Positions 1 through 43,262 of a stretch of 43,262 bases of DNA are shown in pieces; position 1 is the stretch's first letter; the number at the start of each line of letters is the position of its first letter. The position numbers and the translations under genes were made by a program. The notes under the pieces are model-generated. The model searched no databases. It was not told where the DNA came from and worked only from the letters and a program-made list of their open reading frames with translations. Origin of the DNA: a virus; IMG/VR virus record IMGVR_UViG_3300034198_013414, positions 1-43,262 of that record; one strand, written 5' to 3'.

Positions 1-428
1 AGATTCCAGTTGGAAGCCTTGATTGCCTCTTGCGTAAGGGAGATCATAACACCCCACTTGTCAATGGCGGCCGTAGCCATACCACCGCCAGTTGTCACAC
101 GCTCTTCACGATAACCTTCAAGCTCAGTGACCTTATGGACAGTAAAAGCTGAAAGGGCGGGAAGGCGGAACTCAGTAATACCATCCGGTGCAGGAATGGT
201 ATCAAGGAGTGGGGTAAGATTGAGCATAGGCTCCATCGGCTCCATCATAATCTCAACAATTGAGTGCTTGACCCAGGGCCCAAGCTCAGCTGACGTAATC
301 GCGTCTTCGATTGAAAGACGTGAGTCGCTGGAGTGGTCTGAGCCAGGAAGCCAACCGTTGTTCTTGATGAGCGCTGTAAGCTCACTCTGATCAGCAATTT
401 CTAGGTTCTTGTGCTTTAGTCTTGACAT
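1..428 (-). CDS. Major capsid protein, N-terminal part (runs off the window)
   Basis: The first 142 codons of a minus-strand gene are present; the rest lies left of base 1. The start is ATG at 428 with AAGGAGAACC just upstream. The reading starts MSRLKHKNLEIADQ and contains a stretch PMLNLTPLLDTIP followed by a glycine-rich turn and DKWGVMISLTQEAI, the layout of the N-arm and start of the core of HK97-fold major capsid proteins. It is the last gene visible in a head operon ordered terminase, portal, minor head protein, protease, decoration-type genes, which is where a major capsid gene belongs. The assignment rests on that order plus motif resemblance; it could be another shell protein. Confidence 0.7.
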   Translation of the reverse strand, partial: MSRLKHKNLEIADQSELTALIKNNGWLPGSDHSSDSRLSIEDAITSAELGPWVKHSIVEIMMEPMEPMLNLTPLLDTIPAPDGITEFRLPALSAFTVHKVTELEGYREERVTTGGGMATAAIDKWGVMISLTQEAIKASNWN

Positions 429-462
429 GTTTCGGTTCTCCTTATTGAGATTATGATTTTAA

Positions 463-2022
463 TTAGAGTAGGACGCGCACGATGGCAGCGAACTGACCAC
501 CGAATGACTGATGAATTTCTGCAGGATGACCATCGTTAGCCGAACCAGGAGTACGATCAGCGAGTGACACGCCTTCATAATCGTGGAAAGTCTTGACGGT
601 AGCAAGATCAGCCTTAGGTGAACGGTCAAGCGTATAGCACTTACCAACAATGTCCTCTGGACGATGGTAGGTAGTAGGATTGACATAAGCCACTACACTA
701 AGATCAGCAGCTCCGGCTGTGCCTTGCTCTGCAATAAGCTCTGTCTCGTCAGGGCGAGCAATGTAAGGAACAAAGTTGGAATACTTATCGTAGGTGAGAT
801 AATCGCCAGGCTTGACAGCCTTGCCAACAGCAGCAAAGACATTACCACTGTATGACTCAACTTCAGCAGCAAGACGGAAGGCAACAAGATAGTCACCAGT
901 AGCAGGGCAGTCAGTGTGCACAAAAAGAAGACCAAGATCACGGTCCACAAAGTAATCGCCAGCAGCCTTAACGCCAGCAGGAGCTGCCTTTTCTGTAGCT
1001 AGCCAGGTTGATGTAAGATTAGTACCTTGTGTAAGAGTAGATGTACCAGCACCAGTTACTGACCAAAGTTCAATGGTATTGTAGATGTTGCTTTCAATAC
1101 CCTGATGACCAAGGACAAGCACCTTGGCACTTGCATTAGTAGCAAGATCAGCGTAACGCTCATCAAACATAGCCTTCACGTTAGCATAGGTAGCTTGCTT
1201 AGCGAAGTCAGCACCATGATAGTAGTTTGAAAGTGTGGTGCCCGCGCTAGCTGCAGCAACAGTAGTACCATCACCAAGTAGCACAAGCTTCTTAGTTCCA
1301 TCCCATGAAGCGCTAGCATTTGCATCAACCGTAAGATTGAGAGCAGAGATGTTATAGGACTTAGCAGGAGCAACAGGAAGACGAAGGGTATGGTCCTGGC
1401 CAGTCCAGAACGTTGACTTATTCTCACGACGATAGTTCATGAAACGAAGCTTATTGGGCTGCGTACCATCGCCACCGGCCCAAGCATAAACCACGTTAGC
1501 AGCTACACCAATTGGACGAGAAATTAGTTGGTCAAGAGTCTCACCGTCGCCAAGAAGGCCACGCTCTTGAAGCTTAGTTGTAAGGGCATTCTTAGTGTAG
1601 GTCTTAGGACCTGTGACAGGGCGACCTGTACCAAGGTCTTCAATTCTCTCAGCGACGTCAACGGCAGTATACTGGAGAACAGTAACACCTGTACCAGCAG
1701 CAGCCTTCCAAGCAAGACGAACACCAGCCGGGACAAGACGACCTACGGTACCTTGATTGATTGAAGAAATGGTATTGTCACCAGTAAGGCTTTCACGCGT
1801 AAGAGCGACAAGCTTACCAGGCATGATAACAACCTTGTCGGTGAAGACATGGCGTTGGTAGTCATAAGAGTGGAAACCCATTGCAATATTAGCATCGGTT
1901 GGGTCAACGGGTAGCCAAGCCGCAGCGGCAAGGTCATTCTGAGGAGCAACCGTGTCGCCATGCGTAGGGGCGATAATCGGCTTACCGTAATCGATATCTC
2001 TAAACTTTCTGTATGTTGCCAT
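463..2022 (-). CDS. Putative virion structural protein, 519 aa
   Basis: Complete ORF starting at ATG 2022 with GGAGAAAACT in front. It is rich in Ala, Thr, Asn and Gly with many beta-prone segments, has no signal peptide, no membrane segment and no recognisable catalytic motif. The composition resembles abundant shell, decoration or tail-tube proteins. It sits between the Dps-like gene and the major capsid gene, 34 bases from the latter, so it is almost certainly made with the head proteins. A head decoration, a second shell protein or a fiber are all possible; I do not recognise the family. Confidence 0.6.
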   Translation of the reverse strand: MATYRKFRDIDYGKPIIAPTHGDTVAPQNDLAAAAWLPVDPTDANIAMGFHSYDYQRHVFTDKVVIMPGKLVALTRESLTGDNTISSINQGTVGRLVPAGVRLAWKAAAGTGVTVLQYTAVDVAERIEDLGTGRPVTGPKTYTKNALTTKLQERGLLGDGETLDQLISRPIGVAANVVYAWAGGDGTQPNKLRFMNYRRENKSTFWTGQDHTLRLPVAPAKSYNISALNLTVDANASASWDGTKKLVLLGDGTTVAAASAGTTLSNYYHGADFAKQATYANVKAMFDERYADLATNASAKVLVLGHQGIESNIYNTIELWSVTGAGTSTLTQGTNLTSTWLATEKAAPAGVKAAGDYFVDRDLGLLFVHTDCPATGDYLVAFRLAAEVESYSGNVFAAVGKAVKPGDYLTYDKYSNFVPYIARPDETELIAEQGTAGAADLSVVAYVNPTTYHRPEDIVGKCYTLDRSPKADLATVKTFHDYEGVSLADRTPGSANDGHPAEIHQSFGGQFAAIVRVLL

Positions 2023-2043
2023 AGTTTTCTCCTATAATTTGGG

Positions 2044-2859
2044 TTAGACTTTCACATCTAGTGGGTTAAACTTTCCTGAAATAAAGCCAGAACGCACCTG
2101 TTGAACAAGATAGTTCTCAGCTTTATTTATATCATGATTTCGTAATTCCTTATATTTACTAGCGACTCTGCGCTCTACAGATGTCCAGTATTCAGGTGTG
2201 GTATCCATTGCATCTTCAATGGTATTCATATCAAGCTTCTTACCAAGCTCTTTTGGCTCAACAGAATCTTCAATAACAATCTCTTCTGGCTCTGAGCTAT
2301 CAGCAATCTCAGTCACTGTCTCTTCCACAGAGTCCATTGGGCCACTCATTTCTTCGCTAACTTCCTCAGTAGAAGATTCACTTGGAATTTCCATACCAGC
2401 AGTCTGAAGGGAAGAGCTAAGTTGCCACTGCCACTTCTGATGCATATCAATACGCTCAGCAAGGAAGTTAGCAACACCCTGTTCATTAGCAGCGTTGGCC
2501 ATGTCAAAGAGATCTTTAAGCATACCAAGCATCGTCACATTCTTCTTGTAAATATCAAGAGCAAGTTCACTTGCTTCAGTAGTCATAGAGTCATCTTTGA
2601 TTGATGCTGTCTCGACCATATAAGTAAGAGAGTGAGGAAATGAGCCAAGCTTACGAATATTCTCAGCAAGTGGATCTACTGAATTAGAGTAGATGTCATC
2701 ATAGATATTTCCAAATAGCTCATGATACTGAGCAAAGTCAGGGCCAGCCACATTCCAATGCGCACGATGTGCACTTGAGTAGAGAGCAATTACATTGCTA
2801 AGTAAGCCCTTGAGAGCGTCAGCTACTTGAGCTGGGCTAGTTGTCATTTCAGTTTCCAT
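2044..2859 (-). CDS. Dps/ferritin-like protein with acidic C-terminal extension
   Basis: Residues 1-160 form a four-helix Dps-type domain. The family pattern HWN-x9-HE followed by D-x3-E is present: H34, W35, N36, H46, D62 and E66 match the ferroxidase ligands of Dps (two His, one Asp, one Glu), with one extra residue before the Asp. A later helix carries ERIDMHQKWQWQL, like the Dps C-terminal helix. Dps proteins form 12-mers that oxidise and store iron and protect DNA. Unusually, about 110 residues follow: a Ser/Glu/Asp-rich linker and a basic end. The start is ATG 2859 with TTGGAGGAATA upstream. Its place between the protease polyprotein and shell genes implies a virion or assembly role rather than a stray metabolic gene. 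Domain call is strong; role in the particle is inferred. Confidence 0.85.
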   Translation of the reverse strand: METEMTTSPAQVADALKGLLSNVIALYSSAHRAHWNVAGPDFAQYHELFGNIYDDIYSNSVDPLAENIRKLGSFPHSLTYMVETASIKDDSMTTEASELALDIYKKNVTMLGMLKDLFDMANAANEQGVANFLAERIDMHQKWQWQLSSSLQTAGMEIPSESSTEEVSEEMSGPMDSVEETVTEIADSSEPEEIVIEDSVEPKELGKKLDMNTIEDAMDTTPEYWTSVERRVASKYKELRNHDINKAENYLVQQVRSGFISGKFNPLDVKV

Positions 2860-2901
2860 ATTATTCCTCCAAAAGGATTAGTGTTACGTGTTAAATATAT
2901 A

Positions 2902-4614
2902 TTACTTCTTAGAAGACTTTGGGTGACCCTTTGGTAATAGATCAGTGTCGAAAGCCTTTCTCTTGAAACTGCCACCTCTTACTGCATATAGAAAGCCATT
3001 GACTCTTGCGAATGCCCATTGTTCAGCACTTGCGACATTAGGGCGAACACTACTAGGATTTGTTTTGTATGCGCCAATGCCACGATTGTAGACAGACCTT
3101 AGCATACCTGTAGTAACCTTCTTGCCTTCTTTGTCACCGTACTTGTCATTGTGCTCTTTGGCCTTAGCTGCAAGAGTACCACTTACACCACTAGCATCCT
3201 CAATAACCGTTTCCTCGGAGCTATCTTGCTGGTCTCCCATAGGACCGATAGGGGGAGTTTCTTTCTTGCTCCATATGATAGGAGCCATAATCTTCTTAAG
3301 CTCAGAGAAGTTCTTTATAACTTTTCTATCGGTCTTTTTTACCTTAGAAGCGTCATCAAGGGTCTCAACTTCTGTCTGGTCTTCGGAATCTTCAACTTCC
3401 ATATAGACTTCTAGAGTAGCAACAGGATCATCACCAGTTGCTTCTTTTGATTCGCTAGTTCCATCAAGAGAAACTTTGCCATCTCTGTCAACTTTAGTAA
3501 CCTTACCTTTTGCATATCTAAGAGGATCTGGATCCTTATTGACTGCATACGAAACAAAGTCGCCTACCTTAATCGTCTTGGCATCTTCAATATCCTCATT
3601 GTAGTCATCTTCTACTGAATAGTAGTCATCAAAGATATCTAGCACCCAATCATTAGCATTGTCTTCGGTTCTCATTCTCTGGATTCTGGCAGCTCTGGCA
3701 TCAGCCCAGCTCTTGCCACCATCGCCACCCCAGAGATCCCAAGCAATACGGCCAGCAGAGGGAAAGCCTTCTTCGCCTTGGCTAAACCCGGAAGCCTTCT
3801 TATCAACTTCATGACGTGCAAAGAAGCTCTTCATACGCATAACAGTAGAAGCAGAGAGTTCCTTACGATTCATAAGGTCTCTTGCGCGGGCGACGCCCAC
3901 GGGCGTACCACCTCTTTTAAACTCTGTACGCCACTCAAGAGCACGCTTAGCAGCTGATGCCATACCTGGTGTTGGAACAAATCCCTCGGCAGCGTCATCG
4001 ATTTCTGCAGCAAATAAATCTTGAATTTCTTCACCAAACTCAGACTCGTCCATCTTGGACTTGCCGGCATCTTGCATACGTGCAAGCATCTTCTGGGCGC
4101 GAGCCTGGATTGATTTAACCTTATCTTCAGCAAGACCCTTGACCTGGCCAGCTCTAGCAATTGCATTGCGAAGATGAGGAAGATCAATCTTACCATCGTC
4201 TCCCTTATATGGAAGATGGCGAAGTGAGCGAGGCTTAGTCTTACCCTCTTCATCTTTCTCACCACCTGACTCAATATAGAAAAACGCACTGTCTGGAAGA
4301 TTGTTAACGTAAGCGGTTGACCAAACAGCATCATCAATAGTGATTGTCTTTACCATCTCCGAGAACATCTCAGCTGACATGTCATCAGCTAGTTCTACAT
4401 TAAAGTTATTAGCAAGGAATTCCTTAACAGAGTCCAGCAGTGACTTAGTATCAAGCTCAACCTTAGCAAGCTTTTCGTCTGTAATAGCTTTGCCAGATCG
4501 TAACTCTTCAAGCTCTGACATTACTTCCACAGGAGCAATTGACTTTGACTTGATGTATTCGTCAACAATTGAAAGAATCTCTTTCTTACTGTCTTCTGAT
4601 AGTGCAGTGGGCAT
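2902..4614 (-). CDS. Possible nested scaffold protein from an internal start
   Basis: Inside the 1001-aa polyprotein, codon 432 is an ATG at 4614 preceded on the minus strand by AAGAGGAGCAACAA, a strong Shine-Dalgarno at correct spacing and better than that of many true starts here. Translation from it would give a 570-aa product beginning MPTALSEDSKKEIL, acidic and coiled-coil-prone, without the protease-like domain. In phage lambda and many relatives the scaffold is made this way from within the protease gene (C/Nu3). Seen: the start and site. Inferred: that it is used. Confidence 0.4.
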   Translation of the reverse strand: MPTALSEDSKKEILSIVDEYIKSKSIAPVEVMSELEELRSGKAITDEKLAKVELDTKSLLDSVKEFLANNFNVELADDMSAEMFSEMVKTITIDDAVWSTAYVNNLPDSAFFYIESGGEKDEEGKTKPRSLRHLPYKGDDGKIDLPHLRNAIARAGQVKGLAEDKVKSIQARAQKMLARMQDAGKSKMDESEFGEEIQDLFAAEIDDAAEGFVPTPGMASAAKRALEWRTEFKRGGTPVGVARARDLMNRKELSASTVMRMKSFFARHEVDKKASGFSQGEEGFPSAGRIAWDLWGGDGGKSWADARAARIQRMRTEDNANDWVLDIFDDYYSVEDDYNEDIEDAKTIKVGDFVSYAVNKDPDPLRYAKGKVTKVDRDGKVSLDGTSESKEATGDDPVATLEVYMEVEDSEDQTEVETLDDASKVKKTDRKVIKNFSELKKIMAPIIWSKKETPPIGPMGDQQDSSEETVIEDASGVSGTLAAKAKEHNDKYGDKEGKKVTTGMLRSVYNRGIGAYKTNPSSVRPNVASAEQWAFARVNGFLYAVRGGSFKRKAFDTDLLPKGHPKSSKK

Positions 4615-5907
4615 TTGTTGCTCCTCTTGGTTAGTTGATTTAGTTTGGTCTTCCATAGGCTCTTCTTCTTTGTTTGCTGAAACTAGCCCATCAGGAATAA
4701 CAGCAAATCTGCAGTAGCCATTTGGCTCTATAGTCTCGGAAATAATTTTGCAACGATTCTCGCTAGCATGAAGGGCACAATTACTGCACTTAACACCAAT
4801 GCTAAGATTCTCATTCTCTGGGCCACTTTCATAACCAACCCAAATACCAGAAGCTTTATCAAGAGGTCCAACCTTAGCAGCAAGAGCCATAAGGGAGTCA
4901 GCTAGAGCTTTCTCTTCCTCTGATAGTTGACTGTAAAGATCAACATCATCTTCTACAATTTCAACTGGAGCTGTAGCTACTGGACCATTGTCAAAGCTAG
5001 CCATAATTTCTGAATCGCTAATGTCAGTGACAGCATTCTTAAAGCAATCGGTTACAACCATAGTAGTCTTAAAGTTTTCTAGATACTGCTGAAGTGCGTC
5101 ACCGCCAACTTCTTTATAATTCATTACTCTTGCATGGACATCAGCAGGATGTGTAACATAAGCATAGCCACGATAGCGAAGACCACTTGGTACACCATAA
5201 GCCTTGACACCATCAATGTCGTCGCCAATGTCCCACTCCATCTCGTCAGTCTTGTATGATCTACCACTAATAGAATCGTAAAGATCATTAGGAGTCATCT
5301 CAACACTAACTGTAAGATAGCGGCCATCAAGAGTTTTCTCTACAGCCTCTGGATCCGTAACAAGTCCCTTGACGAGTACCCATCCAAGGCCCTCAAAATC
5401 CTCATCAGTCATCATTCCAGACTTGGCAAGCTTCTTCATATAGGGAGCCATAGCAACGTCAGGAGCCTTAAGCATAAGGCCATCCTTGATCATTATAGAG
5501 CTAACATTATAGCCAGCTTTAGGGTTGTCTACCCAAGTTCCACCAATGGCACGACCAACTGCACCTACCTCTCTATTCTCAATCTTCTTACCATCAACAA
5601 TAGCAACTTCCTTATGCATAGGCTTAATAGGAATATTGTAAGGACTGGTAAGTGTAGGAATCGCGTCTTTCAAATCAGATGGCATATAGATAAGATTGTT
5701 CTGAGTCGGTCTCATGCCGTGAGTAACCTTTGTAAGAGTTACTAGGCCAACTTTATTCTCTGCAACGCCATCACTAATAAAGTATTTGAAATCAAGAAAG
5801 TGAGGGCTCTTCTTATCCCAGACTTCATGGGTAAAATCGCCCTTAACACTATTAACAAAATAGTCTTGAACAATACCTTCTTGTAATAGTCTTTTACTTA
5901 TCTTCAT
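2902..5907 (-). CDS. Prohead-protease-like polyprotein with scaffold-like and accessory domains, 1001 aa
   Basis: A multi-domain head-assembly protein. Residues 1-290 resemble the XkdF-type prohead protease region by position and general layout; I cannot name catalytic residues. Around 372-402 four cysteines (C-x2-C-x7-C, then C) form a small metal or Fe-S-like motif. Residues 405-525 are acidic and helical, scaffold-like, and have their own start (see 4614). Next come a segment LPDSAFFYIESGG (about 526-600), a segment with GVARARDLMNRKE and SAGRIAWDLWGGD (about 640-740), a short tudor-like beta segment (about 775-850), and an end with VRPNVASAEQWAFARVNGFL and DTDLLPKGHP. The last three are known from phage prohead proteins and their neighbours. 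The start at 5907 overlaps the end of the minor head gene by 14 bases, suggesting translational coupling. Far longer than a usual protease (200-300 aa). Confidence 0.7.
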   Translation of the reverse strand: MKISKRLLQEGIVQDYFVNSVKGDFTHEVWDKKSPHFLDFKYFISDGVAENKVGLVTLTKVTHGMRPTQNNLIYMPSDLKDAIPTLTSPYNIPIKPMHKEVAIVDGKKIENREVGAVGRAIGGTWVDNPKAGYNVSSIMIKDGLMLKAPDVAMAPYMKKLAKSGMMTDEDFEGLGWVLVKGLVTDPEAVEKTLDGRYLTVSVEMTPNDLYDSISGRSYKTDEMEWDIGDDIDGVKAYGVPSGLRYRGYAYVTHPADVHARVMNYKEVGGDALQQYLENFKTTMVVTDCFKNAVTDISDSEIMASFDNGPVATAPVEIVEDDVDLYSQLSEEEKALADSLMALAAKVGPLDKASGIWVGYESGPENENLSIGVKCSNCALHASENRCKIISETIEPNGYCRFAVIPDGLVSANKEEEPMEDQTKSTNQEEQQMPTALSEDSKKEILSIVDEYIKSKSIAPVEVMSELEELRSGKAITDEKLAKVELDTKSLLDSVKEFLANNFNVELADDMSAEMFSEMVKTITIDDAVWSTAYVNNLPDSAFFYIESGGEKDEEGKTKPRSLRHLPYKGDDGKIDLPHLRNAIARAGQVKGLAEDKVKSIQARAQKMLARMQDAGKSKMDESEFGEEIQDLFAAEIDDAAEGFVPTPGMASAAKRALEWRTEFKRGGTPVGVARARDLMNRKELSASTVMRMKSFFARHEVDKKASGFSQGEEGFPSAGRIAWDLWGGDGGKSWADARAARIQRMRTEDNANDWVLDIFDDYYSVEDDYNEDIEDAKTIKVGDFVSYAVNKDPDPLRYAKGKVTKVDRDGKVSLDGTSESKEATGDDPVATLEVYMEVEDSEDQTEVETLDDASKVKKTDRKVIKNFSELKKIMAPIIWSKKETPPIGPMGDQQDSSEETVIEDASGVSGTLAAKAKEHNDKYGDKEGKKVTTGMLRSVYNRGIGAYKTNPSSVRPNVASAEQWAFARVNGFLYAVRGGSFKRKAFDTDLLPKGHPKSSKK

Positions 5908-6433
5908 TAGCCTTCCTTATAATGACTTTGCTATTAGGATGATCAGGTGGTAAGTCATAATACTTACTATCTGAGATTTTTCTATTATCTATTATAGACT
6001 GACTACTTTGATTATATACCTGGTATGATTCTTCGCCACTATCCTTTAAAGCATTGAATACACCCCAGTTATAACTTCTCATTCTTTCTGTCTCGTAGAT
6101 AGTCATCATCCTGTGACCAATCGTCTTAGCAGTATCAGTTATAGTACTACCTTGGCGATTGCGCATTTCAATGTGTAACTTATCTATAAAGAATTTCTGA
6201 ACCTTTAGCTGGAATTCTATATTACCAGTATGCGTCTCATTCGTTAAGTTAGAAGAGTCGGCGTATTCAGAGTAGCCTTTTATGTAAGCCTTAATACTGT
6301 TGTCTTTAAGCATAATAGAGAAACGCTCAAAGGCAGCGTCAACAGTAAACTCAGGATGAATGTCATAGTCAGCCTTCTCTTTTAGATGGCTAACTAGTCC
6401 ATTTACATCTTCTCTATATTCATCGAAGTCCAA
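5894..6433 (-). CDS. MuF-like minor head protein, probably read by -1 frameshift from the portal gene
   Basis: The ORF from the TTG at 6433 encodes 179 aa. A helix with TAKTIGHRMMTIYETERMRS followed by YNWGVFNALKDSG matches the conserved region of SPP1 gp7 / Mu F minor head proteins, which bind the portal inside the head. TTG has no good Shine-Dalgarno. The same frame is open upstream without a stop to 6538, inside the A10 run near the portal stop, encoding a hydrophilic linker with RPTNQHGTKSGPG. That linker resembles the C-termini of portal proteins. So this is probably not a separate start but the C-terminal half of a portal-minor head fusion. It ends 14 bases inside the next gene. Confidence 0.7.
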   Translation of the reverse strand: MDFDEYREDVNGLVSHLKEKADYDIHPEFTVDAAFERFSIMLKDNSIKAYIKGYSEYADSSNLTNETHTGNIEFQLKVQKFFIDKLHIEMRNRQGSTITDTAKTIGHRMMTIYETERMRSYNWGVFNALKDSGEESYQVYNQSSQSIIDNRKISDSKYYDLPPDHPNSKVIIRKANEDK

Positions 6434-6528
6434 GATACTATTAGTAACTAAACTTCCCGGACCACTTTTAGTACCGTGCTGATTTGTAGGTCTAACAGCA
6501 TTAGCATTAGCTTTGCCACTAGGCGGCG

Positions 6529-8073
6529 CTATTGAATTTTTTTTTTAATATCTGCTGGATCTTGTCCAGGGGCAGCTGCTTTCTTTGCCTCAGCACCAGC
6601 TCTTAGATCTCTTGCCTTCTGTAAATCACCGGAAGACATTGGAGTCTTATCGCTCTTCGCAGAAGTCTCAGCAAGCGGAGACATTGGATTAGCTCCAAGT
6701 CTAAGAAGTTCTTGAGCCTCCGTAACCATCTTATAGTATGAGTGATCCCAGTCATCATCTGTGGAGCTTGACATACCAATACGATCTCTTAGTTCATCAT
6801 GCGTGATTGCGCTATTCAACCATAGCTGAATTGCAGCATTTTCTTTCTTTATTTGATTTTCAACATCTATTTCTTTGAATCTTAGAATAATTTTATTCTT
6901 TGGCTCAAGCCAGTCAAATGAATTATCCTCTGTACTCTCTTGTAAAAGAGGAACAATAAGATTAGCGTAAATTTGTTCCTCAAGAACAAGCTGGTCACTC
7001 TTAACAGCATTAATAAGACTACTAGACATAGTGGCTGCAGTTGACCTGTTAGCCGTATCGCCTTCACCAATATCGACTGTTGATAGACCAAGAGCTGCAA
7101 GAACACGCTTCTTGAAATAATCAAGATAACCTTCTGCTCTGAGCGAACGACCCTCAGCGCCAATCATCTTAATTTCATGACGCTCAGGAGTAACAAAGAA
7201 ACCTTCTGGTGGCTGATTATTAATAACCTCAGTAACCATACTAATCTCATCTCTACCATCTGGAAGAATTGTAGCTGGCATTGCATCTGTCCCAATCTTG
7301 TATTGGACAATTGGGAAGATACTCTGGTGAAGTAAAACTTCTACGTCAGTTTCGATTCGACGTAAAGCTTTAATATCTTCAATAGCAGCACTACATCTTG
7401 GAGTACCAACAATAAAGCCTTCAAGCTTATTAACATGGAAATGTATAATCTCGCTAGGCTCATAGATTGTCGTAGGACGGGTATTCTCTGTCCAGTCCTC
7501 TTCGCTGTATTGTCGATACTTTACGGGCTGTTTAAGGTCGTTGACCTTTACCTGTACCATACTGGTAGGAAGTATATGAAGTGAGCTAATTGGGGGTATT
7601 TTGCGCCCTTTAGAGTCTGTTCTAGTGTAGCCACCAGATGTCTTGTCATTGCGTTTAACAAGGACGAAACAATTACTATATCTAATAATGTTCTTAGCTA
7701 TATCAGTTATAAACTGCCTAGGCGTAGTCCGGCTAACGTAGCATACTTCTTTTAGCCGACGCTCTATATACTCTACAAGATCCGGATCCTTGCCCATAAC
7801 CTCATAGCCCTCTTTCATAAATAAAGAAAGCTTCTTATCAAAGCTAATTTGTAAGTAAGCTTCAATCGTAGCAACCTTATCAATCTCTTTGAAGTCATGC
7901 TCTAGCTTCTGCCAGTCGTTCATAAAGTATGGACGAGTGGTTCTATAGTTAAAGACAGGATCTTTTGTCTTCTCTAAATTAGGAGCAGGCATCTTACTCT
8001 CAGCATCGTCTATTACCTTAACAGATGATGCAAGATTCTTAAGATTGATAACTTGTGCTTTTAGTTTAAACAT
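6529..8073 (-). CDS. Portal protein
   Basis: 514-aa protein of normal portal length. Family-like segments include the helix-rich N-terminus, SSLHILPTSMVQVKV, IIHFHVNKLEGFIVGTPR, IEDIKALRRIETDVEVLLHQ and VLAALGLSTVDIG, typical of dodecameric portals through which DNA is packaged and ejected. The start is ATG 8073, overlapping the end of the 781-aa gene by 8 bases. The zero-frame product ends KKKIQ right after ten adenines (6537-6546 on this strand), with no typical portal tail; slippage by -1 adds one and fuses it to the minor head ORF. Position between terminase and protease fits. Confidence 0.88.
   Translation of the reverse strand: MFKLKAQVINLKNLASSVKVIDDAESKMPAPNLEKTKDPVFNYRTTRPYFMNDWQKLEHDFKEIDKVATIEAYLQISFDKKLSLFMKEGYEVMGKDPDLVEYIERRLKEVCYVSRTTPRQFITDIAKNIIRYSNCFVLVKRNDKTSGGYTRTDSKGRKIPPISSLHILPTSMVQVKVNDLKQPVKYRQYSEEDWTENTRPTTIYEPSEIIHFHVNKLEGFIVGTPRCSAAIEDIKALRRIETDVEVLLHQSIFPIVQYKIGTDAMPATILPDGRDEISMVTEVINNQPPEGFFVTPERHEIKMIGAEGRSLRAEGYLDYFKKRVLAALGLSTVDIGEGDTANRSTAATMSSSLINAVKSDQLVLEEQIYANLIVPLLQESTEDNSFDWLEPKNKIILRFKEIDVENQIKKENAAIQLWLNSAITHDELRDRIGMSSSTDDDWDHSYYKMVTEAQELLRLGANPMSPLAETSAKSDKTPMSSGDLQKARDLRAGAEAKKAAAPGQDPADIKKKIQ
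6535..6549 (-). other. A10 slippery run, candidate -1 frameshift site
   Basis: On the minus strand the portal gene reads GAT ATT followed by ten A, then TTCAATAG. In the zero frame the stop TAG follows two codons later. In the -1 frame no stop occurs for about 640 bases and the minor head ORF is entered in register (6538 minus 6433 is 105, divisible by three). Ribosomal or polymerase slippage on an A run of this length is well documented in phages and bacteria. A sequencing error in the homopolymer would give the same picture. Confidence 0.6.
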
Positions 8074-10411
8074 TGTCTACATTTGCTCCTAGTGCAATGC
8101 GCTTCCAGAACTCCAAGCTTTCGCCTTTGCTTATTATAGATGATTTTGCTCTATCGCAATTAGTTAAGTTAAATCTTTTATCAGTTAAAGGATTATAAAG
8201 ATAAGCTTGTTGGCCAAGAGCTTTCTCTGCTGAACCTTCAGCGCTAGGATTCCTTGAGATTACCGCTTCGTCATATTTAATATCAGTGATATTCAATCGT
8301 TCAGCAAGCTCTGGTATAGTGAAAGGTGTTTCAAGAATTGAAGGACTGCCTGCGCCATTTGGCATCTCCATCTTTATACAAGCATCAATATTTGCATCCT
8401 TAAAGCCGCTGAAGATTCCATACAGTAGGCTAATACATGTACCAAGACCTGCAAGCTTAGCGGCCAATTCAACAATCGAATCTCCTTCATCCTTCATAGT
8501 AAATTCAATTGCCTTGAGGATAGACTTAACTATATCAGACTGCTCTCCAGCAAATACAGTGAAATCTTCAAGTGCGCCCTTAAACATCTCAAGAGCATCA
8601 AGTGCGCCTATACCAAGTAAGGGATTAGTGACTGTAGTCCAGAACTTATCCTTAGTATCTCCGCCTGCCCAGCTTACAACTGTGTCTCTCATTGGAGCAA
8701 GTACATCTTCTCCTAATCTAACTTCATTTCCAGTCTCTCCAAAGCCTGCAACAGCTTTACCTTCAGTTATAAGTTTTTGCAATATAAGTTGTCCATTCTC
8801 ACTCTCTACACTTTCTGCTTTGCCATCAAGCCAATCAGATAGTTCGCTTACTTTAAAGCCATAACTACCAAGAGTATTATCAAAAGACTGAAGATTAGTT
8901 ATTGAGTTTAATACACAACTTTTATAAGTAGGCAGAGGCCCGACAGAAAGCTGGAGACCAATCTGTAATCCTCCAAGGATAGGCTTAAGCAATCCTTGAA
9001 AAAGTAGGTCCTTTAGGAAAGATCCAGCCGCACTAAGACTGAACATTTCTTTCCATGTAAACATGAATAGACCAAGAAAAGATGAAAGAAGAAAAGCTAA
9101 TTCGATTGGACACAAACTGCCTAGCCTAACAAGACTACAGAGATTTTGCTGTATCAAGTAAGGTAAGTCAAACGCATAATTTATCTTCTTATACATATAC
9201 TCAATATTGTCTAACGCAAGTTTAGCATCATATTCTATATCTATACCGGCAGAGAAATCTTTTAGTCCATCCCAGGAAAGCTTAAAACACTTCCAGCAAT
9301 CTTCTATTGTAATAGGATCATACTCAACCTTTCCATTCTTTCCTCTTTTTATCTGAACAGGCTTCTTGCCATTCAGAACATTATCAACATAACTACTTTG
9401 CTCATCAAGCTTACCAAGTAAGTCTCTAATATAGCCAGTAGATTGTTTTCCCTTTACTAGTTGCTTCTGTAAAGGAATAAGACTAACTTTTGAGCCTATA
9501 TTATTCTCAGTAATTAAAACCTCGTCTTCTTCAATGGCACCTGCAAATTCAAGAAGATCTCTTGGAAAACTTACATCTTCATCTACTAGCCTAATTGGTT
9601 TTTCTCTTGCCGATGTAATATCGCTAACAAAACTGTCCCATCCCAATTGGATAGCAAGATCTCTTGTGCCTGTAGCTAAAGTCCGTTCAGCTTCTACTTG
9701 ATTGCCCATTATGGATAACTTCATAGATTCAATTGTAGCTGCTTCTGCCTTTAAAGTAGCATACTTCAAAGCAGCCTGAAGCTCTGGCTCAAATTCTTTA
9801 TTCAGATTTATAAGAGGATTATTGGTTTTTTTATTATATTTATTAGTCTTCTCAGCTGCCTTTATTGCCCCTATTCGACTTCTTAGTTTCTTAAGTTCAT
9901 TAATTTCTTTGAATTGCAAAACTCCAAGAGTGTGGTCTGGGAACAGAGACTTTGCCAGCATAACGAATCTAGGATTAGATGTGTCGTACTCGATATAGTA
10001 ATCAAGATCTTCAAGCTCTTTATCTACTTTATCTAGAGAAGATTCTATCTTTCTCATTAAGTCTGCAGCTCTTTCTCTATTTGATTGCTTTAAGGCTGCA
10101 ACTTCTTCTGGATCCCAGTTTGTCTTGTTACTACCTGCCTTGTAGACAGGAGTGTCTAATGTTTGATTATAGTTAGACTGTGCATTAATCTTTATTGATA
10201 TATCCCTCACAAGCTGTTGAAGCTTTTCAGGATCAACATTACCAGAGTCATCAGTTATAGCCGAAGGATTATTTCTTATAGTCTCTTCCAAGACCTCTTC
10301 TAGCGTAATGTTTTGGTTAATTACACCTTTTGCTCCGTCAGGAGCTAGCTCTACGTCAAGTCCTATAATCGGAGCAGGATCTCCATCTTTTTTAATTTTT
10401 CCAATTTTCAT
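8066..10411 (-). CDS. Large protein of unknown function, 781 aa, head operon
   Basis: Not recognised. The N-terminal third is charged and helical with coiled-coil-like stretches (about residues 90-260). A hydrophobic segment near residues 440-475 (PIELAFLLSSFLGLFMFTW and after) and a second moderately hydrophobic part near 480-500 could touch a membrane. The C-terminal third is mixed helical. It lies between a 154-aa gene and the portal, overlapping the portal start by 8 bases, so it is translated with the head proteins. A virion protein that meets the cell membrane during DNA entry is one guess from the hydrophobic segment; nothing proves it. Confidence 0.5.
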   Translation of the reverse strand: MKIGKIKKDGDPAPIIGLDVELAPDGAKGVINQNITLEEVLEETIRNNPSAITDDSGNVDPEKLQQLVRDISIKINAQSNYNQTLDTPVYKAGSNKTNWDPEEVAALKQSNRERAADLMRKIESSLDKVDKELEDLDYYIEYDTSNPRFVMLAKSLFPDHTLGVLQFKEINELKKLRSRIGAIKAAEKTNKYNKKTNNPLINLNKEFEPELQAALKYATLKAEAATIESMKLSIMGNQVEAERTLATGTRDLAIQLGWDSFVSDITSAREKPIRLVDEDVSFPRDLLEFAGAIEEDEVLITENNIGSKVSLIPLQKQLVKGKQSTGYIRDLLGKLDEQSSYVDNVLNGKKPVQIKRGKNGKVEYDPITIEDCWKCFKLSWDGLKDFSAGIDIEYDAKLALDNIEYMYKKINYAFDLPYLIQQNLCSLVRLGSLCPIELAFLLSSFLGLFMFTWKEMFSLSAAGSFLKDLLFQGLLKPILGGLQIGLQLSVGPLPTYKSCVLNSITNLQSFDNTLGSYGFKVSELSDWLDGKAESVESENGQLILQKLITEGKAVAGFGETGNEVRLGEDVLAPMRDTVVSWAGGDTKDKFWTTVTNPLLGIGALDALEMFKGALEDFTVFAGEQSDIVKSILKAIEFTMKDEGDSIVELAAKLAGLGTCISLLYGIFSGFKDANIDACIKMEMPNGAGSPSILETPFTIPELAERLNITDIKYDEAVISRNPSAEGSAEKALGQQAYLYNPLTDKRFNLTNCDRAKSSIISKGESLEFWKRIALGANVDNV

Positions 10412-10412
10412 T

Positions 10413-10850
10413 TTAACCTGTTATTTCAGTAGCTAGAACCTTTAGATTTGCTTCGTTAATATAGTTAGCTCCATGGCCACGAGGAACGTAAGTTCTTAGT
10501 GCGAAGTAGCGATAAGATTCAACACCAGCTTCAATGTTAGATATTGCAATTTCATTATTAAAAGGAATATTTTCCCAGACATTATTCTCTGGGAGAGCAG
10601 TTTCATTGCGCATTGCTAGCAGTTGATAAACAATACCATTTTGTGAAATTGGACCATTTTCTAGTCCATTGATTACAAGAGTAATAGTAATGTTTTCATA
10701 ACCTAATTCTAATGGATCATTTACTAGGTAGAACCTAGATATGCTATATGAGCCATCAGTGGTGTCATGAAATGAAGTTATTCTCTTAGTAACGTTATCA
10801 ACTTCATGGAATTGATTATCGTCTTCTAGAGTAAATAATTTTAAAGCCAT
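10413..10850 (-). CDS. Small putative structural protein, 145 aa
   Basis: I start it at ATG 10850 (MALKLFTLEDDNQF) because GAGGA lies just upstream; an in-frame start at 10877 would overlap the terminase. The product is beta-rich with conserved-looking aromatic positions and no signal, membrane or catalytic motif. It lies directly after the terminase stop and one base before the 781-aa gene. A small head or neck protein is possible from place and fold type alone. Family not recognised. Confidence 0.55.
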   Translation of the reverse strand: MALKLFTLEDDNQFHEVDNVTKRITSFHDTTDGSYSISRFYLVNDPLELGYENITITLVINGLENGPISQNGIVYQLLAMRNETALPENNVWENIPFNNEIAISNIEAGVESYRYFALRTYVPRGHGANYINEANLKVLATEITG

Positions 10851-10857
10851 AAGTCCT

Positions 10858-12999
10858 CTATTTAATAGTTCGACCACTTGGTCGTTGGTAATTGTGTCGG
10901 GAGTTAAACACTGGAGCTATTGCTTGTCCCATGTTTCCTTTGCCATCTCTAGTAACAATCATATCTCTTTCCCATGCTCTTCTATCAAGGTCACTGTAGT
11001 GCTCTGTCTTTTTCTCATAAGGACCAGAGCCATTTTTCCTGCTATCTATAGCAGAGTTCCTTTCATTTTGCAATTGCCTTAGCAACTCTCCACCTGTTAA
11101 TTTCTTATTATGTGGATCTTGATTCTGTTCGCTTAGAATAGAATGTCCGAGAGTTTCAGTTATTCCAAAATTAGAAACTATTCCTCTAGACATAGCTAAA
11201 GGTCCTTCTTCTATTGTAAATGCTACAAGACTTAGCATAAATGCATCAAGTGCGTGATCTCCAATACTTGTATTATCTTGTCCAAATACAGGAGTCCCAT
11301 TAGGCTGACGAGACTTAATAATATAGTTAAGTAGTTGTTTTCTAAGCAAATCATCTTCAAAAGAAAACCTAATCATCTTATCTTCGAATCTTCTAACTGC
11401 ATTTTCTACAAGGAATGGTTTAGCAGGATGTTCAATAATTCGCCCACTTGATGGCTCTCGTATTGCAACCTTACTACCAAAGTCATAAGCTTTGATTCTT
11501 CTTTGTACATTAAACTCGTAAGTCCCAGCTTTCTGCTGGGAAGACCACATTTTCAATGTCTCCCATTGTGTTGCACCATGACCTTTGTCAACGTAGATAT
11601 GATGAGGTTGCCAAAAGCTAAGCAATTCAGTTATTTTTTGAAGACCTTGTAGCTGAGTAAAGTTTTGTTTAGGAACATTAACAACTTCCATTACTTGTAA
11701 TCCAACTTGTGGATGAAATCCAGTAATACATATCCAAGTACCAAAGCTAGTATTCCAGTCAACTCCAAGGCTGTATCTAAAACCCGCAAGGTCTCCTTTC
11801 ATTTTAGCTTCTCTCATTTGACTATAAGTATAGCCATCCATTGCACTCGCAACCAGTGGAGCAGCAAACACGCCATCTGCGTTGCTAATAAACATAGCCA
11901 TGACTTCTTGTAACCAGCCATCACTTGTATACTCTCGTCTCATTTCATTGCGAAGACTTTTCCAAGAGATCTTAGCCTGTGCGAAAGGAGTCTCATCAAT
12001 AACAGCTGTTGGGAAATAAAACTCTTTCCAGTCGGCTGCTTCTTGGCACCATTCATAAAACTTACTACGAAGACCACTAGGGGTAGAGGCAGCTCTAATT
12101 AGACAATCACCATGGGACTGGGCGATTGGAAGGATTGTAGTAAAGTCCTTCTCAGTCATGTAATCAACCTCATCAAGGATGATAACATGAGCGTCCTGGC
12201 CTCTTACTGCGCTAGCGCCATTGCTGCCAGTAGTAAACCCAGAAATAATTGCACCATTATCCAATCTTAACTGATGATAAGGTGATTGCTTATATCTAAA
12301 TTCTTTTCTTAAACTAGCATTACTATTAAGCAATTCAAGTATTCTATTAAATATTGCAGTTACCTGAGAATCAAAAGGACAACAAACAAGAATCTTAATC
12401 CCATTAACTTTCTCTTTAATGTCTTCATCAAAATATTCTCTAATTCTAGTAAATGCATGAAATAGTATTTCAATAGCAAGAGCATCCGACTTACCAGAAC
12501 GCCGCCCAAATCGATAAACTTTCTTTTTGCTTTGACATCTAAGTGCAATCTCTTGATGTGCTCTTGGTTTCCAGTTGAACATTTTACTAGCAAATGTGAC
12601 CGGATCAGTGTTAATAACTAAAGCATCTTTCTCTTCAGCAGAAAGCTCACTGGCAAAGTCAGAATACTGTTCAAGATAATCTTTAGGAATAAGAGGACAA
12701 CTAATTTGGAAAGCATGAGTTGGAAAAGCTTTAGGATCTGCTTTTATTTTTCTTTTACTTTCAATAGGATGCGTAGGATAGTCTTTCTTATACTTCTCTA
12801 TATGTGAGACTTGGCAGTTCTCACATCCTACTGAACATGCTGCTCCTGTTTTTGTTTTAGTTCTAAGTCCATAGGTATCTATGTACTCTTGAATTATGCT
12901 GTTTTGGATCTTACTCCAATAGTCAACATAGGAAACATCTATGCTCTCGGTGTCGACCTTCTTGTAAAGATCAGATAAATTTAAGATTTTTTCTTTCAT
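10858..12999 (-). CDS. Terminase large subunit
   Basis: The packaging motor ATPase and nuclease. Walker A is RFGRRSGKSDA, Walker B is VIILDEVDYM, with ILVCCPFDSQVTAIF between them; the C-terminal RNase H-like nuclease shows LGVDWNTSFG, IYVDKGHGATQWE and DHALDAFMLSLVAF. I choose ATG 12999 (MKEKILNL); the longer frame to 13077 lies inside the upstream gene. About 713 aa, longer than most terminases (450-600). The N-terminus holds a cysteine cluster C-x3-C-x2-C with a further His (sequence CSVGCENCQVSH), which could bind metal and is not part of a standard terminase. Confidence 0.92.
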   Translation of the reverse strand: MKEKILNLSDLYKKVDTESIDVSYVDYWSKIQNSIIQEYIDTYGLRTKTKTGAACSVGCENCQVSHIEKYKKDYPTHPIESKRKIKADPKAFPTHAFQISCPLIPKDYLEQYSDFASELSAEEKDALVINTDPVTFASKMFNWKPRAHQEIALRCQSKKKVYRFGRRSGKSDALAIEILFHAFTRIREYFDEDIKEKVNGIKILVCCPFDSQVTAIFNRILELLNSNASLRKEFRYKQSPYHQLRLDNGAIISGFTTGSNGASAVRGQDAHVIILDEVDYMTEKDFTTILPIAQSHGDCLIRAASTPSGLRSKFYEWCQEAADWKEFYFPTAVIDETPFAQAKISWKSLRNEMRREYTSDGWLQEVMAMFISNADGVFAAPLVASAMDGYTYSQMREAKMKGDLAGFRYSLGVDWNTSFGTWICITGFHPQVGLQVMEVVNVPKQNFTQLQGLQKITELLSFWQPHHIYVDKGHGATQWETLKMWSSQQKAGTYEFNVQRRIKAYDFGSKVAIREPSSGRIIEHPAKPFLVENAVRRFEDKMIRFSFEDDLLRKQLLNYIIKSRQPNGTPVFGQDNTSIGDHALDAFMLSLVAFTIEEGPLAMSRGIVSNFGITETLGHSILSEQNQDPHNKKLTGGELLRQLQNERNSAIDSRKNGSGPYEKKTEHYSDLDRRAWERDMIVTRDGKGNMGQAIAPVFNSRHNYQRPSGRTIK

Positions 13000-13027
13000 G
13001 CTATTCTTATTTTTTAAATTTCTATTA

Positions 13028-16000
13028 TTAATAAGATAGCATTGGAGCCGTACTGTGTATTGATGTTGAGTTAGCATATCTGCTTTTCGGAGCTGTAATC
13101 ATATAGGATTCATTGCCCATAGATCTCATTGCATTGAATCGTGAATTCTCCATAGCATGAATGCTTCGCTGTCTAATTGTATTACCCATAGAGCTACTCA
13201 TTCCTGCGCTTGGCCCACTCTTCCATGAGGGTCCTTGCATCTGTCTTTGTCTTAGATAGTTATTTCCTTGATTTCGTACGTCAAAGATTTTATATGTTGC
13301 ATAGGCAGCAGCGGCAATAGCGCCGCCAGCAATAAGAGTAGTAACAGGATTAAGTAGAGCGGCAGCAACTACCTTATTCATTATCCAGCCAGCAACTATG
13401 CCTTTGCCAGCACCAGCAATGCCTCCAAACACTCCACCCTTCTTGTAACCTTGCCTGAAGTCGGCAATCGCTGTTGCACCCATAAGAACTGGAGCTACCA
13501 ATGTACCAGCACCTCCAAGTTTAGTTAGCATTTTATTTATAAATCCATCTGATCCACCACCAAGACCATTGTAAAGACTCCGCCTAATACCCGTCATTGT
13601 TTTCATAATTCCAGTAGAACTTTGGAATGAGTCTTCAATGTGTTTTCCCCAACCAGCAGTAGCTGCCTGAACTGTCTTTGCGGTTGTCCAAGTAACTCGA
13701 CCTGCATCATCCATCAAAGGATGTGCATATCCAGTTCCACCTCTAATAGTAGTTCCAAAAAAAGTATCCATGTAAGAACTCGGCTTTCCGTCTGCTCCGT
13801 ATGCCGTAACACGCCTATTAAGACCAAGGTCATTCGCAATAGATCCAATACCGGCTACAAAGCCCCTAGTGGTTAAGTCCAATTCTCTATCAACCAGAGA
13901 GCTATTGTATGCCATACCTCTTAGCATTCCATTAGTTCTTGATCCTTTGGTAGCTTTCCCTGCTGCAGCAGCTCCAGAGCCACCACCTGCCCTAGCAGCT
14001 TTTGCAGCTCGTGCCTGTTTAGCTTCTTCTACTTGGGCCTGATAGGCCGCACTAGGAGATAATGGTGCTGCGCCTGGTGAACCTGCTGGAGCATTAGCCC
14101 CGCCAACTGGACCAGCTCCTGCCGCAGGAGAAGAAGGAAACGCAGCTGCACCAGTTGCACCTCCTGTTTTTCCAGCTCCTCTACGCTTACGCACTGCTGC
14201 ACCTGGAGCCACCTTAGCTCCATTATTAGCAACTCCATTTGTTGCTTCGCCAAATACTCTGTCAACACTTCTATCAAGATTTGGATCAACGCCTCTAGCA
14301 CCTCTTGCTGCTTGACCTCTTGTGGTTCCAGGGCCATCCTCTCCGCCTTGATGTCCGAAGGCAGGAGGTGACATATTTGCGGCAGATCTTGCGGCTTGGG
14401 CTCCAGTAGTTGGACCAGCTTGGTTGCTACCAGGAGTGCTAGTAGTACCTAAGTTGTTTGCGCCTTCAGGGAGACTACTTTTTCTTGCTGCTGCTGCGCC
14501 GGTCTCAATAGGTACACTTGCAGTATTCGCAACTTTTTGTGCGGCTTCAGCAGGAGAGTCTGATATTTTAGGTACAGTAGAGCCAGGTTGCTCTGCAAGA
14601 GTTCCAGCCGCTTTACCATCCTTAATAACATTTCCACCTTCAGCTCTGGCTTTTAATTTCTCGGCCATAGCTCGATGTCTAGGGTTATCAGAATTAGCCA
14701 ACTGCTCATATTTCTTTTTTGCCTGCGCACGCTGTCTTTCTTCTATCTCGGCTTGTTGTTTATCTACATATTCTTGTGATCCTAGCTCCCCAGGCTTAGG
14801 GCGCTTTGGTATTCTGTCTTCAGGAACAGCGCCCATATCAAATTTACCTGGACCATCATCTGCAGCTTGAGCAGCAGAACTAGCAGGGGCGGATGTCGTA
14901 GGTACAGACTCAGTACTAGCAAGTTTTTGCGCGGCTTGAGCAGGAGCATCAGCTGCTTGTGGAATCTTAGCTCCGGCAGGTGTTGCTGCCTTAGCCTGCT
15001 CCATCAGTGATTTGTCTATCGCTGCCCCTTCATTGGCCCGAGTCTGCATATACTCAGGACGCTCCATTGTTGCTTTATTCTCCGGAGACGGATCATTAAT
15101 CATTTTATTATGAGCACTAAGATATTCCTCTACGCTAACAGGCTGTGGAATAGGAGCGCCACTCGATGCAGCCTGTGCAACTTTCTCAGCACCCTGAGCA
15201 AGCTTAGCAGGAGCCGCAGGGGCATTACCCGCGCTCCTCTGATCATTGAAATATCGGAGACGAGCTTCATTCTCAAGGTCACGCCCAGCAAGATGTTCTG
15301 CCATTCCATACATCTCTTCAACCTGTTTTCTAGAATGATACGCTGGACTCGCCGGGTTATCACCCTGAGCTGGTGTGCCTGGCATCTCAGGCTCAGGTAT
15401 TTCATATCCCATTCCTGTTAAAGCCTGCCTAACAGGAGTGGGAATAAAACCCTTTCCGCCTTTTGCTCGAAGTTTTGTAGGGTCGGCAGATGGCTCCGGC
15501 GGCTTTGCTACGTCTGCTAAATAGTCTCTAACTGTTCTTTGCCAAGTATTATGCTGTTGAGGAACACGCTGTGGCTGTTTTGCTCTTTGTCCTAAAACTT
15601 CGGCTTTCTTTTCTTCTAGAGTTTTAGTCTCAATAGGGGCAGGGACTGGATCAGGGGCTGGCGGTGGAGAATCAACTACAGAGGAAGCAGAAGAGGAGGC
15701 AGAAGAAACTCCTGGACTATTACCTACAGCAGCTTCAGCATGATGAGGTCGCGCAACAGTTCCATCCGGATTTAACGCAGGCAGACTAGGAAGATCATAT
15801 CCCATGTCACGTGCAGCCTTTGCGTGCCTGGCTTGGTGTTGCTCCCATCCCTCTTTGTCCATCCAGTTTACCGCATGATCTGTATCTAAATCATCATTAA
15901 TAACACTTCTAACCGATCCTGTTTCTGGGTTTTGATAATGTGCTCGAGTCCCTTGTCCGTATCCTAGTCTTCGGCTAGGAGACATTCCTCCTAAAGTTTG

Positions 16001-16216
16001 ATTTACCATATCCGCTTCACTTGATTCAAATCCAACCAAATTGTGACCAGATTTGGTCATAATTTCATGCATTTGATCAAAATAACTTCTATTGTCACCT
16101 CCTACTGACTGACCTATTTCTAATGCCTGCTTATCATAAACATTAAAAGTTTCTTCCGCTTCAGGAGGAATATTAAAGAGCGACGGAGACTGTAAACTCT
16201 TTCTTCTTAACGCCAT
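13028..16216 (-). CDS. Giant Ala/Pro/Gly-rich putative virion protein, 1062 aa
   Basis: Start ATG 16216 with AAGAGG upstream, two bases after the preceding stop. Residues 1-150 are ordinary and charged; about 150-770 is low-complexity, rich in Ala, Pro, Gly, Ser and Gln with recurring APAQAAQKLA-like and GPTTGAQAAR-like phrases. About 900-980 holds hydrophobic Gly/Ala-rich helices (VAAALLNPVTTLIAGGAIA) that look like membrane-inserting glycine zippers. The phrase GPTTGAQAA also occurs in the neighbouring 921-aa protein, so the two are related in style or by duplication. No enzyme motif. An internal or ejected virion protein is plausible from size, composition and membrane segments. Confidence 0.55.
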   Translation of the reverse strand: MALRRKSLQSPSLFNIPPEAEETFNVYDKQALEIGQSVGGDNRSYFDQMHEIMTKSGHNLVGFESSEADMVNQTLGGMSPSRRLGYGQGTRAHYQNPETGSVRSVINDDLDTDHAVNWMDKEGWEQHQARHAKAARDMGYDLPSLPALNPDGTVARPHHAEAAVGNSPGVSSASSSASSVVDSPPPAPDPVPAPIETKTLEEKKAEVLGQRAKQPQRVPQQHNTWQRTVRDYLADVAKPPEPSADPTKLRAKGGKGFIPTPVRQALTGMGYEIPEPEMPGTPAQGDNPASPAYHSRKQVEEMYGMAEHLAGRDLENEARLRYFNDQRSAGNAPAAPAKLAQGAEKVAQAASSGAPIPQPVSVEEYLSAHNKMINDPSPENKATMERPEYMQTRANEGAAIDKSLMEQAKAATPAGAKIPQAADAPAQAAQKLASTESVPTTSAPASSAAQAADDGPGKFDMGAVPEDRIPKRPKPGELGSQEYVDKQQAEIEERQRAQAKKKYEQLANSDNPRHRAMAEKLKARAEGGNVIKDGKAAGTLAEQPGSTVPKISDSPAEAAQKVANTASVPIETGAAAARKSSLPEGANNLGTTSTPGSNQAGPTTGAQAARSAANMSPPAFGHQGGEDGPGTTRGQAARGARGVDPNLDRSVDRVFGEATNGVANNGAKVAPGAAVRKRRGAGKTGGATGAAAFPSSPAAGAGPVGGANAPAGSPGAAPLSPSAAYQAQVEEAKQARAAKAARAGGGSGAAAAGKATKGSRTNGMLRGMAYNSSLVDRELDLTTRGFVAGIGSIANDLGLNRRVTAYGADGKPSSYMDTFFGTTIRGGTGYAHPLMDDAGRVTWTTAKTVQAATAGWGKHIEDSFQSSTGIMKTMTGIRRSLYNGLGGGSDGFINKMLTKLGGAGTLVAPVLMGATAIADFRQGYKKGGVFGGIAGAGKGIVAGWIMNKVVAAALLNPVTTLIAGGAIAAAAYATYKIFDVRNQGNNYLRQRQMQGPSWKSGPSAGMSSSMGNTIRQRSIHAMENSRFNAMRSMGNESYMITAPKSRYANSTSIHSTAPMLSY

Positions 16217-16218
16217 AA

Positions 16219-18984
16219 TTAACCTCTTCTTAATGCACTAAGAGCAAGTGTTAGATTACCAGTGTCATTATACTGACCGGGTCTTGATCTGCTTTGAACT
16301 GGTCTCATACTCGGATTTGAATAGTACATTTCTTCGGCGTCAGCTAGTCCAAGCTGAGATGGATCACTCATTCTAATCTTATTACTTGCATCTGCGTCCA
16401 TCTGAGCCTTAGCACTTACTGCAGGATCTCTCATTTGTAAAGCATTCATTGGGTGACCAGGTCCACCACCATAACTAGTAGCTCCCATTGCTCCAAACAT
16501 TGCGGCTCCACCAACAGTGGTTGTTACGCCTGCAGCTATAATATTCCTTGCAATAGCGCCATCTCCAAACTGAGCATCTAAGGTACTGCGGATTCCATAT
16601 TCACCTGTTGCTTGACCTTCACTCAAGAATGGATTTTGAATCTGAGGCCCTCTTAAACTCATTCCTGCTGAGACCTGACTTGTCTTTTCATTTGGCTGTA
16701 AAATATGTTCTTTATAATTATGAACAGCTTGCTTTGCCATAAGTATAGGGGTACCTGCGAGTGCCCCTACTGCAGTTGCTGCAATAACACCAGCATCAAC
16801 TATACCTCTAGCAGAGTTCACGCTATCGCTAACTCTTTGTGGAGTCATATGATCTGGCAAGTGCATCATACTATCAGCAGTATTATTCCTAATTTTTTCT
16901 CTCTGCTTATTAAGCTGCTCTATCTGAATTCTGGATTGAACTCTTGGCGCATTTGCATTAGAAGCTGCTGTTGCTGCAGTTACTGTAGCACTTGGAGGAG
17001 GAGGAGCGGGTGCTGCTGGCGCAGCCGCTGGCGCTGCCGAAGCTGGATTACGCGCTGCTGCGGGGGTACCTGCTGGAAAAGATGAAGGAGCGGCTGTTGC
17101 AGAAGCAGCAGGAGCAGGTGTTGGGGTTGTCATTGAACCGGGTCTAAAGTTCGCAGGAGGAGCACTAACAGTACGGCGAGTCGGAGTTGCCCCTGCAGCT
17201 GCAGCTGGAGCTGCGGTTGCCGCAGCAGGTGCAGTCGCGGTTGGAGCAGAAGCTGCAGCAGCAGCCCTTTTCTTCGTAGCCTCTGCCGCCTCTCTTTCTA
17301 CTTGTCTTATCTTGCCCGAAACAGCTTCTTCAGCTTTTATTCCTTTATCAGTTCTAAGGGCCGCAACATAACCACTACTTTCGTCAAAAGCACCAGTTAC
17401 TCTATTTGATATCCCTCCCATGCTAGTAGTGCCAGATGCTCCTGCTGTTGAACCAAATCCTTTTGTAAAAGCTTCAGTTAAACTTATTGGGCCAGGCAAT
17501 AGAGACTTCTGATACTCCGACATATTCATCTTGCCAATGCCAACTAAAGCTCTCTCGCCTGCAATACCTGCAGCTGCGTAGCCAGCTCCTTTAGCGGCTC
17601 CTTCACCTGCAGCTTTCATACGTGCAATAAAAGGTGTCTCTTTTAATAGAGGATCTTTTTCTTTTGATGAGTCGTAATTATAAAATCCTTCAGCACCACC
17701 AATTGCTGCTCCAATAGCAGGACCAACAGCCCAGTCAATCAATCTACTAGGATCTTTAAGTTTCTTTATGTCATCAACTGTATCTCCTCCACCTGTTACT
17801 ATATTAGCCATCCTTTCTGGTGGTCCTGGCATCTTCTTCGCTGCCTGTGCTCCAGTTGTAGGGCCTGCACTTGGTGCGGCTCCAGGTGTTGCTACACTTG
17901 GATCTGGCGCAGCTGGGTTCACTCCTGGAGCAGGGGCAGCTTGTCGAGTGCCAGGCAACATTGCAGCATCTTGGGGTCGAGTGCCAGGCAACATCGGAAC
18001 ATCTTTAGGTTTGCTTACTGGTAAGTCAGCATCTACTTCTGCACTAGCAAAAGATTCAGCAGACGTTGGTCTAGTAGCCCCAGGAACTTGCCCAGAAAAA
18101 AGAGAGTCTCCAGATTGAACTGCTCCTGGTCCTGTTGCTCCTTTTCTGCCTGGAAGATCTAATATATCCTCTCCCGCAGCAGCTCCTCCAACTTCAGTTG
18201 GTCTAGTGACACCAGGCACTTGTCCTGAGAAAAGAGAGTCTCCAGATTGCATTCCCCCTGCGGCTGATTTTCCTTTACGCGCTGGAAAATCTGAAACTTC
18301 ATCCGCAGCACCAGACATTTTTCCAGGGAAAATATGATCTGTAGACTGCATTGCTGCTGGCGATTTTCCTTTACGCATAGGAAGATCAACATCTGCAGAA
18401 TCATATAGTGCTTGCTCATTCGCATTGGGACCTAAAGTTGCTTCTTTGGCTGTTCTTACAGGCGCACTAGCTGCGGCTTGTTTTTCCCTTTCTATTTTTT
18501 CCCTTCTACCAGCACCTCTATTCTTTTTTCGACTTACAGAAGCTACTTGTTTTTCTGTTGTTGCGGCCGCCCTTGAAGCAGCAGGGGCAGCTCTTCCAGC
18601 ATCTCCAATTAAAGCTCCAGCTAAATTAGAAGCTGCACTTGCCCCGACTGGAGTAGCTCCTTGCACTACTTGAGCCGCACCTCCAGCAGCAGAACTAGCG
18701 GCTGCTCCTCCTGCTTTAGACAATCCAAGACGTCGAGCTAAGCCACCAAGGCCGGCCCTTACAGGGGCGCTAGTTACACCTCCTACAACCGCACCTGCTA
18801 CACTCCCAACCCCAGGAATAGCAGAGCCAATCATAGCTCCAGTTGCTGCTCCATTGAAGACACCGAGACCAGCACTTGCAGCAGCCCGACCCGCGCCTCC
18901 GGTTGCCGCTCCTCGTGCAGCTCCACCAGCTTTACCAATGGCAGATCCAGCTTTCCCTAGGATTTTACTTATAAGAGATAACAT
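16219..18984 (-). CDS. Giant repeat-bearing Ala/Gly-rich putative virion protein, 921 aa
   Basis: The start codon shares one base with the stop of the 1273-aa gene (TAATG), so translation is coupled. Residues 1-130 are Gly/Ala-rich with amphipathic and hydrophobic helices (GAATGAMIGSAIPGVGSVAG). About 195-325 contains three imperfect repeats of a unit with PxRKGK, then MQSGDSLFSGQVPG, then two copies of MLPGTR. The middle (about 570-690) is Ala/Pro low complexity. A second hydrophobic Gly/Ala stretch is at about 808-838. No catalytic motif. Shares the phrase GPTTGAQAA with the 1062-aa neighbour. Likely a virion protein; a channel or ejection role is a guess from the hydrophobic segments. Confidence 0.5.
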   Translation of the reverse strand: MLSLISKILGKAGSAIGKAGGAARGAATGGAGRAAASAGLGVFNGAATGAMIGSAIPGVGSVAGAVVGGVTSAPVRAGLGGLARRLGLSKAGGAAASSAAGGAAQVVQGATPVGASAASNLAGALIGDAGRAAPAASRAAATTEKQVASVSRKKNRGAGRREKIEREKQAAASAPVRTAKEATLGPNANEQALYDSADVDLPMRKGKSPAAMQSTDHIFPGKMSGAADEVSDFPARKGKSAAGGMQSGDSLFSGQVPGVTRPTEVGGAAAGEDILDLPGRKGATGPGAVQSGDSLFSGQVPGATRPTSAESFASAEVDADLPVSKPKDVPMLPGTRPQDAAMLPGTRQAAPAPGVNPAAPDPSVATPGAAPSAGPTTGAQAAKKMPGPPERMANIVTGGGDTVDDIKKLKDPSRLIDWAVGPAIGAAIGGAEGFYNYDSSKEKDPLLKETPFIARMKAAGEGAAKGAGYAAAGIAGERALVGIGKMNMSEYQKSLLPGPISLTEAFTKGFGSTAGASGTTSMGGISNRVTGAFDESSGYVAALRTDKGIKAEEAVSGKIRQVEREAAEATKKRAAAAASAPTATAPAAATAAPAAAAGATPTRRTVSAPPANFRPGSMTTPTPAPAASATAAPSSFPAGTPAAARNPASAAPAAAPAAPAPPPPSATVTAATAASNANAPRVQSRIQIEQLNKQREKIRNNTADSMMHLPDHMTPQRVSDSVNSARGIVDAGVIAATAVGALAGTPILMAKQAVHNYKEHILQPNEKTSQVSAGMSLRGPQIQNPFLSEGQATGEYGIRSTLDAQFGDGAIARNIIAAGVTTTVGGAAMFGAMGATSYGGGPGHPMNALQMRDPAVSAKAQMDADASNKIRMSDPSQLGLADAEEMYYSNPSMRPVQSRSRPGQYNDTGNLTLALSALRRG

Positions 18985-21900
18985 TATCTACGCTCCCTGC
19001 CTCTTCCTCGGTTTTTTTGCATGCTATTTGCTAGCGCCATCTGTTGCATATCTGCCATCAATGCTTTATGATTACCTCTTCCAATGCTACTGCCTGCAGC
19101 ATTTAAAAAATCTTCTTGTGTTGTATCAATTATACTATTTAAAGAATGAGCCATCTCCATTGGTTCTCTCATCTTTTCAACTTGTTCAGTAGTTGTGCCA
19201 GGACTTCTATCAAAGTTAAATTTATAAGCATTAGTCGGTGTCATTTTATTCCAACCAGTTCTGTCTCTACCTTCAATCCCGCTTTGTGCACCATAGTAGA
19301 ATGGTTCACTCCACATTCCTCTGTTGCCAGCTCTTGCTCTATTCTCAGCTCGATTATAATCTTTCTGGCTAATTAAGTCTTCAAATGGAGTTTCACGATA
19401 AAGCACTGAACCAAGTCCTTGCTCAACCATCTGGTGAGAATAGTTAATTCCTGACTCATCAACAACAAGACCAACGGCGCGACCATACGTCTGTTTTGGT
19501 CCAATAGCAACATAAGCTCCTTCTCTAGAGCTAAGCACGTTGCTTAAGTACTGTTTACCCTGAGCAGAGTAAGGCATATTACCTGGTCCATTACCACCAC
19601 CATGCGAAGTTTCCGGTGTGTCAATGCCTGCAACACGGATACTTCCTAGCTTTTTTCTACCCATACCAAGAAAGCCTTTTGACAAGACTTCAACAGTGTC
19701 ACCGTCACCAATCGCATAATCAACTTTACTAGAGTCTAGTGCAGTTAGTACTGCGCCATTTGGATTGATATGTTGTATATCTCCAAGATAAGGAGTAGAA
19801 ACATCAAGAAGATTGCCACCAGATTTGTGATGTCCCTGTTCAAGGATTGTTTTTTCCTCGCCTGTCATTTTAAGAATGTCACCTGTAGTTGCTTTCCAAC
19901 TTGGACCATCTACCATATAGCCAGCACCTACAGCTCCAGCAACTGCTCCTACTGCTCCAGCAACAGCCAATGGCCTACCAGCAACACGGGTAAACATTCT
20001 TGCAAAGTCTGCATCTACATTAAAAGTCTGCTGGACTATTGCATTTGGCAAATTAGATATAGAACTTAAGCTTATATCGTTTAAAGAGCGACGGCCCGAG
20101 AAGACATCACTAACAGTTCTTGCGCCTTCGGTTACAAAGTCTCGTGTCGGAGTTATAATGTCTTCCTTGCCTAGTCTTGCAACTTCTGCAACTCTACCTC
20201 TTACTTGTTCATGAATAGATGCATCCATTGCTTTCTTACCATGTTCCATCTGGAAGCGCAAAGTATCTGTCATTTCTTGTCGATTATTAAACATTCCCAT
20301 TAAAGTACGGAATTGGTCAATCATTCCAGGAGCAGTTCTACCAGTTGACTGTATACCTCTTGTCTCCGCATACTGACCAACTAGCCATTCTTTCGTTGCT
20401 GCATTTGCCTCATCTGCCGTTGCTCCTGCTGCAAGATGGCTTTGATGTTGCTCTCTAATTCTATCTGTCAACTCATAGTCATGAGTAGTATAGCTCATGT
20501 ATAAACTTCTACTGTCAGGAGTTGTAAGCTCATGGCGCTTTTGTCCTGTCTGTCTTCCTAGAGAGAAAGGCTCATGTCCAGTTTCAAACCAGGTGACATC
20601 CTGTGCTGGAATTGTTATATCTTGAGCTGGAATAAGAGCATTCGAACCTTGAACCTGATACATTCGGCCAGATGGAGTTTGTATACTAGCACGTGTTTGG
20701 TAAGTAGTACCATTGTATTCGATAGTTGTACCTTCTCTTAACTGAGGGCTGTTTGCTTCTAGTTGTCTCGCGGGCATTGTCTCTGTTAATCCCGCTCCTC
20801 TCTGGTCATATAGAGTATTGCCTACTCCTAGTGCATGGTCTACAGTCTCATTTATTCTTAATAGTTCTTTGGTAATGTTATATTGCTTGTTTACCTCAGC
20901 AATACTTCCAGTAAATTGGAGATTACCTAACGCAGCAGGAGCATTAAATACTTGACCTGCTTCAGTTGTTCTTTGAATAGGATGGTTAACACTTACTTCA
21001 GTCTCTCTAATAATTTTTCCTAAATCAAACCAGGTCTTTCTCTTAGGATCAAGCAAGACTCTTATCGCAGAAAACATTCCCTTTACCTGGTCACCAACGG
21101 CAGCAGATCCAGTTGCTTTAGTCATGTTATAGACATCAGAAGTCGCGTCACCTAACTTACCTTCTGTCATGATTCTAGCCTGCTGTAAAACGTCAGAGAA
21201 AGCTAAGTGACTTTCTGATTCGCCCAAAGCAGTTCTAGTCGCCCAGTCAATAGCTGTACCTGAGAAGATATCTTGGCTATGAGGAATATAGTCAAGTTGC
21301 ATTAGCCCAGAGAATAACATCTTAGTCAAGTTCTGCTGGTCATAAGTTTTTAATCCGCCGCCAAGGCGACGCATAAACTCAGGAAAAAGATTTATCATCT
21401 CATTGCTTCTTCCTTTGTTCTGCAAAGTCTTAAACTGGTCTACAAAGTAATAATTATTCTCATCTAAGATATTAAGCTTATACTTACTTTTCCAAGTCGC
21501 TTGATACATATCTCTTATATCTTTGTGCCCTTTTAGTTCTCCGCCAAAAGCAGCAACAATATCTGGATCATTATTCAGGAAGAACTTATCCTTCTCAGCC
21601 TGTGTCATTTGATCTCTGCCAATAACAAAGTTGACAGCTCTGTCATCTACTCCTACCTCTGCATCCTCAACAAAGAAATTCTGCAGCTTACCTACTCGAA
21701 AAGATTCGAATGAAATATTAGCTGCAGTTAAATTCTTATTCTCATCTGCGGCCCTCTTCATAAAAATAGTTGACCACTTAGTCGCTTCTCTCTGACTATA
21801 TAGTCTTCTGCCATCTTGCAATGAAATAAAACCATGCTGTTCAAGATTTGCTCTAATAGAAGCCATATTAGCATCAGAGATTCTACGAGCCATAGGATCA

Positions 21901-22805
21901 TTAGGATCTGCGGCTGACGGATCTACTTCATCTGCATACTCTCGATAAAAGTCTCCGATAGTATAGCCTTCAGTATGCAAGCCCCAACCACCAAAAGTCT
22001 CTTGGAAAGCCTGAGCACTCCTTGGTAAGTGTGTAGTCATATTGTAAGTAGGTGTGCGTACAGCTCCATTAGCAGCAGTTCTAGCATCATCTCTGAGAAC
22101 TGCTTCAGGCAGCATCTGCATGCTTAGCATTCCTCGCTCTAATTGCTCACGAGGAGTTAATCTGGCTATCTCTTCCTGGTAAGCTCTAATCTCATCAGGA
22201 GTCATTTGACTCATATTTGGAATACGAGATATATCTGCCATAGCCATCTGAACAATCGGGGCATTCTTGCCAAGGCCGCCGGTCTCAATGTCTATAACTA
22301 CAGTATTCTGTATCATTTCATTAACAGAGAAACTATATCCACTAGCAGAAAGCATTGCAGTCTTCATACTTCTAAGTACGTTACTTGCACTTCCCCCATA
22401 TTCCATATTAGTTGCATTAGCAGCATACTCAGTTGTAAAGATAGATATTTGTTTACCCATCTCCTTTAAAGCATCCGTAGATTCTTTAAGGATATTATCA
22501 GTAAAGTTTAAAATATCATTTGTATCTTTCTGACCAATCAACCTACTTAATGTACTTTCTATAATCTTACGAGGTTTAACAACCTTATTCAGCGACTTAG
22601 CTACGTCGCCAGTAAACCTAGCAGTACCCTTCATAATAGCAGTACTAGCAGTGAAAATACCGCGAACACTAGCATCTACAGTACTTAAGTAGGTATTAGC
22701 ATTAGCATGCTTTCCATACAAAGCACTTGCTGCTTTGATAGGATCCATGTCGGGATTCAAAATGTAGTCTCTTGCGGCTCTTACTCGCGGACTAAATTGT
22801 GCCAT
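18984..22805 (-). CDS. Dual-nuclease virion-type protein: DEDDh exonuclease plus SNase domain, 1273 aa
   Basis: Two nuclease domains in one chain. The first (about 165-545) has Exo I VVIDIETGG (D172, E174), an Exo II-like NISFESF with Glu where Asp is usual, and Exo III ESHLAFSDV (H533, D538): a DnaQ-like 3'-5' exonuclease with long inserts. The second (about 1025-1170) is a staphylococcal-nuclease domain: GDGDTVEV (D1036), IRVAGIDTPE (R1057, D1062, E1065) and YGRAVG (R1109) keep the known catalytic Arg, Glu, Arg and calcium-binding Asp at the usual spacing. Between them, near 940-970, is a Gly/Ala hydrophobic segment that could cross a membrane. The start is ATG 22805 with AAGGGA upstream. 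Genome position with two other giant Ala/Gly-rich proteins suggests a virion or ejected protein. Confidence 0.82.
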   Translation of the reverse strand: MAQFSPRVRAARDYILNPDMDPIKAASALYGKHANANTYLSTVDASVRGIFTASTAIMKGTARFTGDVAKSLNKVVKPRKIIESTLSRLIGQKDTNDILNFTDNILKESTDALKEMGKQISIFTTEYAANATNMEYGGSASNVLRSMKTAMLSASGYSFSVNEMIQNTVVIDIETGGLGKNAPIVQMAMADISRIPNMSQMTPDEIRAYQEEIARLTPREQLERGMLSMQMLPEAVLRDDARTAANGAVRTPTYNMTTHLPRSAQAFQETFGGWGLHTEGYTIGDFYREYADEVDPSAADPNDPMARRISDANMASIRANLEQHGFISLQDGRRLYSQREATKWSTIFMKRAADENKNLTAANISFESFRVGKLQNFFVEDAEVGVDDRAVNFVIGRDQMTQAEKDKFFLNNDPDIVAAFGGELKGHKDIRDMYQATWKSKYKLNILDENNYYFVDQFKTLQNKGRSNEMINLFPEFMRRLGGGLKTYDQQNLTKMLFSGLMQLDYIPHSQDIFSGTAIDWATRTALGESESHLAFSDVLQQARIMTEGKLGDATSDVYNMTKATGSAAVGDQVKGMFSAIRVLLDPKRKTWFDLGKIIRETEVSVNHPIQRTTEAGQVFNAPAALGNLQFTGSIAEVNKQYNITKELLRINETVDHALGVGNTLYDQRGAGLTETMPARQLEANSPQLREGTTIEYNGTTYQTRASIQTPSGRMYQVQGSNALIPAQDITIPAQDVTWFETGHEPFSLGRQTGQKRHELTTPDSRSLYMSYTTHDYELTDRIREQHQSHLAAGATADEANAATKEWLVGQYAETRGIQSTGRTAPGMIDQFRTLMGMFNNRQEMTDTLRFQMEHGKKAMDASIHEQVRGRVAEVARLGKEDIITPTRDFVTEGARTVSDVFSGRRSLNDISLSSISNLPNAIVQQTFNVDADFARMFTRVAGRPLAVAGAVGAVAGAVGAGYMVDGPSWKATTGDILKMTGEEKTILEQGHHKSGGNLLDVSTPYLGDIQHINPNGAVLTALDSSKVDYAIGDGDTVEVLSKGFLGMGRKKLGSIRVAGIDTPETSHGGGNGPGNMPYSAQGKQYLSNVLSSREGAYVAIGPKQTYGRAVGLVVDESGINYSHQMVEQGLGSVLYRETPFEDLISQKDYNRAENRARAGNRGMWSEPFYYGAQSGIEGRDRTGWNKMTPTNAYKFNFDRSPGTTTEQVEKMREPMEMAHSLNSIIDTTQEDFLNAAGSSIGRGNHKALMADMQQMALANSMQKNRGRGRERR

Positions 22806-22836
22806 TTAAATCCCTTAAAGTACAAATAGTTAAAAG

Positions 22837-24159
22837 CTAATCATCTTCGTAATCAAAAGGATCACTATCTTTATTATCTCTTATTAAACTATTAATCTTA
22901 CTTAATGCAGCAGACATTTTTGTCATTGTTGAACTAACACTCTCAACCTTAGTAGACTCCATCTTAGCCCTCGCATTTAACTTAGCTTCTGGAGTACTTA
23001 AAAGTTCCTTCATCAATTGACTACGCATCTTCTGAAAGCGTTCCTTCAACGCAAAAGCAGGATGTTCTTTCATCGCAGTCTTAACAGGATTACCATGTAA
23101 GTCGCTACTTAGCACGGCCTCCTGCATTAAGTCTCTACCCTCGCCAAGGCTGTCACCTTGAGATAACAGCATATTAACCCGGATCTCATAGATATCTAGT
23201 TCAGCAAGCTTGGTAGCCAAGCTAATAACACTAGGGGTAATGTTATTCATATCTCTAAAGTTCTCACTGCAGTATTGCTTAACCTTAACCTGAAGAATAC
23301 TAGCTTCTACCGGGCAAGGTTGCAGTACTGGGAATTTACTAGAGGCAAGATCAATACTTCCATTGTCCTTCTTAACAGCAAACCAACATGAGCTGCGAAT
23401 GGGGCAACTCTCATATCCTTTACAGATAAGAGGCACACTAGCATAAGTACCATGTTTAACGGCGGCAAGATGCGACCTCATTCTAGCGGCACTCTGAGGT
23501 GTTATATGCAAGTCCTTATATAGATCAGGATCACTACCAAGAAAAGTCCCAAGACTACTGCTAGAGAAGAAAGCATTAACATCTATAGTATTAGGATCAC
23601 TGGCGTCTAAAGCACTTTGAAAAGCATCTTTAAGAGAGATAGAAGTAGAAGAAGTATGATCAAGGGGCTCAGCTCTTTCCAGTAATGTTTCATCGTTATC
23701 TAAAAGCTCCCCAACTCTATCAAGTAGTATTTGTGTACTGGCCTCCACGCCGCCAAGACCATTAGTATTATGATTGCCAGAGACGAGACTAGAGTCCTTT
23801 AAGAGACTAGCAGTCTTAGTAAAGGACTTATCCTCACTGATAGCAAGACCCCTAGTAGGAAGGCCCTTTGCGCTCTCTATAACATTAACATTTTCTTCTT
23901 CAGAAAGAGCTTGCAAGTCAAAAGGCATCTCCTCTTCCCTACTTGAAAACTCTAAGCTATTCTTAAGAGTATAAGGATCTATAACTTGTCCAGAGATAGT
24001 TCCAGTATAAGTAGGTTGAGCTAGTCTCTCTGCATTCTTATATGGGTTATCAACTCCCCGCCCAGCACTATTATCGTGTGAAGACCTAGGCTTCTTATTA
24101 TTAGCCTTATTAATGTCGTTATAGTGTGCCAAAACAGAGTACTTCTTACTAGTAATCAA
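22837..24159 (-). CDS. Unknown 440-aa protein with cysteine motif, first gene of the leftward operon
   Basis: The longest frame begins at TTG 24159 without a clear ribosome site, so the true start is uncertain; the next in-frame ATG is about 77 codons later. The first 200 residues are polar and probably disordered. Around 245-285 lies CKGYESCPIRSSCWF followed by LQPCPVEASIL, four cysteines in a C-x5-C-x5-C...C pattern that suggests a metal or Fe-S site. The remainder is helical with a charged C-terminus ending DPFDYEDD. Small terminase subunits of some phages carry comparable cysteine patterns, and the gene opens the packaging and head operon, but I cannot assign it. Confidence 0.5.
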   Translation of the reverse strand: MITSKKYSVLAHYNDINKANNKKPRSSHDNSAGRGVDNPYKNAERLAQPTYTGTISGQVIDPYTLKNSLEFSSREEEMPFDLQALSEEENVNVIESAKGLPTRGLAISEDKSFTKTASLLKDSSLVSGNHNTNGLGGVEASTQILLDRVGELLDNDETLLERAEPLDHTSSTSISLKDAFQSALDASDPNTIDVNAFFSSSSLGTFLGSDPDLYKDLHITPQSAARMRSHLAAVKHGTYASVPLICKGYESCPIRSSCWFAVKKDNGSIDLASSKFPVLQPCPVEASILQVKVKQYCSENFRDMNNITPSVISLATKLAELDIYEIRVNMLLSQGDSLGEGRDLMQEAVLSSDLHGNPVKTAMKEHPAFALKERFQKMRSQLMKELLSTPEAKLNARAKMESTKVESVSSTMTKMSAALSKINSLIRDNKDSDPFDYEDD

Positions 24160-24221
24160 ACTAAGTTTAAACTTTATTAACTTGATACCATAAGGGACGC
24201 TATATAGGGAAAAGGAAAAAA

Positions 24222-24310
24222 CCTTAAATATTATTTAAGGAAAGACCTTATATGTATAAGGAAAAGTCCTATATATAGTATAGGGGAAAACCTCTATATA
24301 TATTTTGAGA
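24222..24310. repeat. Ladder of small palindromes at about 23-nt pitch
   Basis: Perfect palindromes CCTTAAAT/ATTTAAGG (24222-24240), CCTTAT/ATAAGG (24246-24261), CCTATA/TATAGG (24268-24284) and a weak CTC/GAG one (24292-24309), separated by GAAAG or GGAAAA. The arms differ but stay complementary. Read leftward each is followed by a T-rich run (TTTTTTCC, TCTTTCC, CTTTTCC), so they look like tandem rho-independent terminators facing the late operon. Confidence 0.65.
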
Positions 24311-24385
24311 AAACACTTAGTGGGAAAGCTAGGGGAAAAGGGGGTATAGGTCTGAAAAGGGGACGTAGACTTGCCTAAAGAACTC

Positions 24386-24419
24386 TATATAGGCTTATAT
24401 ATTTATATATATTTTTTTT
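24386..24419 (+). terminator. AT-only hairpin with T8 tail (copy 1)
   Basis: TATATAT and ATATATA arms followed by eight T (24412-24419) then GGAAAAGAG. The stem has no G-C pairs, so terminator strength is doubtful. The same layout recurs 62 bases downstream. Confidence 0.4.
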
Positions 24420-24443
24420 GGAAAAGAGCAATCTAAAGACAGG

Positions 24444-24481
24444 CTATATATCTGGATATATATAATTAATATATTTTTTTT
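24444..24481 (+). terminator. AT-only hairpin with T8 tail (copy 2)
   Basis: ATATAT, AATTA, ATATAT followed by eight T (24474-24481), then CGGAAAAGAG. It is a direct-repeat partner of the element at 24386. Together they would stop weak rightward transcripts before the first small-gene promoter. Confidence 0.4.
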
Positions 24482-24577
24482 CGGAAAAGAGTGGGTACTC
24501 TATATAGCCCGCCTGGTAAAGATGTGTACCCCCTATTCGTTTTAGCCCACCCCCTTTGGATCGACCGCCTGTACCGT

Positions 24578-24624
24578 TATGGGCTAGTGTGTGGGCAATT
24601 CCGCCCTTTGTCTTGGAGTCAATC
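24578..24624 (+). promoter_or_regulatory. Box B promoter motif plus hairpin leader, gene at 24625
   Basis: Box B TATGGGCTAGTGTGTGG (24578-24594) without a box A in front. The leader has the hairpin GGGC-AATTCC-GCCC and then CTTGGAG before the ATG. That box B stands alone here suggests it is the core element and box A an addition. Confidence 0.6.
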
Positions 24625-25113
24625 ATGTCGAACAACGTTATCGTGTCCGCTCTCCTCGTCAACGCTTCATCGGTTGAGGGTATTTATACCTATTCAACCA
24701 ATGAGGCACCCACCGCCGGGATGATCTCTCGGTACTTCCACGAGCAGGTCGCTGCAGTGGAGCGTGATGTTCTTGAGATCCAGGCGGTGGGCCTCAAGAC
24801 TTGCGTCTGGAGGACTGGCATCAACGCCTGTGCTCAGAACATCACGACGGATCAAGCAATGGAACGCTTGGTCCGGGCTCAACAGGCTCACGCATCTTTC
24901 ACTCTCTGGCTTAACAACCAGTGGGATGTCTTTGCTAAGTTTGTTGAGTCGGACCTTACCCCGCCTATGTCGCAGGGTGAGATTCAGTTCCTCAGCGGGC
25001 CGCTTAATCGGCTCGAACGCTCCATTGAGGCGACCTTTGAGTGGGTTGCCAAAACGGAGTATCAACACCAGGCTATGCGCAGCCTGATGTCAATCAATAC
25101 CTACATCAAGTAG
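24625..25113 (+). CDS. Unknown protein, 162 aa
   Basis: First gene of the rightward arm. I choose ATG 24625 because CTTGGAGTC lies 8 bases upstream and the conserved leader ends there; the longer frame back to 24556 would begin upstream of the promoter motif. The product is helical and soluble, with evenly spread Trp and Gln and two Cys, without signal or membrane segment. No known motif. It has its own promoter-like box and its own terminator, like the genes that follow. Early host-takeover function is a guess from the cassette context. Confidence 0.75.
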   Translation: MSNNVIVSALLVNASSVEGIYTYSTNEAPTAGMISRYFHEQVAAVERDVLEIQAVGLKTCVWRTGINACAQNITTDQAMERLVRAQQAHASFTLWLNNQWDVFAKFVESDLTPPMSQGEIQFLSGPLNRLERSIEATFEWVAKTEYQHQAMRSLMSINTYIK

Positions 25114-25126
25114 GTACTAGGATCAA

Positions 25127-25156
25127 TGACCTATCGAGAGATGGGTCATTTTTTCT
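25127..25156 (+). terminator. Rho-independent terminator, GAGA loop
   Basis: Nine-pair stem TGACCTATC / GATGGGTCA with a GAGA tetraloop, then TTTTTTCT. Confidence 0.88.
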
Positions 25157-25159
25157 CCT

Positions 25160-25216
25160 ATACTTAAATAGTATGGGATAGTATGTGGGTAATTTCACCC
25201 TTCATGGAGATAGACA
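25160..25216 (+). promoter_or_regulatory. Box A/box B promoter unit and leader, gap -1
   Basis: ATACTTAAATAGT (25160-25172) runs straight into TATGGGATAGTATGTGG (25172-25188), sharing one T. The leader has GGGT-AATTT-CACCC, the compensated version of the hairpin before 24625, then ATGGAG before the start. Confidence 0.7.
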
Positions 25217-25408
25217 ATGAGAATCAATGTCGCGTCTAATGAGTACCTGGCAAAGAAGTTCCTTCAAGAGATTGCTTCGGCAGTCTCCCGCAAGGAGCTT
25301 GATGTCATCGACCGCAGCATGGACAAGCACACCCGCCATAGCACCCTGACCTGGGGTACGTGGAACAGCCTGTCCGTCGTGTGGTCACAGAGATACTTCT
25401 CTCTGTAG
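25217..25408 (+). CDS. Unknown small protein, 63 aa
   Basis: Starts at ATG 25217 after CATGGAGATAGAC. Product is basic, helical at first, then rich in Trp, Ser and Thr. No signal or membrane segment and no known motif. Sole gene of its cassette, bounded by a promoter-like unit and a terminator. Confidence 0.7.
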   Translation: MRINVASNEYLAKKFLQEIASAVSRKELDVIDRSMDKHTRHSTLTWGTWNSLSVVWSQRYFSL

Positions 25409-25418
25409 CCTGATTGAG

Positions 25419-25449
25419 TGACCCATCGCAAGGTGGGTCATTCTTTCTT
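25419..25449 (+). terminator. Rho-independent terminator, GCAA loop
   Basis: TGACCCATC / GGTGGGTCA with GCAA loop, then TTCTTTCTT. Almost the same hairpin recurs at 29779. Confidence 0.88.
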
Positions 25450-25451
25450 AC

Positions 25452-25527
25452 ATACACAAATAGTATGACTTAACTTGTGGCACGTTACCTATAATTCATA
25501 GGAACGATTTCAACCAGGAGGTTTGCC
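25452..25527 (+). promoter_or_regulatory. Box A/box B unit and leader type 1, gap -1
   Basis: ATACACAAATAGT (25452-25464), box B TATGACTTAACTTGTGG (25464-25480), then a leader with CCTAT-AATTC-ATAGG and AGGAGGTTTGCC. This leader is nearly the same as that of the gene at 26446 although the two proteins are unrelated. Confidence 0.7.
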
Positions 25528-25884
25528 ATGTTGAACGTTATTCTTGTCGCTTTGATGGCTCTTTGCTTCGTCGTCGGCCTTGTTACTCTTTTCTTCCCCT
25601 TCGGGAAGGAGAGCGTCAAGACTGTCAACGTTGCTCCTGCCGTCAAGTCTGCTGCCCAGGTCTCCCTTGAGGAGATTAGGGATCAGGCTCGCAAGGCTAC
25701 TGCAGAGGATATCCAGGTGTTCGTCGCTTGGTTTGAGGGGTTCCACGGCTACAACCGTGAGATCCCGTCCTCTATCCGCTACCAGCACATGCTGGAGTGG
25801 AGGGAAATCACGGATAAGCTCCACAAGGAGCTTCCGGCTGACCTGGTTCAACCCTGGTTCAGCATTGTTCACAACTGGCGTTAG
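25528..25884 (+). CDS. Membrane-anchored small protein, 118 aa
   Basis: Start ATG 25528 with AGGAGG seven bases upstream. Residues 3-25 form one membrane helix (VILVALMALCFVVGLVTLFF), then a basic turn and a soluble helical domain of about 85 residues with several Trp. The likely topology is a short outside N-terminus and a cytoplasmic domain. No family recognised. Single-gene cassette. Membrane-located host modulation is possible. Confidence 0.75.
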   Translation: MLNVILVALMALCFVVGLVTLFFPFGKESVKTVNVAPAVKSAAQVSLEEIRDQARKATAEDIQVFVAWFEGFHGYNREIPSSIRYQHMLEWREITDKLHKELPADLVQPWFSIVHNWR

Positions 25885-25896
25885 AGATTAGCTCTG

Positions 25897-25925
25897 GCTC
25901 GCTGTAATGGCGAGCTATCTTTTCT
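25897..25925 (+). terminator. Rho-independent terminator
   Basis: GCTCGC / GCGAGC stem with a 7-nt loop, followed by TATCTTTTCT. Confidence 0.82.
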
Positions 25926-25928
25926 AAG

Positions 25929-26041
25929 ATACTCAAATAGTATTATGGGTTAACATGTGGGAGTTGGTAATCTTACTAGCTTCAAGTCCTGGGAATTGTC
26001 TCGGGCAGGGTGAAATTCCCTTCCAACCAACGGAGGATAAG
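25929..26041 (+). promoter_or_regulatory. Box A/box B unit and leader type 2, gap 2
   Basis: ATACTCAAATAGT (25929-25941), box B TATGGGTTAACATGTGG (25944-25960), then an 80-nt leader containing TCGGGCAGGGTGAAATTCCC and GGAGGATAAG. The same leader type precedes the gene at 26847. Confidence 0.7.
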
Positions 26042-26305
26042 ATGAACAAGAGCATGATCCAGATGAGCGAGATTGCGGAGACCTGCTGGGCAACCTTCAA
26101 TGATTCTGTTGACAACAACGGTATCAAAGAGGGTTCCCATGAGGAGCTTCGGAACACGCTTAGCACGATCAAGGTCGAGATCTCCCGCCTCAAGGACATC
26201 GAGGCCAAGGACGGTTCCTCCTGGGACCTGGACAAGGAGATGAACGCGAGCTGGCAGCTGGTTCGCGCCATCGAGAACGCCTTCATTAAGGCGATGTACA
26301 AGTAG
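26042..26305 (+). CDS. Unknown small protein, 87 aa
   Basis: ATG 26042 follows GGAGGATAAG directly; the frame extends upstream into the leader but the conserved leader and ribosome site fix this start. The protein is acidic, helical, with heptad-like Leu/Ile/Val spacing in the middle (ELRNTLSTIKVEISRLKDIE), so a dimeric coiled coil is likely. No membrane segment. Family unknown. Confidence 0.72.
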   Translation: MNKSMIQMSEIAETCWATFNDSVDNNGIKEGSHEELRNTLSTIKVEISRLKDIEAKDGSSWDLDKEMNASWQLVRAIENAFIKAMYK

Positions 26306-26336
26306 TAACTAGAGCTCACGCTCTGGTCAAGCTCTG

Positions 26337-26360
26337 GCCCCTTCGGGGGCTATCTTTTCT
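26337..26360 (+). terminator. Rho-independent terminator, TTCG loop
   Basis: GCCCC / GGGGC with a TTCG tetraloop, then TATCTTTTCT. Confidence 0.85.
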
Positions 26361-26363
26361 AAC

Positions 26364-26445
26364 ATACTAACAGAGTACTACTATGAGTTAACATTTGGCA
26401 CACTACCTATATTTCATAGGAGTGATTTCAACCTGGAGGTTTGCC
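26364..26445 (+). promoter_or_regulatory. Box A/box B unit and leader type 1, gap 5
   Basis: Divergent box A ATACTAACAGAGT (26364-26376), box B TATGAGTTAACATTTGG (26382-26398), leader with CCTAT-ATTTC-ATAGG and GGAGGTTTGCC, the near twin of the leader at 25481-25527. Confidence 0.68.
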
Positions 26446-26646
26446 ATGGATAAGTTGAAGATTGAGATTCGGAACTGCAATTCCCTCATTTCCGTCAACC
26501 TTCTCGCGGATGATGTCCGTTTCCACAGCCAGTACGGCTGGGGCAACAGCTACTGCCGGGATATGGAAGAGAGGCGCGAGGAGATCAAGCGTGAGTGCGC
26601 CCGTCGCGGCTTCTTCAATCCTGCTGGGCGTAATCCCTGGCATTGA
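26446..26646 (+). CDS. Unknown small protein, 66 aa
   Basis: ATG 26446 after GGAGGTTTGCC. Starts MDKLKIEIRN; its first 17 coding bases are the same as those of the lipoprotein gene at 28388. The rest is charged, with two cysteines and a basic end (NPAGRNPWH). Soluble. Family unknown. Single-gene cassette. Confidence 0.7.
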   Translation: MDKLKIEIRNCNSLISVNLLADDVRFHSQYGWGNSYCRDMEERREEIKRECARRGFFNPAGRNPWH

Positions 26647-26699
26647 TTGATTGAGAGCTTGATCCTTTGAGCCCTTGAGTCAGCTTGTATTAGCTTAGG

Positions 26700-26733
26700 T
26701 GGCCTGTCCGAGAGGATGGGCCATCTTTTCTTA
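26700..26733 (+). terminator. Rho-independent terminator, GAGA loop
   Basis: TGGCC / GGCCA and inner TCC / GGA stems around GAGA, then TCTTTTCTT. Confidence 0.8.
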
Positions 26734-26734
26734 T

Positions 26735-26846
26735 ATACTTAAATAGTATGAGCTAAAGTGTGGAGGTTCAAATTTTCTATGAACTTCAAATCCTGAGAGT
26801 GTTCTCGGGTGGGGTGAAATTCCCTTCCTTTTCAATGGAGGATAAG
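26735..26846 (+). promoter_or_regulatory. Box A/box B unit and leader type 2, gap -1
   Basis: ATACTTAAATAGT (26735-26747) overlapping box B TATGAGCTAAAGTGTGG (26747-26763); leader with TCGGGTGGGGTGAAATTCCC and GGAGGATAAG as before the gene at 26042. Confidence 0.7.
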
Positions 26847-27074
26847 ATGATGATCACGACCGAGATGCAGTTGCTTGAGGTTGAGACCATGGTGAACGGT
26901 GTTGTCATTGACACCACTCCCCACCCCGGCCGTGGGTGGAAGAATCTTGTGGCCTTTGGGCTGCAGCACCACGGCATCGAGGGTGGCACCCCTGTGCGCC
27001 TTCGACTGTTGATTCGGTTCAGCGTGTTTGGCACTGAGGTGCTCCATCATGTTGAGCAGGATTTCAACTGGTAA
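26847..27074 (+). CDS. Unknown small protein, 75 aa
   Basis: ATG 26847 follows GGAGGATAAG; a second ATG comes directly after it, so either may be used. The product alternates beta strands with a Pro/Gly/His/Trp loop (TTPHPGRGWKNLVAFGLQHH) and ends HVEQDFNW. Small beta-rich fold, soluble. Family not recognised. Confidence 0.7.
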   Translation: MMITTEMQLLEVETMVNGVVIDTTPHPGRGWKNLVAFGLQHHGIEGGTPVRLRLLIRFSVFGTEVLHHVEQDFNW

Positions 27075-27098
27075 TAACTGGTTGATGGACTAGAGGAT

Positions 27099-27140
27099 TG
27101 CCCCACTTTGGCTTATGCTAGGGTGGGGTATTTCTTCTCT
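27099..27140 (+). terminator. Rho-independent terminator, long loop
   Basis: CCCCAC / GTGGGG stem with a 17-nt loop, then TATTTCTTCT. Confidence 0.75.
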
Positions 27141-27142
27141 AA

Positions 27143-27229
27143 TACTTACAGAGTTCTGCTATGAGTTAATATATGGCAGATTCTACCCCCTGCCCAGTGC
27201 GCCACACTGCAACCTTCAAGGAGGATAAA
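27143..27229 (+). promoter_or_regulatory. Box A/box B unit and leader type 3, gap 5
   Basis: ATACTTACAGAGT (27143-27155), box B TATGAGTTAATATATGG (27161-27177), leader with GGCAG / CTGCC and CAGTG-CGCCA-CACTG hairpins, then GGAGGATAAA. The gene at 29390 has the same leader with a compensatory base-pair change. Confidence 0.72.
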
Positions 27230-27472
27230 ATGAGCAACAACACCAACGAGACGACCCCCAAGACAGAGGAGGATCGTCTTCTCGACTGGCTGTCTCAGGC
27301 TGCGGCCTGGACTGCCTTCGAGAACCGCGGGAGCAGATGCGGCTACCAGGTCGCACGTGGCGTTTACAGCGCCATGACCAGCTCGCCCCCGGAATACCGG
27401 CTCTTCGCGAGCATCCACAAGGCGACTGGGTTCAATCGTCGCGCTCTCTACCTGTACGTTCCGTTCAGGTAA
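27230..27472 (+). CDS. Unknown small protein, 80 aa
   Basis: ATG 27230 after AAGGAGGATAAA. The first 15 residues are polar (Asn/Thr/Glu), then an amphipathic helix (DRLLDWLSQAAAWTAFE), then a basic, aromatic C-terminal half. Soluble. Family not recognised. One-gene cassette. Confidence 0.7.
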   Translation: MSNNTNETTPKTEEDRLLDWLSQAAAWTAFENRGSRCGYQVARGVYSAMTSSPPEYRLFASIHKATGFNRRALYLYVPFR

Positions 27473-27509
27473 AGAGCAACGGCTCACCTTAGGGTGGGCA
27501 AGGGAACAT

Positions 27510-27539
27510 GGCCCGTCTTTGGACGGGTCATTTTTTCTA
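27510..27539 (+). terminator. Rho-independent terminator
   Basis: GGCCCGTC / GACGGGTC with TTTG loop, then ATTTTTTCT. A second hairpin GCTCACC / GTGGGC lies just upstream (27482-27499). Confidence 0.88.
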
Positions 27540-27541
27540 AG

Positions 27542-27630
27542 ATACTTAAATAGTATGACTTAGAAGGTGACATGACATGGCGTAAACTGCAGATTCGCAG
27601 AGCGCTAACCTAACGTAAAGGAGGTTTGTT
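27542..27630 (+). promoter_or_regulatory. Box A/box B unit and leader, gap -1
   Basis: ATACTTAAATAGT (27542-27554) overlapping a divergent box B TATGACTTAGAAGGTGA (27554-27570); the leader ends AAAGGAGGTTTGTT before the start. Confidence 0.65.
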
Positions 27631-27921
27631 ATGGACTCGATGATGTGGTTGCGATTGATTTTCGCCGTCATTCTTCTCGGGGGTGCAGGAACGGGTTTCA
27701 TGATCCTGTTCTGCGGGCTTGTTGACGAGGAAACTCGTCAGCAGGCTCGCAAGATTCGCGCCTCTGTCCGTGCTGCCCGTAAAAAGGCAAGCGAGGCTCG
27801 GAAGAAGGCCGCCAAGAAGAAGTGGCATAACAAGCGGGACTACTGGTTCCGCGAGTTTGGGTGCTGCCCTTCGCAGGGCAACAGCAAGGCCATCACGGAC
27901 CACTTGGCTAACAAGCCTTAG
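27631..27921 (+). CDS. Membrane protein with basic coiled tail, 96 aa
   Basis: Start ATG 27631 with AAAGGAGG upstream. Residues 6-30 are a membrane helix (LRLIFAVILLGGAGTGFMIL and after). Residues 35-70 are an Arg/Lys/Ala-rich helix with repeated RKKA units, likely to bind nucleic acid or the negatively charged membrane face. The end holds GCC and aromatic residues. Positive-inside topology puts the basic tail in the cytoplasm. Family unknown. Confidence 0.72.
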   Translation: MDSMMWLRLIFAVILLGGAGTGFMILFCGLVDEETRQQARKIRASVRAARKKASEARKKAAKKKWHNKRDYWFREFGCCPSQGNSKAITDHLANKP

Positions 27922-27942
27922 GTCCACAATCAGGGAAGCTCT

Positions 27943-27971
27943 GGCTCACCGCAAGGTGGGCTATCTTTTCT
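27943..27971 (+). terminator. Rho-independent terminator, GCAA loop
   Basis: GCTCACC / GGTGGGC with GCAA loop, then TATCTTTTCT. Confidence 0.88.
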
Positions 27972-27974
27972 ACT

Positions 27975-28062
27975 GTACTTAAATAGTTCAAGTAGTGTGG
28001 GTTAAAGTGTGGTGATATAGCCCCGCATTTCGTTGGGGAATATTACTAGAAAGGAGTCTGTC
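27975..28062 (+). promoter_or_regulatory. Box A/box B unit and leader, gap 8
   Basis: GTACTTAAATAGT (27975-27987), box B TGTGGGTTAAAGTGTGG (27996-28012); leader hairpin CCCC / GGGG, then AAAGGAGTCTGTC. Confidence 0.68.
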
Positions 28063-28263
28063 ATGGTTAAGGTTCTCTGGAACATTGTCCGCGTCTTCGT
28101 TCACCTCTTGAATATGTTCTTCGCTGGTTGCCTCATGGACAACTGGCTTCGGGTCGCCGGCCCCGAGAACCTGTTCAACGCTCTCGGCACGTTCGCAACG
28201 ATCGTGCTGATCGGCATGGCCATCGTGTCCTCGCTGTTTTGGCAGTATGGATTCGATGACTAG
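28063..28263 (+). CDS. Two-helix membrane protein, 66 aa
   Basis: ATG 28063 after AAGGAGTCTGTC. Two hydrophobic helices, about residues 4-24 (VLWNIVRVFVHLLNMFFAGC) and 40-60 (ALGTFATIVLIGMAIVSSLF), joined by a polar loop; ends in acidic residues. Small integral membrane protein of unknown role. Membrane proteins of this size in early phage regions often alter membrane function or exclude other phages, but nothing specific points there. Confidence 0.72.
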   Translation: MVKVLWNIVRVFVHLLNMFFAGCLMDNWLRVAGPENLFNALGTFATIVLIGMAIVSSLFWQYGFDD

Positions 28264-28290
28264 AGGATGAGGTAGACTGCATCATCGAGT

Positions 28291-28315
28291 GGCTCGCTTA
28301 GGCGGGCTATTCTTT
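28291..28315 (+). terminator. Rho-independent terminator, TTAG loop
   Basis: GCTCGC / GCGGGC with TTAG loop, then TATTCTTTG. Confidence 0.82.
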
Positions 28316-28320
28316 GAACA

Positions 28321-28387
28321 ATACTTAAACAGTCCTATGGGCTAAACGGTGAGATGGGTAATGTCACCCAAACCGAAAGGAGATCTC
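28321..28387 (+). promoter_or_regulatory. Box A/box B unit and leader, gap 2
   Basis: ATACTTAAACAGT (28321-28333), box B TATGGGCTAAACGGTGA (28336-28352), leader hairpin GGGT-AATGT-CACCC, then AAAGGAGATCTC. Confidence 0.68.
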
Positions 28388-28648
28388 ATGGATAAGTTGA
28401 AGATCGCGTTGCTTGCCTCGCTCCTCACCGCTTGCTCCAGCAACAACACGCTCCCCGTGCCGACCACCGGTACGATCGAGCCGAAGGTTGCTGGGTACTG
28501 CGTTGAGGACGAGCTTGTTGAGATCGACTGCAGCCTTAGCGGGGAAACCCGTTGGCGGTGGTGGATTGTAGACTTCTCTGCGACTCACCCACACCCGATG
28601 AGTGACGTGCCTAACGGCACGCCACTCCCGGTATGCGGCGACAAGTAG
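28388..28648 (+). CDS. Small lipoprotein, 86 aa
   Basis: ATG 28388 after AAAGGAGATCTC. The N-terminus is a lipoprotein signal: MDKLK, a short hydrophobic core ALLASLL, then the lipobox LTAC at residues 13-16 and SSNN after it. The mature part has three Cys (YCVEDELVEIDC and VCGDK) and a Trp-rich stretch RWRWW. It would be lipid-anchored on the cell surface side of the membrane. Phage-encoded lipoproteins are known to block receptors and exclude superinfecting phages (T5 Llp, for example); that role is inferred. Confidence 0.75.
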   Translation: MDKLKIALLASLLTACSSNNTLPVPTTGTIEPKVAGYCVEDELVEIDCSLSGETRWRWWIVDFSATHPHPMSDVPNGTPLPVCGDK

Positions 28649-28663
28649 AGAGCAACCCGACGA

Positions 28664-28690
28664 AAGCCCCGTAAGGGGTAAGTAATCGAC
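28664..28690 (+). terminator. Hairpin with TAAGTAATC tail instead of a T run
   Basis: GCCCC / GGGGT with GTAA loop at the place where other cassettes have terminators, but the tail is TAAGTAATC. The same odd tail follows the hairpin at 29268. Confidence 0.55.
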
Positions 28691-28691
28691 A

Positions 28692-28773
28692 ATACATAAA
28701 TAGTTGTACTGCTATGAGTTAATCTTTGGCCAGCTTTGGGATAATGTCGTCCCCACTCGTAAAGGAGTTAGCC
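28692..28773 (+). promoter_or_regulatory. Box A/box B unit and leader, gap 8
   Basis: ATACATAAATAGT (28692-28704), box B TATGAGTTAATCTTTGG (28713-28729), leader ending AAAGGAGTTAGCC. Confidence 0.66.
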
Positions 28774-28953
28774 ATGGACAAGATTCTTGTCAAGATCCTC
28801 GCCCTGTTTCAGATCGAGCTCATCGTCCTCCTCACGGAGGAAGAGGAGTTTGCCTGGGAAAGCGACATCGCCGACGCCCTTTGGGGCTGTGACTGCCTCG
28901 CGTGCCGCCAGTCGGTGCGTCGTGGTGGTTGGCTTGCTGACCGCAGCGAGTAA
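28774..28953 (+). CDS. Unknown small protein with CxxC, 59 aa
   Basis: ATG 28774 after AAAGGAGTTAGCC. Residues 4-20 are hydrophobic (ILVKILALFQIELIVLL), then an acidic stretch EEEEF, then GCDCLACRQSV with a C-x-C-x2-C arrangement that could bind metal, and a basic end. The N-terminus might be a membrane or amphipathic helix. Family unknown. Confidence 0.7.
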   Translation: MDKILVKILALFQIELIVLLTEEEEFAWESDIADALWGCDCLACRQSVRRGGWLADRSE

Positions 28954-28979
28954 CTAGAGCGATTGAGGATAGATAGGAT

Positions 28980-29011
28980 GGCTCACCCTGAGGAGGTGGG
29001 CTATCTTTTCT
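28980..29011 (+). terminator. Rho-independent terminator
   Basis: GCTCACC / GGTGGGC with a 7-nt loop, then TATCTTTTCT. Confidence 0.82.
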
Positions 29012-29014
29012 AGG

Positions 29015-29097
29015 ATACACAAATAGTAGTATGGGCTAGGCTGTGGGCATACATAGCTTTACACTTCGTAAAGAATGATGCCAAACTGGAGAATGTC
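29015..29097 (+). promoter_or_regulatory. Box A/box B unit and leader, gap 2
   Basis: ATACACAAATAGT (29015-29027), box B TATGGGCTAGGCTGTGG (29030-29046); leader with CTTTAC-ACTT-CGTAAAG and an outer GGCAT / ATGCC pairing, then ACTGGAGAATGTC. Confidence 0.66.
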
Positions 29098-29244
29098 ATG
29101 AAGAATGCAATCGCTACCGCCAGCTTCCTCCTCGCAACCTGCACCCTCGGCTGGAGCTTTGGCTCTGGCGTGATGGAGCCGGTCTGCGCGGGTCTTCTGA
29201 TCCTGTCCTGGATCGGCATCTCGTGGAGCTGCATGCAGGACTAA
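29098..29244 (+). CDS. Small hydrophobic protein, 48 aa
   Basis: A short ORF from ATG 29098, supported by CTGGAG at correct distance and by its place in a promoter-leader-gene-terminator cassette. Sequence begins MKNAIATASFLLATCTLGW, a lipobox-like LATC included, and a second hydrophobic stretch AGLLILSWIGISW follows. Either two membrane helices or a cleaved or lipidated peptide. Function unknown. Confidence 0.65.
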   Translation: MKNAIATASFLLATCTLGWSFGSGVMEPVCAGLLILSWIGISWSCMQD

Positions 29245-29267
29245 GAGCTGAGGTTGAGGTAGATGAA

Positions 29268-29298
29268 AGCCCCACTGCAAGGTGGGGTAAGTAATCTA
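29268..29298 (+). terminator. Hairpin with TAAGTAATC tail
   Basis: CCCCAC / GTGGGG stem followed by TAAGTAATC, like 28664, in place of the usual T-rich tail. Confidence 0.55.
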
Positions 29299-29300
29299 TA

Positions 29301-29389
29301 GTACTTAAATAGTCCTACTATGAACTAGAAGATGGCAGATTCTACCCCCTGCCACGGTGCGCCACACCGCCTTTCCAATGGAGGAAACC
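29301..29389 (+). promoter_or_regulatory. Box A/box B unit and leader type 3, gap 5
   Basis: GTACTTAAATAGT (29301-29313), box B TATGAACTAGAAGATGG (29319-29335), leader hairpins GGCAG / CTGCC and CGGTG-CGCCA-CACCG, then ATGGAGGAAACC. The G-C pair in the second hairpin replaces the A-T pair of the leader at 27178-27229. Confidence 0.7.
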
Positions 29390-29752
29390 ATGTGCAAGAA
29401 GATCAATGATGTGACGGATAGCGCGCTCCTTATCTCCTTCCCCCCCACCCTTCCCGTCTCGGTCTACAAGACGGAGATCGTCGAGGCCCTCAAGGCCATC
29501 GGCTGGAACCACGTGGCGGCTTCTTTCAGCGGCGAGATCGACACCGTCAAGGTCTCGGTGCACCGCAAGACTCTGGCCAAATGCCAGTTGTCAGAGGAAG
29601 CTCGCTACTCTCTGGCCATGGCCAAGGGTCCCGACCTTCAGTCCAACGAGGACTGGCTGACCACCGCTACCCCCTGCCGCTATGCGGTGGGCAACCTCTA
29701 CTGCAACCTCAAGACTGTGGTCGAGGCTCGTACTGGGGCCTGGCGGAAGTAG
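29390..29752 (+). CDS. Unknown protein, 120 aa
   Basis: ATG 29390 after GGAGGAAACC. Mixed alpha/beta, soluble, five Cys. A segment TEIVEALKAIGWNHVAASF followed by GEIDTVKVSV looks like a small ferredoxin-like or swapped beta-alpha unit, but I recognise no family. Single-gene cassette with its own signals. Confidence 0.7.
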   Translation: MCKKINDVTDSALLISFPPTLPVSVYKTEIVEALKAIGWNHVAASFSGEIDTVKVSVHRKTLAKCQLSEEARYSLAMAKGPDLQSNEDWLTTATPCRYAVGNLYCNLKTVVEARTGAWRK

Positions 29753-29778
29753 AGAAAGGGAAGAGAGACATCACTGAG

Positions 29779-29811
29779 TGACCCATCGCAAGATGGGTCA
29801 TTCTTTGAAAC
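29779..29811 (+). terminator. Rho-independent terminator, GCAA loop
   Basis: TGACCCATC / GATGGGTCA with GCAA loop, then TTCTTTG. Near copy of the terminator at 25419, one stem base pair changed from G-T type to A-T type. Confidence 0.85.
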
Positions 29812-29910
29812 ATACTTAAATAGTACACTAGTCTGGGCTAAACAGTGAAGTAAAGATCCTTTTACTCACAGCGCTGTACTGCATACAGCATTACCACAAG
29901 GAGTCTACAG
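29812..29910 (+). promoter_or_regulatory. Box A/box B unit and leader, gap 7 (exception)
   Basis: ATACTTAAATAGT (29812-29824), box B TCTGGGCTAAACAGTGA (29832-29848) with ATG replaced by CTG and a gap of 7, outside the three-step series. Leader has GTAAA / TTTAC and CTGTAC-TGCATACAG elements, then AAGGAGTCTACAG. Confidence 0.62.
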
Positions 29911-30198
29911 ATGCATTTCTGTAAATGTCTTGAGGTGCTTCCCATCCGGGTTGCTATCGTCCATATTGCCGAAGAGGCAGTAGAGCTTTTCGAGGTTAAA
30001 AACCTTGAAGAACTCAAGGACGAGGCTTCCGACGTGATGTGGGGAATTGGCCGGCTTCTCGGAGCTTTGGCTAATAAACCCTACATCTCGGTTTGGGGTG
30101 ACACTCTTCACCTTCGCAAGGTGGAGGCTCGCATGGCCGAATACGGCTGTGTGCGCAGCAAGCGTCACCTCAAAGATGGGGAGTGCCCGTCTCCCTGA
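29911..30198 (+). CDS. MazG-like nucleotide pyrophosphohydrolase, 95 aa
   Basis: ATG 29911 after AAGGAGTCTACAG. The pattern AEEAVELFEVKNLEELKDEA followed by SDVMWGIGRLLG matches the MazG-type all-alpha NTP pyrophosphatase fold: an E-E-x2-E helix and a downstream D-E-x2-D helix provide the magnesium-binding acidic residues. Such enzymes hydrolyse NTPs or dNTPs to monophosphates; phage versions are proposed to lower alarmone or clean nucleotide pools. The C-terminus is short and basic, ending near GECPSP. Only one domain is present, as in phage forms. Confidence 0.7.
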   Translation: MHFCKCLEVLPIRVAIVHIAEEAVELFEVKNLEELKDEASDVMWGIGRLLGALANKPYISVWGDTLHLRKVEARMAEYGCVRSKRHLKDGECPSP

Positions 30199-30264
30199 AA
30201 CGGGAGGTGCCTGATGGGGTGGTGCCCATCCGAGAGTTGCTTCTTGGGAACAGAAAAGCACGTC

Positions 30265-30290
30265 TAGCCCGCGTTAAGGGCTATTTTTTC
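30265..30290 (+). terminator. Rho-independent terminator
   Basis: TAGCCC / GGGCTA with a 7-nt loop, then TTTTTTCTC. Confidence 0.87.
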
Positions 30291-30294
30291 TCTA

Positions 30295-30391
30295 ATACTC
30301 AAAGAGTTGTATAGTTATGGGTTAAATTGTTTTACTTTACTCAAATAGTCCAAAAATAGTCGTCAAAAGAATACTATGGGCTAAACAGTGG
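30295..30391 (+). promoter_or_regulatory. Tandem box A/box B promoter units before the giant non-coding region
   Basis: First unit: ATACTCAAAGAGT (30295-30307) and TATGGGTTAAATTGTTT (30316-30332), gap 8. Second: TTACTCAAATAGT (30337-30349), an extra AAAAATAGTCGT, and TATGGGCTAAACAGTGG (30375-30391), gap 25. It is the only doubled promoter in the window and points into a region without genes. Confidence 0.65.
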
Positions 30392-31950
30392 AGTCTTAAA
30401 CATATGGAGTGACCATATGTGGGGATCAGCGTTGGCAAGGTTTTGCACGTAGTTAACGCCCCATAAAAAATAAGCAACGAATCTTACCGGTTCGTTGACT
30501 TGTGCAGTATCTGGCCATGCCCAAAGGTGGATGGTCGGAGAGGACACGAGGACAGTATAAGCAGCTAGGCTAACAGCCAAAACTGTGTTCCTGCATAAAT
30601 CCGGCGGAGGGAGCAATCCCTAAAAGTCGGTAGCAGAAAAACTGTCAACCTAAGATCTCGTACGGCCTGCAACACAGACTGAAACACCAAGGAGGAACAG
30701 TTCTTCCGGGGGCGAAAGCTCCTAATATGTCGGTGGTGTGGATGTCAAGTATGGCTAATAGAGATTTTAGGGGTCTGCCTGTCGGCAGTAGGGCGTCATC
30801 CCTCACCAAAGATGACTATATGGGTTTTAACTTTCCCAAGCGTTGATTACGCGCACTAAGTCTGTTGTCCTCGAAAGAGAGTACGGACTTTAAAAAAGGA
30901 GGCAAAAGGGGAACCTCAACAAAAACACCCCGCAAAACCGACACAAGCAGATCTCGTGATAGGCAAACTCCCGCCCTTAAGCAAGGCGGCAAGTGCTGAA
31001 CCCTTTCCCTGTTTTTACAGAGTAAATGCTGCATAATTCCCCAACTGTCGTGAGACAGAGTAGGCGCACTCTAGCAGGTGTGGCCGGTGGACCAAGTTAT
31101 CCAGGAGGATTTCTACTTTAAGCGGTAGCCCTTCTGCAGAGATAACGAGGAATCAACGAGGACAGATCAGATAACCGCTATACAGTTGATTACTGTGTAG
31201 ACAGGACCTGGTCTGTGAGATGGTGAGATTCGTTGCTTTAGCTTCGTAACAGAAGTATGACACAAAGCGTCCCAAGAAGGATGCTGTGTCTTTGACTCCC
31301 ACACTTGACACTTGTAGAAGGCTGTGATTCGGTTGAAATACCGAGGAGCCGTTTGCATTTGGATTGGGTTATAAACACCCTATATACTGGTTTTAGCGAG
31401 TAGCGCCGCTCTTACTGGTAAGAAGAACCCAAATCACTATGCAAGCAAAAGATCAGCCCCCAATTAGTATGTGATGACTGCCAGGCATGCACGTATAAGA
31501 GGGGATAGGCGCTTGTACGCCTAAACTAACAAGAAACCGCTGCCAGAGGTTCAGTTCTTGTTAGGATCTGTTTGCCCATAGATAACTACACATAGGTCAG
31601 GTAATTACTAGATGCTCTTGCTCTCAAAAGGAGTAGGATGGTTATATCTTCTCGCGCAATTCGGCGGCAAGATCCCTAGCATAGAGGCCCATTGAACCTC
31701 TAGTCTAGTAATGTAGTGGGAGAAGAAGACTGCAGCGCAAGAATCCTTTAAGGGATAAAACGCTTTATGTCATGCTAATGTGCGAAGCTAATCCCAGGAC
31801 GGAGGCAAGGCTCCTGGCGTCCCTGGATGGGTTCACGGCGTATAGATCGCTGGTCTGTTAACAAGTATCAGACTAGTAATTTATGCGTTGAGCAAACTGC
31901 ACACTGGGTGTGTAAGTGTTTTAATGAACTTCCCAGGAAGGGTATTTTTT
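30392..31950 (+). ncRNA. Candidate giant structured non-coding RNA (about 1.56 kb)
   Basis: No plus-strand ORF with a ribosome site exists across about 1,500 bases, yet promoter and terminator motifs bound it. Many stems close perfectly: CATATGG/CCATATG (30401-30419), CAACGAA/TTCGTTG (30475-30497), GGGGC-GAAA-GCTCC (30709-30722), CCGCC/GGCGG (30971-30989), CTGTC-GTGA-GACAG (31045-31058), GACAC plus AGCGTCC with GGATGCT plus GTGTC (31259-31290), TAGGCG/CGCCTA (31506-31523), CTAACAAGAA/TTCTTGTTAG (31526-31564), TAGAGG/CCTCTA (31682-31702), and a nested stem 31794-31826. GNRA tetraloops recur. Phages are known to carry ornate large RNAs such as GOLLD and ROOL; I cannot match this to either by eye, and it is longer. 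It could also be several RNAs end to end. Confidence 0.65.
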
Positions 31951-31951
31951 G
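31927..31951 (+). terminator. Terminator-like end of the giant non-coding region
   Basis: Short stem CTTC-CCAG-GAAG, then GGTATTTTTTG. The stem is weak, but the T run and its position just before the next promoter unit support it. Confidence 0.6.
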
Positions 31952-31955
31952 TACG

Positions 31956-32230
31956 ATACTTAAATAGTTGCACTACTATGGGCTAAAATGTGGACCAGCT
32001 CTCTGCTAAGGGGTGGTCGCAATGGGCCGGATAGTTCGAATGGCACCCCAGTATCTTCCAAGAAGGTAGTATGGGTCAATGCCGGAGCGAACAGAAAGCC
32101 AGGGTTTTAAACAGGGTCCTTCCCATAAAGGACCAGAAATCTTCCAGTGTGTTACAAGACACTGGTATGTCGGTCATAGGGAATGCTTCCCTATAGATCG
32201 CGCTGGACCCCGTTGACTAGGAGGTAACTC
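31956..32230 (+). promoter_or_regulatory. Box A/box B unit (gap 8) and long structured leader of the giant gene
   Basis: ATACTTAAATAGT (31956-31968), box B TATGGGCTAAAATGTGG (31977-31993), then a 237-base untranslated leader with perfect stems GGTCCTT/AAGGACC (32115-32134), CCAGTGT/ACACTGG (32144-32165) and TAGGGAA/TTCCCTA (32177-32193), then CTAGGAGGTAACTC before the start. Other leaders here are 30-95 bases, so this one may be a cis-acting control RNA. Confidence 0.62.
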
Positions 32231-35200
32231 ATGTCTCGGATCCAACTCGCCATCACCGCCATCGTGGCTGTGGTGTTCGCCGTTTTCGCAACGGCGCTGA
32301 CCGTGGAGGCCCAGCTGGCCCCCACCCTTTCGCAGCAGGCCGCTGCCCTAGTCAGCTTCTTCGTCACCAGCTTCGTGCTGGTCACGGAGGCTGCAACCCG
32401 CATCGCTCCCCGCATCCCCGCTTCCCTCGTGGTCCGCTTTGCCAATTCGGTGAAGCCGACCACCCCAATCCTCCTCGCGGAGGGTAAGGACCATCCCATG
32501 GTCCGTGTCATCTTGGCCTTCGTGGCCCGTTTTCTGGCGAACGTATACGCCATCGTCCTTCCGCTTCGGCGGACTGTTGCTGCCCAGTCGGCGGCGTCGC
32601 TCAGGCTGCAGGCGCTTACCCGCCATGCAGCCCGTTTGGCCCGGCGTAACTGCTGGACCACTATCCGCCTTGACCGCTGGCTGCGGTCGAAGGGGGTCCA
32701 TATCCCCAAGGCTGTCGCCAAGCCCGCTCCGAAGGCAATTGCCAAGCCTGTCGCTAAGGCTCCTGTGAAGCCTGCCCCTGCCCCTGCCATCGAGGTTGCT
32801 GCTGTCACGGAAGTGGCAGTGGAAGCCGTCGCTGAGCCCGCTGTAAAGCCTGCTCCCAAGGCTGCCTCCAAGCCCGTTGCGAAGCCCGTCGCTAAGGCTG
32901 CTGCGAAGCCCGTCGCGAAATTCCCCCGCGTCACGAAGGCCATGACCTTCTCGGCGCACATCGCGGCGGCAAAGGCCAAGCAGGTTACTCCTGTGAAGCC
33001 CGTAGCTATCGGCGCTAAGATTGTGGTCATCAAGACCACCCTTGCCAAGCGCATCGAAGCCGCTGTCTGTGGTAACACGGGCAAGTCCGCACAGGATACC
33101 GCAAGCGTCTTCTTCGCCATGACGGCGACTGAGGATGCCCAGAAGCGCACCAGAAAGCGGGAACTGAGCCGCCAACGCCGCAATGCGGTGAAGGCCAGCT
33201 CCCCGCTTATCGCCGTACTCGCCGCTGCAGCACCCACGTTCAGCCAGGCGGTCGAAGCCGCTTGGGCTAAGAGCCCGGCCGAGTTCCTTGCAGGACCCGG
33301 CTTTCTGTTTGTCGTCGGCATCGTCGGTATCCTGTTCGTTGTAGTGGGCAATGCCCTTGCGACGAAGCTCGAGGCCATGGTTAAGGCTAAGCCCAGCGAA
33401 GCCGACTGCGGGCCCGAGACCTGCGTCGGTTGCGGTGTTGCAGGATTTGGCTCAAAGGGCCAATTCTGCAATGTCTGCCAGGCGGACGGTACCGAGTTGA
33501 CCATGAGAGGTGGCTATGACCGCCTCTATGCCGGCATCCCCAGCGACGCCATCTCAGCCATCGCAGCTCGTCTTATGGCGGCTTGCGAGGATATCTTTGC
33601 CGAGGTCAACAATGACCTAAACGGTGAAGCCACCAGCACCAACAACGACACCAAAGCTTCCGTTAAGCCGGGAATCATCCTGGCCTCGACGAAGCACACC
33701 GGGGCACCCACCCCTAAGGAGAACAAGATGGGTAACAAGAAAGTCCGGGTATGCACTCCCGGCACGTTCGCAGCCTTCCTTGAGGAGGCGTGTGCTACTA
33801 GTCCTGCGGCTGACGATAGCCCTGGACTCCTCGAAGGTCTCGTTGTCGCTGACGACGATACCGATGCCGTGGCCAACGCTAAGAAGCTTGGCCTTGTCAC
33901 CATTCGGGTTCTGCAGAAGGGTATGACCCTCTACTGCACGCCCGAAGCCAAGAAGGTCAGCATGGCGGCTCTGCGGTTCAAGGGTAAGACCCTGGGCCGC
34001 ATTGCTAAGTATGCTGACTCGTACTGGATCTCGCGGGTTACTGCCCGCGTTGTCCTGCCGGGTAAGGTCCTGGACCTGGGCAAGATTGCCGCTGCACTGG
34101 TCAAGTTCTTCGACGGCCTTGTGCTTGTCCGTGCCGACGTGGCGAAGGCCATGGGTCTGACCGCTCCGATGGTGGCTCGTATCTTGACCAGCGAAGGTCT
34201 GATCAAGGGTATGTGCATCCCGCTTCCGGCTCGGTACTTCCCTGAAGGCGTCTGCATCATTGCCAGTGAGGTGAAGACCGAGTGGTCCGCTACCCAGAAC
34301 GACTATGCCCTTTGCTGGATCCCCGGCACTGCGGCGCTCACGAAGGAGAAGGCGGTTATGTCGCTTCAGTCGATCCTTATGCTTCTCGGAGCTGAGGTCA
34401 ACTCGAAGGAGTTCTACCAGCTCATTGCTGGCTACATCGCCTACGCCAAGAAGCGTCTCCCCGACTTCCTGAAGGGTCTGGACGAGGATGCTGACGACTT
34501 CGTTGCTGGCGACGAAGAGGCCAAGGTCGAGGACAACCGCAACAGCGTTCTTGCGAAGCTCCTCGGCGCGATGCGAATCCCTGTTCTCCCCTTCCGCATG
34601 CTGGCACAGCAGCTGGTTGGCACCTTGAGCAAGAACATTGAGCCTGGCTCGATGAAGATCGCTCCTGTTACCGAGGAGGGAAGCGACTTGTGGGCAACCT
34701 ACCCCATCCCGGTCCTCTGGCCGATGCTGCATGCGGCTTGGATTGCTGAAGGGCAGCACTCTGAGGAGGTTGCTACGAAGGCGAAGCAGACCATGGAGCT
34801 GGAGACGAAGACGGCTGATGGTCGTCTTATTGTCTACTGCACCAACTTTGCTCGCTGGGCGAAGAACAACTGCGCGCCCAACCTGGCAATCTTCTTCCGT
34901 AACCCCACCGGCGAAACGTCGGGCACGGTTGCGGAGATCCGTGAGCTGCCGGAAAGCCTGAATATCTTCATCATCGGCGTAAGCGGCCGTATGGTGATCA
35001 TGTTCACCACGGCGAGCGGAGACACGGTAGTCCTCCTGCTCCAGGCAAACGAAGGCATGGACTATGATGACCGCTGCCCCACTGCGCGTGGTAAGCTTGC
35101 CATGCTCATCGTGAAGGGTCTGGCCTGGCGTACCGCTCTTGCTGATAAGGCGAAGCTCAACGCCGAGAAGCGTGCACAGAAGAACGCGCTCCGTGCTAAG

Positions 35201-38200
35201 ATGGTCGCCGGTATCCCGGAGAACAAGAGCCTGTGGACCCGCCTCAACGCGGCCACGATCCTCGGTCAGGCTTTCAAGGTGAAGACGGAGAACTTCGTCA
35301 TTACCGCCGTTACGGAGCCCGAAGCGCCGGTCGAAGCCACCACTGCTGGTATGAGCCACGAGAGCTTGTACGAGTCGGTGATGAACATGGAGGAGAACGT
35401 CTTCCAGAAGGCGATTGGTATCGTCGCTAACGCGAAGATCTACGGCATGTCCCTGGCTGTTGGCTGGGTGAAGCTGCCTACCTTCCTCGAGGAGCTTCGT
35501 GAGGAGATCTCCGAGACGCTCCTCTTCGGCGTGACGTTGTCCGACATCGTTGACGCAGCGGTCAAGATGACGGGTTACGCTGAAGCCTGGGCATCCTACC
35601 GGATGGTGCAGGTCTACCAGGTCTGGCTTGACCTTGTCACCGAAGGCAAGGGCCGTGAAGGTTGGGCATTCGTGCCTGCCGTTCTGCGGAAGCTCAGCCT
35701 TGGTGCGAAGAGCTTGTTCGTCGACCCGGCCAAGCGTGTTGCTGTCCTCGGTGAAGACATGCAGCCCCTGTTCGAGAATGGCACGAAGGTGACCGCTCCC
35801 GTCCGCAACGAAGAAGGCGAGATCGTTACCCACCTCGTCGCTGGTGAGCTTAGCTCGAAGGTCTACACCCTCTGGGCTGACTACCGCCAGTGGTGCATCG
35901 ATGAGGTCGAATCCCTCGCCAATGCTCAGTGGGAAGCTGGTCGCCAGAACGTCCTGCACCAGACGCTCACTGCTTGGCTTGGTCGCACGGAAGACGAGGC
36001 CCCTGGCGAAGAGACCGAGGCCTGGCTCTACTGGAACTGGAGCCCCGGTAGCTTCAAGAACCTCCAGGCTTGGACCAACCAGGAACTGATCCACAAGATC
36101 ATGGCTCCTGCAGGCCACGAGAGCAACCGTCGTTACAGGGTCGTCAGTGCAATGCTGGCTGGCGGCAACATCTCGCGTGCCAAGAAGGCACTCTGGCTGG
36201 CCTACTCGGCGATGCCCATCAGAGCGGCGATTGAACTCGTAGACTCCCAGATCGAGTCGTACATCCTCAAGAACTTTGAGGCTGAAGACCGCGACGCTGC
36301 TGTGAAGATGGCCTGGCTTGCCTTTGCCAATCGTTACCTGCAGCCTGCTGAGAAGGCCAAGAAGGTCGGCAAGGATGCGAAGCCACAGGCTCTTGAGATC
36401 ACCATCACCGAGGATGCCAATGGCAACCTTAAGGCGAATGGCGGTATCGCTACCACTGCGTTCTTCGTCGGCGGTCCCTGGGAATACCTCACGGACTGGA
36501 TGTCCAGCAATGGCATTGCCGCAATCAACGGCCTCGACGATAACAGCCTCGGTGAAGCCCGTCAGCTTGCTCTCTACTTGGGCAAGGGTGGTACCCCGAC
36601 GGTACGCCAGGACGCAGAAGCTCTCCTCGCCTACATCCGTGGTGAGAAGAACTGCGGTGGCTTCGGCGGTGACGGCGAGAAGCTTGGCTGGGGGATCGAT
36701 GGTCTTCTCAGCCTGCCCGGCGTGCGCATCAGCGATGGTCGAGAGGCCAATGGCTTTGAGGGTCAGCTTGCGACTGTCAGCGAAATCGGTCGTCAGATCG
36801 AGCTTCGTCGGAAGAACAAGGGTGAGGAGCTTCGTCACGCACTGGCTGACTTGAAGAAGGCCAAGAAGCCCAGCGAGACAAAGATCGCAGAAGCGCAGGC
36901 TGAGCTCGACAGCTTCAACGCTATGAGCACGCTTGAAGCTGCTGACTCATTCGGTTTCCTGCGTCGCTTGATCGAGATCTTCCCGGGTACTGCGGTGAAG
37001 GCAGAGCTTGTGGAGCGTGAGTGGGTTACCGAGTGGAACCCCGACATCAAGACCAAGGACGAGAATGGTAAAACTGTCATGGGTCGCACCGTGGCTGTTG
37101 GCACCAGGTTCGCGCCTCAGGGCTTGAACAGCTTCCTGATCCTCACCTTCCTTGGCGACGACAACGGTCCTCAGGGTGGAGGCGAAGAGGATCTCAACGA
37201 TGTCTTCTCTGGTGATGAGCCTGAAGAGGATACGTACGAGGAGGGTTACGAGGATGAGCCCTCGCACGAGTATGACATCTCGGAGGACGCTGACGAGATG
37301 CCCGAGCCGGAAGATGCAGAAGAGCCGGACTTCGGTGAAGAGAACCCGGACTTCGACCCTAGCCAGTACGGTGACGAAGAGGAAGAGTCCGAGGTCTTTG
37401 AGGAAGACGAGAAGGCCAAGAGCAGCGACCGCTTCGATTACACCGATTGCTGGGTGGACAGCGAAGACGAAGAGTCTGAAGCCACTGAGGCTAGCGCTCC
37501 GGTCGTTGCTAACGCTGCACCTGCCGTCTACAACCGGGCAGATAAGGATATTCCTTCCGGTGCGGTATACGTTGGCCGTCCCAGCAAGTGGGGTAATCCC
37601 TTCGTCCTTGGCCGCGATGGCAACCGTGAGGAAGTCATTGCCAAGTACGAGGCTTGGGTGAAGGCACAGGTTAATCTCATGGATAGCCTCGGAGAACTTA
37701 CTGGCAAGTCGTTGATTTGCCATTGTGCACCCGAAGCCTGCCACGCTGACGTCCTGCTGCGCCTTGCCAACAAGACTGAGGAAGAAGCAGAAGAGTCCAT
37801 CCCCACATCTGTGTGCGAAGTGTGCGAGGGCGCTGGCTGCCGCATTTGCACAAATGCCTGTGAGGACTGCAAAGTCGAGGGGGATTTCGTGGCCGGTCTC
37901 TGCCCGACCTGCGAAGCCAGATACGAAGACAATGGCCCCTCGATGGCCGCTGTGTGCCCTGTTGCCGAAGACGAAGAGTCCGAAGACTTCAAGTCCACAA
38001 CGCTTGGTTTGCCTAATCGCGAAGCCGACAAGCGTGAAGTCGAAGCCAAACTCGGACTCCGTGAGGATGGTCAGGGCTTTGATGGGGAAATCCAAACCCC
38101 GAATGGAAGCATTATTGCAACCGAGTACGCACGCATTGTGTACGGGGACCATGGCCCCTACATCGAGTTTGATGCTGATAGCGTTGACCTTAGCGAGTGG

Positions 38201-39028
38201 CAGATCCGCCAGAAGGGCCCTCAAGCCTGGTATGACGAAGCCCGACTTGATGGAGTAATGCTTTACATCCAGAAGCGGGATGTCAGCACTCTGCCGAATC
38301 CTCCTGCGGGCGCGAAGTCTACCCACAACAACCGCCCCGAAGGGTATGCAGACTACAAGCCCGGTATGCTGTATGTCGATCCCTTCAAGGTTAAGATCGC
38401 GGCTGCAACTGAGGAAGTTGAAGCCGAAGAGACGGAGTACTTCTTTGTGGCCTTCACTGGTCACCGTCCCGACAAGATCGGCGGATACAATCCCAATGCG
38501 GAGAAGCGCATCTGGGTACGTGAACAGATTGCGGCTCAGCTTGAGCGTGGTCTTGCCAAGCACGGTGAGAAGCTCTGGCTAATCACTGGCGGTGCCCTTG
38601 GCGTTGACCAGGATGCGGCAGAGATTGCGCACGAGATGGGTATCCCGTTCACGGTCATGATCCCCTGTGTAGAGCAGGAGGCTATGTGGCCCCGCGAAGC
38701 CAAGCAGCGCTACTGGAACATGCTGGAAGTTGCCAGCGAAGTCGTCCAGGTCAGCGAGAAGACCTATGGCGAAGACAAGTTCTGCATGCAGCGCCGTAAC
38801 ATGCAGATGATTGACTGCGCCGATATCGTCATTGCTGTCTGGGATGGCAGCACTGGCGGTACAAAGAATGCGGTTGATTACGCTGAAGAGTCGGGCCTGA
38901 AGATTATCTTCATCGATCCCAATGACTTCGACGCCGAGGTTGAGGCTGAAGAGAAGCCCGCCCCTGCTCCCTCGGAGAAGAAGGCCGGTGTCGCGGCACG
39001 TCTTAACCGTATCACGGGTAAGAAGTAG
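32231..39028 (+). CDS. Giant multidomain protein with DUF4326 and SLOG (YspA/YpsA-like) domains, 2265 aa
   Basis: Start ATG 32231 with TAGGAGGTAACTC. N-terminus: two hydrophobic helices (about 4-27 and 37-57), a Lys/Pro/Ala repeat stretch (about 155-240), a third helix near 356-380, and a Cys cluster CGPETCVGCG...CNVC (about 392-415). Residues 500-1640 are a large unrecognised soluble part, internal start at 500. About 1635-1755 is highly acidic. Residues 1763-1850 match DUF4326 (VYVGRPSKWGNPF, CHCAPEACHADVLL). About 1860-1912 holds several CxxC zinc-ribbon-like pairs. Residues 2070-2235 are a SLOG domain: VAFTGHRPDKIGG, LITGGALGVDQDAAE, CADIVIAVWDGSTGGT. SLOG proteins bind nucleotides and NAD-derived ligands. 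Overall role unknown; a nucleotide-signal sensor or host-takeover platform is a guess. Confidence 0.75.
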   Translation: MSRIQLAITAIVAVVFAVFATALTVEAQLAPTLSQQAAALVSFFVTSFVLVTEAATRIAPRIPASLVVRFANSVKPTTPILLAEGKDHPMVRVILAFVARFLANVYAIVLPLRRTVAAQSAASLRLQALTRHAARLARRNCWTTIRLDRWLRSKGVHIPKAVAKPAPKAIAKPVAKAPVKPAPAPAIEVAAVTEVAVEAVAEPAVKPAPKAASKPVAKPVAKAAAKPVAKFPRVTKAMTFSAHIAAAKAKQVTPVKPVAIGAKIVVIKTTLAKRIEAAVCGNTGKSAQDTASVFFAMTATEDAQKRTRKRELSRQRRNAVKASSPLIAVLAAAAPTFSQAVEAAWAKSPAEFLAGPGFLFVVGIVGILFVVVGNALATKLEAMVKAKPSEADCGPETCVGCGVAGFGSKGQFCNVCQADGTELTMRGGYDRLYAGIPSDAISAIAARLMAACEDIFAEVNNDLNGEATSTNNDTKASVKPGIILASTKHTGAPTPKENKMGNKKVRVCTPGTFAAFLEEACATSPAADDSPGLLEGLVVADDDTDAVANAKKLGLVTIRVLQKGMTLYCTPEAKKVSMAALRFKGKTLGRIAKYADSYWISRVTARVVLPGKVLDLGKIAAALVKFFDGLVLVRADVAKAMGLTAPMVARILTSEGLIKGMCIPLPARYFPEGVCIIASEVKTEWSATQNDYALCWIPGTAALTKEKAVMSLQSILMLLGAEVNSKEFYQLIAGYIAYAKKRLPDFLKGLDEDADDFVAGDEEAKVEDNRNSVLAKLLGAMRIPVLPFRMLAQQLVGTLSKNIEPGSMKIAPVTEEGSDLWATYPIPVLWPMLHAAWIAEGQHSEEVATKAKQTMELETKTADGRLIVYCTNFARWAKNNCAPNLAIFFRNPTGETSGTVAEIRELPESLNIFIIGVSGRMVIMFTTASGDTVVLLLQANEGMDYDDRCPTARGKLAMLIVKGLAWRTALADKAKLNAEKRAQKNALRAKMVAGIPENKSLWTRLNAATILGQAFKVKTENFVITAVTEPEAPVEATTAGMSHESLYESVMNMEENVFQKAIGIVANAKIYGMSLAVGWVKLPTFLEELREEISETLLFGVTLSDIVDAAVKMTGYAEAWASYRMVQVYQVWLDLVTEGKGREGWAFVPAVLRKLSLGAKSLFVDPAKRVAVLGEDMQPLFENGTKVTAPVRNEEGEIVTHLVAGELSSKVYTLWADYRQWCIDEVESLANAQWEAGRQNVLHQTLTAWLGRTEDEAPGEETEAWLYWNWSPGSFKNLQAWTNQELIHKIMAPAGHESNRRYRVVSAMLAGGNISRAKKALWLAYSAMPIRAAIELVDSQIESYILKNFEAEDRDAAVKMAWLAFANRYLQPAEKAKKVGKDAKPQALEITITEDANGNLKANGGIATTAFFVGGPWEYLTDWMSSNGIAAINGLDDNSLGEARQLALYLGKGGTPTVRQDAEALLAYIRGEKNCGGFGGDGEKLGWGIDGLLSLPGVRISDGREANGFEGQLATVSEIGRQIELRRKNKGEELRHALADLKKAKKPSETKIAEAQAELDSFNAMSTLEAADSFGFLRRLIEIFPGTAVKAELVEREWVTEWNPDIKTKDENGKTVMGRTVAVGTRFAPQGLNSFLILTFLGDDNGPQGGGEEDLNDVFSGDEPEEDTYEEGYEDEPSHEYDISEDADEMPEPEDAEEPDFGEENPDFDPSQYGDEEEESEVFEEDEKAKSSDRFDYTDCWVDSEDEESEATEASAPVVANAAPAVYNRADKDIPSGAVYVGRPSKWGNPFVLGRDGNREEVIAKYEAWVKAQVNLMDSLGELTGKSLICHCAPEACHADVLLRLANKTEEEAEESIPTSVCEVCEGAGCRICTNACEDCKVEGDFVAGLCPTCEARYEDNGPSMAAVCPVAEDEESEDFKSTTLGLPNREADKREVEAKLGLREDGQGFDGEIQTPNGSIIATEYARIVYGDHGPYIEFDADSVDLSEWQIRQKGPQAWYDEARLDGVMLYIQKRDVSTLPNPPAGAKSTHNNRPEGYADYKPGMLYVDPFKVKIAAATEEVEAEETEYFFVAFTGHRPDKIGGYNPNAEKRIWVREQIAAQLERGLAKHGEKLWLITGGALGVDQDAAEIAHEMGIPFTVMIPCVEQEAMWPREAKQRYWNMLEVASEVVQVSEKTYGEDKFCMQRRNMQMIDCADIVIAVWDGSTGGTKNAVDYAEESGLKIIFIDPNDFDAEVEAEEKPAPAPSEKKAGVAARLNRITGKK
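33728..39028 (+). CDS. Possible shorter product of the giant gene from an internal start, 1766 aa
   Basis: Codon 500 is an ATG at 33728 preceded by CCTAAGGAGAACAAG, a strong ribosome site at ideal spacing. The product would start MGNKKVRVCTPGTF, lacking all three hydrophobic helices and the first Cys cluster, so a soluble form of the protein could be made from the same gene. Alternatively two ancestral genes were fused by loss of a stop between them. Seen: site and frame. Inferred: use. Confidence 0.4.
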   Translation: MGNKKVRVCTPGTFAAFLEEACATSPAADDSPGLLEGLVVADDDTDAVANAKKLGLVTIRVLQKGMTLYCTPEAKKVSMAALRFKGKTLGRIAKYADSYWISRVTARVVLPGKVLDLGKIAAALVKFFDGLVLVRADVAKAMGLTAPMVARILTSEGLIKGMCIPLPARYFPEGVCIIASEVKTEWSATQNDYALCWIPGTAALTKEKAVMSLQSILMLLGAEVNSKEFYQLIAGYIAYAKKRLPDFLKGLDEDADDFVAGDEEAKVEDNRNSVLAKLLGAMRIPVLPFRMLAQQLVGTLSKNIEPGSMKIAPVTEEGSDLWATYPIPVLWPMLHAAWIAEGQHSEEVATKAKQTMELETKTADGRLIVYCTNFARWAKNNCAPNLAIFFRNPTGETSGTVAEIRELPESLNIFIIGVSGRMVIMFTTASGDTVVLLLQANEGMDYDDRCPTARGKLAMLIVKGLAWRTALADKAKLNAEKRAQKNALRAKMVAGIPENKSLWTRLNAATILGQAFKVKTENFVITAVTEPEAPVEATTAGMSHESLYESVMNMEENVFQKAIGIVANAKIYGMSLAVGWVKLPTFLEELREEISETLLFGVTLSDIVDAAVKMTGYAEAWASYRMVQVYQVWLDLVTEGKGREGWAFVPAVLRKLSLGAKSLFVDPAKRVAVLGEDMQPLFENGTKVTAPVRNEEGEIVTHLVAGELSSKVYTLWADYRQWCIDEVESLANAQWEAGRQNVLHQTLTAWLGRTEDEAPGEETEAWLYWNWSPGSFKNLQAWTNQELIHKIMAPAGHESNRRYRVVSAMLAGGNISRAKKALWLAYSAMPIRAAIELVDSQIESYILKNFEAEDRDAAVKMAWLAFANRYLQPAEKAKKVGKDAKPQALEITITEDANGNLKANGGIATTAFFVGGPWEYLTDWMSSNGIAAINGLDDNSLGEARQLALYLGKGGTPTVRQDAEALLAYIRGEKNCGGFGGDGEKLGWGIDGLLSLPGVRISDGREANGFEGQLATVSEIGRQIELRRKNKGEELRHALADLKKAKKPSETKIAEAQAELDSFNAMSTLEAADSFGFLRRLIEIFPGTAVKAELVEREWVTEWNPDIKTKDENGKTVMGRTVAVGTRFAPQGLNSFLILTFLGDDNGPQGGGEEDLNDVFSGDEPEEDTYEEGYEDEPSHEYDISEDADEMPEPEDAEEPDFGEENPDFDPSQYGDEEEESEVFEEDEKAKSSDRFDYTDCWVDSEDEESEATEASAPVVANAAPAVYNRADKDIPSGAVYVGRPSKWGNPFVLGRDGNREEVIAKYEAWVKAQVNLMDSLGELTGKSLICHCAPEACHADVLLRLANKTEEEAEESIPTSVCEVCEGAGCRICTNACEDCKVEGDFVAGLCPTCEARYEDNGPSMAAVCPVAEDEESEDFKSTTLGLPNREADKREVEAKLGLREDGQGFDGEIQTPNGSIIATEYARIVYGDHGPYIEFDADSVDLSEWQIRQKGPQAWYDEARLDGVMLYIQKRDVSTLPNPPAGAKSTHNNRPEGYADYKPGMLYVDPFKVKIAAATEEVEAEETEYFFVAFTGHRPDKIGGYNPNAEKRIWVREQIAAQLERGLAKHGEKLWLITGGALGVDQDAAEIAHEMGIPFTVMIPCVEQEAMWPREAKQRYWNMLEVASEVVQVSEKTYGEDKFCMQRRNMQMIDCADIVIAVWDGSTGGTKNAVDYAEESGLKIIFIDPNDFDAEVEAEEKPAPAPSEKKAGVAARLNRITGKK

Positions 39029-39041
39029 CCATTAGATTGAG

Positions 39042-39067
39042 TAGCCCAGCAATGGGCTATTCTTTCT
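39042..39067 (+). terminator. Rho-independent terminator, GCAA loop
   Basis: TAGCCCA / TGGGCTA with GCAA loop, then TTCTTTCT, after the giant gene. Confidence 0.87.
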
Positions 39068-39070
39068 ATA

Positions 39071-39104
39071 ATACAAAAATAGTACAAATAGTCGTAAAAA
39101 AGTC
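39071..39104 (+). promoter_or_regulatory. Box A variants without a clear box B
   Basis: ATACAAAAATAGT (39071-39083) and a second ACAAATAGTCGT, followed by AAAAAAGTCC. No TATGGG-type box B follows. The AAAAATAGTCGT phrase is shared with the second promoter unit before the giant non-coding region. Confidence 0.45.
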
Positions 39105-39312
39105 CAGATACTCCGCTGGGCTGCGCCGAGTCCTCGCCTCTGATTCACTCCGCTGCGCTACGCTCATCAGAACCACAGGACACACCACTCCGCTGCGCTA
39201 CGTGGTTACCCTGCTTCGCTGCGCTCCGCAGGTAGCAACACAGCCTGCTCCGCTGCGCTACGCAGGCAACAGCAACAACGCCGCAGCACAGGCATCGCTG
39301 CGCTCGCCTTTC
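39105..39312 (+). repeat. Cluster of hairpins with a constant CGCTGCGCT loop
   Basis: Stems differ but pair: CTGAT/ATCAG (39141-39170), CCAC/GTGG (39185-39205), CCTGC/GCAGG (39210-39232), GCCTGC/GCAGGC (39243-39267), AGGC/GCCT (39290-39310), each enclosing YCGCTGCGCTMC. A diverged copy CCGCTGGGCTGCG is at 39112. No ORF here. Related copies lie at 39990-40006 and 40452-40472. Confidence 0.7.
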
Positions 39313-39353
39313 ATGATGAGCCGCCTTTGGCTCACTTACCACGGAGAACGTCA

Positions 39354-39833
39354 ATGGAACAGAATCGCAAGTTTCTCACCCTCAAGGTCTCGGGCTTCGG
39401 CTACATGGGCAAGCAGCCCGTGATCGGGGCCAGCGGAAAGTACGCGGACTTCTCGGTCAGTTCGTCCTACGGGACGGAGGACACCAACTGGACGCGGGTG
39501 CGTCTGGTCGGCCAGGAGCTCGTGAACTGGTTCGTCGCAAAGGCGGACGAGAGCGGGTACAATTTCGTGCACATCGACGGGGCAGGCCTCGAGACGGAGT
39601 CCTGGCAGAGCGATGACAAGGCCTGGCACAACGCCACCAGGCTCATCGTGTACAGCAAGGCCCAGATTCGTCTCTTGGCCACCGAGAAGGCGCTTATGCG
39701 TCGTCACGGTGTTGTCGAGGAGCCCGCCAAGGCACCCGCCAAGCCCGCTGCCAAGGCTCCCGCGAGGCCTGCCAAGCCCGCCGCCAAGCCTGCCGCCCGC
39801 AAGTCCGCCCCTGTTGCTGGCGACTGGGACTAG
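39354..39833 (+). CDS. SSB-like single-stranded DNA-binding protein, 159 aa
   Basis: ATG 39354 after ACGGAGAACGTCA. Residues 5-110 resemble an OB-fold SSB: KVSGFGYMGKQPVIGASGKY, then ADFSVSSSYG, WTRVRLVGQELVNWF, and GAGLETESWQ. Residues 122-152 are a Lys/Pro/Ala linker, and the chain ends AGDWD, an acidic aromatic tip like the SSB tail that recruits partners in replication (usually DDDIPF). It would coat DNA during phage replication or recombination. The sequence is diverged, so a related OB-fold protein is possible. Its linker resembles that in the giant protein. Confidence 0.65.
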   Translation: MEQNRKFLTLKVSGFGYMGKQPVIGASGKYADFSVSSSYGTEDTNWTRVRLVGQELVNWFVAKADESGYNFVHIDGAGLETESWQSDDKAWHNATRLIVYSKAQIRLLATEKALMRRHGVVEEPAKAPAKPAAKAPARPAKPAAKPAARKSAPVAGDWD

Positions 39834-39837
39834 AGAA

Positions 39838-39878
39838 CCCCCCTCTCACACTTACAGTGTGGGAGGGGAACTTTTTTA
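39838..39878 (+). terminator. Strong rho-independent terminator
   Basis: CCCCTC / GAGGGG and CACAC / GTGTG stems with a 5-nt loop, then TTTTTT. Confidence 0.93.
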
Positions 39879-39889
39879 CCCCCACGAAA

Positions 39890-39906
39890 CCCCCCTACTC
39901 GGGGGG
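39890..39906 (+). repeat. C6/G6 hairpin
   Basis: CCCCCC-TACTC-GGGGGG directly after the SSB terminator, without a T tail. It may back up termination or protect an RNA end. Confidence 0.6.
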
Positions 39907-39927
39907 AAACCCCTTTACTAGGGTCGG

Positions 39928-39966
39928 CCAAAAATAGTTGCATTACTAGTATGGCCAGACAGAGTC
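39928..39966 (+). promoter_or_regulatory. Diverged box A/box B unit before non-coding region B, gap 11
   Basis: CCAAAAATAGT (39928-39938) and TATGGCCAGACAGAGTC (39950-39966). The gap is 11, the next step of the 3-nt series; the TAA/TAG of box B is lost. Confidence 0.45.
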
Positions 39967-39989
39967 CAGGTAATAGGATTCTATTAGGC

Positions 39990-40006
39990 TCGCTGCGCTC
40001 GCCTCA
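39990..40006 (+). repeat. CGCTGCGCT-loop hairpin, dispersed copy
   Basis: AGGC-TCGCTGCGCTC-GCCT, the same family as the cluster at 39105-39312. Confidence 0.6.
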
Positions 40007-40397
40007 CATGGCGGATAGTAGCTACCGCTACTCGTACCAGATGAGGCCTGTCGGCTTCTGGTATGTATCAGACAGGGGCGGTTCCCAGTCCGCTTAACAT
40101 AAAAACTGGGAAGGGGCAGTTACGCGCCCCGTACCCATGTTCCCAACCTCGGGGGAGCATGGTGAGCCTAGTTAGGCGTACCCAGGAGGAGAGTAGACTG
40201 GGCTCAAGACTCCAGTAGATACCACACCAGTAGTTGTCGGGTATCAAAGCACTAGAAAGGGCCTGTCGGGTTCTAGTGTAAGTAGACAGGTGCGGTTGCC
40301 AATTCCGCATTACGATTTGGATAAGCCTCCTCTTGGGCTGATAGACTCGTAACTAGTAGTGACCCTGCTAGTGTCCTAATGCGAGATAGAGAGATAG

Positions 40398-40436
40398 AAC
40401 CCCAGCACAGTAGGATGTGTTGGGGTTTTATTTTTA
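40398..40436 (+). terminator. Strong rho-independent terminator ending RNA B
   Basis: AACCCCA / TGGGGTT outer and CACA / TGTG inner stems, then TTATTTTTA. Confidence 0.92.
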
Positions 40437-40451
40437 CTCCGCTACACAGTA

Positions 40452-40472
40452 TTAGGCTCGCTGCGCTCGCCT
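40452..40472 (+). repeat. CGCTGCGCT-loop hairpin, dispersed copy
   Basis: AGGC-TCGCTGCGCTC-GCCT, the same as the copy at 39990, again just before a gene start region. Confidence 0.6.
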
Positions 40473-40520
40473 TTCATGGTGAAGACATTATGTGTGTCTT
40501 CGTAACAAACGGAGTCTGTC

Positions 40521-40727
40521 ATGGTCCCTGTTGAGTTCGTGTCTTTTGAGGATTGCTTCAACATTCCTGTCGGTAGCGAAGATGAGGTCATTGACCGCAT
40601 CGACTGGAGCCATCGCCCGGACAGTCCTGAAGAGTTTGTCGATTTCGAGGAATACGAGGAAGATGCCAGCACTGGTTCTGAGTCTCTCATTGAGGCCGTT
40701 CACGTGGCTCGTCGCTTCTTCGTGTAA
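40521..40727 (+). CDS. Acidic small protein, 68 aa
   Basis: ATG 40521 after AACGGAGTCTGTC. Very acidic (FEDCFNIPVGSEDEVIDRID and then FVDFEEYEEDAS), ending in a short amphipathic VHVARRFFV. Soluble; small acidic phage proteins are often nucleic-acid mimics or inhibitors of host enzymes, which is a general observation only. It lies between the two structured non-coding regions. Family unknown. Confidence 0.68.
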   Translation: MVPVEFVSFEDCFNIPVGSEDEVIDRIDWSHRPDSPEEFVDFEEYEEDASTGSESLIEAVHVARRFFV

Positions 40728-40955
40728 TCCTCAGACCTGAGTAGGTCTATAAAATGCTCACAAGTTTACGGCGTCACGCAGGTTACATTGCGAATAGTAG
40801 GGGATGTAAACCCTATTGTTCGTACTGCAAGACGTCACCTTCTAATCCTTCTAGAAACACATGAACGCGCCTACCGTTCATGGAAACCTAGGGGTGTCAG
40901 GGTTGCAAACCTGGCTATAAAGATAGGCTGGCTGTTAGTGGGCCTCAGCCACTAA

Positions 40956-41149
40956 TGGACAAGATGAACACGGGGTGGTTACTAGTTAGTCCCTTGCTTC
41001 TAGTAACGAGATAAACATAGGGTTTATTACTGGCGGAGCCCTGCCGCGAGTAATGAGAGTAAACATGGGCTAATTATTAGGGACCCCTGCCCTAGTAGTT
41101 ATATAGACATGGGGTGGTTACTAGTTCGCTAGTAACGACTGGGAAGGGG
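40956..41149 (+). repeat. Tandem hairpin-plus-linker units, about 46 nt each
   Basis: Four to five units within RNA C. Linkers keep ATAAACATGGG or ATAGACATGGGG or GATGAACACGGGG, while stem arms change together. A fifth, shorter linker is GACTGGGAAGGGG at 41137-41149. Confidence 0.65.
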
Positions 41150-41202
41150 TTCGCACGCTAGCAAATAAGACGACCCGTACCCTTTTGATTAGTCTGGTGA
41201 CG

Positions 41203-41248
41203 CTAGATATACCATTATGGATATCTAGTTATGGGTTCGATTCCCATA
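41203..41248 (+). ncRNA. tRNA-like double hairpin
   Basis: CTAGATAT / ATATCTAG (41203-41228) followed by a T-arm look-alike TATGGG-TTCGATT-CCCATA (41230-41248), with the conserved TTCGATTCC of tRNAs. I could not find a 5' acceptor strand matching the bases after the T-arm, so this is not called a tRNA gene. Confidence 0.4.
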
Positions 41249-41314
41249 TGATTGAATTACTAGGTGAGAAACAGCCTAGTATAGGGGAGCACAAATAATG
41301 GTGTCCCGTGACCT

Positions 41315-41346
41315 TGCTCCATGTCTGTAAACTGGAGCACTTTTTA
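41315..41346 (+). terminator. Rho-independent terminator ending RNA C
   Basis: GCTCCA / TGGAGC with an 11-nt loop, then ACTTTTTAT. Confidence 0.85.
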
Positions 41347-41387
41347 TAACCTCAGAGGTAATGTTACCTCTTTACTGGAGAATGAAC

Positions 41388-41945
41388 ATGAAAGACATTG
41401 TCCTTGACTTTATCATCCAGAAGACTCTGGAGAGTATCTGTGAAGAGCATGATTGGAACATCGAGGTTGTCCAGAAGAGCACGAAGAACTTCTACTCCGC
41501 TAAGGAACAGGACCCCTGGAGCAAGAGGTGGGAAGATACGACCTTCAAGGTCAGTTTTCCGAACACCATCCAGGTAGTTGACTTGGAGTTCCAGGGTCTG
41601 TACTGGGACCATGGCACTGGCTGGAGAGATGTCGGCATCTCTTTGGAGAACAGTGTCCACGAGAATTGCTTCTACCAGATTGCTCACCTGGTATCCATGA
41701 CTCCCGTGTTCCTTGAGACGTTGAAGAAGGGTCTGAAGTTGTGGGGAGAAGTCCTCACTAACGAGACAGACTCTATCATGCGCATGGAGAAGGGCAGCAA
41801 GGAACTTCAGGATTTCAGGGAACAGATCAAGGCCAAGAGAGCCAAGGTCAACGCCCGTGATCCTGAACTCGCTCCTTACTACGAGCCCAGCTCCCGACTG
41901 GAATGTCAAGAGTTTCTGCTGGGAAACATCTTCCCAGAGAACTAG
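41388..41945 (+). CDS. Unknown protein, 185 aa
   Basis: I choose ATG 41388 (MKDIVLDFIIQKTL): TACTGGAG lies 8 bases before it, while the ATG at 41382 is too close and the frame start at 41361 lies in the leader. Soluble alpha/beta protein with several Trp and a charged helical C-terminal half. No family recognised. A small hairpin GAGGTAAtgTTACCTC (41354-41371) precedes the ribosome site. Starts a run of small genes that goes to the window end. Confidence 0.72.
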   Translation: MKDIVLDFIIQKTLESICEEHDWNIEVVQKSTKNFYSAKEQDPWSKRWEDTTFKVSFPNTIQVVDLEFQGLYWDHGTGWRDVGISLENSVHENCFYQIAHLVSMTPVFLETLKKGLKLWGEVLTNETDSIMRMEKGSKELQDFREQIKAKRAKVNARDPELAPYYEPSSRLECQEFLLGNIFPEN

Positions 41946-41950
41946 TAGTC

Positions 41951-42000
41951 CAATAGGTCAACAGCCTGTAACCTGCCCGTTGGTAGGATAACCTATTGGG
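41951..42000 (+). ncRNA. Closed stem between genes
   Basis: CCAATAGGT / ACCTATTGG, nine perfect pairs, closing about 32 bases with smaller internal pairings (CAAC / GTTG). It lies directly before the tRNA-like element. It could be part of the same RNA. Coordinates are given to within one base. Confidence 0.45.
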
Positions 42001-42031
42001 TGTCATGTCCAGTAGCCACAAAGGCTGAATC

Positions 42032-42100
42032 ACTTCCTTATGGTATTGCAAACCCGCCTTCTGCGGGTCTAGCAGATAGGTTCGAATCCTATCAGGAAGA
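42032..42100 (+). ncRNA. Degenerate tRNA-like element
   Basis: Acceptor-like CTTCCTT / CAGGAAG (six of seven pairs), anticodon-type stem ACCCG / CGGGT with loop CCTTCTG, and a proper T-arm GATAGG-TTCGAAT-CCTATC. The D-arm is reduced to GGT / ACC or absent, total length is about 68 bases, and position 33 is C instead of T. If functional the anticodon would be TTC (Glu), but these defects suggest a decayed tRNA or a tRNA mimic. Confidence 0.45.
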
Positions 42101-42129
42101 CTTTCCCCCTTATGTCCTTGGAGGACAAC

Positions 42130-42336
42130 ATGCTGACTGTAGACTTTTTGAAGAACATAGAGACTGGATCTGCGTTTATCAAGATCTACCAGGGAGATGT
42201 CATGATCCTTGGCCTTGATGTCCGCGCTGACAATAGCATGGAAGTCCATGACTGGAACGGATATGCTGGTGACAAGGTCAGCGCTATCCATGCCGTTATC
42301 GGGGACTTCCTCAATCACTCTGGTTTGGAGGAGTAA
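42130..42336 (+). CDS. Unknown small protein, 68 aa
   Basis: ATG 42130 after TTGGAGGACAAC. The ribosome site sits in a small hairpin TGTCC / GGACA that recurs before 42551. Product is an acidic alpha/beta protein (MLTVDFLKNIETGSAFI..), soluble. Its stop is 3 bases before the next start, so the two are likely co-translated. Family unknown. Confidence 0.7.
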   Translation: MLTVDFLKNIETGSAFIKIYQGDVMILGLDVRADNSMEVHDWNGYAGDKVSAIHAVIGDFLNHSGLEE

Positions 42337-42339
42337 GTC

Positions 42340-42525
42340 ATGATGAAGATGTATGCTGGTCATAGTGGAATAGATTACGATGCGCTGAAAGGCATGGTAT
42401 CTACTCTCAAGAGTTTGGTTACGCGGGCAAATGGTGTACTACCAACCCATCCAGAGCTTGAGGGCTACAGAGATAGCCTTGTCCTTGCGCTTGCTCACGC
42501 TGAGAAGGCATTCGAACAATTCTAA
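42340..42525 (+). CDS. Unknown small helical protein, 61 aa
   Basis: ATG 42340 after TTGGAGGAGTAAGTC, with a second ATG next to it. Two helices (YDALKGMVSTLKSLVTRANG and SLVLALAHAEKAFEQF) joined by a Pro turn, a helical hairpin. Soluble. Family unknown. Confidence 0.7.
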   Translation: MMKMYAGHSGIDYDALKGMVSTLKSLVTRANGVLPTHPELEGYRDSLVLALAHAEKAFEQF

Positions 42526-42550
42526 ACCCTTATGTCCTAAGGAGGACACC

Positions 42551-42697
42551 ATGATTGACTTTGAAGAGTGGTTTGACAAGAATGAGGATAACTTGTTGAT
42601 TGAAGCTGCGGAACTTGGTCTTGACCGAGAACTGGACTTCTCATTTGAAGACTGGGCAGAGGATAAGTTCTTTCGTTTGTTTCCTGAAGGAGAATAA
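42551..42697 (+). CDS. Acidic small protein, 48 aa
   Basis: ATG 42551 after AAGGAGGACACC, the same hairpin-embedded ribosome site as at 42130. Very acidic with aromatic residues (MIDFEEWFDKNEDNLLIEAA, then FSFEDWAEDKFFRLF), resembling other small acidic phage proteins. Family unknown. Confidence 0.65.
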   Translation: MIDFEEWFDKNEDNLLIEAAELGLDRELDFSFEDWAEDKFFRLFPEGE

Positions 42698-42699
42698 GA

Positions 42700-42849
42700 A
42701 TGCACAAGATTCAAGTTGGTAAGTATGCTGTTACTGTGAACAATTGGCAATTCTGCACGTTGTTCTTTTTCTGTCTTAGTGGACTTGGATTCGCTGCTTG
42801 CGCATTCATGGTCCTCATTGACATCCTTCGCTGGAGTTACTGGTCATGA
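42700..42849 (+). CDS. Single-span membrane protein, 49 aa
   Basis: ATG 42700 with GAAGGAGAATAAG upstream, two bases after the preceding stop. Residues 19-42 are hydrophobic (CTLFFFCLSGLGFAACAFMV), flanked by a polar N-terminus and ILRWSYWS. Its stop overlaps the next start (ATGA), implying coupled translation with another membrane protein. Function unknown. Confidence 0.65.
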   Translation: MHKIQVGKYAVTVNNWQFCTLFFFCLSGLGFAACAFMVLIDILRWSYWS

Positions 42850-43001
42850 AGATTACATTCAACATTGACAAGGAGCGGTTTGAAGAGCACACCTTCAACC
42901 TTGCTGAAACAACCCTTCTCGTCGCCAGTTTTTATGGCGGCGTTGCTTTCTGGATCATCGCAGCAGTGATGTTCTTTGATTCTAGCTACTTATACCTGTA
43001 G
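42846..43001 (+). CDS. Single-span membrane protein, 51 aa
   Basis: Starts at the ATG of the ATGA overlap at 42846. A charged amphipathic N-terminus (MKITFNIDKERFEEHTFN) is followed by a membrane helix at about 23-44 (TTLLVASFYGGVAFWIIAAV). The overlap with the previous small membrane protein suggests that the two work as a pair, in the way of phage two-component membrane complexes such as spanins or holin/antiholin, though no such family was recognised. Confidence 0.63.
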   Translation: MKITFNIDKERFEEHTFNLAETTLLVASFYGGVAFWIIAAVMFFDSSYLYL

Positions 43002-43007
43002 GTTACA

Positions 43008-43175
43008 ATGTCAAAGACTGTAAAGAAAGATAAGTTTGTCCCTCGTCGTGATAGCGCCGCAATGACGCTTGCTTACGGTGGTTTCAAGAACGGCAACCAT
43101 GGAGACCCCCGGAAGGAGGAATCTAAGAATGGATGCCGCAAGTTCAAGTTCAACAACAATTCCTCGGAGGAATAA
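43008..43175 (+). CDS. Basic small protein, 55 aa
   Basis: ATG 43008; only a weak GTAGGTTAC upstream, so initiation probably depends on coupling to the gene ending 6 bases earlier. Lys/Arg/Asn-rich with Gly turns (MSKTVKKDKFVPRRD and GGFKNGNHGDPRKEE), soluble and probably disordered. Function unknown. Confidence 0.55.
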   Translation: MSKTVKKDKFVPRRDSAAMTLAYGGFKNGNHGDPRKEESKNGCRKFKFNNNSSEE

Positions 43176-43262
43176 ATGTACGAGACAAAGAGTCTGATTA
43201 CCGATACTTTTCATCACCTGACTTACATCAACCTTACGGCTAATACCCGTGAAAGTCGAAAG
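43176..43262 (+). CDS. Start of an unknown gene, cut by the window end
   Basis: ATG 43176 directly follows the previous TAA, with TCGGAGGAATAA as ribosome site. The 29 codons seen begin MYETKSLITDTFHH. Too short to classify. Confidence 0.55.
   Translation, partial: MYETKSLITDTFHHLTYINLTANTRESRK

Follow-up and report, generated by a model that had tools for sequence, protein, structure and literature searches.

What occupies the longest gene-free interval listed for a phage and its relatives? The stretch of viral DNA analysed here (hereafter the window) is a virus record of 43,262 bp, of which positions 22231–43262 match a segment of a 145,919-bp IMG/VR contig at 100% identity (G001, referred to below as its own contig). 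Between the unit of a 95-aa gene and a gene encoding 2265 aa lies a gap of 1,929 bp (30262–32190). It is the longest of 27 gaps of at least 450 bp that lack an ORF of 85 aa, in a list drawn from pieces of the own contig, the window, and pieces of seven relative records, in which some rows are duplicated.

In the left arm of the window the genes lie on the minus strand and include matches to portal and terminase; gene orientation turns to the plus strand near 24.6 kb. The portal protein is 89–94% identical to those of large contigs of 80–176 kb (25 loci overall, the weakest at 27%).

Location and boundaries of the candidate RNA unit

The gap lies at the end of an array, spanning 25.1–32.0 kb, in which a bipartite promoter-like motif is present in 16 copies (25161–31986). 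Each copy consists of a TACTTAAATAGT-like box, a spacer, and the core NTG-NNN-TAR; thirteen are found ahead of short genes (48–120 aa), two ahead of the candidate RNA unit, and one ahead of the 2265-aa gene. A T-run is located just 5′ of most copies (the exceptions are 28693 and 29302), and the units of the array therefore look insulated from each other by terminator and promoter. Apart from one mismatched site, the motif is restricted to the array in the 131.9 kb scanned of the 145.9-kb own contig, with which a scan of the window agrees, and none was found in 12 pieces of relatives. Scanning viral_contigs with the motif yielded 11 stretches; more than one copy is present in the own contig only, and the other ten were judged to be chance matches.

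In all copies but those at 29813 and 30338 (14 of 16), the number of nucleotides between box and core is divisible by 3, and the core always follows NTG-NNN-TAR, a start-codon-stop pattern; this is an uncontrolled observation, and the copies may share ancestry. A protein with a sigma-70 region 2 is encoded in four of five records, outside the window; a phage sigma factor is placed at 33379–33588 of G001. A T7-type polymerase that might read the promoter was found in none of the five records, but 14 control genomes were equally silent, so this result is uninformative.

Fourteen plus-strand genes are present at 24625–30198. Searches of PHROGs and/or Pfam at an E-value of 0.001 assigned no family to any of the 12 of these genes that were searched, and tblastn at an E-value of 0.01 matched none of the 14 in the relatives examined. 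Two proteins of this cassette were found in viral_contigs in the own contig only, and one of these, also searched in the phage collection, had no match there. Antisense control of 15 gene leaders by the unit was considered and rejected, the number of complementary 9-mers (8) being close to the shuffle mean of 8.2.

The features of the candidate unit are listed in Table 1. The sequence-only reading had proposed that the region possesses its own doubled promoter, built from the phage's motif, and a T-run terminator. Two motif copies do lead into the region, but the motif belongs to the array rather than to the phage as a whole, and the spacer of the second copy is atypical. At the other end a T-run is present and is followed by the promoter motif of the next unit, but no hairpin was identified directly ahead of it in a terminator scan, so that a 3′ terminator at this position is not canonical. 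The RNA would begin directly after promoter copy 2.

Table 1. Predicted features of the candidate RNA unit and its boundaries (positions in the window).
Feature	Position	Strand	Evidence or description
Intrinsic terminator of the upstream 95-aa gene unit	30265–30293	+	Stem 30265–30283 followed by TTTTTT; terminator scan
Promoter motif, copy 1	30296–30325	+	TACTCAAAGAGT, 9-nt spacer, ATGGGTTAA; motif table
Promoter motif, copy 2	30338–30384	+	TACTCAAATAGT, atypically long 26-nt spacer, ATGGGCTAA
Candidate 1.56-kb RNA body	30392–31950	+	Coding signal absent; well-defined predicted fold
Two 5′ hairpins	30400–30420, 30429–30459	+	MFE; pair probabilities 0.98 and 0.89
Domain I (767 nt)	30472–31238	+	Closed by AAGCAACGAATCTTACC / GGTGAGATTCGTTGCTT; mean pair probability 0.97
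Possible A-rich H-type pseudoknot (GAGG..GGGG..CCTC..CCCC)	30899–30931	+	By-eye reading; MFE pairs CCCC elsewhere (p 0.68)
Domain II (~554 nt)	31238–31791	+	Closing helices of 13 and 15 pairs
Domain III	31794–31944	+	23-bp hairpin 31836–31890 (p 0.92); outer helices uncertain (p 0.29–0.49)
T-run, putative 3′ end	31945–31950	+	Six T
Promoter motif of the next unit	31957–31986	+	Followed by a structured leader and the 2265-aa gene at 32231

These boundaries bear on the possibility that the region is a very long structured leader, in which read-through from 30296 or 30380 past a weak T-run would extend into the 2265-aa gene, and the RNA would act as a regulatory 5′ UTR. The lack of a canonical terminator at 31945–31950 fits such a leader, as does the sequence beyond it, which is non-coding up to the gene at 32231 and folds at 31980–32230 (z −2.8). 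However, the T-run is followed at once, at 31957, by a full promoter motif, which gives the 2265-aa gene a start of its own; at 1.9 kb, the leader would also be extreme in length. We regard this arrangement as unlikely.

Predicted fold

The region had been described as densely folded, and this is borne out by how well the fold is defined. The positional entropy of the unit is 0.429, compared with a mean of 1.196 and a minimum of 0.928 among 12 shuffles, and 39 equally long windows of the own contig, each taken on one randomly chosen strand, all lie higher, from 0.598 upwards. Shuffle-based positional entropy was computed for four regions, and a coding window of the cassette (0.695) also falls under its own shuffles. 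In the MFE structure, 359 of the 524 pairs have a probability greater than 0.9.

Folding energy z-scores and stem counts, in contrast, fail to discriminate the unit. Using 40 shuffles each, z is −12.0 for the plus strand and −5.2 for the minus strand of the unit, compared with −11.1 for the coding cassette window, −7.3 for the giant 2265-aa gene, −11.1 for the downstream non-coding region, and −0.35 for the gene at 463–2022; with 12 shuffles the cassette window reaches −19.7 versus −9.4 for the unit. The earlier count of at least ten perfect stems stands as a count, with 16 Watson–Crick runs of at least 8, but it is no higher than expected by chance (shuffle mean 13.6, and 17 of 60 shuffles reach 16). 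Of hairpins capped by GNRA tetraloops, the MFE fold has four, more than any of 40 shuffles (mean 0.45, maximum 3), but five are present in one coding cassette window, with 0 or 1 in six other control windows.

Both large domains are predicted to be closed by long-range helices. Domain I is bounded by a 17-nt inverted repeat (30472–30488 with 31222–31238) whose arms are 733 nt apart and differ from perfect complementarity at one position (94%); its 13-bp perfect core exceeds in length every run found in 60 shuffles. Domain II is closed by pairing of 31238–31251 with 31779–31791 (mean pair probability 0.90) and of 31254–31269 with 31761–31776 (0.98).

Distribution

A blastn search of the unit against phage and plasmid collections gave no match. 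The segment 29890–32260, compared with 25 relative records, matched the own contig and none of the other 24. A word-7 blastn against 36 pieces of relatives returned nine matches, all with an E-value of 0.92, and blastn against 1.25 Mb of non-own loci returned three, none of them significant (E-values of 0.041, 0.041 and 0.30). Two loop patterns allowing for changed stems matched only the own contig in viral_contigs; one of them, scanned against genome_contigs, gave two A-rich matches that were judged to be chance; and a model of one 131-nt subdomain, run over 44 sources (829 kb), found only itself. Without a match in any of those 24 records, or a significant one in the other loci, the candidate RNA appears lineage-specific in the data reached, and the case for it rests on a single sequence. 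In searches of open-licence PMC papers we recognised no description of the candidate RNA.

The corresponding sites, from a 440-aa gene (22837–24159) to the giant gene, hold protein genes in relatives L042, L035 and L043, and in L095 (first 2.2 kb); some of these genes contain a GDSGG motif, a sequence familiar from serine proteases. Records L039 and L041 are cut at the site, and the stretches compared between G003 and G012, and between G005 and G008, do not differ, leaving about four distinct relative sites that were seen.

Another reading is that the non-coding DNA gives rise to no RNA, being made up of genes in decay, a site of replication or packaging, or filler left after recombination. 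In its favour, the region is lineage-specific, is missing from the relative sites that were read, and has no homologue in any collection reached. Decay, however, would not yield the low positional entropy or the 17-nt closing repeat, and the region is entered by two promoter copies and folds more strongly on the plus strand (z −12.0 versus −5.2). We consider this explanation distinctly improbable.

Coding capacity and Rfam comparisons

The description of the region as gene-free is confirmed. The 3-base periodicity of 30392–31950 is 0.0002 bits, compared with 0.103 for the giant gene and 0.124 for the gene at 463–2022, and the longest stop-free plus-strand frame in the body (70 codons) is not beyond that of shuffles, 156 of 200 of which reach or exceed it. 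A run of short protein genes resembling the neighbouring units is suggested by the 13 neighbours that are genes of 48–120 aa and by minus-strand ORFs of 63–80 aa in the region itself, but with 3-base periodicity absent and no plus-strand ORF starting inside the body longer than 46 aa, we give it very little credence.

The sequence-only reading had also offered an extended relative of the ornate large RNAs, to be sought with the GOLLD, ROOL, HEARO, OLE and raiA models. No such relationship emerged. The whole window has no match to Rfam 15 at gathering thresholds, and a permissive search of 29700–32300 up to an E-value of 5 gave only TCL6_2 (E-value 0.75), under its gathering score; matches to the GOLLD and ROOL covariance models were absent from both searches. 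HEARO, raiA, introns, rRNA, tmRNA and RNase P are also represented in Rfam, and these, as well as OLE, were without a match in the same searches of the window and of 29700–32300. On other pieces of the own contig and seven pieces of relatives, Rfam identified tRNAs only. A divergent form of GOLLD, ROOL or another named large RNA would, like the unit, be phage-borne, very large and highly folded, but against this outcome of the Rfam searches it is a most improbable identity.

Neighbouring elements

The 2265-aa gene (32231–39028) encodes DUF4326 and YspA SLOG domains near the C terminus of its product, together with long Ala/Lys/Pro-rich stretches. It is preceded by a structured 250-nt leader (31980–32230; z −2.8, with 1 of 200 shuffles as good), for which blastn found no match in relatives, and is followed at 39120–39310 by repeated CTCCGCTGCGCTACG words, similar ACTCCGCT words recurring in relative L042. 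Another non-coding unit occupies 39931–40445; its start resembles a promoter, it has a terminator, and it contains a ACCAGATGAGGCCTGTCGGCTTCTGGT hairpin module that recurs. Copies are present in L042 and L045, and a pseudoknot (CCTGTC/GACAGG) was suggested by eye.

A separate structured region at ~40765–41260 is matched at ~79–87% by relatives in longer blastn pieces, and has no Rfam match at gathering thresholds. It includes a 130-nt module (40844–40974) for which six copies were aligned: 97.6% of cells are paired and 7 of 28 pairs are changed on both sides, values that none of 500 shuffles equals and of which slid controls fall far short, although the structure was drawn by hand from the same sequences, which favours it. 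Further pair types are not above shuffles (249 of 500). A model of this module (R2) finds one full-length copy each in the window, L036, L042 and L046, and two each in L037, L040 and L043; all except those of L043, L046 and one L040 copy are sequences from which the model was built. Kinship of the candidate RNA with this module was rejected, as R2 has no match in 30392–31950.

At 41184–41260 there is a tRNA-like element, folded by eye, with a T-arm-like TATGGGTTCGATTCCCATA, a 7-bp acceptor-like stem and a variable arm; it is conserved in L042, L037 and L040, and in L036 its 3′ half only was seen. A second tRNA-like element at ~42035–42103 has blastn matches in relatives. Neither is called by ARAGORN or Rfam.

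Interpretation

The region has no coding signal, occupies a slot flanked by promoters, and has a predicted fold whose definition is unusual within this genome. These observations best support the reading that it encodes an autonomous and highly structured RNA of the phage, and we assign this a probability of roughly two in three; the earlier proposal of a giant structured non-coding RNA is upheld to that extent, for one sequence and with an inferred transcript. We infer that the region is transcribed, that the RNA has the start and end given above and adopts the predicted fold, and that it works as RNA. The promoter motif of the array would direct transcription of a single RNA of ~1.56 kb, which would be released near the T-run at 31945–31950. 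The product would be the RNA itself, consisting of two large closed domains with 5′ and 3′ hairpin domains, and the form it would most plausibly take in infected cells is a stable particle, either on its own or together with protein. This particle role is drawn by analogy with other large phage RNAs, and we hold it possible, if doubtful. More tentatively still, the unit may represent an undescribed giant RNA class, ~1.56 kb long and multidomain, possibly forming a multimeric RNA-only particle, and acquired by one phage lineage together with a short-gene cassette under a private promoter.

Known large structured RNAs of phages are few and lack an assigned function, and this unit, given its length and its own promoters, would widen their size range. 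It can be cloned as one template for transcription, chemical probing and cryo-EM. A second RNA, separate and supported by covariation, is found downstream in the same phage clade, which is therefore a good place to study RNA-rich phage biology.

Relationship to known large phage RNAs

In PMC12286853, GOLLD is a very large structured RNA of phages and prophages, with many members longer than 800 nt and a function that is unknown, and ROOL is a large RNA, also from phages and prophages, for which no protein partner is known, the studied example being 659 nt. The same paper describes Rfam as including GOLLD, ROOL and OLE profiles, and reports that all three RNAs form homo-oligomers, with GOLLD and ROOL forming cages. 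As described there, GOLLD resembles the candidate unit in being phage-borne, very large and highly structured (by prediction in the case of the unit); the unit is about twice as long, is without an Rfam match and, unlike GOLLD, has no tRNA array next to it in the window, the nearest Rfam tRNAs being in L002 at 22610. ROOL and the candidate are both large phage RNAs, but the unit is longer than 659 nt and is without an Rfam match.

Two further phages offer a parallel. In PMC7567579, the most abundant transcript of ICP1 is an ncRNA of ~800 nt from a ~1-kb orf-less space, and PMC9241854 describes abundant lncRNAs in phage K; the role of these large ncRNAs is given as unknown in both. On these accounts, ICP1, phage K and the unit have in common a gene-free space in a phage, which in the lytic phages ICP1 and K yields a large ncRNA by RNA-seq, whereas for the unit the RNA is predicted from sequence. 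The unit is about twice the length of the ICP1 ncRNA and lies within a promoter–gene array; the sequence comparison with the ICP1 and phage K ncRNAs was that of the phage collection search. Two features that describe a large structured phage ncRNA are found in the unit, namely a long phage region without coding signal and a fold beyond chance, as seen in its positional entropy and closing repeat. It is plausible, by analogy, that it works like the GOLLD, ROOL, ICP1 and phage K RNAs. Large phage ncRNAs are already a known kind, of which this unit would be an orphan form about twice the size of GOLLD.
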